Assembly (NCBI RefSeq): GCF_019703515.2
Contig: NC_059385.1
Location: 32,722,501-32,786,500, forward strand
Reading direction: 5' to 3'
Source of the DNA: Myxocyprinus asiaticus
Lineage: Eukaryota; Chordata; Actinopteri; Cypriniformes; Catostomidae
DNA length: 64,000 nt
Shown: piece after piece, positions 1-64,000 of the stretch
How positions within the stretch are numbered: the first letter of the stretch is position 1
Layout of the letters: every line of letters starts with the position of its first letter
Made by a program: the position numbers and the translations under genes
Notes under the pieces: model-generated
What the model was told of the DNA's origin: nothing
Seen by the model: only the letters and a program-made list of their open reading frames with translations
Databases searched by the model: none

Positions 1-640
1 ACTGTAGGCTTTGGCCGTCAGGGACGACGTGAACCTATAGGCCTTGGATGGGGGCTTTGGGCGTCCGCGCCAGGTGGCAGCGCTCTGCGGGCATAGGTGC
101 ACCACGAGCGATTTTATCCACCGGGGGAATCGCCGAATACGTGGGTCACGCCCAGACACGAAAGACAGCAATCGTGACCATCCGAAGGTGAGAGCAAACG
201 ACCGCAACCAGGAATAACACACAAACGGAAAGGCATCTTTAAAAAGATGCGTCTTTAAAAAGACGTTCCGTGTGTGCCGCTCTTTTAGATAAATATACTC
301 TTTTTTCTGCATAAGCGCCCAGGGGCATTCTCTGCAGTGCACCAGTGCAGAGGAGGGAGAAGCCGCTGAAATGCGCCGTCAGATCCAGCAGAGGTGAATG
401 AACAGTCAGCTCAGTAAACATCGACTGTTCGGCTCCGAAGAGAAAATCTGAATGAGTGGTTGCATACCAGCTCCTTTTATACTCATATGTCCGGGGGAGT
501 GGTATGCAAATACCACTCGCCAATTTTCATTGGCCTTTTATCAAAGACCAGAGGTGTCTCGGGCTCCCAAGAGTGACCCCTAGTGTCACTACATCGACAC
601 AATGTCGAGAGTGACAGATAGGGAACTTTAAGTGTTCCAT
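1..640 (-). mobile_element. 5' end of a DIRS-type retrotransposon (copy A), truncated by the window edge
   Basis: The first 150 or so bases match the gag-side sequence of the DIRS copy further right (about 30391-30540) in the same orientation. The part at 470-640 is the inverse of 25960-26100, sharing the GTGACACTAGGGGTCAC motif and the stretch around CCACTCGCCAATTTTCATTG. DIRS elements carry inverted terminal repeats, so an opposite-facing match between a 5' end and a 3' end is expected. The element therefore reads right to left and continues left of base 1. No intact coding sequence is present in this part. Confidence 0.75.
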
Positions 641-3600
641 TTGGGACGATTCTACACTTTGAAATAGTGCATTGTATATTTTGTAAGTGCATAGTGTATA
701 GTGTGTTGTTTGGGACACAGGGTTCGATCCTGTGTCAAGACTCAAGACCAGGGAGTAATCGTGATCGCATAATCAGTGACGAGTGCGATTCGGACGTTGC
801 ATTTTCACCTATAACATTACATTTTTGCTTCACTAATTGTTATGGTTAGGCATAGGTTTGGGTTGGGTTGGGTGGTAGACTTTATAAAACAGGCATTTCT
901 CTTCACTGTATTATTGCCTGTACAGCTGAAAACAACTTGCTTCACATCTTTGTTTTGGTGCCCCTATGTGGACAGTACACCCAGAAAATGGAGCTCACAC
1001 ATGCCCAACACTTACCGCTTTGGCCACAGGGGGCAGTGTTATGAATTTTGGTAAGTATAGACTGATTTTAGCTAAAGAAAAATCAACCTACTCTTTCCGA
1101 TCACACTGTGAGATCAGTCTAGATATTTGAAGACCAAATTCAGTAAGTACCTTATTGATGACGCACACTATATACAGGTAGGCAGATGAGCCCAGAATCT
1201 GAACGCCACGTGCAAAGTTGCACTTTAAGCGTTTTCCTCGCATAGAAAACTGTTATGAAGTAAACGCTTTTCATGGCCTAATGTACTAAGATTTTGATCA
1301 GATTCTGGGCTTGTGGGTTTTGGATTGTGCATATAAGAATACATTATTTCTGTAACAGCTTTGACATTTTTTTTTTAAGTCTGTAGTTTTGACCACCCAG
1401 CAGCTGAGCAATTTGCATTTAAATACAATATGAATAAGACGCGATATAATGTGCTTACCTAAAATTTGCTGGTTCATGTTTTGGAGAAGAGTGTAACTGA
1501 ACTATGCCCAGACCAGCTTAAACACGCGCGCTCCGGTCAGGAACTGGACCATGGATCACTGATGCTGTTGCATGTGCTGAGTGTTGTCAAACTCACTGCT
1601 GAGTTTTGCGCAGAGAGCACTCGGATATTTGGAAGTTCAGATAAAAGTGATTGCCGTGTCTCATCAAATCACTAACTAAGATTTAATGAAGACATTACAT
1701 CATACCGGTAGACTCAGGATATAGGTGAGTGGTGGTACGCAAGAAAAACTGCCGGTACTCTGTAGACAAAATTAGAGAAGTGCAGGTACTGCGTACCGGT
1801 GAGTTTCCCGCCCACTTCAAGCACTGGATTAACTCATTAAAACTGCCATGTAATATTCACCTTAAAAACCTAATCTAATTATGACACCAATTCACTCGTT
1901 TTAGCGCCCCCCACTGGGCATTTCACTGGGAAACTGCAGCCAAACATGTAATAAGGAACGAAATTTCGTTTGCAAAAATGTTGCCACGGTCACAAAGTTC
2001 ATGAGACCAGGCTGGCCATGGACCATGGTTTGCGACTTGCTATTCAGTGACAGGTAGAATTAGGGGAAGGAGACACTAGTAATGTTTTCATCTAATTCGC
2101 GAAAAAATGGAATTTTGCAAAAACAATTAGCAAAAAAGCAGCGTTTCCATCTCATGTTTTCAAGAGAACAAAATCGTCACTTCTGATTAAATTGGCACAA
2201 AATGGATGTTGAAGCCACTGTTGATCTTTTATTAAATATAGTAATTTACTTATAATGTTTAGACCAAAGACAAATTCCTCTGCCGAACCTCATGTCTAGA
2301 CAACAGAAAATGTATCCACCTCAAATGAGCATAAATGTTTCAAAGCACATTTTGGAGATTTTCTTGTATCTTGGTTTTTCCACCCAGCATTGTTTTTATG
2401 GGTGACATCCCAAAATTTGCATAAAAATGCATGAAAACACAGCTACTGTCATTCTAGAAAACATTTGACTGGACAAAAATCTATGCCGTGCAGGATGAGT
2501 CAAATATTTTCAGTCCATTTTCCTGGAAGAGAAAGACTAAGTACATTTTAAAAGTTAATTTAGCTTAATTCATTGCTAAAAGTAGACTTTTGTTGACTTT
2601 TAGGAGTATACTAGCAAATAGATGGCTTCAAAGCTAACAGACTAAAAGCAAGATACCTGTAACTCCAATTTTAAATTTCATGGACTCTATAAATCGGTTA
2701 AGCTCAGAATTACTTTGGCACTGTAGTTTGTAATTTGTGGTAAACAAACTGAACATTAACTTAAGGTTAAGAATGGCATGTACTCAGTTCTGAAAGAAGC
2801 AAGCGAAATATATCGCTTCTCATCATACAGCTCAGCTTTTTCCATGATCCATCTCAGCTTTCGGAAATGTTCCAGAAAAAAATGGAATCTCTGAAATAAT
2901 TAGCAACTGTTTTCCTGAAACTATGCAAATATTTCCACAAAGTCCAAATAAAACAATTTAATACACTGGATTCTGTGTACTTTGTTTATTCAGAAAATTA
3001 GTGTGTACAGTCAGCTTTAAAAGCACATTTCACAGATAGCAATACAACTTAACTAAGTCTAAATATAACCTATTGTAGCACTATGGTTCTTAACTTGTTT
3101 TGCTTCATGACACGGTTTTTGTATTGGACATAAAGTGGTGACCCAACACAGTACCAAAACTGCTTATTGTTCTATAGTACACAAGAAGTCATTCTAAGTG
3201 TTAATATGACATAAGTTAAAAAGGAAAATGGACTAAATGGTTTCTAAATGTCTTTAAATTTCAATGGTTTAATGCTGTCAGCAGCCAATAAACTAATTGT
3301 GGTAAGTACAAACCATGTTTATCCTCACTGCAAGCAAACCCGTAAGTGTATTTTTATTACCTTTTGTACTGTAGTTTTGTTCATGTGTTATTTGAGGATA
3401 AGGGCATGTCATGCCATCGGTCCATGTTGGCATCTGCTACTGTAACTAGTTTCAAGTGCCAAAATATGTAGAGTTTTACAGCCTTTGACATAAACAAAAG
3501 AAATGGGAATCATTTTCTCTACCCTTTTGATAAGATTACTCATTTTGCTACACTAGGTATGCACGATTACATGGTTCATTGAGTTTTATTTTTTGCATTG

Positions 3601-5835
3601 TTTTTCAATCCGTGACTGTGATCAGAACAGACCTGAAACCCATTTTTGGGTTGCACCCCACCTGATGAAAAGCACTGGTCAAGCATCTTCAATTCAAATG
3701 AGGTTTATCTCAACAGTGAGTACATTTAAATGGGCAGTGTGGAGGTGAGGGCATGGTTGAGCGCCCGTCTGGGGAGAGAGAAAGCGGTAAGGACATCCAC
3801 CTGAGATGAATTGTTCCTAATTACTGTTTCTATGTGCACAGTGAGATTCGGGGGCGATAAAAAATGGCCCAGTCTGCAGAGAGAGATACAGGCCAGAGAC
3901 TACATGTCTGCTACCAGAGTGTTTCATATAGAGTGTTATGCTGAAATGCGGACCTGTCTTATCCTTTATGCTGCAAAGTAGAATTTTGGTTTTGATTGTG
4001 AAGCTGCAAAGTGTTTTTCTATTATTTTGTTAATAAATCTCTGACTCACATGGACTGTGAAAACCAGCTCCCACTTCCTCCTCTGATCCAAATACAAATC
4101 TTTGTTACAGGCAGTTATAATCAAATTAATACGGGTTTTTGCGTTGTCGAGCTACAGTCTTCAGCTCTCTTTCGAAGTATACATGACACTATATAATCGC
4201 TGCCTCGACTTCGCATAAGCATCAGCTATAAATCTGATTTATAGGGGAGGGACCCACTAACTATTTTATCTGTTTGTGCATAAAACAATAAGGCAAAAGT
4301 ACACCATATACTCTGAAAGATGACATAAAACCAATGCACCAAATGTAAGTAAAGTTTACTCACTCAAAACAGTTCATTTGTGAATTATACCCTTTTATCA
4401 CCACACCACATTGAAAAACAGACACCATATACAAAATGCAAATCAGCAGTATAAAATAAATGATATAGTCTTATCTGTATGATGATGATGAATGTCCTTT
4501 CCAAACAATGCATGAAAAATACAAAAGTGAAAGCGTTGTGGTTGTAATCCAAATGGTTTTCCCCATGCAAAATATATTCCTTAGTGCCGTGGTAAATCCA
4601 ATCAAAAAGTTCTTATATTCCTTGTTGCGGCTTGATCCACTTAAGAATCCACAAAAAGTGCAACATAAAGTTTGAAAGCCTCCAGAGTTCATGAATCACA
4701 CACCCCAAATGCTGCTCATAGTCCTCGCTATGATACAGGCGGTGAATAAACATTAAACTCAGGCCTGTGAGGTCCTTTTTAGATTGAGCATAAAGCCTGT
4801 GAAGTCCTTCTACAAGTAAAATCATATAAATCACATTTAGAAAATAAATGTACATTAATGAACCAGAAACATACAATAAACACAAGAAAAGAAAACAATG
4901 CTTACTTCAGATTGAGCATTAAACGCAAGGATTCCCAATCAGGACAGCAGTTCAGTGTTTGGAGCAATAAGCCGTGCTTACTTTCTCCATTGCAAACTGA
5001 GTTCTTCTACTACCTACACCTGTCTTATACCTTAGAGTACTGCTCTCTAGCACCTTTTCGGGGTGAGTAGTAGAATGAAGGTAGCAAAAAAAAAAACATG
5101 TAAACAGGTTTGTGACTGTTACAACTATACACAATCGTATAGGTGAAGAAAGGACATCAGCTGAGAAAGTGGCATAGACTTTTTCTGGTTGACTTTTTAG
5201 CAGTGTGTTCAAGTCAGCTACAGCGAGACCCACACAAAAACAACATGTACAACTTTACAGCTACGTGCATTTCTTTTCTTTTTTTATGCATTGATTGTGG
5301 TGCAGATCAGATGTACATTATTTGTTGTTCTTATGGTGATGTCCGAAGGCAGAAGATGATGCAGTTTGCTCCTGGATTGTTCTAACTATACAAGCTCTGC
5401 TTTGCTTCACTTTCATCCTTATAATCTCAGTGTAGAGCGTAATAACGTTTAGACTGAGGAGAGATGTTTTTAATAAACAGATGATTAAGAAAATATATGG
5501 TTGTCTATATTTTCCTAGCGATCTCTGGTATCTGTTGTCTGCATACTTAAACAGTTCTGCATCTGTACCTGTCATTTGCTTAAGGCTTCATATTCAGTAT
5601 AAATATAATGCTTTCTGTCTCATTCTTTGAATGAAATCCACATGATATCAGTAAAAGATGCTGAAAGCAAAATATATGCAGTGGTTGATGTGTAATTTGT
5701 AATGTTTACATCTTGCATTCATAGCACTAATGCTAGCATGCTTACCTGACCATAGTATGCATCTGTTACCCTGTTTTACTGTATTTTATGATAGAATGTG
5801 TAATAATAGTCCACGTAAAATCATGAAAACGTTTT
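641..5835. other. Non-coding interval with old repeats, no gene recognised
   Basis: No reading frame here resembles a known protein and I could not chain exons with matching splice sites. It holds a tRNA B-box-like GGTTCGATCC near 721, a palindromic element at 1189-1312, a stretch near 1700-1825 with CGGTAC motifs and the sequence CACTTCAAGCACTGG that resembles degraded fish DNA-transposon ends, and AT-rich sequence from 1900 to 5800. Ordinary intergenic or intronic sequence is the simplest reading. Confidence 0.5.
1189..1312. repeat. Palindromic MITE-like element
   Basis: The arms AGCCCAGAATCTGA (1189-1202) and TCAGATTCTGGGCT (1299-1312) are perfect 14-base inverted repeats. Inside them a second inverted pair (TAAGCGTTTT and AAACGCTTTT) makes the whole 124 bases foldable. 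There is no coding capacity. A short non-autonomous DNA transposon is likely. Confidence 0.6.
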
Positions 5836-6226
5836 TTATACTTTTTTGTTTTTTTATTGATTCGAACAAACAGGATTACACAAACAGAGCATACACACAC
5901 TGAATCAATTTATAAAATTGTATGTCCCTTCCCCTAAACATCCCCCTGCTACACACAACCAGTGGTCCAACACAAAATGAAAATAACCACATATATATAT
6001 ATATAATACATTTAAAAGGAAACACTTAAGAATAAATATATATAAAAAACAATCTAATTTAACAAATATATATCCAAACCAAAAAACATCTCACCACAGC
6101 CCGTCACCAAGCACCCCCCAAAAAGGCCAAAAACCTGCCCCATTTCTTATCATATGCAGCCAAATTGCCAAGCCGTCTATATGACATCTCTTCAAATGAC
6201 ACTACCTTGCCCAATTCGGTGACCAT

Positions 6227-8846
6227 TCATAAAAAGAGGGAGCGCCCGTCGACTTCCAACCCCTCAAAATTATCTGTCTCCTGATCATCACGCCGGTAAG
6301 GACCCACCTCTTTAAATATATAAAATATAATCCAATATAATCGATGCAAAATCTTAAATTGCATCAGACGGACCCTTGCATCTGTAGACTTTATGTTTTT
6401 TAGAATCCTATTCCACACTTCCTCCTCCAATACCAAGTTCAAATCTTTCTCCCACAATCTCTTGAGAGAAGTAGAAGTTCTGTCCCCCAGACTCTGAATT
6501 AACAGGGAGTAATACACTGATGCCTCATGACCTTTTCTAAAAGCAGAAATCACCTCTCCCAGAGTATCTGCTGCTTTAGGGGGGGTGTATGCTACTCCCA
6601 AAAATAGTACAGAGCAAGTGGCGTAACTGAAGATACTTAAAAAGCTGAGATCTGGGGATCCCAAAATATTGAACCAAATTTTCAAAGGATCTCATCACAC
6701 CACTCTCATAAAGATCACCGAGTGTATTAACCCCCCTCGCAATCCACTCTGACCAACAAAAAGGGGACTTATTAATGCATAGTTTGGGGTTTAGCCATAG
6801 GCTCGAGGCAACATTTAGATAATTATCTGAATTAAACACTCTGGACACTTTTGTCCATACTGAGTGCAAATGTGAAATAATAGGGTGTGATTTAACTTCT
6901 CTAGTTAGTTTGATGGAAAGGCTTTGCAATGGCAAAATAGAGGCAAGCAGTCCTTGTTCAATGCAGAACCAGGGAGGGGCTCTCTCAGGTGGAAGTGTCC
7001 AATGAGCCAAATGTCTGAGACTGAATAAATAATAATAAAGCAAAATCTTGGGTAAGCCTAGCCCACCTTTGTCAATCAGCCTATGTAACTTACTGAAGTG
7101 TAATCTGGGACGTTTATCATTCCAAATGAAGGACTTCGCTATGTTATCAAATTGCTTGAAATAAGAGAGGGGGACATCTATCGGGAGAGATTGTAGCAGG
7201 TAGATACATTTTGGAATACAGTTCATTTTAATAACATTAACCTTCCCAATCATCGATAAAGGTAATGAAACCCACCTGCCCACATCGCTCGAAAATCTTT
7301 TTATTAAAGGGTCAAAATTAACACTAACTAAATCAGACAAATTTGCTTGGAATAAAATTCCCAAATACTTAATGCCCTGTTTGGGCCATTGGAAGGCACC
7401 CGGCTGGAAAGCCGTAACTGGACAGTGTGCTGTCAGAGTACTGCATGAAGCAGAAGCTTATGCGCCACACCTCCTGCCACCACCCCTGGAAAATCATCCT
7501 CCCCCCTTATCGCGGCTGATAACGGTTCCAGGGCAAGACAGAACAATAAAGGGGAAAGAGGGCAGCCCTGCCGAGTGCCCCTATCCAGAGTAAAATAATC
7601 TGAAATTAATCCTTTTGTTTGTACCGCTGCTACAGGGTGTCTATAAAGTAACTTAATCCAACCAATAAATGTACTCCCGAACCCATACATTTCCAAAATC
7701 TTAAAAAGATAATCCCATTCTACCATATCAAACGCCTTTTTTGGCGTCAAGTGAAATGGCAGCGACCGGAGATTGATCATTCGCTACTGACCACATGATA
7801 TTGATGAGACGCCTGATGTTATCAGAAGAGCTAAGGCCCTGAATAAATCCAACCTGATCTATATGTATAAGAGATGTCATAACCTTACTTAATCGGTTAG
7901 CCAAAATTTTTGACAATATTTTTACATCTAGTTGGATCAGGGAGATTGGACGGTAACTTTTACATTCACTTGGATCTTTGTCATTTTTAAGAATCAGACT
8001 GATCTGGGCTTGTGTCATGGTTGGAGGAAGCTTTCCATTCTTTAATGATTCAGTATAAACTTCTAACAAAAGTGGAGCCAATTCTGTAGCATAGGATCTA
8101 AAAAATTCTGCGGCAAAACCATCTGTCCCCGGAGCCTTGCCAGTAGGTAGGGACTTAATTACCTCGTCAAGCTCCTCCAAGGTTATCTCAGAATCAAGAG
8201 AGTTTTTTTGCTCAATCGTCAGTTTAGGAAGATCTAATGGTTCCACAAAGTTTCTAATATCTTCATCAGTAGATAAAGATGTGGAACTATAAAGATCAAG
8301 ATAGAACTCTTTAAAGGCATTATTAATATCAATGGCTGAGGTAAACATTTCACCACCAGCAGATTTCACTGAAGGAATGATAGAAAGAGACTCTCTCTGC
8401 TTTATATATCTAGCCAAAAGCTTCCCTGCTTTGTCAACTGACTCAAAGTATGACTGTCTTGCCCTGAATAACCAAAACTCCACTTTCCGCAACAAAATAG
8501 TATTATATCTATATTTCAATCGGGTTAATTCTCTGAGGCCATCAGCTGAAATACGGCACTTCAGCTCTGCCTCTGCACTTTTAATATTCTCTTCCAAATC
8601 CACGAGTTCTCGTGCTTTGGATTTTTTGATGAATGAGGCATACTGTATGATCCGACCCCTAAGAACTGCCTTAAGTGCCTCCCAAGCCACGCCCACAGAG
8701 GATACTGAGGACCAGTTGGTCTCCATATAAACATTGATTTCAGTCTTTAACATTTGTTGGAAATCAGGATTTTGCAAAAGGGACACATTAAGGTGCCAAC
8801 TATATGATTTCTTTTTCTCTGTATATGGCAACACATCTAAACTCAC
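6227..8846 (-). pseudogene. L1 ORF2, reverse transcriptase and C-terminal region (copy A)
   Basis: ORF2 would copy the element's RNA into the target by target-primed reverse transcription. The frame from 8846 shows typical LINE palm sequence: a GKAPGTDGF motif, then CKSYRPISL, then a LDAKKG/AFD region where the frame shifts near 7735. The following frame has GTRQGCPLSPLLF (7780-7433). At about 7445-7450 the frame breaks off after AHKLLLHAV. Comparison with copy B shows that about 110 bases are missing here, which removes the YADD catalytic box. The thumb and C-terminal segments continue at 7364-6576 and 6685-6227 in shifted frames. The gene has several frameshifts and a deleted active site. 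Confidence 0.85.
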
Positions 8847-8863
8847 CAGGGCATGATCTGAGA

Positions 8864-9648
8864 CTAAGATATTTCCAATTGAGCAATCAACAACAGATGA
8901 AATGAGGGATTTGGATATATAAAAAAAAAATCTATTCTAGAATAAATCTTATGGACTGATGAAAAACATTTATAGTCCCTACCAGATGGGTTCAAAAGTC
9001 TCCAAATAAGACCAAGATTTTTACACATCCTGTGAAGCATCAGTGTTGCTCTAGGGGGTTTACACACTTTTGCTTCACTGTGATCAAGGACTGAGTCCAT
9101 CAAAAGATTAGTCTCCTCCCGATATTATATCATGAGGGGTGCCAGCGGCTTGCATCATCTATAAAAAAGCCCTGATCATCAGCGTTAGGTGCGTAAATAT
9201 TAGCCAAAATCAAACTTTGCCCTTGAATTTCAGCTAAAACAATAATGACTCTCCCTAATTTATCATTAGTTTGTTTAAGACATTTGAATTGTAGATGTTT
9301 ATTAATCAATATAATGACTCCCTTGCTGTTACTTGAGCCAGCACTAAAAAAAACATGTCCACCCCATATCTTCTCAAATTTTTCAGCTTCCTGCGGGGAG
9401 CGATGTGTTTCTTGAAGAAACACAATATCATATTTCTTACGTTTAAGAAAAGTAATAACCTTCCTTCTTTTTATGGGGTGCCCCAACCCATTTACATTCC
9501 ATGTGGAGAGAGATAGTACACTCATGTTAACATTTGACATTTTGATATAGTAGAAAATAAAATTGTGTGTCAAAAACAAAATTATACAGACCACATTCCC
9601 CATTAGTGAAACAATTAAACCCCGAACGTCCCCCTTTGAACAAAACAA
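8864..9648 (-). pseudogene. L1 ORF2 endonuclease domain (copy A)
   Basis: This is the N-terminal apurinic-like endonuclease of ORF2, which nicks the genomic target. The motifs are STWNVNGL near the start, FLQETH, and NIYAPN, which are the standard blocks of LINE endonucleases. The natural start is probably the methionine just before SVLSLSTWNV, near 9526. The frame breaks at about 9130 and the remainder (9103-8864) is in another frame. Copy B has lost this domain, so this is the only endonuclease of the family in the window. Confidence 0.8.
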
Positions 9649-10186
9649 ACGTGCGCATTAACCCCGCGCACGAAAGCGCCAACCGGCGACAATCCCTCTA
9701 AACTCAAAATGTCCATGAATGCCCACGAGCCCCCACGACAACTTTGCCATCAGATTGCTCAATTTTGCCTCACAAATTTGTGAGGCAAAATTACATAACA
9801 GAAAATATTTGTAAAATAAACCCCAGCCAATAGGAAGAATGAACACAAAGAACGTGTAGATTAATTCACAGAACTGTCTCAAAGGTGTGATCTTCCACAA
9901 AACAAATTCCAGCTGATATAAAACCATTAAGATTCCTCGGACAGACAAACAAATGTACAGTGAGCCAACTGTTATGAGTTCAGCGGATGACATAATCATT
10001 CCAATGTCCCGTAAAAATACTCAACAAAACAAACTCCAGCCAGCAGGAGGAATAAGCACGAAGAACGAACAGATTAATCCACAGCTGTTTCAAAGGAGTG
10101 TTATTCAATAGAACAAGCTCCAGCCACTAGGCGGAACCAATACAAAAAGAAACAAAACCGGCATCCCGGTTCCCCGGATGGTCAAG

Positions 10187-10595
10187 TCAATTCACTTGGA
10201 GGCCGCATAAAATATACAATCCGTCAACTTTATAAAAGACATCCTTTGTGTGAGCATGTAGATATTTTGTGGTCATCCATCTGGCCAGAATCGATCGAGG
10301 CCTATCTCCCTCAGCAAATCTGTGAGCTGGAACTCTGTGAGCTCGCTCAATTTCCAGCTTGTGGCCTGTTATGTCGAGCAGACTCGGGAAAAGCTCGTCT
10401 AGGAATTTCACCATATCTCTGCTCTCCTCATGCTCAGGAATTCCAACAATTCTAACTTTATTCCTGCGGCTTCTATTCTCAAGAACTTCAAGCTTTTCAA
10501 GGAGATGTTCCAAATCAACTTTGGTCACAGGCGAATTAGCAGTTAATTCCCTCTCTGAAGATTCCAGACAATCGATTCATCTCTCACTCTTGTAA
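10187..10595 (-). pseudogene. L1 ORF1, nucleic-acid-binding protein (copy A, internally deleted)
   Basis: ORF1 proteins coat the LINE RNA and act as chaperones. The segment 10528-10187 contains LENRSRRNKVRIVGIPE, the recognised start of the L1 ORF1 RNA-recognition-like domain, then FLDELFPSLLDI and IERAHRVP. After the words RPRSILAR the frame jumps directly to sequence that in copy B lies about 430 bases further on (31680), so the C-terminal half is deleted. The coiled-coil N-terminus is only partly readable upstream of 10528. Confidence 0.8.
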
Positions 10596-10980
10596 CTAAC
10601 TCAGAGAATTTTATTTCCATCACCGTAATCGATCAGCATATTACAGCGAGATCCTCCAAGTCAGCAAGAACCTTCGTCAACATCACCGACATGTTTGACA
10701 ACTGACGCTGGATCACCTCTCCCGCCACGCCATACAAATCGAGTCCCTGGTCTGTAGGCCTGTCAGGGCTTTCATCCTGAACACGTAAGTGTCTTTTAAA
10801 GTCTCCAGAGCCCGAGGATTTTTACTTCTTTGCCATGTTTTGCCTCAAAGAGCAAATGTGTAACTGGGTGTATCAAATTTCAGCAGATTATAACATGAAA
10901 ATAATAAAAAAATTTAGCAAAGTGCTCAGAGCTCCTCGCTCACACGTCTGCTTCTTGCATGGCGTCACGTGACCTCATCT

Positions 10981-11650
10981 GAAGAACTCATCTTTACCCT
11001 TGTAAAAGTGTCTAAAGGTTGTTGTTTTTTTTCTCCTTCATTCACAGTAAGAACTGCTCTATTGGGATGGTGCTGCCTCTCTTTTATACTTGTTTTATTA
11101 AAGAAAGACATGTATTGCTAATGCAAATATAGGTGTTGAGTGATATGTTACTACAACAGGAGGATTAGACAATGGACAAAAGAATAATTAGAGGCACATC
11201 AATGTGTCACAGGTGTGAATGGTTTACAGACTGCTGATCCATCCAAACATTTACATTTCTAGCATTTGTCATGTGTCCCTGCTTTACAAACTAGATAAAA
11301 TCAGCCTCCAAAGGGCACTTTAAAGGGAGAACAATCATAGTAGCCACAATAATCATGCTGTCGGATTGCTTCAAACTGAATTTCCAATAAAAATGATTTA
11401 AAAGCGAGTTCTGAATTAACTTTATTTTGGAGCCCCACACCTTTCAGCCATCCAAAGCTCTCACAGTGGATGGTAAAGTCTTTGAGGGAATGGCATAGGG
11501 ACAATTACTTCAGAATAAAATGCATCGTTGTTGTTGTAGCTCATCTTCTCTGCTTTGTGTTGCGTTCGACTTGCTGGTTAAATACATATTGCGTGGAACC
11601 TGTTCTTCCGGAGTATACGCAGAACGTTGCTATTCCTAGCCGCACCCATA
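10981..11650. other. Spacer between L1 copy A and the CACTA-like element
   Basis: AT-rich sequence with no recognisable protein, RNA gene or repeat boundary. It ends where the TGGGTT/AACCCA-rich terminus of the next element begins. Confidence 0.4.
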
Positions 11651-12208
11651 CACCTAATTTGGGTTGTTTTGCAACCCATGGCTTGGTCAAATATGGGCAA
11701 ACCCAACCGTGGGTTATTTTGACCTAGCATGTTGGGTTGTACAACCAACCCAACTCTATGGGTTGATTGTCTAACCCATCTTATGGGTAGTGATAATTTT
11801 TGGCTGGGTTGCAACAACCCAATGTGTAGGTAAAAGGGTTTGAAAGGACCATATTAGTATTTTCTGCAGTTTTTGTGAATTTATAACTCAGGGGTACTTT
11901 GCATTACTGCAGAAAGTATTTCATAGTTTTATATTTTACTACCTTACATTATTGTAACTATATACAGACAAAAAATAGAAAGCATACTTCATAGAGAAAG
12001 CATATTTTCATTCTCAATTAACAATAAAACAGCATATAAACAACTCAATTCATCCAATTTCTGTTCACAAATCTTCAAAACATTTCATAAATAGCTTTGC
12101 TTCAACAGTACATAAACGATACAACAATAAGGTTAACAAGAGTGGCAAAAGAACACAGTGGAACAAGTATAAAAATGCATTATCAGCCAACAAATGTTGT
12201 GGTACTGC

Positions 12209-12511
12209 TTAGCATGACAAATAACCACACAGCAGTCTTATTGAAGGGGATACTGTTCCTGGGAGTTTGTAGACAATGGTCTGCAGAAACTCCCACACTG
12301 GTGCGCACTGCTTTGGGAAATTAATGTCCAAAACATAAAAAAAATGTTTAAAGCATATGTCCACAGCACCAAGTAGAGTGTTTTGCTGTAGTGCCTGTCT
12401 GCCAACAACAACAAAGGCTTGATGGCACTGACTGTTGTCTCCGAGGCCAAGGACAAAGGGGAAGGGTTTAGCAATCTCAGCCTCCCAAGTTTTCAACCAT
12501 GTTGGTCCCAA
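12209..12511 (-). pseudogene. SAM gene exon 10, C-terminal block
   Basis: It begins LGPTWLKTWEAEIAKPFPFV, continues with QAFVVVGRQAL and VDICFKHFFYVLDINFPKQC, and ends after WEFLQTIVYKLPG and LLCGYLSC at a stop. This is the signature C-terminus of the family. The expected acceptor position reads AACCGG; an AG would need one substitution. The preceding intron is enlarged by an LTR and a Tc1 relic. Confidence 0.75.
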
Positions 12512-12689
12512 CCGGTTAAAAACAGAATAAAAACTCAGAATGCATGAGAACATACAACACACTATACATGATTGATGCAGCATTATTATACAAAAATCAA
12601 TCATCAGCTGACTCAAATTACCTTCTACTTTAATTTGCATAAACATAGTCTTTTTTTCCATCACCTTGTCCATCATTCCATATACCCTG

Positions 12690-12824
12690 TCTCTTCATGC
12701 CATTAACTCCCTCTGTCATTTCAGATCCTGCCACTCCCCCCTGCCCTGCAGTAACCCCAGTTTTCCTGCTCCCTGCATCACCTACCTGCACACCTGTCCC
12801 TCATTTCCTAATCACCACCCTACA

Positions 12825-12862
<38 letters not shown>

Positions 12863-13929
12863 AGCAAAAAGTTTCCGTTTTTCAGGACACTGTATTTTAA
12901 AGATAATTTTGTAAAAATCCAAATAACTTTACAGATCTTTATTGTAAAGGGTTAAAAAAGAACATGCACCTGTGGAACGGTCAGCCCTGGTGAGACAAAA
13001 CCACGACTCGTCAGTGAAGAGCACTTTTTGCCAGTCCTGTCTGGTCCAGCGAAGGTGGGTTTCTGCCCATAGGCGATGTTGTTACCGGTGATGTCTGGTA
13101 AGGACCTGCCTTACAACAGGCCTACAAGCCCTCAGTCCAGCCTCTCTCAGCCTATTGCGGACAGTCTGAGCACTGATGGAGGGATTGTGCATTCATGGTG
13201 TAACTCAGGCAGTTGTTGTTGCCATCCTGTACCTGTCCCACAGGTGTGATATTCGGATGTACCGATCCTGTGCAAATGTTGTTACACGTGGTCTGCCACC
13301 GCAAGGATGATCAGCTGTCCTTCCTGTCTCCCTGTAGTGCTGTCTTAGGCGTCTCACAGTACGGACATTGCAATTTACTGCCCTGGCCACATCTGCAGTC
13401 CTCATGCCTCCATGTAGCATGCCTAAGGCATGTTTACGCAGATGAGCAGGGACCCTGGTGTTTTTCAGAGTCAGTAGAAAGGTCTCTTTAGTGTCCTAAG
13501 TTTTTATAACTGTGACCTTAATTGCCTACCGTCTGCTAGCTGTTAGTTTCATAATGACCGTTCCACAGGTGCATGTTCATTAATTGTTTATGGTTCATTG
13601 AACAAGCATGGAAAACATTGTTTAAACCCTTTACAATAAAGATCTGTAAAGTTATTTGGATTTTTACAAAATTATCTTTAAAATACAGTGTCCTGAAAAA
13701 GGGACATTTCTTTTTTTGCTGAGTTTATATACACACATACCAGCCCATTCCTTTTGTTCTTTGACCTTGCCTGTTCCTGATTCCTGTCTGCCTGTTCCTT
13801 GCCTGAATTGTTCACCTTCGCTGACTGAACACCTGTTGATGATCTATAGTAAAGTACTTTGTTTGATCTTACTCGCCTGTCTCAGAGTATTGCTTTTGAG
13901 TCCTGTTCTGATTCTGAGCTGTGACAAGT
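12690..13929 (+). mobile_element. Probable solo LTR split by a Tc1-like insertion
   Basis: 12690-12859 and 13728-13929 read together as one LTR-like sequence: C-rich U3-type text, a (CA)n tract, then CCTGTTCCTGATTCCTG, a TAAAGTA signal near 13850 and a 3' end GAGCTGTGACA. No coding sequence flanks it, so it is likely a solo LTR of a gypsy- or BEL-type element. It lies in the last intron of the SAM gene. The left end is uncertain. Confidence 0.45.
12860..13727 (-). mobile_element. Tc1-like element, internally deleted
   Basis: Terminal inverted repeats of about 100 bases begin CTCAGCAAAAAG at the left and end TTTTTTTGCTGAG at the right. A second inverted pair, GAACATGCACCTGTGGAACG with its reverse at 13555-13578, lies inside. 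The transposase is on the minus strand: 13420-13205 encodes MRTADVARAVNCNVRTVRRL, the helix-turn-helix region. The frame then decays and reaches the first catalytic aspartate (LFTDES) near 13020 before the right-hand two thirds of the gene is lost. The same family is common in salmonid and cyprinid genomes. Confidence 0.9.
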
Positions 13930-14044
13930 AAAGCATTTGACACTTTGCCCAAGGTAGTTTGAGATGAGTATTGATGTATTTAGCCATTTTAGGTTGCTGT
14001 TAGTATGGTTTGCAAAGTGATGTGTGCAGTACTACATTACTTAC

Positions 14045-14172
14045 ATGCTTGAATTCAATGAAAGACTTCACATTTTCTTCCAAATTTGGTTTGAACATTT
14101 TCTTCCCACTTTTGTAGACAGGGGTTGGCAAGATCACAGGAAGCAGTCTAAGTGCAATATCATCTTGGGCTT
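14045..14172 (-). pseudogene. SAM gene exon 9
   Basis: The acceptor is CTGCACAG and the donor AAGCAT|GTAAGT. The frame is open and encodes ALRLLPVILPTPVYKSGKKM and then VKSFIEFKH, a familiar block before the C-terminal exon. No lesion was seen. Confidence 0.75.
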
Positions 14173-14272
14173 CTGTGCAGATTAATATTTTGTATCATTT
14201 TGTATAATTTAGTAATTTTATTGTCATTTATACTTAGCAACAACTATCAGCTCTATGTTTTCTCAACTGTAC

Positions 14273-14417
14273 CTGGAGGCAAATTGTCTATGTTGGAGTG
14301 AAGCTCCTGAGCCTTCCTCTCCTGGCTGGCAAAGTGCAGGATTTTGTCTTTAAAACTCAAGGTCTAAGTTTCAAATAGCCTCTCTGCATGGAACAACACC
14401 GAGAAGTCTTGTGAAAT
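14273..14417 (-). pseudogene. SAM gene exon 8, with in-frame stop
   Basis: The acceptor is CATTTTCAG and the donor CCAG|GTACAG. It starts ISQDFSVLFHAERLFET and then meets TAG where the family normally has tryptophan (TGG). The frame resumes with TLSFKDKILHFA. The stop looks like a single G to A change. Confidence 0.75.
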
Positions 14418-14798
14418 CTGAAAATGACAAATCAGTAGTGCATTAACTTCCAGTTAAAAACTTCAAAGGCAATCCCCTGTCTTCAGCCTTTATTGAAAGT
14501 GTGTTTAACCCATTGCATAGCTGTGCAGCTGCACAAATAGAAGAGGCAGTTTTCTATTGTTATAGCCCTTCACTTATGATGATTTCATAATTTGCATTGT
14601 GCGACGATGTCATGGGTGTGTTTACATTCTGTGGAGGACAGGTTGAAACGCTATGCAGAAATGCTGTGCACTGTAGCAAAGTGAATAAAAATACAGGCAA
14701 TGCCACATGTGTAACTGTTTTGCTGTGTAATGGGCGTAACACTGACAACCAAAAGGGATTTGGACTTTCTGAACAAAGATGCACAGATTTGGACCTAC

Positions 14799-14992
14799 CA
14801 TGCCTGGGGTATCAAGGAGTCGAGGGAATTCACAAGTTATCTCCTCAATAGATTTACCCCCGTTATCCCTTATCCAATTAGCCCTGTGGATGGCTGTTTC
14901 CTTCATGTATTCAGCAACTTGGTTAGCTGGCCACATATTGTTTTTGAGCCATTCTGCAAGTTGTACTGCCCTATCAGACGAAATACTTGGCT
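14799..14992 (-). pseudogene. SAM gene exon 7
   Basis: The acceptor is TTACTTGTAG and the donor GGCATG|GTAGGT. The frame is open over 194 bases and includes VQLAEWLKNNMWPANQVAEY, a HRANWIRDN segment and EFPRLLDTPGM. No lesion was seen. Confidence 0.8.
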
Positions 14993-15074
14993 CTACAAGT
15001 AAAACAAAACATTTTCAACAGATTTTCAAACAAGCATTTTAAACAAGCTATCATTAAACTGTATTTACAGATAA

Positions 15075-15770
15075 CCCATACACAGTTGTGGAAAAAGTGT
15101 TCAGATTCTTAAGTAAAAGTACCAATAGAGTAACTATTACAAGAAAAAGTCCTGCATTAGGGTATTTCAATTGTTAGCAGCAAAATGTAGTTAAAGTATT
15201 GAAGTAAAAGTTTTTCTGATTCTATATGACTAATGACATTAGATTATTTATACTGAAGCATCAGTGTGTAAGCAGCATGTTACTGTTGTAGCTGCTGGAG
15301 GTGGAGCTAGTTTGAACTACTTTATTTACAGTTTTGTATACATGGACACCAGACAAATCTGAGGGGTTGTGAGATGATTAATGGGAGAGGAATGAAGTTC
15401 TGATACACAAATCTGTTTTCAGTTTTTGAACTTTTTCTCTAATCTTTGATTTTTGGTGAGATATTGGATCATTTAAACATTTATTGAAATGAAACCATGT
15501 GACAAGTTTAGAGGGAAAAATCACTATTTGGTGGAGCTGTTAACAACTCATAGACATCTGAAATGTGACCCTGACTACACACTGCTTTCTGTAAGACATC
15601 AGAAGCCAAAAAGGTTGGAAACCACTGGATTAATCTTTAACAATGTGTTGTATTTTAAAGCTTGTTACATTATCCATTGTGTAAAATCTTCATCTTAAAA
15701 GTAACTAGAAGCTAAAGCTGTCAAATAAATGTAGTGTAGTAGAAGTACAATATTGTCTCTATCCAAAGTT
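15075..15770. repeat. Teleost interspersed repeat with AGTAAAAGTA motifs
   Basis: The left part has GTGGAAAAAGTGTTCAGATT and AAGTAAAAGTACCAATAGAG, the recurring text of a widespread fish non-autonomous DNA repeat. The right part ends with AAAGTAACTAGAAGC and AGTAGAAGTACAATA. It has no coding capacity. It lies in the SAM gene intron between exons 7 and 6. I do not know its formal family. Confidence 0.45.
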
Positions 15771-16061
15771 TAAAAAATGCACCCACCAACACCTCAAAAC
15801 TCATTGAGTTGTATATTATTCAGCATGTAACTCATCCTCCCACCACAAACTGTGGTTTTTACATTTCTGTTTGTGTACGGACAGAGCCAGGCTAGCCATT
15901 TCCCCTTGCTTACACTCTTTGTTAAGCTAAGCTTACATGTTGTGACTCAAACTTTGTAATTATATCAATCTTATCATGTCATTCAATGAAATTTAGAAAA
16001 TAAGGGCATTTCCCAAAATATAGAACTTTTATTTTTAGTGAAAGAAATCTAAACTTTTTAC

Positions 16062-16218
16062 CTGGTATAACCAAGATGCTGCTCATGGCTTGTTGAGCAT
16101 CATCCTTCTCATGGTTTGTGCCATTTTCACGGTGGATTCTCTTCCTGACATTTCTTAAGCGTTCCTCCAGGAAGCCAGTAGCTGGACGATATCTATGCCC
16201 TGGGCTGTACCATGCCTC
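16062..16218 (-). pseudogene. SAM gene exon 6
   Basis: The acceptor is TTTTTAG and the donor CCAG|GTAAAAAG. It has 52 codons plus one base with no lesion, beginning EAWYSPGHRYRPATGFLEER and ending SSILVIP. The aromatic start followed by GFLEERLRNVR is characteristic of the fish family. Confidence 0.8.
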
Positions 16219-16330
16219 CTAAAAACACAGAATACGTTAGTATCCTGTGAATGTTACAAGGCCATAGCTCCCTTTGTTCCTTTTAGAATGAGCAGCTTTA
16301 GAAATGTGGCTATAAGAAACTTGTACTCAC

Positions 16331-16414
16331 ATAGCCTTTAACCTGGGAGTCCTTCAGACAGGGAAACTGCTCAAAAAGAGATGCAGCCAACAATATCTTT
16401 TTTCAGCGGATGGG
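16331..16414 (-). pseudogene. SAM gene exon 5
   Basis: The acceptor is TTCTAG and the donor TAT|GTGAGT. The encoded text includes AASLFEQFPCLKDSQVKGY. A run of six A near the start leaves the frame one base short. Seven A would read through cleanly from exon 4 to exon 6. Confidence 0.7.
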
Positions 16415-16711
16415 CTAGAAAGAATTCATGCAAAGGTCATACATCATTACAATACAGATATGAAAGTATTTTCAGCAGTAGACAGACATAATCCAATATG
16501 GGAGCTCATGCAGCTGCCCCAAGTCAAGTTGGCTGCACTAATACAGTGGTCTTATTGATACATGATAAAGCCTGTTTTGTATTTGTTTGTTTCAGTGACA
16601 ACTCTAACATGAAAGAACCCTTAAAATGGCCAAAATTCACTACCTATCACAAAAATGTATATGCAATAAAATATACTTTTCATTACTGGCACTTTAAAAA
16701 TACATACATAC

Positions 16712-16851
16712 ATTTCTCCAAAGCGGTCCATAAGGTGTGAAACTAGTATTCTGACCATGCATCTCCATTGTTTTATAGATAATGTGCTCTGCTCAAGACT
16801 GGCCAAAAGGTCCTTGCCCTCGAGGCTGCTCATTAGGACCTCACAAATATT
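16712..16851 (-). pseudogene. SAM gene exon 4, conserved helical body
   Basis: The acceptor is TTTACAACAG and the frame begins NICEVLMSSLEGKDLLASLE, followed by a stretch containing RCMVRILVSHLMDRFGE. This is the recognisable early body of the family. The donor is GAAAT|GTATGT. The length is 46 codons plus two bases. Confidence 0.7.
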
Positions 16852-17615
16852 CTGTTGTAAAAGTCATAGAAGCATTATTTTCAAAACCAGCTGCAGATCC
16901 TAAAAATGTTGAAGTATCTATGCAAAAGAACCAGAACTACTAGATTGCTTCATTGACCTTGCCCCTTTATTTACATACTTGTATTATTTAGATCCACTTA
17001 GAATATTGACTAAAGACAACTGCTAGTACAAAGAACAATAAATAGTTCCTGTGTCTATCCTCTTGCTGCTAATAAGCATTTCAATAGCCAATGTAAAAAT
17101 CATTCCAAAAAAGCTATTCTATGAAAACAATACGGTGACCAAGCATTATGCACACCACATAATTTTTATTGGACACTCTTCTTATCAACTACCTCTAGTT
17201 TAAAGTTCAGTTGTTTGAAGTCTAAACCAAACTATTTGCAAAACCATCATATTGTCCAGAGACACATATTCAACACACAGAAGTCAGTCATGTGAAAGAA
17301 AAAAAAATTAGTCTACTCGCTGTACTCTGATATGGTCTGTTTAATGCTACTCCTCTTACTCCATTGTGAGCTGTGTTAATATGAAAGGGAAGTTGCAAAT
17401 AACTTTTTGTATGGGAGTTTGGGCATATCCCTGTTCCAGAGTTTCATATTTGGCAGTTGATTAATGTTTTTACTCACCCACTTAATAAAATAAGTGTATA
17501 AATTAGTTAGTAAAACCATGGTTAGTTTTTGTAGGGGTGACTAAACTGTGTTGCACCTGAATGCGCTTCATTTTATGTAAATTAAATTGAAGTTTAGAAA
17601 GGCAAAAACACATAC

Positions 17616-17717
17616 TAATGTTGGCTGTTCCTCCACTGGCATACGAATTTCTGCTTCACGTTGTTGGTCCACAGGAGGTCCAGTTGTTGATCCACTTTGG
17701 GTCTGCTCTGGACTTGG
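17616..17717 (-). pseudogene. SAM gene exon 3, linker
   Basis: 34 codons in phase 0, beginning PSPEQTQSGS and ending VEEQPTL. It is rich in Q, E, P and T with no domain. The acceptor follows TTATATAAG and the donor is ATTA|GTATGTG. It is placed by phase and order rather than by conserved motifs. Confidence 0.55.
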
Positions 17718-18046
17718 CTTATATAAAAGTGCATGGAAACAAAGGTTACCTACATGGACACTGTTTCATTTCTAAAATATAGCTACAATATGACTCATTT
17801 TTACTACATGTGATAGTGCTAGGATGTGACCTTAATTTGTGAATAGTGTAGTATTGTAACATCTGCTACATATACTTACACAGAGCATTGCAAAACACAC
17901 ACACACACACTCAAAGGTGAATCACAGATTGTCTTATTCAATAAAAAAGCTTGCATCTCCAGTATTATGTACAGGTGTGTGAACAGCCCCCAAAAAAAAA
18001 AAAAAAAAAACCTGTAACCTGGAAGTTCAAGTTGAAAAGGGGACAT

Positions 18047-20516
18047 TTAAAACAGCCGGTAGCGTATGGACACATAGTGATTGTTGTCCCTTTCCTTGTA
18101 TGACCTCACAACATGGAGAGGATGGTAATCATCAATGGAGTCAACATCAACAGAGTCAGTGGCAGTACTGGGAGAGACACAGCATGCAAAATAGTGTCTT
18201 TCAAATCCTACTGTGTCCCATTTCCTAACAATGATCTTGATGATGGACTCAAAAACCACAATCATCTGGATTGTTCCAAACTGAGGTTCACCATCTGGAG
18301 AATGAGACACAAGGAGAGTCATCCCTGGCCGATATTCTGTCTCTTTCCACTTCACCCAAGAGGGTATGTACACTTCAGTAAATAATGGAGTATGCTCAAA
18401 TCTGTGCTTTTTTTTTTGACCTGATCAAATTCGTCAATGGAAGAAAGTGGAGTGCTGCAACCAGGACCAACTTCTTTGTGATGTGTAAATATGTGATCAG
18501 ACAAAACACTGTAACACAGCAACATCTGATGTCTGAAGGCCATTGTTTTACAAATGTTGCGGAAGTTGCATGTGACATGGTCAAGCCTTTTAAAAAAGTC
18601 ATGCTTGGCCTCAAACGCATAGACCATTAGTGCACCAGAGGGCCCAGTCTCCTTATGGCACCAGGATAATGCAACATGAAATTATGCTTTGGCTTAAGAT
18701 GTCTGTCAGGGAACAGTTCTAGGAAGAGGCTGTGGTGCTCATCAATGAGACATCTAAGAAATATCACTGCTTCTTCTGTTAAGGCTGGAGAAAAAATGTA
18801 TTCCATGCAGGTCAACAAAAGCAGCAGGAGCTCCCAGTGTTTGTTCCCCTCAGGAATGAGATTCCCTATCATCAAAGGGAGTAGCCTTAACAGGCACCAC
18901 ATTTGTGCTGCTGTCTGCCTCATGGCACTGTCAGGTGTTTTTAGTTCATGGGGTTGGATTGTGGATGGCTTGTAGGCACTGTCACAGAAGCCATGATCAT
19001 AACTTGTAATTCGGTAATTAACCTGGTCTAAGGTTATTACCTTCTGTGAGATAAGAGAGCCTAGCACTAATTTAGGTTCATACGCACCTATCCCTTCTAG
19101 GATATCATGCATGACATCTTGTCTGTCAAATGGAAGTATTTCAGGTTGTTCAAAATGCTCTGTCTTTTTAGGCCAGTTTCTGTTGGATTACTTTGCACCA
19201 GATCTGAAAGATGGTTGCCCTTATTCCTAAGTAGTGAAGGATCATCTATTGTTTGTGCTCGCATTACTTGTTTCTTCACATGGCACCAGTGGCAAACGCT
19301 GTTCCCAGAGAAGCTCTCTGTATAGCCAAGGATTGCATTTAGCCCCAAATTATCCCCACAAATTTGGACAACCCAAACCTTCAATGTGCCTTTGAAGTGT
19401 GCTGTGTCTACTTCCACGCCATTTGTTTCCAAGTCCTTGATATCATCAACAATTGACTTCAGGACAGCATCTATACCATAGGTTTTTGGCATCATCTGCC
19501 TTATACACTGCCAAAAGAAAATGAGAATCAAGACTTGAAAGGCACTCTGGAGGAAGACATTTAATAGTGAAATAGATGAATCCCAACTTGTGGACTGAGG
19601 TCTTGGAGCCAAGTGGATTAACCATTTCACAGTCATCATTATACAACAGAAGAGGAAAAGAGGGCTCGGTGGGAAAAACAGAACTTGTTTTCAACACAGT
19701 GGTATCATCCAGACTGTTCGAGTCACTAATACACTCCATTATCTTCTCCATTGTCCCTGGACTCTCAAGAATGAGTTTCAGTAATGGCAGCAAAGGAATC
19801 CTTTGGAAAGTATCCTGCACTGCCACCTGTTTTACAGTCCCTGTCTGTGAGTCCCTTTGCTGGGTGTATGAGACACCAGGGAGAGGCTGCTCTACTGGCT
19901 GAACTAGGTACCCTGTTTGAGCAAAGTATTTCATTTGCTTGTGTTCAATCTCCAAGCACTGAAAGCATTTTGCATTTGCAAAATGCTGATTCAGCTGTTG
20001 GCCATCAGGAGTCTCACTTTGGCCAATCCTTTGTAAGAATGGCATGGTCTGTCTTTGTAAACCACCAACAATATCAAAGACCAGACTAGATGTTTGCTGA
20101 ACTACTGAGTTGACAGTAGATAAGGTCATAGATGATTTTTCCCTCAGCTTTGCTAAAAACAAGGCCACTCTGTCTGTGATAGTGTTCTGCTCTAACTCAT
20201 CCCATCCCATGTCATCATTAGCAGCATTGTCTTCCTCCTCGTAGGGCTGACTGTCAGAAGTCAGAGGTCTGCTGTCAGTCAGTGTCCCAGGCAGGTGTGT
20301 TGGCTGGATGGATTCTTCTGCTTCAGCCTCTACATGGTGCTGGAGCAGGTGTCGCTTAAATGATCTGCTGTAATTAAATGTCCTGTGACACCCAGCTTGG
20401 CCACACTTAAAATAACTTGATGAACTATGTACATTATGCACTCTCCTTAGGTGAGAAAACAAAAAGCGAACATTGGTCCCAACAGTCTTTTTGCACTTAA
20501 AGCAGATATATCCCAT
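18047..20516 (-). pseudogene. C2H2 zinc-finger plus transposase-like protein (possible CACTA TNPD/tnp2 relative)
   Basis: The start is the ATG at 20516 (MGYICFKCKKTV). Two zinc fingers follow: one with CFKC and later H...H, and a classical one C-x4-C-x12-H-x4-H (about residues 35-60). A long acidic and polar linker comes next, then a transposase-like body with CHWCHVKKQ, MHDILEGIGAYEPKLVL, HYPGAIRRLGPLVH and FEAKHDFFKR. The HDxLEG and HYP...GPL blocks resemble animal CACTA/tnp2-type transposases; this is from memory and unverified. The unit is intronless and is broken by about four lesions: frameshifts near 19485 (run of five A), near 19120 and near 18611, a stop at about 18627 and a shift at the run of ten A near 18415. 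It lies wholly inside the SAM gene intron, same strand. Confidence 0.7.
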
Positions 20517-20541
20517 CTTAAAAGTAAACTTCTTCACTCAC
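20516..20541 (-). promoter_or_regulatory. Splice donor of SAM exon 2 directly before the zinc-finger start codon
   Basis: The donor GTGAGT occupies 20541-20536 and the zinc-finger ATG is at 20516, only 19 bases further on. Splicing at this donor would remove the zinc-finger/transposase frame and join exon 2 to exon 3. Failure to splice would leave that frame as the next open frame in the same transcript. Confidence 0.5.
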
Positions 20542-20638
20542 AACAAGCAGCTCTAAAAACGTAGGCCTATCTTTGGTATCATTGTTTTGAGTGAGATTTC
20601 ATCAAGCAGCAGGAGAGTTTCTTTATCGATGTGTTCAT
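20542..20638 (-). pseudogene. SAM gene exon 2, second half of the SAM domain
   Basis: The acceptor is CTTTACAG|ATGAAC and the phase joins exon 1 as GAT. It encodes DEHIDKETLLLLDEISLKTM then IPKIGLRF, a good match to the second half of a SAM domain. A TAG appears at 20555-20553 after a run of five T. One more T would give an uninterrupted frame that ends in phase at the donor TTGTT|GTGAGT (intron starts at 20541). Confidence 0.7.
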
Positions 20639-20993
20639 CTGTAAAGAGAGGAAGAGAGAAGAGATGAGACGAGAATTAAAGAGAGGAATGTATTTTAATT
20701 TCAGGAAAGCATTGCAACATATAATTTATTGTATACTGCCTTTTTGGTTTTTCATTGTCCTGTTTTTTTCAGACTTGTTTTTTTCACTCAGTGTTTTAGG
20801 GATAGGGTCAGAGCGCAATGTGGCACTTTTGAAAACTGGCTTACCCAGAGCGCAGTGGGTTACAATTAACAGAGGATCAGGAAAAAAAAATGCTTTGATA
20901 TGCCTCATTATAAATCTCACAGATAACTTTGGATATTACAAGATAGATAAACAGAAGTGCATTTTCATTTTATCTAGATAAAATAAAGTTTAC

Positions 20994-21060
20994 CTTTAAA
21001 GCTTGGTATCAGGACTTCCAAGTTACATTCTTTCAGCTTCTCCTGGACAAAATTATCCAT
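20994..21060 (-). pseudogene. SAM gene exon 1, first half of the SAM domain
   Basis: It opens with ATG and encodes MDNFVQEKLKECNLEVLIPS plus three residues. The donor reads AAAG|GTAAAC. The exon has 22 codons plus one base. A possible upstream splice acceptor (CTTTCCACAG, ending near 21083) suggests a 5' untranslated exon further right. Confidence 0.75.
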
Positions 21061-21289
21061 TAGCTGTTATTCTGCACCCTGTCTGTGGAAAGAAGGACAA
21101 AGAGGCCGAGCTGTGAGTTTTAAGTGGGCATCACATATATCTTAGAAAAAAGCATTTAACATGAGACAAAAGGGTCTGTATATCAAACAGATGAACATAT
21201 GATACAATACACTTAACTTGACTTTGAGCACACATGCACATTTTTTATTATCCATGACTGACAAAAAGACAGCTTTGCACATGTAGGGC

Positions 21290-21720
21290 TTTACTGGTTG
21301 TTTAGATCAGTGTTACTATCATAAATAATGAATAATTATTTCTTTAGTTATTAATTAATATTTAAATTAATTAATTGAATCTAACTCATTAAAACCTCAA
21401 ATGGGGCTCCAGTAAATGTAGTGTGCTGCATTTAGGAGCAGGTTTGGTTATTAGCAATAATTAATAATTATCAAAGATAATTATTAATTATTAAAATCAA
21501 TAGAACATTGATGAGAATAATGTTAGCTTTTTTAATCCTTTAAATCAACAATTATCAAAGATAATCGATGTTAACATCAATGAAACATTAATTAAAATTA
21601 ACACTAGCTTATTGATCATTCAAATTCAACAATCATCAAAGATAATTATCAATTATCAAAAATCAATAGAATATTAATAAGGATTAACATTGACGGGGCA
21701 CCACCCTGGAATCAGGGACT
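21290..21720. repeat. AT-rich repeat with TTAATAATTATC units
   Basis: The interval repeats AATTATCAAAGATAATTAT and AATCAATAGAA(C/T)ATT(G/A)AT with small changes at least three times. It leads into GGGGCACCACCCTGGAATCAG, text that recurs in fish LTR-type repeats. It may be the 3' part of the long LTR that follows. Confidence 0.4.
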
Positions 21721-23113
21721 AATAACCAGATAGTATAACAGTCTCAATATTAGATTGTTTTCTTAGGAAAATCGACATCCGAAGAATATAGATTTTCAGG
21801 AAAAAAACAATGAATGAAGGCTTGAATCCGAGCACTGTCATCCCGTCAGCATGACACAGGCGTATGCAAAACAAACCAAAACAATTCTTTTTGTAATATA
21901 AACAAAGTTTATTTATGCAGTAATATCAATTAAGAATTAATACAATGCAGTCAATAAACTTCCGACTTACAACTACAAACTAAACAGTGATATGATTAGA
22001 TATGGAAATCAAAATAATCCTATAACACATGAGGGTGTGTGTGTGTGTGAGAGCGAGTGAGTGTGTGTGTGTGTGTGTGTGTGTGGTTAGTACGAAAGAG
22101 AGAGAGAGAGAGAATTAAGTGACGGCCCTAAAGCCAATTTCGCGATCGTGGGAGAGAAAGCAGCTGTTAGTTTATCACTCAGAGACGCGTGGATGGCTCG
22201 TATACAGTCCTGCGTTTTTTTATTCTTTAATGGATAAACTCAGTTTGCCGGTCTCACCCGCGATGGTGGAAAATGTACAACAGTCCAATTTGGTTGGACC
22301 ACAATACAACAAATCTCATTCGTGATAATTAGTACCCTGAGTATTAATAATGAGCGGACATGGTGGTCCGTAAACTGTACAAGCAAAAACCTTGAAACAC
22401 AAGAATAACACACTATAATATTCTATCTCTGCCCAGATGTATACCTCTTACTTGAATCGTATGAGGACGTAGAATGTGTGTTCATCCGTCCTTTAACTCT
22501 GACCCGGTTCCTTGAGGCTCGGGTGATGACGGGAGGCCGGCTGCTGATTCTCGGCGGGCTGGCGGAGAACTCAGAAATGTCGACTTGATTGAAGATGGAA
22601 GAGAAATCTTTAATCTCTTCACTTCTGCAGGCAAACGGATGAAGATGCGGATTGCTCGGCGGTCTCCTTCGGATCCGTTAGAGTGTTTGGTTGAACACAG
22701 AGTAATCTCAACTCGTCTAGCAAGATGGAGATTGTATGGCCACAGTTTCAAGTCGGACGTTACTTCCTTGTGCCACGAAGCTGCACCTGAGAGCAGCGAT
22801 GAGCTGCGTCTACACCCGGCAAGCAAAGCTGCTGGTAGCAAATCCCGGAAGCATTTCAAAGGTATTTCTACTCCTGATGATGTCATGGTTTGAGGGACGT
22901 TCTGTTGTGTGCCTCATCCAATAGGAGTTGAGAGTTTGATCCTTTAGTGAGCAAGGCTTCATGGGATTTGTAGTCTGTTTTGGACTCCCTTTGTTTGATT
23001 TTGGCGCGATTTTTATTAGTAAGATTTACGACTTGGTATGTGGGGGCTGAGTTAGGTTTTACGACTGTGTAAGGCCTGCCTTTGTCTTCTATCTGAATAC
23101 ATGAGGCCCAACA
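21721..23113 (-). mobile_element. LTR-like repeat A, head-to-head with repeat B
   Basis: Read on the minus strand, it starts TGTTGGGCCTCATG at 23113. For about 740 bases (to 22370) it is a diverged copy of 23166-23949 in the opposite orientation. It continues through (GT)n and (GA)n tracts (22031-22115) toward 21721. TG at the start, a TATA-type box in the partner and no coding capacity fit an LTR. The left end is not defined. Confidence 0.5.
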
Positions 23114-23165
23114 TACATAAGTGCACCTTCTAAAACTACAGATATGTCACACAGCAACTCACTCA

Positions 23166-23949
23166 TGTTGGGCCTCATGTACTCAGATATAAGACAAAGG
23201 CAAGCCTACATACAGTCATAAAGCCTGACTGAGGCCTACATACAGTCATAAAGCCTGACTACAACAACCGCGCCAAAATCAAACAAAGGGAGTCCAAAAC
23301 AGGCTACAGATCCCATGAATCCTTGCCCACTTTACACCTATGTGTGAAATTCTGAAGTATCAGTCTCTCAACTCCTATTGGATGAGGTGCATGACAGAAC
23401 GCGCCCCTCAACCATGATGTCATCGGGAGTATAAAAACCTCGGAGATCTTTCTGGGCGTTGCTTCCAGTGTCAGTATGTGCTGTGTCTAGTTGCAGCACT
23501 GCTGCTCCCAGGTGTAGCCTCGTTGCCCAAGGAAGTAACGTACGTACTTGAAACTTTGGCCATACAACCTCGCTGGACGAGTTGAGATTTCTCTGTGTTC
23601 CACCGAGCACCCTAACAGATCCTAAGGAGACCGCCGAGCAATCCGCATCTTCACCCATTTGCCTGCAGAAGTGAATAAAGAAGATTTCTCTTCCCTCTTC
23701 AACTGAGTCGACTTTGCTGATTTCTCCGGCAATCCACCGATAATCAGCCGCCGTACCGCCCGCCGACAGAGCGTGGAAACAGCCCCCCATCATCACCGGA
23801 GCTTCAAGGAACCGAGGTGGAGTCAAACGACAGACGAACACACATTCTACCCACGTCCTCATGTGATTCAAGTAAGAGGTTTATGTCTGGGCAGAGATAG
23901 ATTATTATAGTATGTTATTCTTGTGTATCAAGGTTATTGCTTGTACAGT
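23166..23949 (+). mobile_element. LTR-like repeat B with TATA box
   Basis: It starts TGTTGGGCCTCATG at 23166 and has an inverted CCAAT (CTATTGG) near 23375 and TATAAAA at 23430-23436, followed by a transcribed-looking region. A 29-base unit containing CATACAGTCATAAAGCCTGA is duplicated at 23203-23262. The match to repeat A ends at about 23949, where an L2 fragment takes over. Confidence 0.5.
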
Positions 23950-24360
23950 TGGTTTCGTGCAGCTACAAAATCGTATATCAGAAGACTACAAGGACAGTTC
24001 GGATTGCTGAGAGTATTATTGGTTGCCCCCTGCCCTTCCTTCAAGAATTCTACACTTCCAGAGTAAGGAAAAAGGCTGGAAAAATTACTCTGGACCCCAC
24101 TCACCCTGTCCACTACCTTTTTGAACTGTTGTCTTCTGGCCGACGCTTCAGAGCTCTGAGCACCAGAACCGTCAGGCACAAGAACAGTTTTTTCCCACAG
24201 GCTATCCATCTTATGAACAGTTCAAACTGCCCCACTGAGCAATAATTATGTGCAATACACAGTTTAGTCTTTTTATATTTATCCAACACATCCTACCTCT
24301 TCTGCCATTACATTCCCTTGCATCTGTATATAATATACCGATGTATATTTGTATTTGCAC

Positions 24361-24422
<62 letters not shown>

Positions 24423-24600
24423 TATTGTGTATTCTATATATACTTTATTTTCTATTCAATTTGTATTTGTTTGTTTTTTTATTATTTTGTATTATTATCT
24501 CTGTCTTGTTGTATTGTTTGTGAACTGGAAGCTTCTGTCACCAAGACAAATTCCTTGTATGTGTTAGCATACTTGGCAATAAAACTCATTCTGATTCAAA
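23950..24600 (+). mobile_element. L2/Rex1-type LINE, 3' fragment (copy 1)
   Basis: It encodes the last part of the reverse transcriptase protein across shifted frames: the text near LDPTHPVHYLFELLSSGRRF and RALSTRTVRHKNSFFPQAIH matches the end of copies 2 and 3. It then has the 3' UTR with a (TA)n tract at 24362-24418 and a tail with ACTTGGCAATAAAACTCATT. It is severely 5'-truncated, as LINEs often are. Confidence 0.85.
24362..24418. repeat. (TA)n microsatellite in L2 copy 1
   Basis: An uninterrupted TA run in the 3' UTR of the LINE. The corresponding place in copy 2 also has TA repeats (41948-42004), while copy 3 has GTGTATG repeats. Confidence 0.95.
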
Positions 24601-24612
24601 TTTAAGCATCTA

Positions 24613-24853
24613 CATTGTAAAAAAAAAAACTTGAATTCTACTTAATTCCATTATTACTCAGCAAAATTAACTTATGTGAAGTCTCAGTTGTTGTTGGCTT
24701 TCGCAAGAGGGAGTTCTGAGCGGGAAGCGCGTGAAGAACATTACATAAGCATCACAACCCAACAGTTAGGGTTAGAGTAAATTACCCAATACAACTGGCC
24801 CAACTCAAGCAACCTTATGGTTTGGTTAAAAATTCCACCCAGCATTTTTAGTG
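24613..24853. mobile_element. Possible short non-autonomous CACTA-like element
   Basis: The left end CATTGTAAAAAAA and the right end CCAGCATTTTTAGTG (inverse CACTAAAAATGCTGG) resemble CACTA-type termini. The body has no coding sequence. The two ends are not clear copies of each other, so this is tentative. Confidence 0.25.
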
Positions 24854-24897
24854 CTCCAAGCGACAAAATCTCTGACAATGTGAACGAGGCTTATGGT

Positions 24898-25075
24898 ACG
24901 TTTCCACTGGAGCGGAAGAAATCTGCTCATCGTTGCTCGCAACACTCCTGCTCTTCATGCTTGTTCGTACCGCTGTCAGTCCCACAGTCCACCTCACGAG
25001 CGTGGCGCTCGACTTCCATAGGAATTAATTGAAAACACCAGCTCACCTCCGCTCAAAATGTGCCAGTGGAAGCGT
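24898..25075. repeat. MITE with ACGTTTCCACTGG ends
   Basis: ACGTTTCCACTGG at 24898-24910 and CCAGTGGAAGCGT at 25063-25075 are inverted with one mismatch. The GC-rich interior has no reading frame of note. It resembles short hAT-like repeats of fish. Confidence 0.5.
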
Positions 25076-25600
25076 TGTTGGTGCTACGGATGCTTTCAGT
25101 GGCAGCAGGCATCTTCATTGATATATATATATATAAAGTGTTTGCTTTTGACGCGACACTCACGTCAGGTGTTTATCGACTTTGAACTAAATGACTCACA
25201 TAAGTCACATATTTCAGATGAAAACGTCGAATTTTGACCAAATGAGACATTTGAATCATTCAAAAAGCAGAATAACAAACTTAATCACGATCCAGTGGGC
25301 ATTACAGACTAGCAAACCAAAGCTGACGAAGCTAGTGTTACTTTTAATAACAGTTAATGTCATGTGAACTGTCCTATTTTGCATACTTTTGCATTTTCTA
25401 GTATACAGTAATAGTTTTATAGATAAAAAACATTGATACAAACCTTGTTTCTCCAAATAAATCAACAATTTGTTCTCGCTGAAAACCACTCCCTCCTGAG
25501 GCGATTCAAAAAGCCAGCGCGTCAGGTAACTAAAACGTTGAGTTGATTTGAGACAGGAGTTGGGCTGATTCGTCGGGGTGGGGGAGGGGTGCACTGTTTC
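25076..25600. other. Non-coding stretch before the CACTA right terminus
   Basis: AT-rich sequence with a short TATATATA tract near 25120. No gene or repeat boundary was recognised before the AACCCA-rich terminus. Confidence 0.35.
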
Positions 25601-25849
25601 AACTGTCAGTGAAAATGACCCAACCTCTAACCCAGCAACTGGGTTACACAAAAACTACCCAACACTGAGAAAATAACCCAATAAAATGACCCAAACGGCT
25701 CAACCCAGTGTTTGGGTTGAAAAAAGAACCCAGCATTTTTTAGAGTGCAGGCACTATAAATAGGTGCCTTTCTTTGCAGGCTCGCTGCAACACGTGCCGT
25801 CAGAGGGAGGAGCCGGTCAGCGGAAAAAACTCCTCATTGTTGAGTAACT

Positions 25850-26232
25850 GGGAACGTCATGGTTACTGGTGTAACCTCCGTTCCCTGATGGAGGGAACAA
25901 GACGTTGGTGTCAATGTAGTGACACTAGGGGTCACTACATTGACACCTAGTGTCAATGTAGTGACACTAGGGGTCACTCTTGGGATCCCGAGACACCTCT
26001 GGTCTTTGATAAAAGGCCAATGAAAATTGGCGAGTGGTATTTGCATGCCACTCCCCTGGACATACGGGTATAAAAGGAGCTGGTATGCAACCACTCATTC
26101 AGGTTTTATGCTGAGGAGCCGATATAAGGTCCGGCCATTTCAGCGGGTAGTTCAGCGTTGTGGCAGGAGGGACACAACGTCTCATTCCCTCCATCAGGGA
26201 ACGGAGGTTACACCAGTAACCATGATGTTCCC
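25850..26232. repeat. DIRS terminal region with a 39-base perfect inverted repeat
   Basis: 25858-25896 and 26186-26224 are perfect reverse complements over 39 bases (CATGGTTACTGGTGTAACCT...). The match extends outward to 47 bases with one mismatch, around a 289-base spacer. The spacer holds near-palindromic units GTGACACTAGGGGTCAC repeated in tandem at about 25918-25978. It also holds the text shared with copy A at the window start. Confidence 0.85.
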
Positions 26233-26953
26233 TATCTGTCACTCACTCGACGTTGGTGTCGATGGAGTGACACTAGGGGTCCTTATACGAAACGGCACAA
26301 GGCTGAACTGTGTTACGTGAACTGGCGGTGTGTGGTGGGCAGACTTGCTGTGTGCCTCATAGCCAGCACACCAGGTCGACACGTAACCTCCCCCAACATA
26401 GTTATGAGTGTCGAACGGCCTTTTCTGGGGACAAGTCGACTACCCAAAGATAGAGACAGGCTTAACCCAGTGGTGGCCTCTTTTCCCCTTCCCTTTTTCC
26501 ACTCCCTAAAAAAGAAGGGGGATTATCCAACTGGACCGCCAGGTCTAGTCAGGGGGTGTCCCTCCCAAGGGGAAGACGCCGTGGAGACCACACCTCGCCC
26601 AAAGAGGGGGGGATATTTAAGTGGAAAAATACGTCACATGGTCTTTCCAACCATGTGGGGAGCCTTCAAGGTAGATCCTGCCCAATGGGGGAGGAGTTAC
26701 TACAAACATGGAGACTGGGGCAGAGGGGCTCTGCCCAAGGAAGATGCAGTTTGCCAGCAGGGAAACGAACTAGCGGAAGATATACATCGCATGGGGTTAG
26801 CCTTACAGGGAACAGCCACATGTGGAGCACCTACCCCAGAACAGGGCTCTTAGCGCGTGTACTGGGCCAGCAGCGAGTCTCTCCGAAAACTTGACTGCCA
26901 CAGGGCTCGGAGGAAGTCAACCAGGGAACAAAGTTTGTGAACACTACTGGGAA

Positions 26954-28327
26954 TTAATGGTGCACGTCTTCAGCTCCAAGGGAGGTGGAAGGCGCTATGT
27001 GCAAGCGATACACCCGGCCAGCTATCCTGGGCTTATCCACTTGTGTTGCATGCACTACCTGGGATGAAACCGGTTCCACCCGGAGATTGTAGAACCTTGC
27101 ACAGGTGTTGGGTGTTGCCCAGCCCGCTGCTCTGCAAATGTCTGTTAGAGAGGCACCCCTGGCCAGGGCCCAGGGAGCCATTACACCCCTGGTAGAATGG
27201 GCTGGTAGCCCTACCGGGGGCGGCATGTCCTAGGCGACATATGCCATAGTTATGGCGTCAGTGAGCCAGTGGGTGATCCTCTGCTTGGAGACAGCGCTTC
27301 CTTTCTGCTGTGCACCAAAGCAGACAAAGAGCTGCTCAGAGATTCTGAATCTCTGCGTGCGATCCAAATAGATGCGTAAAGCACGCACCGGACACAGCGA
27401 CGACAGGGCTGGGTCTGCCTCCTCCTGGGGCAGCACTTGCAGGTTCACCACCTTGTCCCTAAAGGAGTGGTGGGAACCTTGGGCACATAGCCCGGTCAGG
27501 GTCTCAGGATCATGTGAGAGTAACCTGGACCGAACTCCAGGCACGTTTCGCTGACAGAGAATGCTTCCAGGTCACCTACCCTCTTGATGGAAGTGAGCGC
27601 AGTCAGGAGGGCAGTCTTCAAGGAGAGTGCCTAAAGCTTGGCTGACTGCAAAGGCTCAAAGGGGGTTCTCTGTAGACCCTGAAGAACTACAGAAGTCCGA
27701 TGAGGGAACGAGGCGCGGTCTGGAGGGATTCAACCTCCTGGTGCCTTTTAGGAACCTGATGATCAGGTCGTGCTTCCCTAAGGACTTACCGTCGACTGCG
27801 TTATGGTGTGCTGCTATGGCGGCAATGTACACCTTCAAGGTGGAAAAGGACAGCCTCCCTTCCAACCTCTCCTGCAGGAAGGAAAGCACTGATCTGACTG
27901 TGCATCTCTGGGGGTCTTCCTGAAAGGAAGAACACCACTTAGCGAACAGACGCCACTTCAAGGCATACAGACGCCTCGTAGAGGGGGCCCTAGCCTGAGT
28001 GATCGTGTCTACCACCGCAGGTAGGAGACAGCTTAGGTCTTCTGCGTCCCGTCCAGGGGCCAGACATGGAGATTCCAGAGGTCTGGCCATGGGTGCCAGA
28101 TGGTGCCCCTTCCCAGAGAAAGAAGGTCCTTCCTCAGGGGAATTCGCTAGGGGGGAGCTGTTGCGAGGAGCGTGAGGTCCGAGCACCACGTCTGGGCGGG
28201 CCAGTAGGGTGCTACCAGGATGACCTGCTCCTCGTCCTCCCTGACCTTGCACAGGGTCTATGCAAGCAGGCTCACTGGGGGAAATGCATATTGCACATGC
28301 CAGGGGGCCAGCTGTGTGCCAGCGCAT
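26954..28327 (-). pseudogene. DIRS tyrosine recombinase
   Basis: The enzyme would insert the circular DNA copy. The N-terminal core-binding part is at 28327-27656 (APSTRRLYALKWRLFAKWC, then STLKVYIAAIAAHH). The catalytic part continues in other frames: 27544-27230 has FRDKVVNLQVLPQ and CPVRALRIYLDRT, and 27226-26954 has AHSTRGVMAPWALARG, the H-x-x-R box, then GWATPNTCARFYN with the nucleophile tyrosine. The known catalytic set of R, HxxR and Y is therefore largely visible. At least two frameshifts and a stop between segments break it. Confidence 0.8.
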
Positions 28328-29759
28328 CTATGCCGAGGGGGGCCTCGGTCAGGGCATACCAGAGCAGGCAGTGGGGAGGATTTTTGAGAGGCGAACAGGT
28401 GCACCTGTGCCTGTCGAATCGACTCCAAATCAGCTGGACCACCTGAAGGTGGAGTCTCCACTCTCCCCTGAGGGTAACCTGTTGTGACAGCGCATCCGCT
28501 GTAGTGTTGAGGTTGCCCGGGATGTGAGTGGCTTGCAGTGACTTGAAGTGCTGCTGACTCCAGAGGAGGAGACGGCGGGCATGTTGTGACATACAACGAG
28601 AGCGCAAACCACCTTGGCGGTTGACATATGCTACCGTTGTCTTGTTGTCTGTCTGAACTAACATGTGCTTGCCCTGGATCAACGGCCGAAACCTCTGCAG
28701 GGTGAGCAGAATTGCCAACAACTTGAAGCAGTTGAAGTGTCAATGCAGTTGCGGACCCGTCCAGAGGCCGGTGGCTGCGTGCCCATTGCAAACAGCGCCC
28801 CAGCCCGTTTTGGGGGCGTCTGTCATGACCACGACATGCCTGGGGACCAGTTCTAGAGGAACACCTGCCCGTAGGAACGAGAGGTCGGTCCAAGGGCTGA
28901 AAAGATGGTGACAGACCGACGTAATGGCCATGCGGTGTGTCCCGTGGCGCCATGCCCATCTCGGGACTCGAGTCTGGAGCCAGTGCTGAAGTGGCCTCAT
29001 ATGCATCAACCCGAGCGGGGTGGCCACTCTCTGAAAAAGTTTCAGTGGAACCGCTGTTCCCTGTTTAAACGCCTTCAAACAGGCCAGCACCGACTGGGCG
29101 CATTTGTTCGTAAGGCGCGCCGTCAAGGAGACTGAGTCCAACTCCAAACCGAGAAAAGAGATTCTCTGAACCGGGAGGAGCTTGCTCTTTTCCCAGTTGA
29201 CCCGAAGCCCTAGTCGGCTGAGGTGTGAGAGCACCAGGTCCCTGTGTGCGCACGACACGTCTCGAGAGTGAGCTAGGATTAGCCAGTCGTCAAGATAATT
29301 GAGAACGCAGACCAGCCCTCGCAATGGATTGGAAAGCGCAAGCCATGCGTCCAAGTTCCGCGCAAGGGGGACCAATGGGACAACATCATCGGACGTACTG
29401 GCAGGTGGGGTCTCGCAGCGGGGCGGAGCTCGAGGTGCCACACCACGTCGTGGCCATGCTGGTCTAAGGACATTGAAGCACTTACCTGGCTCCTTGTGAC
29501 CACCCCCGGAACAGCCTGGGATGGGGGAGGAAGAGGTCTGTCCTTGTGACCCATGGAGACTGTCACATCGGGGGCGGATTTGTGCCGCAGCTCGGCGCTC
29601 AGGGGCGGGAGACCGCCGCTGGAGCGCCAAACCTGCCAAATAGAGTGGTGGACGGTGGTCATGATGACGGCCATACACACCGGATACGTGATCCAGGGAA
29701 CAAAGAAACCGCTCTTGCTGAGCTCTTGAGTACTGCAGCCACTTAGGCATGCAGCGCAA
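28258..29759 (-). pseudogene. DIRS reverse transcriptase and RNase H
   Basis: 29759-28740 carries the polymerase active site CVLNYLDDWLILAHS, followed by LGLRVNWEKSKLLP and SFLGLELDS. The palm and thumb are therefore present, but the sequence just upstream (29350-29480) is shortened and out of frame, so part of the fingers domain is lost. RNase H follows: VVMTDAPKTGWGAVCNGHA at the end of this frame, then 28721-28272 with LVQTDNKTTVAYVNRQGG. The RNase H frame overlaps the region leading into the recombinase, as is usual for the family. Confidence 0.8.
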
Positions 29760-30620
29760 TTAAATGCAAAAGGTAACAAAAAGATGGAGATTTGCTTACC
29801 AGCTCCAGAGCAGCGGGTTTTGTTGTCCCTGGGTCACCCGTCTCAAGGGCACTTTGAAGCCTTTCACGGGTTCTGGGTGGCCGCGAGACGGGTAGTGTCT
29901 GCTTCCCGCGGTGGGCTCCACACCGGGGCCAGGCCGAAAGGGCGGGCTGCGGCGGAGCCATTGCAGTCACCGCAGGGGGACGCTCTTGGCGATGAGTAGA
30001 TGGGGTGCGGGATCTTGAGCCACGCCGGGGCAAGATATGCCAGCTAGCATCCATCTACTGCTCTACCATCAAAAACTGCTGGACAAAGTCCTCGACAGTG
30101 TCGCCTAATAGGCCCGCCTGGGAAATGGGGGCAGCAAGGAATCGTGTCTTGTCGGCCTCACCCATCTCGACCAGGTTGAGCCAAAGGTGGCGCTCCTGGA
30201 CCACTAGTGTGGCCATCGTCCGCCCGAGAGACCGCGCTGTGACCTCCGTCGCTCGGAGGCAAGGTCGGTCATCAAGTGCAGTTCCTGCATCAATCCAGGG
30301 GTGGAACTACCCTCGTGCAGTTCCTTTAGCGCCTTGGCGGACTTGCAGGAGAGCCATGGCGTGCAGGGCGGAAGTGGCTTGTCCAGCAGCACCGTAGGCC
30401 TTGGCCGTCAGAGACGACGTAAACCTACAGGCCTTGGACGGGGGCTTTGGGTGGCGGCGCTCTGCGGGCATAGGTGCACCGCGAGCGCCTTTATCCACGG
30501 GGGATTGCCGAATAGCCCTTGGCCGCCCCACCATCGAGGGTAGTGAGGGCGGGGAAGCAGAAAAGATCGGGACGGGGCAGTAAAAAGTGCCTCCCGCGAC
30601 CTTGTCAGCTCTTCATGCAC
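29743..30620 (-). pseudogene. DIRS gag-like protein
   Basis: The segments are in shifted frames. 30392-30204 includes KALKELHEGSSTPGLMQELH, a block typical of fish DIRS gag, and 30054-29743 includes MDASWHILPRRGSRSRTPS followed by a basic, proline-rich tail. The protein is presumed structural for the particle. It has lost its N-terminus and has at least two frame changes. Confidence 0.65.
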
Positions 30621-30925
30621 TTCCGGGAAGAAAGGAACGGGGGCAGGGTGTGGCTTTGAGTGGTGCCGCGAGCCCAGGAACCAATCATCGAGCCGCGAGG
30701 GTTCAGGGAAGAGCAGTGAGTTCCACTCTAGCCGACGCTCGCGGCTGCCTGGGAAAGCATGTCGTCATCTCCGCGTCAGCCTGTGACTGGGCAATCGTCT
30801 CGATTTGGATGGCAGCGTCAACTGTCCAACATGTCGGTGATGTTGACAAAGGTACTTGAGGATCTCGCTGTAATACGTTGATCGATTACGGTGATGGATA
30901 AAAATTATCTGAGCTAGTCACAAGA

Positions 30926-31522
30926 GTGACAGATGTTGAAAAACGAATCAATTATTTGGAGTCATCAGAGAGGGAAATAGCCGCTAATCCGCCCGTGACC
31001 AAAGTTGATTTGGAACGTGTTCTTGAAAAGCTTGAAGATCTTGAGAATAGAAGCCGCAGAAATAGCATTCGAATTGTTGGAATTCCTGAGCATGAGGAGG
31101 GCAGAGATATGGTGAAATTCCTAGACGAGCTTTTCCCGAGTCTGCTCGACATAACAGGCCACAAGCTGGAAATCGAGCGAGCTCACAGAGTCCCAGCTCA
31201 CAGATCTGCTGAGGGAGAAAGGCCCCGATTGATTCTGGCCAAATTTTTGAGATCATCTGATAAAGATCTCGTGTTGTGCCAGGTGAGGAGCAAAGGAAAG
31301 CTTTCTTGGAAGAATTACAATATTTTCTTGTTCCTGGACTTTGCGAACTCGACAAGAGAGAAACACGATTGGTTTAAGGAATGCAAGAAACTCTTACATC
31401 AGCGGAAGATCACATTTGCTCTGATGTTTCTGGCCAGACTGAGAATAAACACCAAGGACGGCAGCAAAGTATTTACGTGTCCCAATCAGGCAATGTCTTT
31501 TATTGAAACAATGGGTGAGTAA
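30926..31522 (+). pseudogene. L1 ORF1 (copy B), open over 198 codons
   Basis: This is the best-preserved coding segment of the family. A short coiled-coil-like start (DVEKRINYLESSEREIAA) is followed by DLENRSRRNSIRIVGIPE, FLDELFPSLLDI, IERAHRVP and a C-terminal part KITFALMFLARLRINTKDG with a stop after FIETMGE. It would bind element RNA. It is shorter than full-length ORF1 proteins (usually more than 300 residues) because the 5' end is truncated. Downstream, at 31625-31725, the C-terminal coding text recurs in diverged form. Confidence 0.8.
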
Positions 31523-32572
31523 CCACTGGGTGTTTTTCTTGTGACTCACTGTACTTACTCTGGCTTTCGGAGTTTGTTTTGTTTTGTGGATTAACACTTT
31601 TCCTTAAAGAAACTTTTGCATTGACAGAAGATCACTTTTACAATGAAGTTCCTGGGCAGATTGAGAATAGATACTACAGATGACCGCAAAATATCTACAT
31701 GCCCACACAAAATATGTCTTTTATAAAGCTGGCGGACTGTGTAAATCATGGGATATACTTTTATGCGGCCTCCGAGTGAATTTACTCTTGACCATCCGAG
31801 GAACCGGGATGTGTGTTTCATTTCCTTTTGTGCTGGTTCCGCCTAGCGGTTGGAGCTTGTTTTGTTAAATAACACTACTTCGGGACAGTTATGGATAAAT
31901 CTGTCAGTTCCTTGTGCTTATGCCTCCTGTTGGCTGGAGTATGATTTGTGGAGTATTTTCGTGGGACACTGGAATGATTATGTCATCTGCTGCACTCATC
32001 AGCTGACTCACTGAAGATTCGTTTGAATGACTGAGGAAAATAAAAGGCTTTATATCGGCTGGAATTTGTTTTGTGAAGGAACACACCTTCAAGACAGTTC
32101 TGTGAATGAGTCTACGTGTTCTTTGTGTTTATTCTGCCTATTGGCTGGGGTTTGTTTTACAAAATATTTGATGTTATGTAATTTTGCCTTTCAAATTTGT
32201 GAGGCAAAATTGAGCAATCCGATGGCAAAGTTGTCGCGGGGGCTGTCGTAGGCGTACATGGACTCTTTGAGTTTAAAGGGATTGATGCTGGTTGGGGCTT
32301 TCGTGTGCGGGGTTAATGCGCACGTTTTTCTTTTTTCTGTTTGTTTTGTTCAGGGGGAAGTTTGGGGTTTTATTGTTGCATTAATGTTGAAATGTGGTCT
32401 TCATAATTTTGTTTTTGGCAAACAATGTATTTTTTCTATTATATCAAAATGAAGTTCAGGGGCAAAGATTTATTCTAGAATAGATTTTTTTTTTTTTTTA
32501 ATATCCAAATCCCTAATTTCTTCTGTTGTTGACTGCTCAGTTGGAAACATTTTAGTCTCCGATCACGCCCTG

Positions 32573-35500
32573 GTGAGTTTAGAGTTGTTGCCACATATAG
32601 AGAAAAAGAAATTATATAGTTGGCGCCTTAATGTATCCCTTTTGCAAAATCCTGATTTCCAACAAATGTTAAAGACTGAAATCAGTGTTTATATGGAGAC
32701 CAACTGGTCCTCGGTATCCTCTGTGGGAGTGGCTTGGGAGGCACATAAGGCAGTTCTTAGGGGTCGGATCATACAGTATGCCTCATTCATCAAAAAATCC
32801 AAAGCACGAGAACTCGTAGAGTTGGAAGGAAATATTAAAAGTGCAGAGGCAGAGCAGAAGCGCCGTATGTCATCTGATGGCCTCAGAGAATTGACCTGAT
32901 TGAAATATAGATATAATACTATTTTGTCACAGAAAGTGGAGTTTTGGTTATTCAGGGCAAGACAGTCATACTTTGAGTCGAGGGACAAAGCAGGGAAGCC
33001 TTTGGCTAGATATATAAAGCAGAGAGAGTCTCTTTCTATCATTCCCTCAGTGAAATCTGCTGGTGGTGAAATTTTTACCTCAGCCATTGATATTAATAAT
33101 GCTTTTAAAGAATTCTATCTTGATCCTTATAGTTCCACATCTGCGTCTACTGATGAAGATATTAGAAACTTTGTGGAACCATTAGATCTTCCTAAACTGA
33201 AGACTGAGCAAGAAAACTCTCTTGATTCTGAGATAACCTTGGAGGAGCTTGACAAGGTAATTAAGTCCCTACCTACTGGCAAGACTCCAGGGCCAGATGG
33301 TTTTGCCGCAGAATTTTTAAGATCCTATGTTACAGAACTGGCTCCACTTTTGTTAGAAATTTACACTGAATCATTAAAGAATGGAAAGCTTTCTCCAACC
33401 ATGACACAAGCCCAGATCAGTCTGATTCTTAAAAAGGACAAAGATCCAAGCGAGTGTAAAAGTTACTGTCCAATCTCCCTGATCCAACTAGATGTAAAAA
33501 TTTTGTCAAACATTTTGGCTAACCGATTGCGGTTATAACATCTCTTTTACATTTAGATCAGGTGGGGTTTATTCGGGGCCGCAGCTCTTCTGATAACACC
33601 AGGCGTCTCATCAACATCATGTGGTCAGTAGCGAATGATCAGTCTCCAGTCGCTGCCATCTCACTTGACACCGAAAAGGCGTTTGATATAGTAGAATGAG
33701 ATTATCTTTTTAAGATTTTGGAAATGTATGGGTTCGGGAGTACATTTATTGGTTGGATTAAGTTACTTTATAAATACCCCGTAGCAGCGGTACAAACAAA
33801 TGGATTAATTTCAGATTATTTTACTCTGGATGGGGCACTCAGCAGGGTTGCCCTCTTTCCCCATTATTGTTCTGTCTTGCCCTGGAACCATTAGCAGCCG
33901 CGATAAGAAAGGAGGATGATTTTCCAGGGGTGGTTGCGGAAAGGGTGGCGCATAAGCTTCTGCTTTACGCAGATTATATTTTATTATTTGTCTCTGAACC
34001 TACTAGATCTATGCCTTGCCTCCACAGAATTATTAATTCCTTTTCCAAGTTCTCAGGATACAAAGTCAATTGGTCTAAATCCGAAGCTTTGGCTCCGACA
34101 GCGTACTGTCCAGTAACGGTGTTCCAGCCGGGCGCCTTCCAGTGGCCCAAACAGGGCATTAAGTATTTGGGGATTTTATTCCCATCAAATTTGTCTGATT
34201 CAGTTAGTGTTCATTTTTACTCTTTAATAAAAAGATTTTCGAGCAATGTGGGCAGGTGGGCTTCATTACATTTATCGATGATTGGAAAGGTTAATGTTAT
34301 TAAAATGAATTGTATTCCAAAATGTATCTACCTGCTACAATCTCTCCCTGTAGATGTCCCCCTCTCTTATTTCAAGCAATTTGATAGCATAGCAAAGTCC
34401 TTCATTTGGAATGGTAAATGTCCCAGATTGCATTTTAATAAGTTACATAGGCCGATAGAAAAAGGTGGGCTAGGCCTACCCAAGATTTTGTTTTATTACT
34501 ATGCATTCAGTCTCAGACATTTGGCTCATTGGTCACTTCCACCTGAGAGAGCCTCTCCCTGGTTTGTTATTGAACAGGCAGTTCTTGCCCCTATTTCGCC
34601 ATTACAAAGCATCTCTATCAAACTAATCGGAAAAGTTAAGTTACACCCCGTTATTTCGCTTTTACACTCGGTATGGACTAAAGTGTCCAGATTGTTTAAA
34701 TTGGACACTTATTTAAATGTTGCCTCGAGCATATGGCAGAACCCAAGATTGTGTATTGGCAAGTCCCCTTTCTGCTGGCCAGAGTGAATTGTGAGGGGGG
34801 TTGCTACACTCAGTGACCTATATGAAAGTGGAGTGTTGAGATCATTTGAAAACTTGGTCCAACATTTTGGGATCTCCCAGACGTCAGCCACCTGCTTTGT
34901 ACTATTTTTGGGAGTAGCACCCCCCCCCCCCAGATGCTTTGGGAGAGATGATTGCGACTTTTGGAAAAGGTCATGAGGCATCAGTGTACTACTCCCTGTT
35001 AATTCAGAGTCTGGAGGACAGAGCCTTAACTTCTCTCAAGAGAGTATGGGAGAAAGATTTCAACTTGGCATTCGAGGAAGGAGTGTGGGCTAAGCTTCTT
35101 AAAACTGTTAAGTCTGCATCTAGAGATGCAAGGGTGCATCTTATACAATTCAACATTTTGCATAGATTTTATTGGACCTGTATAGGCTTGGTCTTAAAGA
35201 AACACCCACCTGCTGGAGATGCCAATCGGAGGATGGATACATGGCCCATGTTTTTTGGTGGTGTGTCGAGATCCAGAAATTCTGGTCGAAGGTTCAGAAT
35301 TTTGTGTGCGACGTGGTGGGCACTCGGGTTTCGTTTTGCCCCAGACTTTGTGTTCTGGGCGATGGGGTGGTCATCGATGTGGGGGATGGCCATATAGAAA
35401 ACTGGGTTCTGACCTGTGTGATGATCGCCAGGCAGGTTATTTTGAGGGGTTGGAGGTCAGCTGGTGCGCCCCCATATCCGGAGTGTGCGGTGGGGAGGAT

Positions 35501-35627
35501 GGCAGCTTATGAGGAGGTGTCATCGGGAAGACAGGGTGGCTTGGATACGTTTATACGGAAATGGGGCAGGTATTTGGAGTTTTTGGAGGGCTCTCGGTTG
35601 GGGTGTGGAGAGAGTAGTGTAATATAG
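32573..35627 (+). pseudogene. L1 ORF2, reverse transcriptase and C-terminal region (copy B)
   Basis: 32573-33538 carries the fingers/palm start (GKTPGPDGF, CKSYCPISL), with one TGA at about 32897. A frame change follows near 33535. The AFDIVE block at about 33680 runs into a TGA. GCPLSPLLF is read near 33850, and the frame from 33867 includes AHKLLLYADYILLFVS, so the second catalytic aspartate is replaced by tyrosine. Thumb sequence (NVGRWASLHLSMIGKVNVIK) continues to 34787. The C-terminal cysteine-rich region is in 34939-35627 with CWRCQSEDGYMAHVFWWC. It is inactive. Confidence 0.85.
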
Positions 35628-35638
35628 TATGATTATTA

Positions 35639-35709
35639 TGTGTGTATATGTATGTAGGTATATATGTATATGTATATATATGTGTATGTATATATGTTTG
35701 TATATGTAT

Positions 35710-35776
<67 letters not shown>

Positions 35777-35900
35777 TATTTTTTTATATATGTATATATG
35801 TGTGTCTGTTTGATTTTTATTTCTATATATTTACTTATGTTTGACCACAGGGTTGTTTTTTTGGGGGGTGGGGTTGGGGAGGGGGAGGGGGGGTTGTGGG
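35639..35900. repeat. (TG/TA)n microsatellite and G-rich tract
   Basis: TGTATATG units grade into a pure TA tract at 35717-35774, then a second TATATG part. At 35853-35903 a G-rich run (TTTTTTGGGGGGTGGGG and GGGGGAGGGGGGG) follows. It lies just after the 3' end of L1 copy B. Confidence 0.8.
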
Positions 35901-35949
35901 GTTTAAATGTTGATTTTATGTTAATGATAAATGATAAAATGAGTTTGTT

Positions 35950-37229
35950 TGCTCTCACGTGGATGCACTAATCAGGCTAGATACTGAGCCATGGGAGTAG
36001 AAAAGAACTGTCAAAAGACCTGCGTAACAAGGTAATGGAACTTTATAAAGATGGAAAAGGATATAAAAAGATATCCAAAGCCTTGAAAATGCCAGTCAGT
36101 ACTGTTCAATCACTTATTAAGAAGTGGAAAATTTGGGGATCTCTTGATACCAAGCCAAGGTCAGGTAGACCAAGAAAGATTTCAGCCACAACTTCCAGAA
36201 GAATTGTTCGGGATACAAAGAAAAACCCACAGGTAACCTCAGGAGAAATACAGGCTGCTCTGGAAAAAGACAGTGTGGATGTTTCAAGGAGCACAATACA
36301 ACGATACTTGAACAAAAATGATCTGCATGGTCGAGTTGCCAGAAAGAAGCCTTTACTGTGCCAATGCCACAAAAAAAACCCAGTTACAATATGCCCGATA
36401 ACACCTTGACATGCCTCACAGCTTTTGGCACACTATAATTTGGAGTGATGAGACCAAAATAGAGCTTTATGGTTACAACCATAAGCGCTATGTTTTGGAG
36501 AGGGGTCAAAGAGGCCTATAGTGAAAAGAATACCATCCCCTCTGTGAAGCATGATGGTGGCTCACTGATGTTTTGGGGGTGTGTGAGCTCTAAAGGCGCA
36601 GGAATCTTGTGAAAATTGATAACAAGATGAATGCAACATGTTATCAGAAAATACTGGCAGACAATTTGCATTCTGCTACATGAAAGCTGCGCATGGGATG
36701 CTCTTGGACTTTCCAGCATGACAGTGACCCTAAGCACAAGGCCAAGTTGACCCTCCAGCAGTTACAGCAGAAAAAGTTGAAGGTCCTGGAGTGGCCATCA
36801 CAGTCTCCTGACCTTAATATCATCGAGCCACTCTGGGGAGATCTCAAATGTGCGGTTCATGCAAGATGACCAAAGACTTTGCATGACCTGGAGGCATTTT
36901 TCCAAGATGAATGGGCAGCTATACCACCTGCAAGAATTTGGGGCCTCATAGACAACTATTACAAAAGACTGCACGCTGTCATTGATGCTAAAGGGGGCAA
37001 TACACAGTATTAAGAACTAAGGGTATGCAGACTTTTGTCATTTAATTTTTTTCTTTGTTGCCATGTTTTGTTTTATGATTGTGCCATTCTGTTATAACCT
37101 ACAGTTGAATATGAATCCCATAAGAATAATAAAAGAAATGTGTTTTGCCTGCTCACTCATGTTTTCTTTAAAAATGGTACATATATTACCAATTCTCCAA
37201 GGGTATGCAAACTTTTGAGCACAAATGTA
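35950..37229 (+). mobile_element. Tc1-like element, 5' terminal repeat missing
   Basis: Transposase text starts at about 36000. The right end reads GGGTATGCAAACTTTTGAGC at about 37200-37220, preceded by a related GGGTATGCAGACTTTTG at 37022, which is the subterminal repeat. No matching left terminus is visible, because the sequence passes directly from L1 3' flank to the transposase leader. The (TA)n tract at 37228 follows the right end. Confidence 0.75.
36000..37013 (+). pseudogene. Tc1-like transposase (35.9-37.2 kb copy)
   Basis: The first part, 36035-36409, is open and shows the paired helix-turn-helix: MELYKDGKGYKKISKALKMP, TVQSLIKKWK, the SGRPRKIS linker and HGRVARKKPLL. Beyond 36410 the catalytic region is only traceable across stops and shifts: HDGGSLMFWGCVSSKGAG near 36550, and a [12 protein letters not shown] segment near 36795. 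The catalytic triad cannot be formed in one frame. Confidence 0.8.
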
Positions 37230-37309
37230 TATATATATATATATATTATATATAAATTGTTTTACAATATTGCTTTAGTCTTTTACTGTTACCAGATGGC
37301 TCAGACACT

Positions 37310-37566
37310 CAGGGCAGTGGTAGCTCAGCGGTTAAGGCTCTGGGTTACTGATCAGAAGGTTGGGGGTTCAAGCCCCAGCACCGCCAAGATGCCACTGTTG
37401 GGCCCTTGAGCAAGGCCCTTAACCCTATCTGCTCCAGGGGCGCTGTATCATGGCTGACCCTGCACTCTGACCCCAGCCTAGCTGGGATATGTGAAAAAGA
37501 AGAATTTCACCATATATGTGCAAATGTATAATGTGTGATAAATAAAGAAAATTATTATTATTATTA
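37310..37566 (+). repeat. tRNA-derived SINE
   Basis: The head has a pol III A box (GTGGTAGCTCAGCGGTTAAG) and B box (GGGGTTCAAGCCCC). A conserved core follows (CCTTGAGCAAGGCCCTTAA), with a tail ending in (ATT)n. It is not a tRNA gene: the cloverleaf is not completed and the core is SINE-specific. Confidence 0.85.
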
Positions 37567-38144
37567 AGACACAGAAACTACAAGAGTGCAAACTGAATGA
37601 AATCACAGATGCAGTTTACTGTGCTACTCCAATCCCAATCAATAATTACCAGGAGAAAAAAAAGTGGTACACAATACGGGACTTATAATTGTAAAGAAGC
37701 CCGAAATACATATGGGACTCTTATTTTTAAATGTCTGCACTCCCAGTTGTGAGCTCAATGATGCCTGATTCGGTGAGAAAGTGAATCTGATTCAAACTGC
37801 TAACCTAAGCTCCTGAGTTCAAATCTTCAGTTCTTTTTGGGTGAATCATGAAAAAGATCCGGTTCAAAAGAGTAATTTGGTCATGACTCTCTTGCGCTGG
37901 GTTTTTACCAGAGCGAGGTAATGTCATCACAACAGAACGGGTGAAAAGCGGCGCGAGACACATTGGTGCGTGCTCTATAGGTGTATTTAAATACATCTAT
38001 GTATTTAAATAGATAATATCTGACGAAACCGCATATGAACGCACACAACAAGACTGTCGCCAGTGGTGACTAGATTTTAAATTATAGTCGCATTAAATTA
38101 TTTTTGGTCATATTTGCAACCATTTTAGTCGCAGTCTGGAGCCC
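37567..38144. other. Non-coding spacer
   Basis: No gene, terminal repeat or RNA was recognised. A stretch near 37740-37870 resembles generic fish intergenic repeat text but has no clear boundary. Confidence 0.35.
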
Positions 38145-38399
38145 TGATTTTGTTGTTTTTGTTTGTTTGTCCTGTGTTTAGTAATCTTTTTCCAATCAGT
38201 TTTACCAGGGACGAACTACTGAACATTCGGCAGCATATACCAGACAATCTTTTCCCTGTTTTTGACTATTCGGATGCTTTGCTGGACATTTTATTTAGAG
38301 GCGCAGCTGTGCTTTTCAAGAGACGCAGGCGAGGGAGACGAGCTGGCACGCTGGTCGGCTGGCTGATCAAATCACAGACACAGAACAACAATACTCGGA

Positions 38400-38960
38400 C
38401 TCAGTTATTATTATTCTTGGGGATTTCAAGAAAGCAAACCTCACACATGAACTGCCTAAATACAAACATCACATTACATGCCCAACCAGAGACAGAAATA
38501 TGCTGGATCATTGCTACACAACAATAGAGGATGCATATCGCTCTGTTCCTAGAGCAGCTTTGGAACTCTCTGATCATTGTCTGGTTCATCTTCTTCCAAC
38601 CTACAGGCAGAAACTAAAATCTGCTAAACCTGTAGTAAAGACTGTAATGAGATGGACCAATGAAGCAGAGTTGGAACTACAAGCCTGCTTTGACTGCACT
38701 GATTGGAGTGTTTTTGAGGCTGCAGACACCAATCTGGATGAGCTTACAGATACTGTTACATCATATATCAGTTTCTGTGAGGATATGTGCATTCCTATTA
38801 GGACTTATTTAACATACAACAACAACAACCCGTAGTTTACAGCAGAACTCAGGCAGCTTCTTCAGGCCAAGGAGGATGCTTACAGAGGTGGGGATAAAGT
38901 CTTGTACAATCAGGACAGGAACGCACTGAAAAACAAGGAAAGCACAGGGCCCAGACAGTG
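38400..38960 (+). pseudogene. L2 endonuclease end and linker (copy 2)
   Basis: The end of the endonuclease is visible: LLLFLGISRK in place of the ILGDF box, then RDRNMLDHCYTTIEDAY and [15 protein letters not shown] (the SDH box). It then runs through ETCFDCTDW-type linker text to 38835, where a TAG interrupts NNNNP. A second segment to about 38960 contains TAELRQLLQAKEDAYRG. The two halves are out of frame with the polymerase. Confidence 0.7.
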
Positions 38961-39142
38961 TTTCACCCGCATGTCTAAAATCCTGTGCTAACCAGCTGGC
39001 CCCCATCTTCACACTGATCTTAAAAAGATCACTGGGGCAGTGTGAAGTCCCATGCTGCTTCAAACACTCAATCATCATTCCTGTCCCAAAGAAACCCAAA
39101 ATCACAGGATTTAATGTCTACAGACCTGTCGCCCTGACGTCT

Positions 39143-40126
39143 GTGGTCATGAAATCATTTGAGAGACTGGTGTTGGCCCACCTGAAGGACATCATTGGAC
39201 CCTTTCTAGATCCCCTTCAATTTGCTTATCGAGCAAACAGGTCTGTGAATGATGCAGTCAATATGGGGTTGCATCATTTCAAGCAACATCTGGACAGACC
39301 AGGGACATATGCAAGGATCCTTTTTGTGGACTTCAGTTTGGCTATCAACACCATCATCCCAGCTATAATCCAGACTAAATTACACCAACTCTCTGTTCCC
39401 ACGTCTGTCTGTCAGTGGATTACCAGTTTTCTGACAGACAGGCAGCAGCTAGTGAGACAGGGGAAATTCTCTTCCAGCACATGTACAATCAGCACAGGTG
39501 CCCCCCAGGGATGTGTGCTCTCCCCACAGCTCTTCTCCCTGTATACAAACGACTGCACTGCCAAGGACACCTCTGTCAAGCTCCTGAAGTTTGCAGATGA
39601 CAATACTGTCATTGGCCTCATCCATGATGACAATGAGTCTGTATACAGAAGGGAGGTTGAACGGCTGGCTCACTGGTGTAGTCAAAACAACCTGGAGCTG
39701 AACACGCTCAAAACAGTGGAGATGATTGTGGACTTTAGGAGGAACACCCCAACATTGATCCCTCTCACCATTCTAAACAGCACTGTGGCAGCAGTGGAGT
39801 CATTCAGGTTCCTGGGCACTACCATCTCACAGGACCTGAAGTGGGAGACCCACATTGACATTGTGAAAAAGGCCCAGCAGAGTTTGTACTTCCTTCGCCA
39901 GTTGAGGAAGTTCAACCTGCCACAGGCACTGCTGATACAGTTCTACTCAGCAGTCATTGATTCTGTCCTCTGCACTTCAATAACTGTCTGGTTTGGTGCA
40001 GCTAAGAAATCGGATATCAGAAGATTACAAAGGAGAGTTCGGCTGGAAATATCACTCTGGACCCCATTCACCCTGCCCAATACCTTTTTGAACTGTCGCC
40101 TTCTGGCAGGCGCTAAAGAGCACTAA
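39143..40126 (+). pseudogene. L2 reverse transcriptase (copy 2), open over 327 codons
   Basis: The polymerase domain is almost whole: [26 protein letters not shown] (first catalytic aspartate), GAPQGCVLSPQLFSLY, and LLKFADDNTVIGLI with the intact FADD box (39590-39605). It then has NNLELNTLKTVEMIVDFRR and FRFLGTTISQDLKWETHI. The frame fails after RRVRL near 40045, where the C-terminal part is shifted. The upstream SYRPVALT block lies at 39118-39140. This is the best-preserved polymerase in the window. Confidence 0.85.
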
Positions 40127-40309
40127 GCACCAGAACAATCAGGCACAGGAACAGTTTTTCCCTCAGGCTATCCATCTCATGAACCTTTAAAATTGCCCCA
40201 CTGAGCAATAATTAATGTGCAATACACAGCTTAGTCTATTTATATTTATCCAACATACCATACCCTTCTGCCATTACATTCCCTTGCTTCTGTATATAAC
40301 AGATTTATA

Positions 40310-41912
40310 CAGTGCATCTGGAAAGTATTCACAGCGCTTCACTTTTTCCACATTTTATTATGTTACAGCCTTATTCCAAAATGGATTAAATTCATTATTT
40401 TCCTCAAAATTCTACCAACAATACCCCATAATGACAACGTGACAGAAGTTTGTTTGAAATCTTTGCAAATTTATATAAAAAAAAAAAAAAAACACACACA
40501 CATGTACATAAGTATTCACAGCCTTTGCTCAATACTTTGTTGAAGCACCTTTGGCACCAATCACAGCCTCAAGTCTTTTTGAGTATGGTGCTACAAGCTT
40601 GGCACACCTATTTTTGGGCAGTTTCTCCCATTCTTCTTTGCAGGACCTCTCAAGCTCCATCAGGTTGGATAGGGAGCGTCGGTGCACAGCCATTTTCAGA
40701 TCTCTCCAGAGATGTTCAATCGGGTTCAAGTCTGGGCTCTGGCTGGGCCACTCAAGGACATTCACAGAGTTGTCCTGTAGCCACTCCTTTGTTATCTTGG
40801 CTGTGTGCTTAGGGTCATTGTCCTGTTGGAAGATGAACCTTCACCCCAGTCTGAGGTCCAGAGCGCTCTGGAGCAGGTTTTCATCAATGTTTTCATCAAT
40901 TTAATGTCTCTGTACATTGCTGCATTCATCTTTCCCTCGATCCTGACTAGTCTCCCAGTTCCTGCCGCTGAAAAACATCTCCACAGCATAATGCTGCCAC
41001 CACCATGCTTCACTGTAGGGATGGTATTGGCCAGGTGATGAGCGGTGCCTGGTTTCCTCCAGACATGACGCTTGCCATTCAGGCCAAAGAGTTCAATCTT
41101 GGTTTCTCATGGTCTGAGAGTCCTTTAGGTGCCTTTTGGCAAACTCCAGGTGGGCTGTCATGTGCCTTTTACTGAGGAGTGGCTTCCGTCTGGCCACTCT
41201 ACCATACAGGCCTGATTGGTGGAGTGTTGCAGAGATGGTTGTTCTTCTGGAAGGTTCTCCTCTCTCCACAGAGAAATGCTGGAGCTCTGTCAGAGTGACC
41301 ATCGGGTTCTTGGTCACCTCCCTGACTAAGGCCCTTCTCCACCGATCGCTCAGTTTGGCCGGGCGGCCAGCTCTAGGAAGAGTCCTGGTGGTTCCAAACT
41401 TCTTCCATTTACGGATGATGGAGGCCACTGTGCTCATTGGGACTTTCAATGCTGCAGAAATGTTTCTGTACCCTTCCCCAGATCTGTGCCTCAATACAAT
41501 CCTGTCTCGGAGGTCTACAAACAATTCCTTGGACTTCATGGCTTGGTTTGTGCTCTGACATGCACTGATAACTGTGGGACCTTATATAGACAGGTGTGTG
41601 CCTTTCCAAATCATGTCCAATCAACTGAATTTACCACAGGTGGACTCCAATCAAGTTGTGGAAACAGGATGCACCTGAGCTCAATTTTAAGTGTCATGGC
41701 AAAGGCTGTGAATACTTATGTACATGTGATTTTTTTCGTTATTTTTAATAAATTTGCAAAGATTTCAAACAAACTTCTGTCACGTTGTCATTATGGGGTA
41801 TTGTTTGTAGTATTTTGAGGAAAATAATGAATTTAATCCATTTAGGAATAAGGCTGTAACATAACAAAATGTGGAAAAAGTGAAGCGCTGTGAATACTTT
41901 CCGGATGCATTG
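40310..41912 (-). mobile_element. Tc1-like element inside L2 copy 2
   Basis: Inverted terminal repeats of about 200 bases run CAGTGCATCTGGAAAGTATT at the left and AATACTTTCCGGATGCATTG at the right, beginning and ending at 40310 and 41912. The left flank is TA; the right flank is CA, probably a mutated TA. The size (1603 bases) is normal for Tc1. It splits the 3' UTR of the LINE at a TA-rich place. Confidence 0.9.
40529..41539 (-). pseudogene. Tc1-like transposase (40.3-41.9 kb copy)
   Basis: The start is MKSKELFVDLRDRIVLRHRS at 41539. The helix-turn-helix (GEGYRNISAALKVPMSTVAS), the GRPAKLSDR linker and GRVARRKPLLSKRH are in one frame to 41093. A shift follows, and 41013-40792 has [20 protein letters not shown]. 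40765-40529 has [20 protein letters not shown] with the final glutamate of the DDE set. Two frame changes break the gene. Confidence 0.85.
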
Positions 41913-41941
41913 CATTTGTATATTGTACATATGTGTGTGTA

Positions 41942-42008
<67 letters not shown>

Positions 42009-42215
42009 CTATTGTGTATTCTATATATACTTTATTTTCTATTCAATTTTGATTTTTAATCTATATTTATTTATTTTATTAAATATTTTTATTATTATCT
42101 CTGTCTTGTTGCTGTATTGTATTGTTTATGCACTGGTAGCTCCTGTCATCAAGTCAAATTCCTTGTATGTGTAAGCAAACTTGGCAATAAAATTTATTCT
42201 GATTCTGATTCTAAA

Positions 42216-43630
42216 AGTCTTTGAAGTCCATCCTGAATTAACTGTGGAAGTGCATTGTCCTTTGTTAATTGATTGTCTATGTATTCCATTTTAAGAGAAT
42301 GTAGTCCATCCTTTAACCAAGGTGATGCAGGCAACAGTCAGTGTGGTGCATCACAGTTCGAATGGAAGCTTGTGGCAGTTCATTTCGGTCAAGTCCATCC
42401 TAAGTCCAAGGTTCAGGCAGTGGTCAGTAAAGTGTCTTAAGGTTGAAGTTGGCAGCAGTTCATACTCTGTGATGTCCATCGTAGTAGACTAAAGTGATGT
42501 CTGGCTTGCACAGGATACAGTTAGTCGTCATCACTCAGCGACACGTATAGGGAGTTGGATATCAAGCAGGACCGGAGCTGGATCTGGCAGGCTCTGGTAA
42601 CCTTGGTTTGAAACAGGTTTGGTGCAATATAAAATATGTGTGCACATAAAAACAAACGCTTCTTTCATATGCTTAGAAAATGTTATTCTCAGGATTTGGA
42701 TGCACGATCTGTCAAATTATAGGGAAGTATTATTAATAATTTTCATCTACTGACACACAAATGATGGCTAGTATTAAAAGTGATTGTATTGGCACACACT
42801 TCACCTCTACCAATTGATTTTGATTCATTGATTAAATTTAATTATTGCAACACGAAAAAATTAAACAAAAAAATACGAAAATTAATATATAATCAAAATG
42901 ACGAAATGGTCAAAAAAAAAAAAAAAAAAACTTATACCAAATCCAAAAATGTTATCCTTTCCAACTTCTTTCACCGGCACATTTTGACTTAAAAATCACT
43001 CAACTACAACAGGTGGAAAAATACCAATACAAATTAGACAATAAAGACAATTGTAAACATAATAATAATCACTGAAAAATAAACAATTACCTCTAGAGTG
43101 TTTAACACAAATCTTATTAATTTTTGTTTCATAAGATAGTTATACAACTCTGACTGTCAGGGACATAATTTGATGTTCCACAATATTTTCAGAGTTTGGA
43201 CATGAACTTTATTACCACCTGCTGGTGGAATCTCCAAACTGCAAATGCAGGAACTGAATTTAGACTTACAGGCCTGCTTTTGATAAGTCTTATCGCAATG
43301 ACATATTTCTCAGGAAAACAGCAAATTGTGCTTTGCGCCACTTCAATAACATACAATACACCCACAGTTTGCATGCATACACCCACTGTTAGCGGAAACA
43401 CTCCCATCCACACCCACTTGCCCTTTGCACTGGCATGAAAATTGCACTTAGAATTAGCAATCTCAGGAAAATTGGATAAGCCGTAGCGCACTGATTTAGA
43501 CCGATTTGCTATCATGTGTGACCAATTCATTGTAAACAACCAACATATAAGCGATTAATTTGTGAACAGGACATCTTTAGTTCTGATTCAAAACGGGCGA
43601 TAGTAAACACCAGTTAGACAGCATGAGATT
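42216..43630. other. Non-coding spacer
   Basis: AT-rich sequence without a recognisable gene. A run of A at 42912-42930 and scattered short repeats are the only features. Confidence 0.4.
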
Positions 43631-43634
43631 CACC

Positions 43635-44141
43635 GACAAATTTAAATTCTCTTATCATTTACTCACCCTTATGCCATCCCAGATGTGTGTGACTTTCTTT
43701 CTTCAGGCAAACACAAATGAAGATTTTTAGAAGAATATCTCAGCTCTTTTGGTCCATACAATGCAAGTGAATGGTGCCACAATTTGAAGCTCAAAAAAAT
43801 CAAAGTGAGCATAAAAGTAATCCATAAGACTCCAGTGGTTGAATCAGTGTCTCCAGAAGCAATTTGATTGGTGTGGGTGAGAAACAGATCAATATTCAAG
43901 TCCAATTTTACTATAAATTCTCCTCCCTCAGCCCCCACTTTAACATTCACTTTCACATTCTTCTTTTTGTGTTTTTGGTGATTCACATTCTTCATGCATA
44001 CGCCCCACTGGGCAGGAAGAATAATTTCTTAATCTTAATTTGTGTTCTGCAGAGGAAAGAAAGTCATACACATCTGGGATGGCATGAGGGTGAGTAAATA
44101 ATGAGAGAATTTTCATTTTTGGGTGAACTATTCCTTTAAGA
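43635..44141. mobile_element. Non-autonomous DNA transposon with long inverted ends (teleost hAT-like)
   Basis: The left side has CATTTACTCACCCTTATGCC and GATGTGTGTGACTTTCTTTC; the right side has the reverse forms GAAAGAAAGTCATACACATC and GGCATGAGGGTGAGTAAAT, then TTCATTTTTGGGTGAACTAT. This is among the commonest repeats of fish genomes. It has no transposase. The left-most terminal bases corresponding to GGGTGAACTATTCC are missing. Confidence 0.75.
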
Positions 44142-44370
44142 AACCTGATTGCATCTCTGACTCTCTGTAATATCCACCTATTGCCGAGGTAAAATCTATC
44201 AGAGGAAAACAAGGTAATTAAGAGAGAGCTAATAACCTCCAGAAAACTCCACTTGGCTTCATGAATCAAGCAACTCCAAAATAATTATGAGAAATGCTCT
44301 GAAATCTGGTGTATCAATCTACTAAGCCTATTTTATAAGTATGTGCATATAAACACGATGGGAAAAAAGT

Positions 44371-44479
44371 GCCTCAGTGTGTTCCTGGGAGGGTACTCAG
44401 CCTTACAGGCTCCATATGGTTAGGATTAGGGTGGGGGTGGGGTTAGGACATCTGCTGCCTCCCAGGAACAAACTGAGGC
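44371..44479. repeat. Short hairpin MITE
   Basis: GCCTCAGTGTGTTCCTGGGA with GG (44371-44392) is inverted at 44458-44479 with one mismatch over 22 bases. The 65-base interior contains GGTTAGGATTAGGGTGGGG. Confidence 0.6.
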
Positions 44480-44889
44480 CCCTTTGTAGAACGGGCACAT
44501 ATATACTGCATATACACTGGCGGCCAAAAGTTTGGAATAGATTTAGCTGTTTCGGAAGGAAATTGGTACTTTAATTCACCAAGGGGCATTCAACTGATCA
44601 CAAAGTATAGTCAGGACATTACTGATGTAAAAAACAGCACTATTTGAAAAAGTCATTTTTGATCAAATCTACACAGGCCCCATTTACAGCAGCCATCACT
44701 CCAACACCTTGTCCTTGAGTAATCATGATAAATTGCTAATTTGGTACTAAAAAAATCACTTGGCATTATATCAAACACTGCTGAAAGCTATTTGGTTTGT
44801 TAAATGAAGCTTAACATTGTCTTTGTTTTTGAGTTGCCACAGTATGCAACAGACTGGCATGTCTTAAGGTCAATATTAGGTAAAAAATG

Positions 44890-45565
44890 GCAAAAAGGAA
44901 ACAGCTTTCTCTACAAACTCGTCAGTCAATCATTGTTTTGAGGAATGAAGGCTATACAATGCTTGAAATTGCCCCCCAAAAAAACAACTGAAGATTTCAT
45001 ACAAAGGTGTTCACTACAGTCTTCAAAGACAAAGGACAACTGGCTCTAACAAGGACAGAAAGAGATGTTGAAGGCCCAGATGTCCAACTAAACAAGAGGA
45101 TAAGTACATCAGAGTCTCTAGTTTGAGAAACAGATGCCTCACATGTCCAGCTTAATTGAATTCTACCCACTCAACACCAGTTTCATGTACAACAGTAAAG
45201 AGAAGACTCAGGGATGCAGGCCTTATGGGAAGAATGGCAAAGTAAAAAAAAGCCACTTTTGAAACAGAAAAAAAAAAGAAAAGGTTAGAGTGCAAAGAAA
45301 CACAGACATTGGACAACAGATAATTGGAAAAGAGTGTTATGGATCTTAACCCCATTGAGCTTTTGTGGGATCAGCTAGACTGTAAGGTGCGTGAGAAGTG
45401 CCAGGCAAGACAGCCACATCTATGGCAAGTGCGACAGGAAGCATGGGGTGAAATGTCACCTGAGTATCTGGTCAAACTGACAGCTAGAATGCCAAGGATC
45501 CGCAAAGCTGTCATTGCTGCATGTGGAGGAATTATTTTTTTTTTTGATGAGAAATTTTTGAAGTA
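44890..45565 (+). pseudogene. Transposase remnant of the outer Tc1-like element
   Basis: The helix-turn-helix start is visible as QTRQSIIVLRNEGYTMLEIA near 44915-44975. Most of the centre is lost. The C-terminal part (45338-45565) reads MDLNPIELLWDQLDCKVREK and later VKLTARMPRIRKAVIAACGG. The first two catalytic aspartates cannot be found. Confidence 0.75.
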
Positions 45566-45638
45566 ATTTAAGAAGTTATAAACATTTTTTTTTCAAATTG
45601 TAATAGTAATTTTTCACGTTATTAATGTCCTGACTATA

Positions 45639-47202
45639 CAGGTGCATCTCAATAAATTAGAATGTCGTGGAAAAGTTCATTTATTTCAGTAATTCAACTC
45701 AAACTGTGAATCTCGTGTATTAAATAAATTCAATGCACACAGACTGAAGTAGTTTAAGTCTTTGGTTCTTTTAATTGTGATGATTTTGGCTCACATTTAA
45801 CAAAAACCCACCAATTCACTATCATAAGACCAATAAAAAAAAAAAAACATGTTTAGTGAATTGTTGGCCTTCTGGAAAGTATGTTCATTTACTGTATATG
45901 TACTCAATACTTGGTAGGGGCTCCTTTTGCTTTAATCACTGCCTCAATTCGGCGTGGCATGGAGGTGATCAGTTTGTGGCACTGCTGAAGTGGTATGGAA
46001 GCCCAGGTTTCTTTGACAGTGGCCTTCAGCTCATCTGCATTTTTTGGTCTCTTGTTTCTCATTTTCCTCTTGACAATACCCCATAGATTCTCTATGGGGT
46101 TCAGGTCTGGCGAGTTTGCTGGCCAGTCAAGCACATCAACACCATGGTCATTTAACAAACTTTTGGTGCTTTTGGCAGTGTGGGCAGGTGCCAAATCCTG
46201 CTGGAAAATGAAATCAGCATCTTTAAAAAGCTGGTCAGCAGAAGGAAGCATGAAGTGCTCCAAATTTCTTGGTAAACAGGTGCAGTGACTTTGATTTTCA
46301 AAAAACACAATGGACCAACACCAGCAGATGACATTGCACCCCAAATCATCACAGACTGTGGAAACTTAACACTGGACTTCAAGCAACTTGGGCTATGAGC
46401 TTCTCCACCCTTCCTCCAGACTCTAGGACCTTGGTTTCCAAATGAAATACAAAACTTGCTCTCATCTGAAAAGAGGACATTGGACCACTGGGCAACAGTC
46501 CAGTTCTTCTCCTTAGCCCAGGTAAGATGCCTCTGACGTTGTCTGTGGTTCAGGAGTGGCTTAACAAGAGGAATACGACAACTGTAGCCAAATTCCTTGA
46601 CACGTCTGTGTATGGTGGCTCTTGATGCCTTGACCCCAGCCTCAGTCCATTCCTTGTGAAGTTCACCCAAACTCTTGAATCGATTTTGCTTGACAATCCT
46701 CATAAGGCTGCGGTTCTCTCAGTTGGTTGTGCATCTTTTTCTTCCACACTTTTTCCTTCCACTCAACTTTCTGTTAACATGCTTGGATACAACACTCTGT
46801 GAACAGCCAGCTTCTTTGGCAATGAATGTTTGTGGCTTACCCTCCTTGTGAAGGGTGTCAATGATTGTCTTCTGGACAACTGTCAGATCAGCAGTCTTCC
46901 CAATGATTGTGTAGCTTAGTGAACCAAACTGAGAGACCATTTTGAAGGCTCAGGAAACCTTTGCAGGTGTTTTGAGTTGATTAGCTGATTGGCATGTCAC
47001 CATATTCTAATTTGTTGAGATAGTGAATTGGTGGGTTTTTGTTAAATGTAGCCAAAATCATCACAATTAAAAGAACCAAAGACTTAAACTACTTCAGTCT
47101 GTGTGCACTGAATTTATTTAATACACGAGTTTCACAATTTGAGTTGAATTACTGAAATGAATTAACTTTTCCACGACATTCTAATTTATTGAGATGCACC
47201 TG
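45639..47202 (-). mobile_element. Tc1-like element (inner), same family as 57367-58942
   Basis: The terminal repeats are CAGGTGCATCTCAATAAATT at the left and the inverse ending GAGATGCACCTG at the right, about 200 bases each. The left flank is TA; the right flank is TG. It is very similar to the copy in L2 copy 3. Confidence 0.95.
45904..46940 (-). pseudogene. Tc1-like transposase (inner element, 45.6-47.2 kb)
   Basis: The start MVSQFGSLSYTIIGKTADLT at 46940 opens an intact helix-turn-helix part to 46719. A TGA then stands where the sister copy has CGA (arginine) after CTTN. The rest, 46703-45904, has the first aspartate in LFSDESKFC. A one-base loss near 46262 shifts the frame before the final part with QQDLAPAHTAKST and [13 protein letters not shown], which carries the other two catalytic residues. 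Full length would be about 344 residues. Confidence 0.85.
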
Positions 47203-47303
47203 TGCATTGTGATCAGTTGAATGCCACGTTGGTGAATAAAAGTACCAATTTCTTTCCATAAGATCAAAATCTGTAAATTTTTCCAAACTTTTGGCCGCCA
47301 GTG

Positions 47304-47860
47304 TACATAATCATTTAAAATCAGCAGATACTGTACTTTATTAAAAAAAAAAAGTGTCTACATTTGTGCTATATTTTGCTCTGTGTGTGACAATGAATAC
47401 AGTTTTACATTAAGAATTTTTCATCAAATAGTTTGTCATGATCCTGCCTGGGCGAACCTCTTCCTTTTGTCTATTTTGGTTTTGTGTGTTTGTCTTTGTG
47501 TTTAGACCTGTTGCAAGAAGCTAGTTGAATAAACTCAGAGTCTCAGAGTACCCCAGAGGAAAGAAAAATCACAAATGAGATCTCTTTAATATCTCAAATG
47601 TTTCTCCTAGACAGAAAGAGGTTAGATGAACATCAACTGGAGACTTTTGCTTAAGTCTCCAGCTTCTCACATTTTTCTCCTTAGCTAAAGACTGTGGTGC
47701 ACTCACATTTCACTCCTCTTAAGTTTCAGAAAAGCTCTCAACAACTTCACAAACAGTGCACCAAGTCAAAGGTCTCAATATAAACGAACATTTCTTAATA
47801 CTACCATATACTATTAATAATCAAATAATCAAGAATTGAGTCATAAGCCATCATCATTGT
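47304..47860. other. Spacer, possible LTR relic
   Basis: 47438-47560 starts TGTCATGATCCTGCCTGGGC, which resembles the start of fish LTRs. No partner LTR, primer-binding site or coding sequence is nearby, so this is only a hint. The rest shows no gene. Confidence 0.3.
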
Positions 47861-47864
47861 GCCT

Positions 47865-48215
47865 TTCAGCAAAAAAAGCTCTTACAGTGATTGTTCCTGT
47901 AATAAGAATTCTTTAAGTTGCTTTGGATAAAGGCATCTGGTACATGACTATCAACTTACTTCCAAGATCAAATGATCTGCCTTATGCACATAAACTGTAT
48001 AGCTCTATTCTCTTTCTATATGTCAACACTTAAGCATAACTCTAACCTTATTTCCTCATCATTTTACACTTAATATAGACTTAAACTCTGAATTTGAGTG
48101 GTGGTGGCATAGAGGGCTAAAGCACAAAACTGGTTGGCAGAAGGTTGCCGGTTCAATAGTGTTCCATTGTGTCCTTGAACAAGGCACTTAAATCCAGGTT
48201 GAGGGTATGTTTCAA
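47865..48215 (+). repeat. Two adjacent tRNA-SINE fragments (tail, then head)
   Basis: 47880-47948 has the SINE tail text TGTTCCTGTAATAAG and TTGCTTTGGATAAAGGCATC. 48098-48200 has a head with GGTGGCATAGAGGGCTAAAG and GGTTGCCGGTTCAA (a B-box-like site), then TTGAACAAGGCACTTAA. The tail precedes the head, so these are two insertions or a rearranged one. Confidence 0.6.
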
Positions 48216-48629
48216 TGTTCTCTGTCAACTCAGAGTTTGATCCTGAGTTCAAGTTTAACCCTGAAGTGCATGCACATGAATGAGTGATGTTTAAACATGA
48301 ACAGCCAATGCGTGAAACTTGGAGTGAGTCAGCACGATTTACTTCTCCCCTGAAGATCAAGAGATCATTAAGAAAATCTGAAGAATTTTGAACTTTTACA
48401 GAGCATGAAGTTTAAGGTGAATATGTGATTGAATTTATACGTATAGTTCACAAAAAGAACATACAGGCTTATTCATTTTAAAACCATGAAAATCGAAATA
48501 ATTATATACTATCTAAAATGTAAAATATTTAAATTAATACCCTAAATAACTGAATGAAGTGCTACAATATAATTCTAACCAGTATATTTGTACCGGTGGA
48601 AAGACTTGTCTCACAATAAATGCTTCTTT

Positions 48630-49500
48630 AAAGGGGTCATGACATGAGGAATAAAATTTGATTTGATCTTTTGACATATAGGTGGTCATTGTACTATAAT
48701 AACATACTGTAAATTTCAGAACAGAAAACTTCCTCCTGAATAGAAAAAGAGCATTTATTTAAACCAGGCTGGTTTAAATGGGTCATTTAGAATTTGTGGA
48801 ACTTGTGACGTCACAAGGACCAAATACATCTGTGTATGACTGCCTCCAGCAAGACATCAACGCCTATTTTTCATCATTGCACCATTGGCCACATCCACTG
48901 GTGCTCCCAGTCAGTCACAGGTGAAGAGGAGAGAGATGGGCCTGTCATGGGAGATTCATCTACTCCAAAGGAGACTGACACAGGACACCTTCATGTGCCT
49001 ATATGGATTTAAATGCTTTTCTACACTAGATGAATGGTTTGACCGTAATCATGCATCCTGTGCCGCTTTTAAAGACGTGATATCAAGTTTGAACTCTATA
49101 TAGAATGTTTCATTGAGCTGTGCTGATGTTTTGATGCGTTTCCGGCGATGTGCACCACGTTTTAATAGAGGTACAAGTGCAACTTTTAAGAACGCGTCTC
49201 ATTCAACTGCAGCCACTGACTGGGAGAAACACATGTTTTTCTGTGTGTAAACAAACACGATGATGTTTGAGATGATGCTCCTGTGAAGACCAGCGTCTCT
49301 GCTTTGGCCTGATGAAGCCAGTTGAAGCACCCAACATCACCATAGACTGTATTACGTTTGCGTATTCAGAACATTTAAGCATGAATTGTATGTTTTTGGC
49401 TCATATCAGAGTGGATTGCTTGTGAACCAGTCACAATATGATTCAAGCTTTGCAAAGGAACAGTTAAACACTACCAGACCCATGAGTAAACAGTTTCATT
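48630..49500. repeat. Teleost interspersed repeat starting AAAGGGGTCATGACATGAG
   Basis: The left end AAAGGGGTCATGACATGAG, TGATCTTTTGACATATAGG and GTGACGTCACAAGGACCAAA match a common fish non-autonomous DNA repeat as I remember it. The right end is not delimited. There is no transposase. Confidence 0.45.
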
Positions 49501-49526
49501 CATGAATGTTTCAAATATCATGATAG

Positions 49527-49770
49527 TTGGTGAATCCGCCGGCTGCTCCAAAAGCGCCATTGCGCCCCCTCCCATTGATTGAGGTCCCCTTCAAACGAAT
49601 TGGCATGGACCTCATCGGGCCATTAGAATGGACAGCACGCGGGCATCGCTTTGTGTTAGTCCTGGTGGATTTCACAATGCGATATCCAGAAGCAGTACCT
49701 CTGCGCAACATCTCAGCACGTAGTGTTGCGGAGGCACTCTTCAGAATTATTAGGGCACTGCTTTTTTGTA
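49527..49770 (+). pseudogene. Gypsy-type integrase fragment
   Basis: The frame reads IEVPFKRIGMDLIGPLEWTA, then RGHRFVLVLVDFTMRYPEAV and NISARSVAEALFRI. This is the start of the retroviral-type integrase core of Ty3/gypsy elements. The first catalytic aspartate (MDLIGP) is present, but the sequence leaves homology before the second (TDxG). It is about 80 codons, with no polymerase or LTR adjoining. Confidence 0.8.
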
Positions 49771-50018
49771 ACGTACACTACGCGAACTGTACTAATTATT
49801 GGGTATTAAATAGATAGTTGATGTGCTTGAGGCAACATTTTTATACATTCAGATCAAATGTGTTTGCTGTATGCTATGTGTTAACCCTGAAATGTAGTTT
49901 TATAAATTATAATGTAAATTTTGTTAATTTTCTTACGATTGAGTTTCGAATATGGCTGTATTTGAGGGACTGCATGAAGTTAGCCAATCAGAACAGTGCA
50001 TGTTTACATTAAAGTCTT
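49771..50018. other. Non-coding spacer
   Basis: AT-rich, no recognisable feature. Confidence 0.35.
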
Positions 50019-50240
50019 AGGGGCCCTTTACACGACAAAGTTTTCAACTAAAAACGGAAAACTTTTTATGCTGTTTGTTTTGGCTGTTCATTTACATGAC
50101 AATGGCGTTTTGGGGCCTGAAAACGCAAACTTTTGAAAACGGGTTTCAAAGTGCAAGTTTATGAAAACGATGCCGTTATCGTCTCCGTGTAAACATACAA
50201 AAACGCAAATCTGTGAAAACGATGATGCATGCACATGCGT
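50019..50240. repeat. hAT-like non-autonomous repeat with GTTTTCAACTAAAAACG text
   Basis: TACACGACAAAGTTTTCAAC, AATGGCGTTTTGGGGCCTGA and TATCGTCTCCGTGTAAACAT are characteristic of a widespread fish DNA repeat. The 3' end fades near 50240. No coding capacity. Confidence 0.55.
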
Positions 50241-50750
50241 ATTACATGTTATATAAAGAATGATGGATTGATAGGCATCAATTTGAGATGTATAATTATC
50301 AATATGAATACTGGTGTCTGTGCAAATAACAATAATCAACTATTTATTCATTTGGAGTGTTTTGTATGGAGTGTGAACATTGTACAGTAAGCAGAACCTG
50401 CAATTTGAAAATCTTGAAATTAATGTATGGATTCAGATGGGAAAAATTTATTTTAATTGTTATTTATTTACTTAATTTTATTTGATGTACCTTTACCCTG
50501 CAATTCATTCACCCACTGTTTATGTATATAGCCTATAGACAGAGATGTGATGCCATGTACAGTATTCAATGATATGCTTAGAATATGAAAACATGAGGCA
50601 GTGAAAATGCATGCTAGATCCAGTGTACACAAGAACCCTCTCTCTGTCAGAAGATATCCATATATCAGAGTTCTGTCTGATATCAAAAACCAGTCAACAT
50701 CAACAGCTTGTTATGTTAACTTACTCTCCTACCTTACTCTTACTCTTAAC

Positions 50751-50906
50751 TTACTCTTGGGCCCGAAGGAGCACCTCAAAACGCTGCTGCTGCTCCATGC
50801 GAAGGTCCAGGAGGGCCTGGTGTAGGGCCTGGTGGATGCTGGCCAAGGACATGAAGACCTCCTCCAGCGGTGATGACTCCATGGCAGCGTATCCTTCTTC
50901 CTCAAA
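50751..50906 (-). pseudogene. Gypsy-type gag N-terminus
   Basis: Read on the minus strand just after the primer-binding site, the frame contains NPGFEEEGYAAMESSPLEEV and then SLASIHQALHQALLDLRMEQ, ending in RFEVLLRAQE. This matches the start of fish gypsy gag proteins with a MxxSPLEEV opening and a helical, Q-rich segment. The probable start is the methionine before ESSPLEEV. The rest of the element is missing. Confidence 0.65.
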
Positions 50907-50924
50907 TCCCGGGTTTCGGCACCA
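50907..50924 (-). promoter_or_regulatory. tRNA primer-binding site of a gypsy element
   Basis: On the minus strand the sequence TGGTGCCGAAACCCGGGA directly follows the LTR edge. It has the TGG start that pairs with the CCA end of a primer tRNA. Confidence 0.7.
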
Positions 50925-50925
50925 G

Positions 50926-51216
50926 TGTAACAGTTTAATGGAATGAGGAAGTGGGAGATGGCAATTCCAACTCAAGAATGGCTCTTTTTTATTAATGCAC
51001 AAAACAATATTTTTTTTTTGCATAAGGTGTAATGGAGAAGCTTCAATCTATCGTTGAGGGCTGGGGGATCAACACACACACATCGTCAGGTGTCTGCCTC
51101 ACTCTTTCTCACTGCGAACACAGAAACAATCAATTACCAGCAATTCATCTCAGGTAAGAATTCTTACCGCTTACTCTCTTTTCAGACGAATGCTCGACCA
51201 TGCCCTCGCCTCCACA
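50926..51216 (-). mobile_element. Gypsy LTR 1
   Basis: It starts TGTAACAG at the primer-binding-site side and ends near CCTCGCCTCCACA. It shares TCACTGCGAACA..., CAATTCATCTCAGGT and GACCATGCCCTCGCCTCCAC with the LTR at 52132. The far end was set where this similarity stops. Confidence 0.55.
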
Positions 51217-52131
51217 AAGACGTATTTGTTCTGCTTTTGTTTTTAAAGATGTATTTTGTGTACATAATATATTTTATATTGAACTTCAAGTGAAATAATG
51301 TATGTTCATCTACAGTCCATGAAAGACGGGTTTTGGGAGGCATTCCCTTTCTATCGCCATCTTGTGGAGTGACTAAGCTTTTAATATCGATCACTATTGG
51401 CAAGTATTATATTAATCCATTTTACCAGCTCTTTTATAGTTAGCATAATATTATATTGTTTATATATTCATAGATATTTTATATTTCATTGCTAGAGTAG
51501 GTAAATGAAAATTATAGTGTATTTAAATAAAGTACAAGACTTAATCTACTGAAAAATTATTTTTAGACTCTCAAATAAATAATTTATCATGATGAGTCGA
51601 TTTTGTGATTTCTAGATTTTTTTCTGTAAAGTGTGTTTGAAAGACACAGGAGAGTGGATGCTTCTCATTTCAGAAGTTGTGCATCCTCGTTTCCTTTCCT
51701 TGCTTCCTTTCTTCGCTTCATAACTCCACCCTCTTAGGAAACGAGGAAAGGATGGAAGGAAAGGAAACAAGGATAGAGGAATCGAAGCAAGACGGATTTG
51801 TAAAATGAAATGTCCTTTCTCACTCGCGCATCACTTTAGGACGCATTTTTGTGCAGCTGCAGTACTTCGGCATGCTTGCCTTTATGTTATTGAAACTTTA
51901 TTAATATATTCATAATGAATCCAAATCATTCAAGAAGCACTGTTGAAGTATGTGACAATTATGGTTTATTTAAACCGCAAAGGTGAAACATGAATTAAAA
52001 CTGTTGTGTGAGATGTGAAGGGGGAGGAGAATTTATGCGTTTTATATATTAGACAACTCATTTAACATACAGTACATGCAAAATCCCTCATTTGAGTTCA
52101 GTTCATCAGTTGCTTTTTGCTCCCATCACAC
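51217..52131. other. Spacer between two related LTRs
   Basis: No gypsy coding sequence lies between the LTRs. The stretch is AT-rich and contains the hairpin at 51684-51790. Confidence 0.4.
51684..51790. repeat. Pyrimidine/purine imperfect hairpin
   Basis: TCCTCGTTTCCTTTCCTTGC and TTCCTTTCTTCGCTTC (51684-51719) are followed by a purine-rich partner (GGAAGGAAAGGAAACAAGGA and GAATCGAAGCAAG) that is largely their reverse complement. Confidence 0.5.
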
Positions 52132-52474
52132 TGTAACAAATGTTCATATTTGGATCAAATGATGAAGTGAGACATGGCGAGATCCAACTCAAAAGGGCTT
52201 TATTTCCCACAGCTTCAGTCTATATATACTATTCCACTTTTCAGTGGTCACACTCAATTTGATGCTTTTCAGCACAATACAAATTGCACTCAGGAACACT
52301 CTGCTCCATGCAGCTCTCGCTTTCTGTCTCTTTCGGTGGACTGGGCGTCTTATATCTCCCCCGACTCTCACTGTGAACATGGAAACGGAAATTAGTCACA
52401 ATTCATCTCAGGTGGATGTCCTTACTGCTTTCTCTCTCCCCAGACCGGTGCTTGACCACGCCCTCACCTCCACA
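52132..52474 (-). mobile_element. Gypsy LTR 2 (same family as LTR 1)
   Basis: It starts TGTAACAAATG and shares the central and right parts with LTR 1: GATCCAACTCAAAAGGGCT, ACAATTCATCTCAGGTG and ACCACGCCCTCACCTCCAC. A (CA)n run follows. Without internal sequence next to it, it looks like a solo LTR. Confidence 0.5.
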
Positions 52475-53264
52475 CACACATACCCAGATCTAAAGTTTCA
52501 CTTGTTTTTGCGCCTGCAGCTGTTGACTTCATTTTAGCCGTGGGTCGATGGCTGAGCGCTGACGCTCTGAAAGCTTGAGCCATCACATTAATCGCCTATT
52601 GTGCTGAATGCAGCTGGAATCTAATGGTGACCCTCTGGCCGACATCCAAGTGCAGACACCTAATCCCATCAGAGCTCGGCTTGCATATATCTGCCCGGTC
52701 ACATGGAGTGCTGCTAAAGGCCTGTTTACACTTCTGCAAGAGGCCATGAGGTTCGTCAATGCAGCAATACCCACATCTTCGGTGTAATTGACTGAAACTC
52801 ACACTCATAATACTGTGATTGTGTTCACATTGCTTATGCAGCTGCTGTGCAGTTAGCTCGCCATCAAGTCCTGGTTAAGTTTTGCCCTGGTGTTTGGTGT
52901 TTGATTAGGACTTTTAGGAAGGCTGCTGTACAAATGCAGAAACTTAATGTATAATTTATATAATTTTGCATGATTTTACTTCCAAAACAGTTAATTTGGG
53001 TAGATTATAGTACAAAGTACAACATTTTTGTTTTGTTTTTTTTAAACAGTTTTTGAATACACCCTTCATACATCATTGATTGAGCTAGCAGATAGTCCCG
53101 CCCCAAACTCACGCCACTGGTTGAGTCAGAGTTGTTGTGACAGGCTGCTTAAAACAAACAGTCACTGTTACAAACAATTACAGCATCACTGAGACACACT
53201 AACCCCATTTACTCTCGGTATTTAGATGCATCTCAGGTGATGGATCACATGTGGTTAACACTTA
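52475..53264. other. Non-coding spacer
   Basis: No gene recognised. The 52550-52800 part is GC-richer but has no conserved protein text. Confidence 0.35.
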
Positions 53265-53520
53265 CACTATAAATTATATTTGTTATTTTGACAGTATTAT
53301 TACTGTATTTCCGACTGCAACTTACTGTAGATACTCTTTACAGTACGTTGCTGTCAATTCTGTTGTTTTTACAGTATTATGGCTCTATTTTTCACTGTGC
53401 CTTACTGTAGAAACTGTTTACAGTATGTTACTGTCAAACAAAGCTGTACTCTTTAGGAAAAAATGAGCGGGGAAAATAATCACAGCAATTTACTGTAAAA
53501 TTGCATGAGAACTGGCCCAA

Positions 53521-54225
53521 TCTCAAACCTGTACATACACAATTTAGAGGGGAAATTTGTGGTATTATTCAATGATCTATTATCAAAAAGATGAAACCCT
53601 GGAGATGCTTCTCCACATTGGACTTAATCATACAATCGCATAAAAAGTAGAACTGTATGGGAATGCACCTGGCAAACTATGAATGTTGATCCTGCACTCG
53701 ACTCATCACTTCAGCCTTGAGAGGAGCAAAAGCAAAGCGATCTCTTTTCGACTGAACCAGGTGAGTATCAAAAATCATACAAAACATCTTTTAGTAGTTT
53801 ATAATAATTTTTTCAAACATTCATCATTTGACAATGAAGATTTGCATGTATTTTTTGACAAGTAGCTTTGTAACAATAAAGTTTACGTCCTCAAACATAT
53901 ACTAGCATTAGTTATAACAGCCATTCTGTTTAGTATTGAAGTAAGCACTTACAAGCTTTGAGGTATCAAATTACTTTGTCTGTGAACAAATGTTGCTGTA
54001 TTTACACTGGTCAAACATGCGCAACTCATTGGATGCCCCATGTTTTTTTATTTTGATTTTGTTGCAGAGTTATACCGGCCACTTTATTTGACCCCTCCAT
54101 CTAAAATAAATGTATGTTATGTACAAATATAACTTGTGTAAATGCTTTGCTCTGAATTTCATTTGATATGTAAGTAACTTCTATCTCAGTCCTTTCTGAA
54201 TGATGCACAACCTTGGTTGTTGTAG
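53521..54225. other. Internal non-coding sequence of the CACTA-like element
   Basis: AT-rich; no gene recognised before the LINE begins. Confidence 0.35.
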
Positions 54226-54599
54226 CTTTGGACCTAGATGGCGCCGCAGATGGCCACCTCGGTGTGTAGCTCTTCAGTTCTTTTGTTGTTTTTTGTTTGT
54301 TTGTCCTGTGTTTAGTAATATTTTTCCAGTCAGTTTTACCAGGGACAAACTGCTGAACATTCGACAGCATATACCAGACAACCTTTTCCTGGTTTTTGAA
54401 TATTCGGACGTTTTGCTAGACATTTTAGTCGGAGGCGCGGCTGTGTTGTTTAAATGCGCTATGAGACACAGGTGAGGGAGACGAGCAGGCGTGCTGGTCA
54501 GGCTCCGTCGGCGCGGCTTTCGAACAGCGCTGCCGAGTATCCATCTAGCAAATCTCCACTCTCTTCCTAACAAAACGGACGAACTACATCTCCTCACCC

Positions 54600-55600
54600 G
54601 CACAAACAAGGGCTTTTCAAACTCTGCTGCCTGCCTTGTGCTTCACAGACACCTGGCTGAGTGAAGCCATTCCGGACAGCGCGTTACATCTGCCGGGCTT
54701 TCAGCTGTTCAGAGCGGATCGCATCGCGGAGTTAACAGGGAAAACGAGAGGTGGTGGAACATGCTTTTACATCAATGAAAGTTGGTGTACAGATGTAACA
54801 ATGTAAGGATGTGCTGTCCTAATTTGGAAGCGCTCTTTCTTAACTGTAAGCCGTTCTACTCGCCGCGGGAGTATTCCTCATTTATTCTGGTGAGTGTGTA
54901 TATCGCGCCAAATGCGTGTGTGAACACAGCACTGCAACAGCTGTCTGATCAAATCACAGACATGGAACAACAATACCCGGACTCAGTTATTATTATTCTT
55001 GGGGATTTTATCAAAGCAAATCTCACACGTGAACCTCCCAAATACAAACAGCACATTACATGCCCCACCAGAGACAGGAACATACTGGATCATTGCTACA
55101 CATCAATAAAGGATGCATATCACTCTGTCCTTATAGCAGCTTTGGGACTCTCTGATCACTGTCTGGTTCATCTTCTTCCAACCTACAGGTAGAAATTAAA
55201 ATCAACCAAGCCAGTAGTAAGGACTGTAAAGAAATGGACCAATGAAGCAGAGCGGGAACTACAAGCCTGCTTCGATTGTACGGATTAGAGTGTTTTTGAG
55301 GCTGCAGACACCAATTTGGATGAGCTCACAGATACTGTTACATCATATATCAGTTTCTGTGAGGATATGTGCATTCCTACTAGGGTTTATTTAAAGTTCA
55401 ACAACGACAAACCGTGGTTTACAGCAGAGCTCAGGCAGCTTCGTCAGGCCAAAGAGGATGCTTACAGGGGTGAGGATAAAGTCTTGTACAATCAGGCCAG
55501 GAACACACTGAACAAGGAAATCAGAGTGGCAAAAAGAAGATTTTCAAAAACAGGTTTTCAGCTAACGACCCTGCATCAGTGTGGAGTGGCATGAAACAAC
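54600..55600 (+). pseudogene. L2 endonuclease and linker (copy 3)
   Basis: 54600-54780 contains AALCFTDTWLSEAIPDSA-like text and GGGTCFYINESWC. 54782-55192 holds SVYIAPNACVNTALQQLSDQ, VIIILGDF (the GDF box), RDRNILDHCYTSIKDAYHSV and [15 protein letters not shown] (SDH). A TAG follows at 55190, and another at about 55287 in the linker. The frame 55316-55594 contains WFTAELRQLRQAKEDAYRGE. The catalytic endonuclease blocks are mostly intact but split by at least three lesions. Confidence 0.8.
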
Positions 55601-55807
55601 TCACAAATTACAGGACTCCTACCCCCAACCCTGTGGTGGACCAACAACTGGATGTGACCTGAATGTGTTCTACTGCAGATTTGAAAGGCCCAATCTCACA
55701 CCCCACACCCACTCTGACCTTTACTTCACACAAACACCAACACCTCCTGCAACACCCCTCCTACCCCTCCTGCTACTCAACCTGCACTTAAGATCTGTGA
55801 AGATGAT

Positions 55808-57160
55808 GTGAGCTGGGTCTTTCAGAAACAAAAGACGAGGAAAGCTTCAGGCCCAGATGGCATCTCACCAGCGTGTCTTCGGTCCTGTGCTAACCAGCGG
55901 GCTCCCATCTTCACACAGATCTTTAACAGATCACTGGAGCAGTGTGAAGTCCCATGCTGCTTCAAATGCTCAATCATTATTCCTGTCCCAAAAATAAAAA
56001 CAAAAATCACAGGACTTAATGACTACAGACCTGTCGCCCTTACTTCTGTGGTCAATCATTTGAGAGACTGGTGTTGGCCCACCTGAAGAACATCACTGGA
56101 CCCTTTCTAGATCCCCTTCAATTTGCTTATCGAGCAAACAGGTCTGTGGATGATGCAGTCAACATGGGATTGCATCATATCCTGCAACATCTGGACAGAC
56201 CAGGGACATATGCAAGGATCCTTTTTGTGGACTTCAGTTCGGCTATCAACACCATCATCCCAGCTATACTCCAGATAAATTACACCAACTCTCTGTTCCC
56301 ATGTCTATCTGTCAGTGGATTACCAGCTTTCTGACGGACAGGCAGCAGCTTTGAGACAGGGGAAACTCATTTCCAGCACCTGTACAATCAGCACTGGTGC
56401 CCCCCAGGGATGTGTGCTTTCCCCACTACTCTTCTCCTTCTACACCAATGACTGCATCTCCAAGGACCCCTCTGTCAAGCTCCTGAAATTTGCAGAAGAC
56501 ACCACTGTCATCGGCCTCATCCGAGATGACGATGAGTCTGCATATAGAAGGGAAGTTGAACAGCTTGCTTCTGGTGCAGTCAAAACAACCTTGAGCTGAA
56601 CACGTTCAAAACGGTGGAGATGACTGTGGACTTTAGGAGGAACACTGACCACCCTCACCATTCTAAACAGCACTGTGGCAGCAGTGGAGTCATTCAGGTT
56701 CCTGGGCACTACCATCTCACAGGACCTGAAGTGGGAGACCCACATTGACTCCATTATGAAAAAGGCCCAGCAGAGGTTTTACTTCCTTTGCCAGCTGAGG
56801 AAGTTCAACCTGCCACAGGAGCTGCTGATACAGTTCTACTCAGCAGTCATTGAGTCTGTCCTCTACACTTCAATAACTGTCTGGTTTGGTTCAGCTACGA
56901 AATCAGACATCAGAAGACTATAAAAGGACAGTTCGGACTGCTGAGAGGATTATTGGTTGCCCCCTGCCCCCTCTTCAAGAACTATACAATTCCAGAGTGA
57001 GGAAAAAGGCTGGAAAAATCACTCTGGACCCCACTCACCCTGCCCATTACCTTTTTGAACTGTTGCCTTCTGGCCGACGCTTCAGAGCTCTGAGCACTAG
57101 AACCATCAGGCACAGGAACAGTTTTTTCCCTCAGGCTATCCATATCATGAACAGTTAAAT
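55808..57160 (+). pseudogene. L2 reverse transcriptase and C-terminus (copy 3)
   Basis: Five out-of-phase segments together cover the polymerase: KASGPDGISPACLRSCANQ, then [13 protein letters not shown] (to 56086), [20 protein letters not shown] with [13 protein letters not shown] (56071-56334), GAPQGCVLSPLLFSFYTNDC with LLKFAEDTTVIGLI (56315-56599), FRFLGTTISQDLKWETHI (56675-56923), and ERIIGCPLPPLQELYNSRVR with RALSTRTIRHRNSFFPQAIH (56886-57158). The catalytic box reads FAED instead of FADD. It is inactive. Confidence 0.85.
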
Positions 57161-57366
57161 TGTCCCATTCAGCAATAACTATGTGCAATATACAGTTTAG
57201 TCTTTTTTTATATTCATCCAACACATCCAACCTCTTCTGCTATTTCATTCCTTCTAAAAAAAACAAAAAACATTTACAATGTACATAACAGATTGTATTT
57301 GCACTGTACATAACAGATAACAGATTTGTATTAGATTTGCACTACGTATGTGTATGTGTGAATGTA

Positions 57367-58942
57367 CAGGTGCATCTCAATAAATTAGAATGTCGTGGAA
57401 AAGTTCATTTATTTCAGTAATTCAACTCAAATTGTGAAACTCGTGTATTAAATAAATTCAATGCGCACAGACTGAAGTAGTTTAAGTCTTTGGTTCTTTT
57501 AATTGTGATGATTTTGGCTCACATTTAACAAAAACCCACCAATTCACTATCTCAACAAATTAGAATACATCATAAGACCAATAAAAAAACATTTTTAGTG
57601 AATTGTTGGCCTTCTGGAAAGTATGTTCATTTACTGTATATGTACTCAATACTTGGTAGGGGCTCCTTTTGCTTTAAGTACTGCCTCAATTCGGCGTGGC
57701 ATGGAGATGATCAGTTTGTGGCACTGCTGAGGTGGTATGGAAGCCCAGGTTTCTTTGACAGTGGCCTTCAGCTCATCTGAATTTTTTGGTCTCATGTTTC
57801 TCATTTTCCTCTTGACAATACCCCATAGATTCTCTATGGGGTTCAGGTCTGGTGAGTTTGCTGGCCAGTCAAGCACACCAACACCATGGTCATTTAACCA
57901 ACTTTTGGTGCTTTTGGCAGTGTGGGCAGGTGCCAAATCCTGCTGGAAAATGAAATCAGCATCTTTAAAAAGCTGGTCAGCAGAAGGAAGCATGAAGTGC
58001 TCCAAAATGTCTTGGTAAACGGGTGCAGTGACTTTGGTTTTCAAAAAACACAATGGACCAACACCAGCAGATGACATTGCACCCCAAATCATCACAGACT
58101 GTGGAAACCTAACACTGGACTTCAAGCAACTTGGGCTATGAGCTTCTCCACCCTTCCTCCAGACTCTAGGGCCTTGGTTTCCAAATGAAATACAAAACTT
58201 GCTCTCATCTGAAAAGAGGACTTTGGAACACTGGGCAACAGTCCAGTTCTTCTCCTTAGCCCAGGTAAGACGCCTCTGACGTTGTCTGTGGTTCAGGAGT
58301 GGCTTAACAAGAGGAATACGACAACTGTAGCCAAATTCCTTGACATGTCTGTGTGTGGTGGCTCTTGATGCCTTGACCCCAGCCTCAGTCCATTCCTTGT
58401 GAAGTTCACCCAAATTCTTGAATCGATTTTGCTTGACAATCTTCATAAGGCTGCAGTTCTCTCGGTTGGTTGTGCGTCTTTTTCTTCCACACTTTTTCCT
58501 TCCACTCAACTTTCTGTTAACATGCTTGGATACAGCACTCTGTGAACAGCCAGCTTCTTTGGCAATGAATGTTTGTGGCTTACCCTCCTTGTGAAGGGTG
58601 TCAGTAATTGTCTTCTGGACAGCAGATCAGCAGTCTTCCCCATGATTGTGTAGCCTAGTGAACCAAACTGAGAGACCATTTTGAAGGCTCAGGAAAACTT
58701 TGCAGGTGTTTTGAGTTGATTAGCTGATTGGCATGTCACCATATTCTAATTTTTTGAGATAGTGAATTGGTGGGTTTTTGTTAAATGTGAGCCAAAATCA
58801 TCACAATTAAAAGAACCAAAGACTTAAACTACTTCAGTCTGTGTGCACTGAATTTATTTAATACACAAGTTTCACAATTTGAGTTGAATTACTGAAATAA
58901 ATCAACTTTTCCACGACATTCTAATTTATTGAGATGCACCTG
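57367..58942 (-). mobile_element. Nearly complete Tc1-like element inside L2 copy 3
   Basis: The ends CAGGTGCATCTCAATAAATT and the inverse ending GAGATGCACCTG are flanked by TA on both sides, a clean target duplication. The terminal repeats are about 200 bases. Length is 1576 bases. It is the youngest-looking Tc1 here. Confidence 0.95.
57646..58679 (-). pseudogene. Tc1-like transposase, catalytic domain intact, N-terminus frameshifted
   Basis: The enzyme would bind the terminal repeats and cut and paste the element at TA. The start is MVSQFGSLGYTIMGKTADL at 58679. A four-base loss relative to the 46.9 kb copy, near 58620, shifts the helix-turn-helix part. From 58509 on, 287 codons are uninterrupted: basic linker SGRKKCGRKRRTTN, then VKEFGYSCRIPLVKPLLN, LFSDESKFCISFGNQGPRVW (first aspartate), QQDLAPAHTAKST (second) and [20 protein letters not shown] (glutamate). 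The triad is of the DD34E type. The C-terminus KGAPTKY is typical of Tc1. Confidence 0.9.
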
Positions 58943-59312
58943 TATGTATGTGTGTGTCTCTGTGTGTGTGTGTGTATGTACGTATGTGTATAATTATTTT
59001 TTATTTTTTATTATTATCTATGTCTTGCTGCTGTTTTTGTATTGTTTTTGTATTGTTGTACACTGGAAGCTCCTGTCACCAAAACAAATTCCTTGTATGT
59101 GTAAGCATACTTGGCAATAAAGCTGATTCTGATTCTGATTCTGATTAAATGCCATGTTGATATAAAAACAAGACTGAAGTTAAATTGTATTAATTGATTT
59201 TTGTATTTTTATTATCTAGGTCTGGACAGGCAAAGAATTGGAGAGTCAGTCATTTAGAGATCTGGTGAACTTAATATTGAAGTTTTTGAATGGACTTTTA
59301 TGTGTAGGCATA

Positions 59313-59901
59313 GGGTCTGTTCCAAAACCTAGTGAGTGTCCTCTGGAGGCAGCATTTTAAGACATCATAGGCATGCTCCCGACATGAAGGCTGTTCCAAA
59401 AGTTAGGTATCTTAATTATGCTGCCTCTTAAGATATCTCATTTTGGCCAAATTCTAAGGTAACATAGTCTGTATCCTTCCCCGGGTAGGCGATCCCGGAA
59501 TGCAACGTGATGAGCTTAGTGGAAAAATAAATCCAAGATGGCGGACGAAGCAAGATAATTTCTATTATAATTATACTTATAATCCATTCAATACTGAAAA
59601 GTATTAATAAATAACAGTTTAATATGATACAAAAACAACTATTTTACCCAAAATGTGTGTGCTGTGTGTATTCATGCTCATTAAAGGATCTAATCATTTC
59701 CCTTGCATCACCTGTATTGAAATCAGTAGCAAGTCTGGTGTCCCGTGCGCTGCACTTGAGGAGCGGTATTTGAATTATGTGCAGTGCTGCCGTCTATGTA
59801 GAGCATACCAAATCGCTCTCTTATGCGGCATCATTTAGTAAGGCAGCTGCCTATGTAGGCAGGAGACAGCAAGGCAGCTCACTAAGTTTTGGAACAGACC
59901 C
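59313..59901. mobile_element. Non-autonomous DNA transposon with GGGTCTGTTCCAAAA ends
   Basis: GGGTCTGTTCCAAAACCTAG at the left is inverted as CTAAGTTTTGGAACAGACCC at the right, with one difference in 20. The interior (589 bases in total) includes GGCAGC/GCTGCC words near both ends. No transposase. The superfamily is unclear; hAT or Harbinger are possible. Confidence 0.7.
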
Positions 59902-60009
59902 AAAATTTACCTTTATGAATAATATTTATGTAATATTTGAGTTGTCATTGTTTAATAAATGTTCTGTTTGCAAAAAGGCCTCAATTGTTTCATTCTTTTT
60001 TAACTTGTA

Positions 60010-60347
60010 ATAGTTAGAAGTTAGTTACTGTAACTCTGTAAGCTAAAACTGTGATTTCTGTAGTTAATTCTACGGTATGGATACTGCAATTTAATATATA
60101 ACATACAAACAATTGTTGTAATTACTTTTACTGTATAGCTAATATACTGTAATATACTATACGTCATACAAACAACTACCGTAATTAATTTTACAGTACA
60201 GCACATACTGTAAATCATTATACAGTATGATGTAAATACTGTAGATAGTTTTACAGTAATTATACTGTGGTATGGAATACAGCAGCTTGCTGTATATTTG
60301 TTAGTAAGTTAAGTTAATGTTGATATTACGTCAAATTTTTTACAGTG
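60010..60347. repeat. TACTGTA/TACAGTA-rich terminus of the CACTA-like element
   Basis: The sequence is dominated by variations of TTTTACAGTA and TACTGTAA in both orientations and ends TTTTTTACAGTG at 60347. It corresponds to the left terminus at 53265-53510. Confidence 0.65.
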
Positions 60348-60826
60348 TACTGTAAAAGTAAAAATAGCTGTTTACACCTGGTATTACCATGCATCTCAAA
60401 TGCATCTCCTGTGAAAACTTGTGTTCGGATTTTGGGCAGAGGGTCTCTGATTTCATGATGACATACAATCACTGTCATTGTTACTTCATGATAATAAACT
60501 GTGAAAAAGTCAGAAAAGACAAGGAAAACACAAAACAACCTCCTGAAGTGGTTTGAGTGATTGTAACTTGGACACAGAAGGAAAGACACTTCTGTGTGTT
60601 AGCACAAACTCATCAGCTATGATATTTTTGTTAACCATTAAATATTATTTATATTGTTAAGTTGGTTCTCGCCTCCTTTCCATTGAACATTGTTACAACT
60701 GTTTTTGGATGTTCTCTGAATTTTTTATGATACTAGTACTGGTACTAGTTCGTAAGCTCTAAGCACAGCAATTTTAATCATATCGTAGTCTAGTAACTGT
60801 TCTATTGGCAAAGCTGAACACACCTC
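60348..60826. other. Non-coding spacer
   Basis: No gene or repeat boundary recognised. Confidence 0.35.
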
Positions 60827-61380
60827 TCATGGAACAAGTTTGATGTACTTACCAACATCAAAGTCAGTCTTCGGGTCAGCATCAAGAGGAACAGTAGAAT
60901 TTTGAGAAAGAGCAGTGACTGGCACATTTACAGAAGAAGAAGCACATGGAGGCCTAGATCGAGGTAGTGGAAACGGTCTGTTATGTAATGAATGAGCTTC
61001 CAGTTCTAAAATATGCAGCTTAACATCACGATTTTCTTCCACTTCCAAAGCCTGCAGCTGAATAAGCCTCACACTCCTGCTTTCTAAGTTGTAGATTCAA
61101 CTCCTTTAGTCTAACTTCTAACATTGGGAAAAACCGAGGATCACTAGGATCCACACTGGGATGAGACAGAGATTTAGCCTCAGCTCCCAGTATGGGCTCA
61201 GTTTCTACCACAACAGAACCTTCCTCAGACTGCTCGGGTAGAATACCAGCTTTGATTAATTCTTCATGCAACTCCTCCTTAATGACCTGCTTAGAAGCCT
61301 CTCTAGAGATTTTAATTCTAAAGAAGCAATCAACAACAAATCTTTCTTTTTACAGTGATTCAAGGCATCTATAGTATGAG
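60827..61380 (-). pseudogene. Gypsy-type gag N-terminal fragment
   Basis: Read on the minus strand: KKKDLLLIA near 61345, EELIKAGILPEQSEEGS at 61260-61210, then FFPMLEVRLKELNLQLRKQE. A frameshift occurs near 61070, and the fragment continues MRLIQLQALEVEENRDVKLH and finally TDFDVGKYIKLVP, where a stop follows. The DFDV...IKLVPPF block is the recognised start of the capsid part in fish gypsy gag proteins. The element is cut right at this point. Confidence 0.7.
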
Positions 61381-61442
61381 ACTATAGTACTAGCATCTAT
61401 AGTATCAAACTAAATATTTACCCTAATACAACAATCTCCTTC

Positions 61443-61470
61443 CACACACACACACACACACACACACACA
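61443..61470. repeat. (CA)n microsatellite
   Basis: A run of about 14 CA units. Confidence 0.9.
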
Positions 61471-61779
61471 GCCAAGCAAAACCAATGGGACTAACAAATT
61501 TCCAATTGTAATGTTACCCATACATCAATAACGAGAGGGAAAAGAGAAAAGAAAGACGAGCCCCCAATTGTTGAACCAAAATATCAGCTGGGCCTGCATG
61601 AAAAAGTATTTGCCTCTTGAATCCCCAAATCTATGAAACTGCATTCATAATAGGGTTCAGCTGGACTAGACACACCCAGGCCTGATTACAGCCAGCCCTG
61701 TTCAATCTAATCAACACCTAAATAAAACTTTTTCAACAGAATGAGTTGGCTAAAAGGTCTCACCCAGTAGCACACTATG

Positions 61780-62784
61780 CCAAGGTCGAAAGAAATTCCA
61801 GAAATTATGAGGAAAAAGGTGATTGAAATACATCAGTATGGGAAGGGTTACACAGCTATTTCAAGGCTCTGGGACTCCAAAGAACCACAGTGAGAGCCAT
61901 TATCTCCAAATGAAGAAAAATTGGCACAGTAGTGAACCTTCCAAAATTCCTCCAAGAGCACAGCAACGACTCAAAAGGAAGTCACAAAAAAGCAAAGGAC
62001 AACATCCAAGGAACTGCAGGCCTCTCTCGCATCAATAAAGGTCACTTTTCATGACTCCGTTATCAGAAAGACACTGGTCAAAAATCCCATCCATAGAAAA
62101 GTGGTGAGGCAAAACCACTGCTAACCCAGAAGAACATTAAGACTCATCTGAAGTTTGCCAAAACACACCTTGATGATCTTCAAACCTTTTGGGAGAATGT
62201 TCTGTGGACTGATGAGTAGGAACTGTTCGGAAGACAGGGGTCCCATAACATCTGGCGTAAATCAAACACAGAATTCCACAAAAAGAACATCATACCTATG
62301 GTCAAGCATAGTGGTGGTAGTGTGATGGTGTGGGGATGCTTTGCTGCTTCAGGGCCAGGGCGAATTGCAATAACTGAGGATAATTGAAACATGAATTCTG
62401 CTCTCTTCCAGATAATCCTAAAGGAGAACATCCAGTCATCAGTCCATGAGTTGAAGCTCAGGCGCAACTGGATTATGCAGCAAGACAATGTTCAAAAGCA
62501 TAGGAGTAAGTCCACCTCTGAATGGCTCAAAAGAAGCTAAATTAAAGTTTTGGAGTGGCCTACTCAAAGTTCTGACTTGAACCTGATTGAGATGTTGTGG
62601 CAGGACCTTAAATAACTCTATTATTGGAGTTCATGCTCAAAAACCCTCCAATGTGGCTGAAATAAAGCAGTTCTGCAAAGAAGAGTGGGCCAAAATTCCA
62701 CCACAGCGTTGTGAAAGACTGATCTCCAGTTATCGGAAGTGTTTGGTTGCAGTTGTTGCTGTTAAAGGTGGCATAACCAGCTAA
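61780..62784 (+). pseudogene. Transposase of the 61.6-63.1 kb Tc1-like element
   Basis: Only short blocks survive: IPEIMRKKVIEIHQYGKGYT near 61795-61855 (helix-turn-helix), VKHSGGSVMVWGCFAASGPG near 62303-62357, EWPTQSSDLNLIEMLWQDLK-like text near 62555-62610, and EEWAKIPPQRCERLISSY with KCLVAVVAVKGGITS to the stop at 62784. Many frame changes lie between the blocks. Confidence 0.75.
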
Positions 62785-62847
62785 AAAGTTTAAGGGGGCA
62801 GTTAGTTTTTCACATGGGTGATATAGTTGCTGGATAACTTTTTTTTG

Positions 62848-62922
<75 letters not shown>
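62848..62922. repeat. (TA)n microsatellite
   Basis: An uninterrupted TA run of about 37 units inside a Tc1-like element. Confidence 0.95.
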
Positions 62923-62927
<5 letters not shown>

Positions 62928-63068
62928 GAAAACTGTATTTTGTGTTTACTCAGGCTGCCTTTGTTCTATGTTATATCTTGTTTGAATATCTAAAGCAATT
63001 TAATATGAAAAATACACACAAATAGAAGAAATCAGGAAGGAGGCAAATACTTTTTCACAACACTGTAT

Positions 63069-63550
63069 CTATATGTAGATACCTCATTAGCAGCTGTTCC
63101 TATGGGGCGCGCTACATCGGTGCATCTGCTAAATCGGATAGGTCAAGAGCCGTCCGTCAACGCATGAAAGTAAATTCACAGATACTAAAAATTAGCAACC
63201 AGCCTGTAATTTTATTACATGATGAACTGTTTCCACACAAAAGCAGTTTATGCAGCAGTCTGAGGCTTCTTCTCCATTCACTTCACTTGCATTTAAACAG
63301 CTCTCCTTGTTGACCATTCCAAGATGGTGCCGCAAATGAGAAAACAACCTTTGTGGTTCTATTATTGGAGAAAGCGTAACGGCTGTATTGGTCAACTAGC
63401 ATTTTACGACAGTTTGCTGATGCTATTCAAATGAATGGAGAGAGCCGTAAACTGACACCTTCTGGTCGTAAAATCGCCTGTGACTTCTGATAAAACAGCA
63501 ATTGTATCATAGAAAACTCCACACATAGTTCACTCCAAAAGGATTGTTTA
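63069..63550. other. Repeat-like non-coding interval
   Basis: It contains text such as CCAAGATGGTGCCGCAAATG and TTCAAATGAATGGAGAGAGC that looks like fish interspersed repeat sequence, but no ends were found. No gene. Confidence 0.35.
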
Positions 63551-63844
63551 CCCTGATAGCACATGTATATCACTCAGACATCTATTTGATGTGTGTGTTT
63601 ACATCTGGAAGATGTATTTTTTATGTTGTTTGCTTATCTGCAATACATCTATAAGATGTATGTCAATAATTATGTCTCGTGTGTCAATAAGACATTAAGC
63701 AGATGTCTTTTAGACATGTAAGATTTAGAATGTTTGAAAATCTGATCTTTTTAAGATGTTTAACAGTCGTTAATTAGATTGTGATGCTTTCCAGATGAAA
63801 AGATCTAAAACAAACATCTCGGAGATGTATGTGTGCTATCTGGG
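63551..63844. mobile_element. MITE with CCC(T/A)GATAGCAC ends and TA flanks
   Basis: The left end CCCTGATAGCACATGTATAT is inverted at the right as ATGTGTGCTATCTGGG. TA lies outside both ends. The interior repeats ACATCT/AGATGT words about ten times. No coding capacity. Confidence 0.7.
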
Positions 63845-64000
63845 TAGTGTAAAACTTTTTAAGGATTAGTGGACAGGTGGTCAATTCATTAAATGAGCTG
63901 TTTCATCACAAAAATGGTTTATTCAGCATTGTGAAGCATCTCCTCCATAGACATCCATTCAAAAAGAGCAACCTCTTGTCTCCTCGCCAGAGTACCACCA

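Follow-up and report, generated by a model that had tools for sequence, protein, structure and literature searches.

A decayed, likely CACTA/EnSpm-clade transposon in Myxocyprinus asiaticus with a transposase frame in the second intron of a SAM-domain gene

The window analysed is a stretch of 64,000 bp from contig NC_059385.1 of Myxocyprinus asiaticus. A SAM-domain gene of 10 exons lies on its minus strand (21082-12209, with the ATG at 21060 and the stop codon at 12209; Table 1). Exon limits were set by splice signals and by a tblastn search in which the exons matched Triplophysa dalaica protein P0001 in order, with 38-86% identity; the lowest figure, 38%, belongs to a match running past exon 3. 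Exons 1-9 are bounded by AG/GT signals. An AG acceptor for exon 10 was sought at the start of the homology and none was found there; the start of this exon is approximate. A five-helix SAM fold is predicted for the SAM-domain protein; in Foldseek its match to SAM domains did not reach a significant E-value (best 0.35). The gene has decayed, with one frameshift and two in-frame stops.

Intron 2 of this gene (20541-17718) contains a transposase frame that is intronless, runs from 20516 to 18047 with ATG and TAA at its ends, and has its ATG 25 bp past exon 2. In tblastn, protein P0104 matched the window transposase in five segments in differing frames (68-81%), corresponding to four frameshifts; in addition there is one in-frame stop. 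The initial annotation had described a 10-exon SAMD3-like gene with an intronless zinc-finger plus transposase frame in intron 2. The ordered alignment of the exons to P0001 bears out this layout and the frame is indeed intronless, but in view of the four frameshifts and the stop relative to P0104 it is not intact. The element had also been called possibly autonomous; since both genes are broken by frameshifts and stops, the window copy cannot be so.

Table 1. Features of the locus, with positions in the window
Feature	Position	Strand	Evidence
Left (3') end region, TGGGTT/AACCCA-rich, exact terminus undefined	11643..11850	-	10 TGGGTT in 162 bp
SAM gene exon 10 and stop codon; start approximate, no AG acceptor	12209..12511	-	tblastn P0001, 79%
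Tc1/mariner-like remnant with inverted ends, intron 9, later insertion	12859..13724	-	92-nt inverted arms, 95%; HTH_23 E 3.9e-8; type by eye
SAM gene exon 9	14045..14172	-	tblastn P0001; AG/GT
SAM gene exon 8, in-frame stop inside	14273..14417	-	tblastn P0001; AG/GT
SAM gene exon 7	14799..14992	-	tblastn P0001, 77%; AG/GT
SAM gene exon 6, ATGFLEERLRNVRKR motif	16062..16218	-	tblastn P0001; AG/GT
SAM gene exon 5, with frameshift	16331..16414	-	tblastn P0001; AG/GT
SAM gene exon 4	16712..16851	-	tblastn P0001, 74%; AG/GT
SAM gene exon 3 (linker)	17616..17717	-	AG/GT; text resembling P0001 and P0103 by eye
Intronless transposase frame with C2H2-like zinc fingers; a RAG1-like DDE core and a BAH-like C-terminus are predicted	18047..20516	-	tblastn P0104; family search; fold of P0104
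SAM gene exon 2, second SAM-domain half, in-frame TAG near end	20542..20638	-	AG/GT; tblastn P0001 residues 18-49, 75%
SAM gene exon 1, first half of SAM domain, ATG 21060	20994..21082	-	AG/GT; tblastn P0001 residues 1-22, 86%
Long imperfect palindrome (fold-back element?), intron 1, later insertion	22373..23950	.	Self-inverted over 1.6 kb, 76%
Fragment with further copies elsewhere in the window	23950..24597		
Short nested CACTA-type element or solo end, right end inward CACTAAAAATGCTGGGT	24612..24852	.	Raw alignment score 39 to outer right end; left limit by eye
Right (5') end, CACTCTAAAAAATGCTGGGTT then TGGGTT/AACCCA subterminal repeats	25560..25747	-	6 TGGGTT in 104 bp; EnSpm TIR match

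A CACTA/RAG1-type transposase core was present in all 27 aligned transposases, its third acid being probably E645. The window transposase retains both D residues, the CxxC and, in another frame, the E; one of the two H is replaced by N. With the Pfam Transposase_21 (tnp2) profile, 4 of the 27 family members scored at E ≤ 0.01 (best 2.6e-6), and the window piece reached 12 bits (E 0.12) against a cut-off of 28.6. The RAG1-like DDE core and the BAH-like tail are predictions from the fold of P0104.

Short subterminal repeats flank both genes. Counting both strands, the whole window has 45 copies of TGGGTT, against a chance mean of 44.9. The motif is clustered on the left, with 10 copies in 162 bp (11660-11821) about 360 bp beyond the SAM stop codon, and on the right, with 6 copies in 104 bp (25629-25732); the maximum in 200 Markov-resampled windows was 4 per 170 bp. 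Read inward from 25747, the right end is CACTCTAAAAAATGCTGGGTT, sharing 12 of 13 bases with the terminal repeat CACTCAAAAAAAT given for zebrafish CMC-EnSpm (PMC11202377). A second match of this level lies at 20593, inside exon 2, and 0.4 per window are expected by chance (mean of 15 resampled windows); the weight of the right-end match therefore comes from its position beside the TGGGTT cluster. The left end, at about 11643, starts with CAC, and the CACTNNAAAAAA repeat that was looked for there was absent. No target-site duplication was evident by eye at the assumed outer limits (CCG versus CAG). Of the TGGGTT/AACCCA-rich ends starting with CAC that had been proposed, the clusters on both sides hold up; the right terminus resembles an EnSpm repeat, and the left is a CAC lacking the CACT repeat.

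Both arms may belong to one element. A less likely but quite plausible alternative is that one element carries both genes while the TGGGTT-rich ends are separate short non-autonomous elements, in which case 11651-25747 would not be its true limits. The missing CACT repeat and target duplication are in keeping with this, as is the similarity between the left and right arms, which at 24.5 barely exceeds the highest value of 300 shuffles (23.5). Moreover, the right part contains a short element (24612-24852), one end of which is related and of the CACTA type, so that the outer limits 11643-25747 are an assumption. The clusters nonetheless flank the genes at plausible distances, as on the left beyond the SAM stop, and the right end carries an EnSpm terminal repeat. 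Part of the length of the locus is due to later insertions, namely the Tc1-like remnant, the 1.6-kb palindrome and the repeated fragment next to it.

Relatives of both proteins were searched for in other species. The SAM-protein search gave at least 103 relatives among the best 7998 candidates scored, mostly from teleosts, plus Lingula, Apostichopus and a coral; the transposase search gave 54, with Lingula, Nymphon and Frankliniella among their sources. Both lists, with one protein in common, were merged into 156 proteins and scanned with profile HMMs made from members of both sets, the joined protein P0016 having been removed from the SAM profile beforehand. Both parts were found in 15 gene models; 48 contained the transposase only and 93 the SAM part only, these single-part entries being gene models that decide neither way on genomic linkage. 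The start of the SAM protein precedes the transposase in five joined models (P0016, P0076, P0103, P0145 and P0149), and the SAM body comes after it in 12 (P0016, P0076 and the other ten). The order was consistent in all 15, with zero exceptions, in fish as well as in a sea spider (Nymphon). P0149 runs from the second SAM exon directly into the transposase. Its first 401 residues align as a single stretch with positions 20648-19485 of the window (27%). Two more models, P0052 (Poecilia) and P0146 (Cirrhinus), appear joined by eye; they were below the threshold and left out of the count. Several joined models are fragmentary, and P0103 also contains a fused host monooxygenase.

In Astyanax, the predicted isoforms X1 and X2 of one annotated gene (LOC111195806) are the two products. 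By annotation, in these isoforms and in the 15 joined models among 156, a second, non-transposase product appears to come from the same element. Ends, target duplications and nesting in DNA refer to the window locus; elsewhere the evidence consists of gene models.

Both parts were available at 17 loci: the 15 joined models, Astyanax and the window. Six (P0016, P0095, P0103, P0133, P0145 and P0149) were left out, one part being very short. Over the remaining 11 loci, the pairwise protein distances of the two parts were correlated (Mantel r 0.86, 0 of 5000 permutations; 34 of 55 pairs with at least 40 shared sites). Omission of Nymphon gave r 0.80 (29 pairs, 0 of 5000), and when the window and two close relatives were dropped as well, 7 loci remained, with a weaker correlation (r 0.53, 13 pairs, 216 of 5000). 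At two loci of Leuciscus chuanchicus the SAM parts differ by 53% and the transposases by 50%, so that one species has kept both genes in each of two diverged lineages.

These results make it improbable that we are dealing with an ordinary host gene of the SAMD3-like type, into whose second intron a transposase-bearing element simply inserted. Such a gene would fit the stable-looking relatives that do exist. One of these, si:dkey-286j15.1, carries the same name in four cyprinids (Danio, Pimephales, Pseudorasbora and Chanodichthys; 63-83% identity among the four), and by eye it has a duplicated stretch in its body. Another is a set of four proteins from eels and a bonefish (Anguilla, Conger, Synaphobranchus and Albula), which are 64-82% identical and have a differing N-terminus in common. 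An insertion does not, however, account for the same order in 15 joined models, for one Astyanax gene with both products or for two parts diverging together, and P0149 retains the arrangement of exon 2 and transposase. Least probable of all is that the joined models are annotation chimeras of unrelated adjacent repeats, as the fragmentary models and the P0103 fusion might suggest, because neither the identical order in 15 of 15 nor the correlated divergence would be expected from random neighbours.

We therefore read the locus as a decayed copy of a likely CACTA/EnSpm-clade DNA transposon with two products, the transposase being nested in intron 2 of the SAM gene (probability about 0.86). That both are products of one CACTA-like element, as the initial annotation had it, is supported by the joined models, the Astyanax isoforms, the correlated divergence and the CACTA/RAG1-type core. 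Its wider suggestion, that the SAMD3-like families of fish could be accessory CACTA products, probably applies to many of these genes, given the joined models: many 'SAMD3-like' genes of fish probably encode the second protein of a transposon rather than being ordinary host genes. It need not extend to all. Host genes are what si:dkey-286j15.1, the set from eels and a bonefish, and also SAMD3 look like; the first two argue against filing every SAMD3-like gene as a transposon gene.

Gene order, homology, the annotated Astyanax isoforms, correlated divergence and the decay of this copy are observed, and the folds are predicted. How an intact copy would work, with a splicing switch, DNA binding and bridging of the ends, we infer by analogy with maize Spm. 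One promoter at the right end would give a single transcript. Full splicing of exons 1-10 would yield the SAM protein, while a transcript in which intron 2 is retained or alternatively processed would let ribosomes get to the transposase ATG just past exon 2. Cleavage at the CAC...GTG ends would be the task of the transposase, which has C2H2-like fingers and a predicted RAG1-like DDE core; its predicted BAH-like tail might touch chromatin. By analogy, the SAM protein could take the role of TNPA and bind the TGGGTT/AACCCA subterminal repeats, and contacts between SAM domains could draw both element ends together.

In maize En/Spm the transposase frames sit in an intron of the accessory gene. 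The element described here likewise has its transposase within an intron of the accessory gene; unlike in En/Spm this is intron 2 instead of intron 1. The accessory protein here is of the SAM type. In maize, transposase and accessory protein are described as coming from one transcription unit, and the tnpA and tnpD products of Spm as interacting and both essential (PMC1636069). For CACTA elements in general, a transposase is reported together with an ORF2 protein of unknown function, which aids excision and transposition in specific families (PMC4158355). Animal relatives, including some in Danio, have been described, with alternatively spliced transcripts for SmTRC1 of Schistosoma, whose accessory proteins were without detected similarity to other animal or fungal elements according to DeMarco et al. 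(PMC1636069). A zebrafish element with two proteins is on record as well (PMC11202377). Two-protein animal CACTA elements are already known; compared with what is described for zebrafish EnSpm and SmTRC1, the differences here are the SAM domain of the second protein and its relationship to SAMD3. Compared with Transib/RAG1, the element has C2H2-like fingers in front, a BAH-like domain behind and a CACTA-type right end, and its likeness to them is one of fold and motif. In the open-access literature, searched by title or abstract start, no report tying SAM or SAMD3 to CACTA was found. Within that literature the SAM identity of the second animal CACTA protein, the nested layout and the relation to SAMD3 appear undescribed.

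For SAMD3, a query sequence retrieved 247 proteins. Among the matches listed, 114 of 120 were records named SAMD3 by our own count, from mammals (platypus to human) and one turtle, and a profile was made from ten aligned records. SAMD3 and the fish SAM proteins were collinear over 418 columns (hhalign 97.7%), but with only about 20% identity. The body without the SAM domain gave 95.5% over 311 columns and the SAM domain alone 94.6%; five controls (reversed and transposase) gave 0.1-0.5%. The body-only value against these controls indicates that the label 'SAMD3-like' reflects homology along the protein. By profile comparison, amniote SAMD3 is a distant homologue of the fish SAM proteins along most of its length. 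It may share a transposon origin with the fish SAM genes, or the transposon may have taken up a host gene. Tentatively, and at somewhat less than even odds, the ancestor of SAMD3 might be the accessory protein of a transposon of the RAG1 clade (CACTA/EnSpm), with si:dkey-286j15.1 and the eel/bonefish fusion gene as further independent captures of that protein.

If the SAM protein is the second product of animal CACTA elements, as seems likely, many 'uncharacterized' or 'SAMD3-like' fish loci could be filed as transposon genes. The element would supply a metazoan counterpart to the nested arrangement of tnpA and tnpD; its transposase is predicted to have a RAG1-like fold and a chromatin-type BAH tail. 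The finding also yields a testable claim on the origin of the vertebrate gene SAMD3: if this is true, RAG1-clade transposons would have supplied vertebrates with host genes from their second product too.

Mobile elements are densely packed in the window. The features found in addition to the decayed CACTA/EnSpm-type candidate are listed in the table below. By eye, some of the LINE-like reverse transcriptase frames are near-duplicates of one another. The palindrome in intron 1 of the SAM-domain gene is possibly a fold-back element. No TGGGTT cluster, the subterminal repeat of the main locus, was present at the minus-strand EnSpm-type end candidate at 60347; this candidate may be the end of another CACTA family.

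Further features of the window (positions in nt)
Feature	Position	Strand	Remarks
LINE-like reverse transcriptase frames (several)	6227-9657, 32900-35627, 38930-40126		by eye
Imperfect palindrome, 1.6 kb	22373-23950		placed inside intron 1; self-complementary ~76%
Broken overlapping frames, DIRS-type look	27656-29833		tyrosine recombinase-like and reverse transcriptase-like text, by eye only
Broken copy related to the frame at 57646-58626	45904-46718		family assigned by eye
Tc1/mariner-type transposase frame, open, 326 aa	57646-58626		family assigned by eye
EnSpm-type end candidate, CACTGTAAAAAATTTGACG	60347	minus	1 mismatch to looser EnSpm-type end pattern

In the transposase relative used as reference (P0104), a BAH-like domain was predicted at the end of the protein (residues 688-822), a fold that is also present in DNMT1 and BAHCC1. 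To our knowledge, such a domain is unusual among cut-and-paste transposases.

The body of the SAM protein (the part beyond the SAM domain) was also found joined to other sequences. In two pipefish (Nerophis) proteins, P0050 and P0096, it is fused to a predicted MADF DNA-binding domain (PF10545). In P0024, P0031, P0046 and P0058, a set of eel, conger, bonefish and cutthroat-eel proteins, it is fused to a conserved N-terminus common to all four; this set possibly represents a host gene made from the second protein of the transposon.
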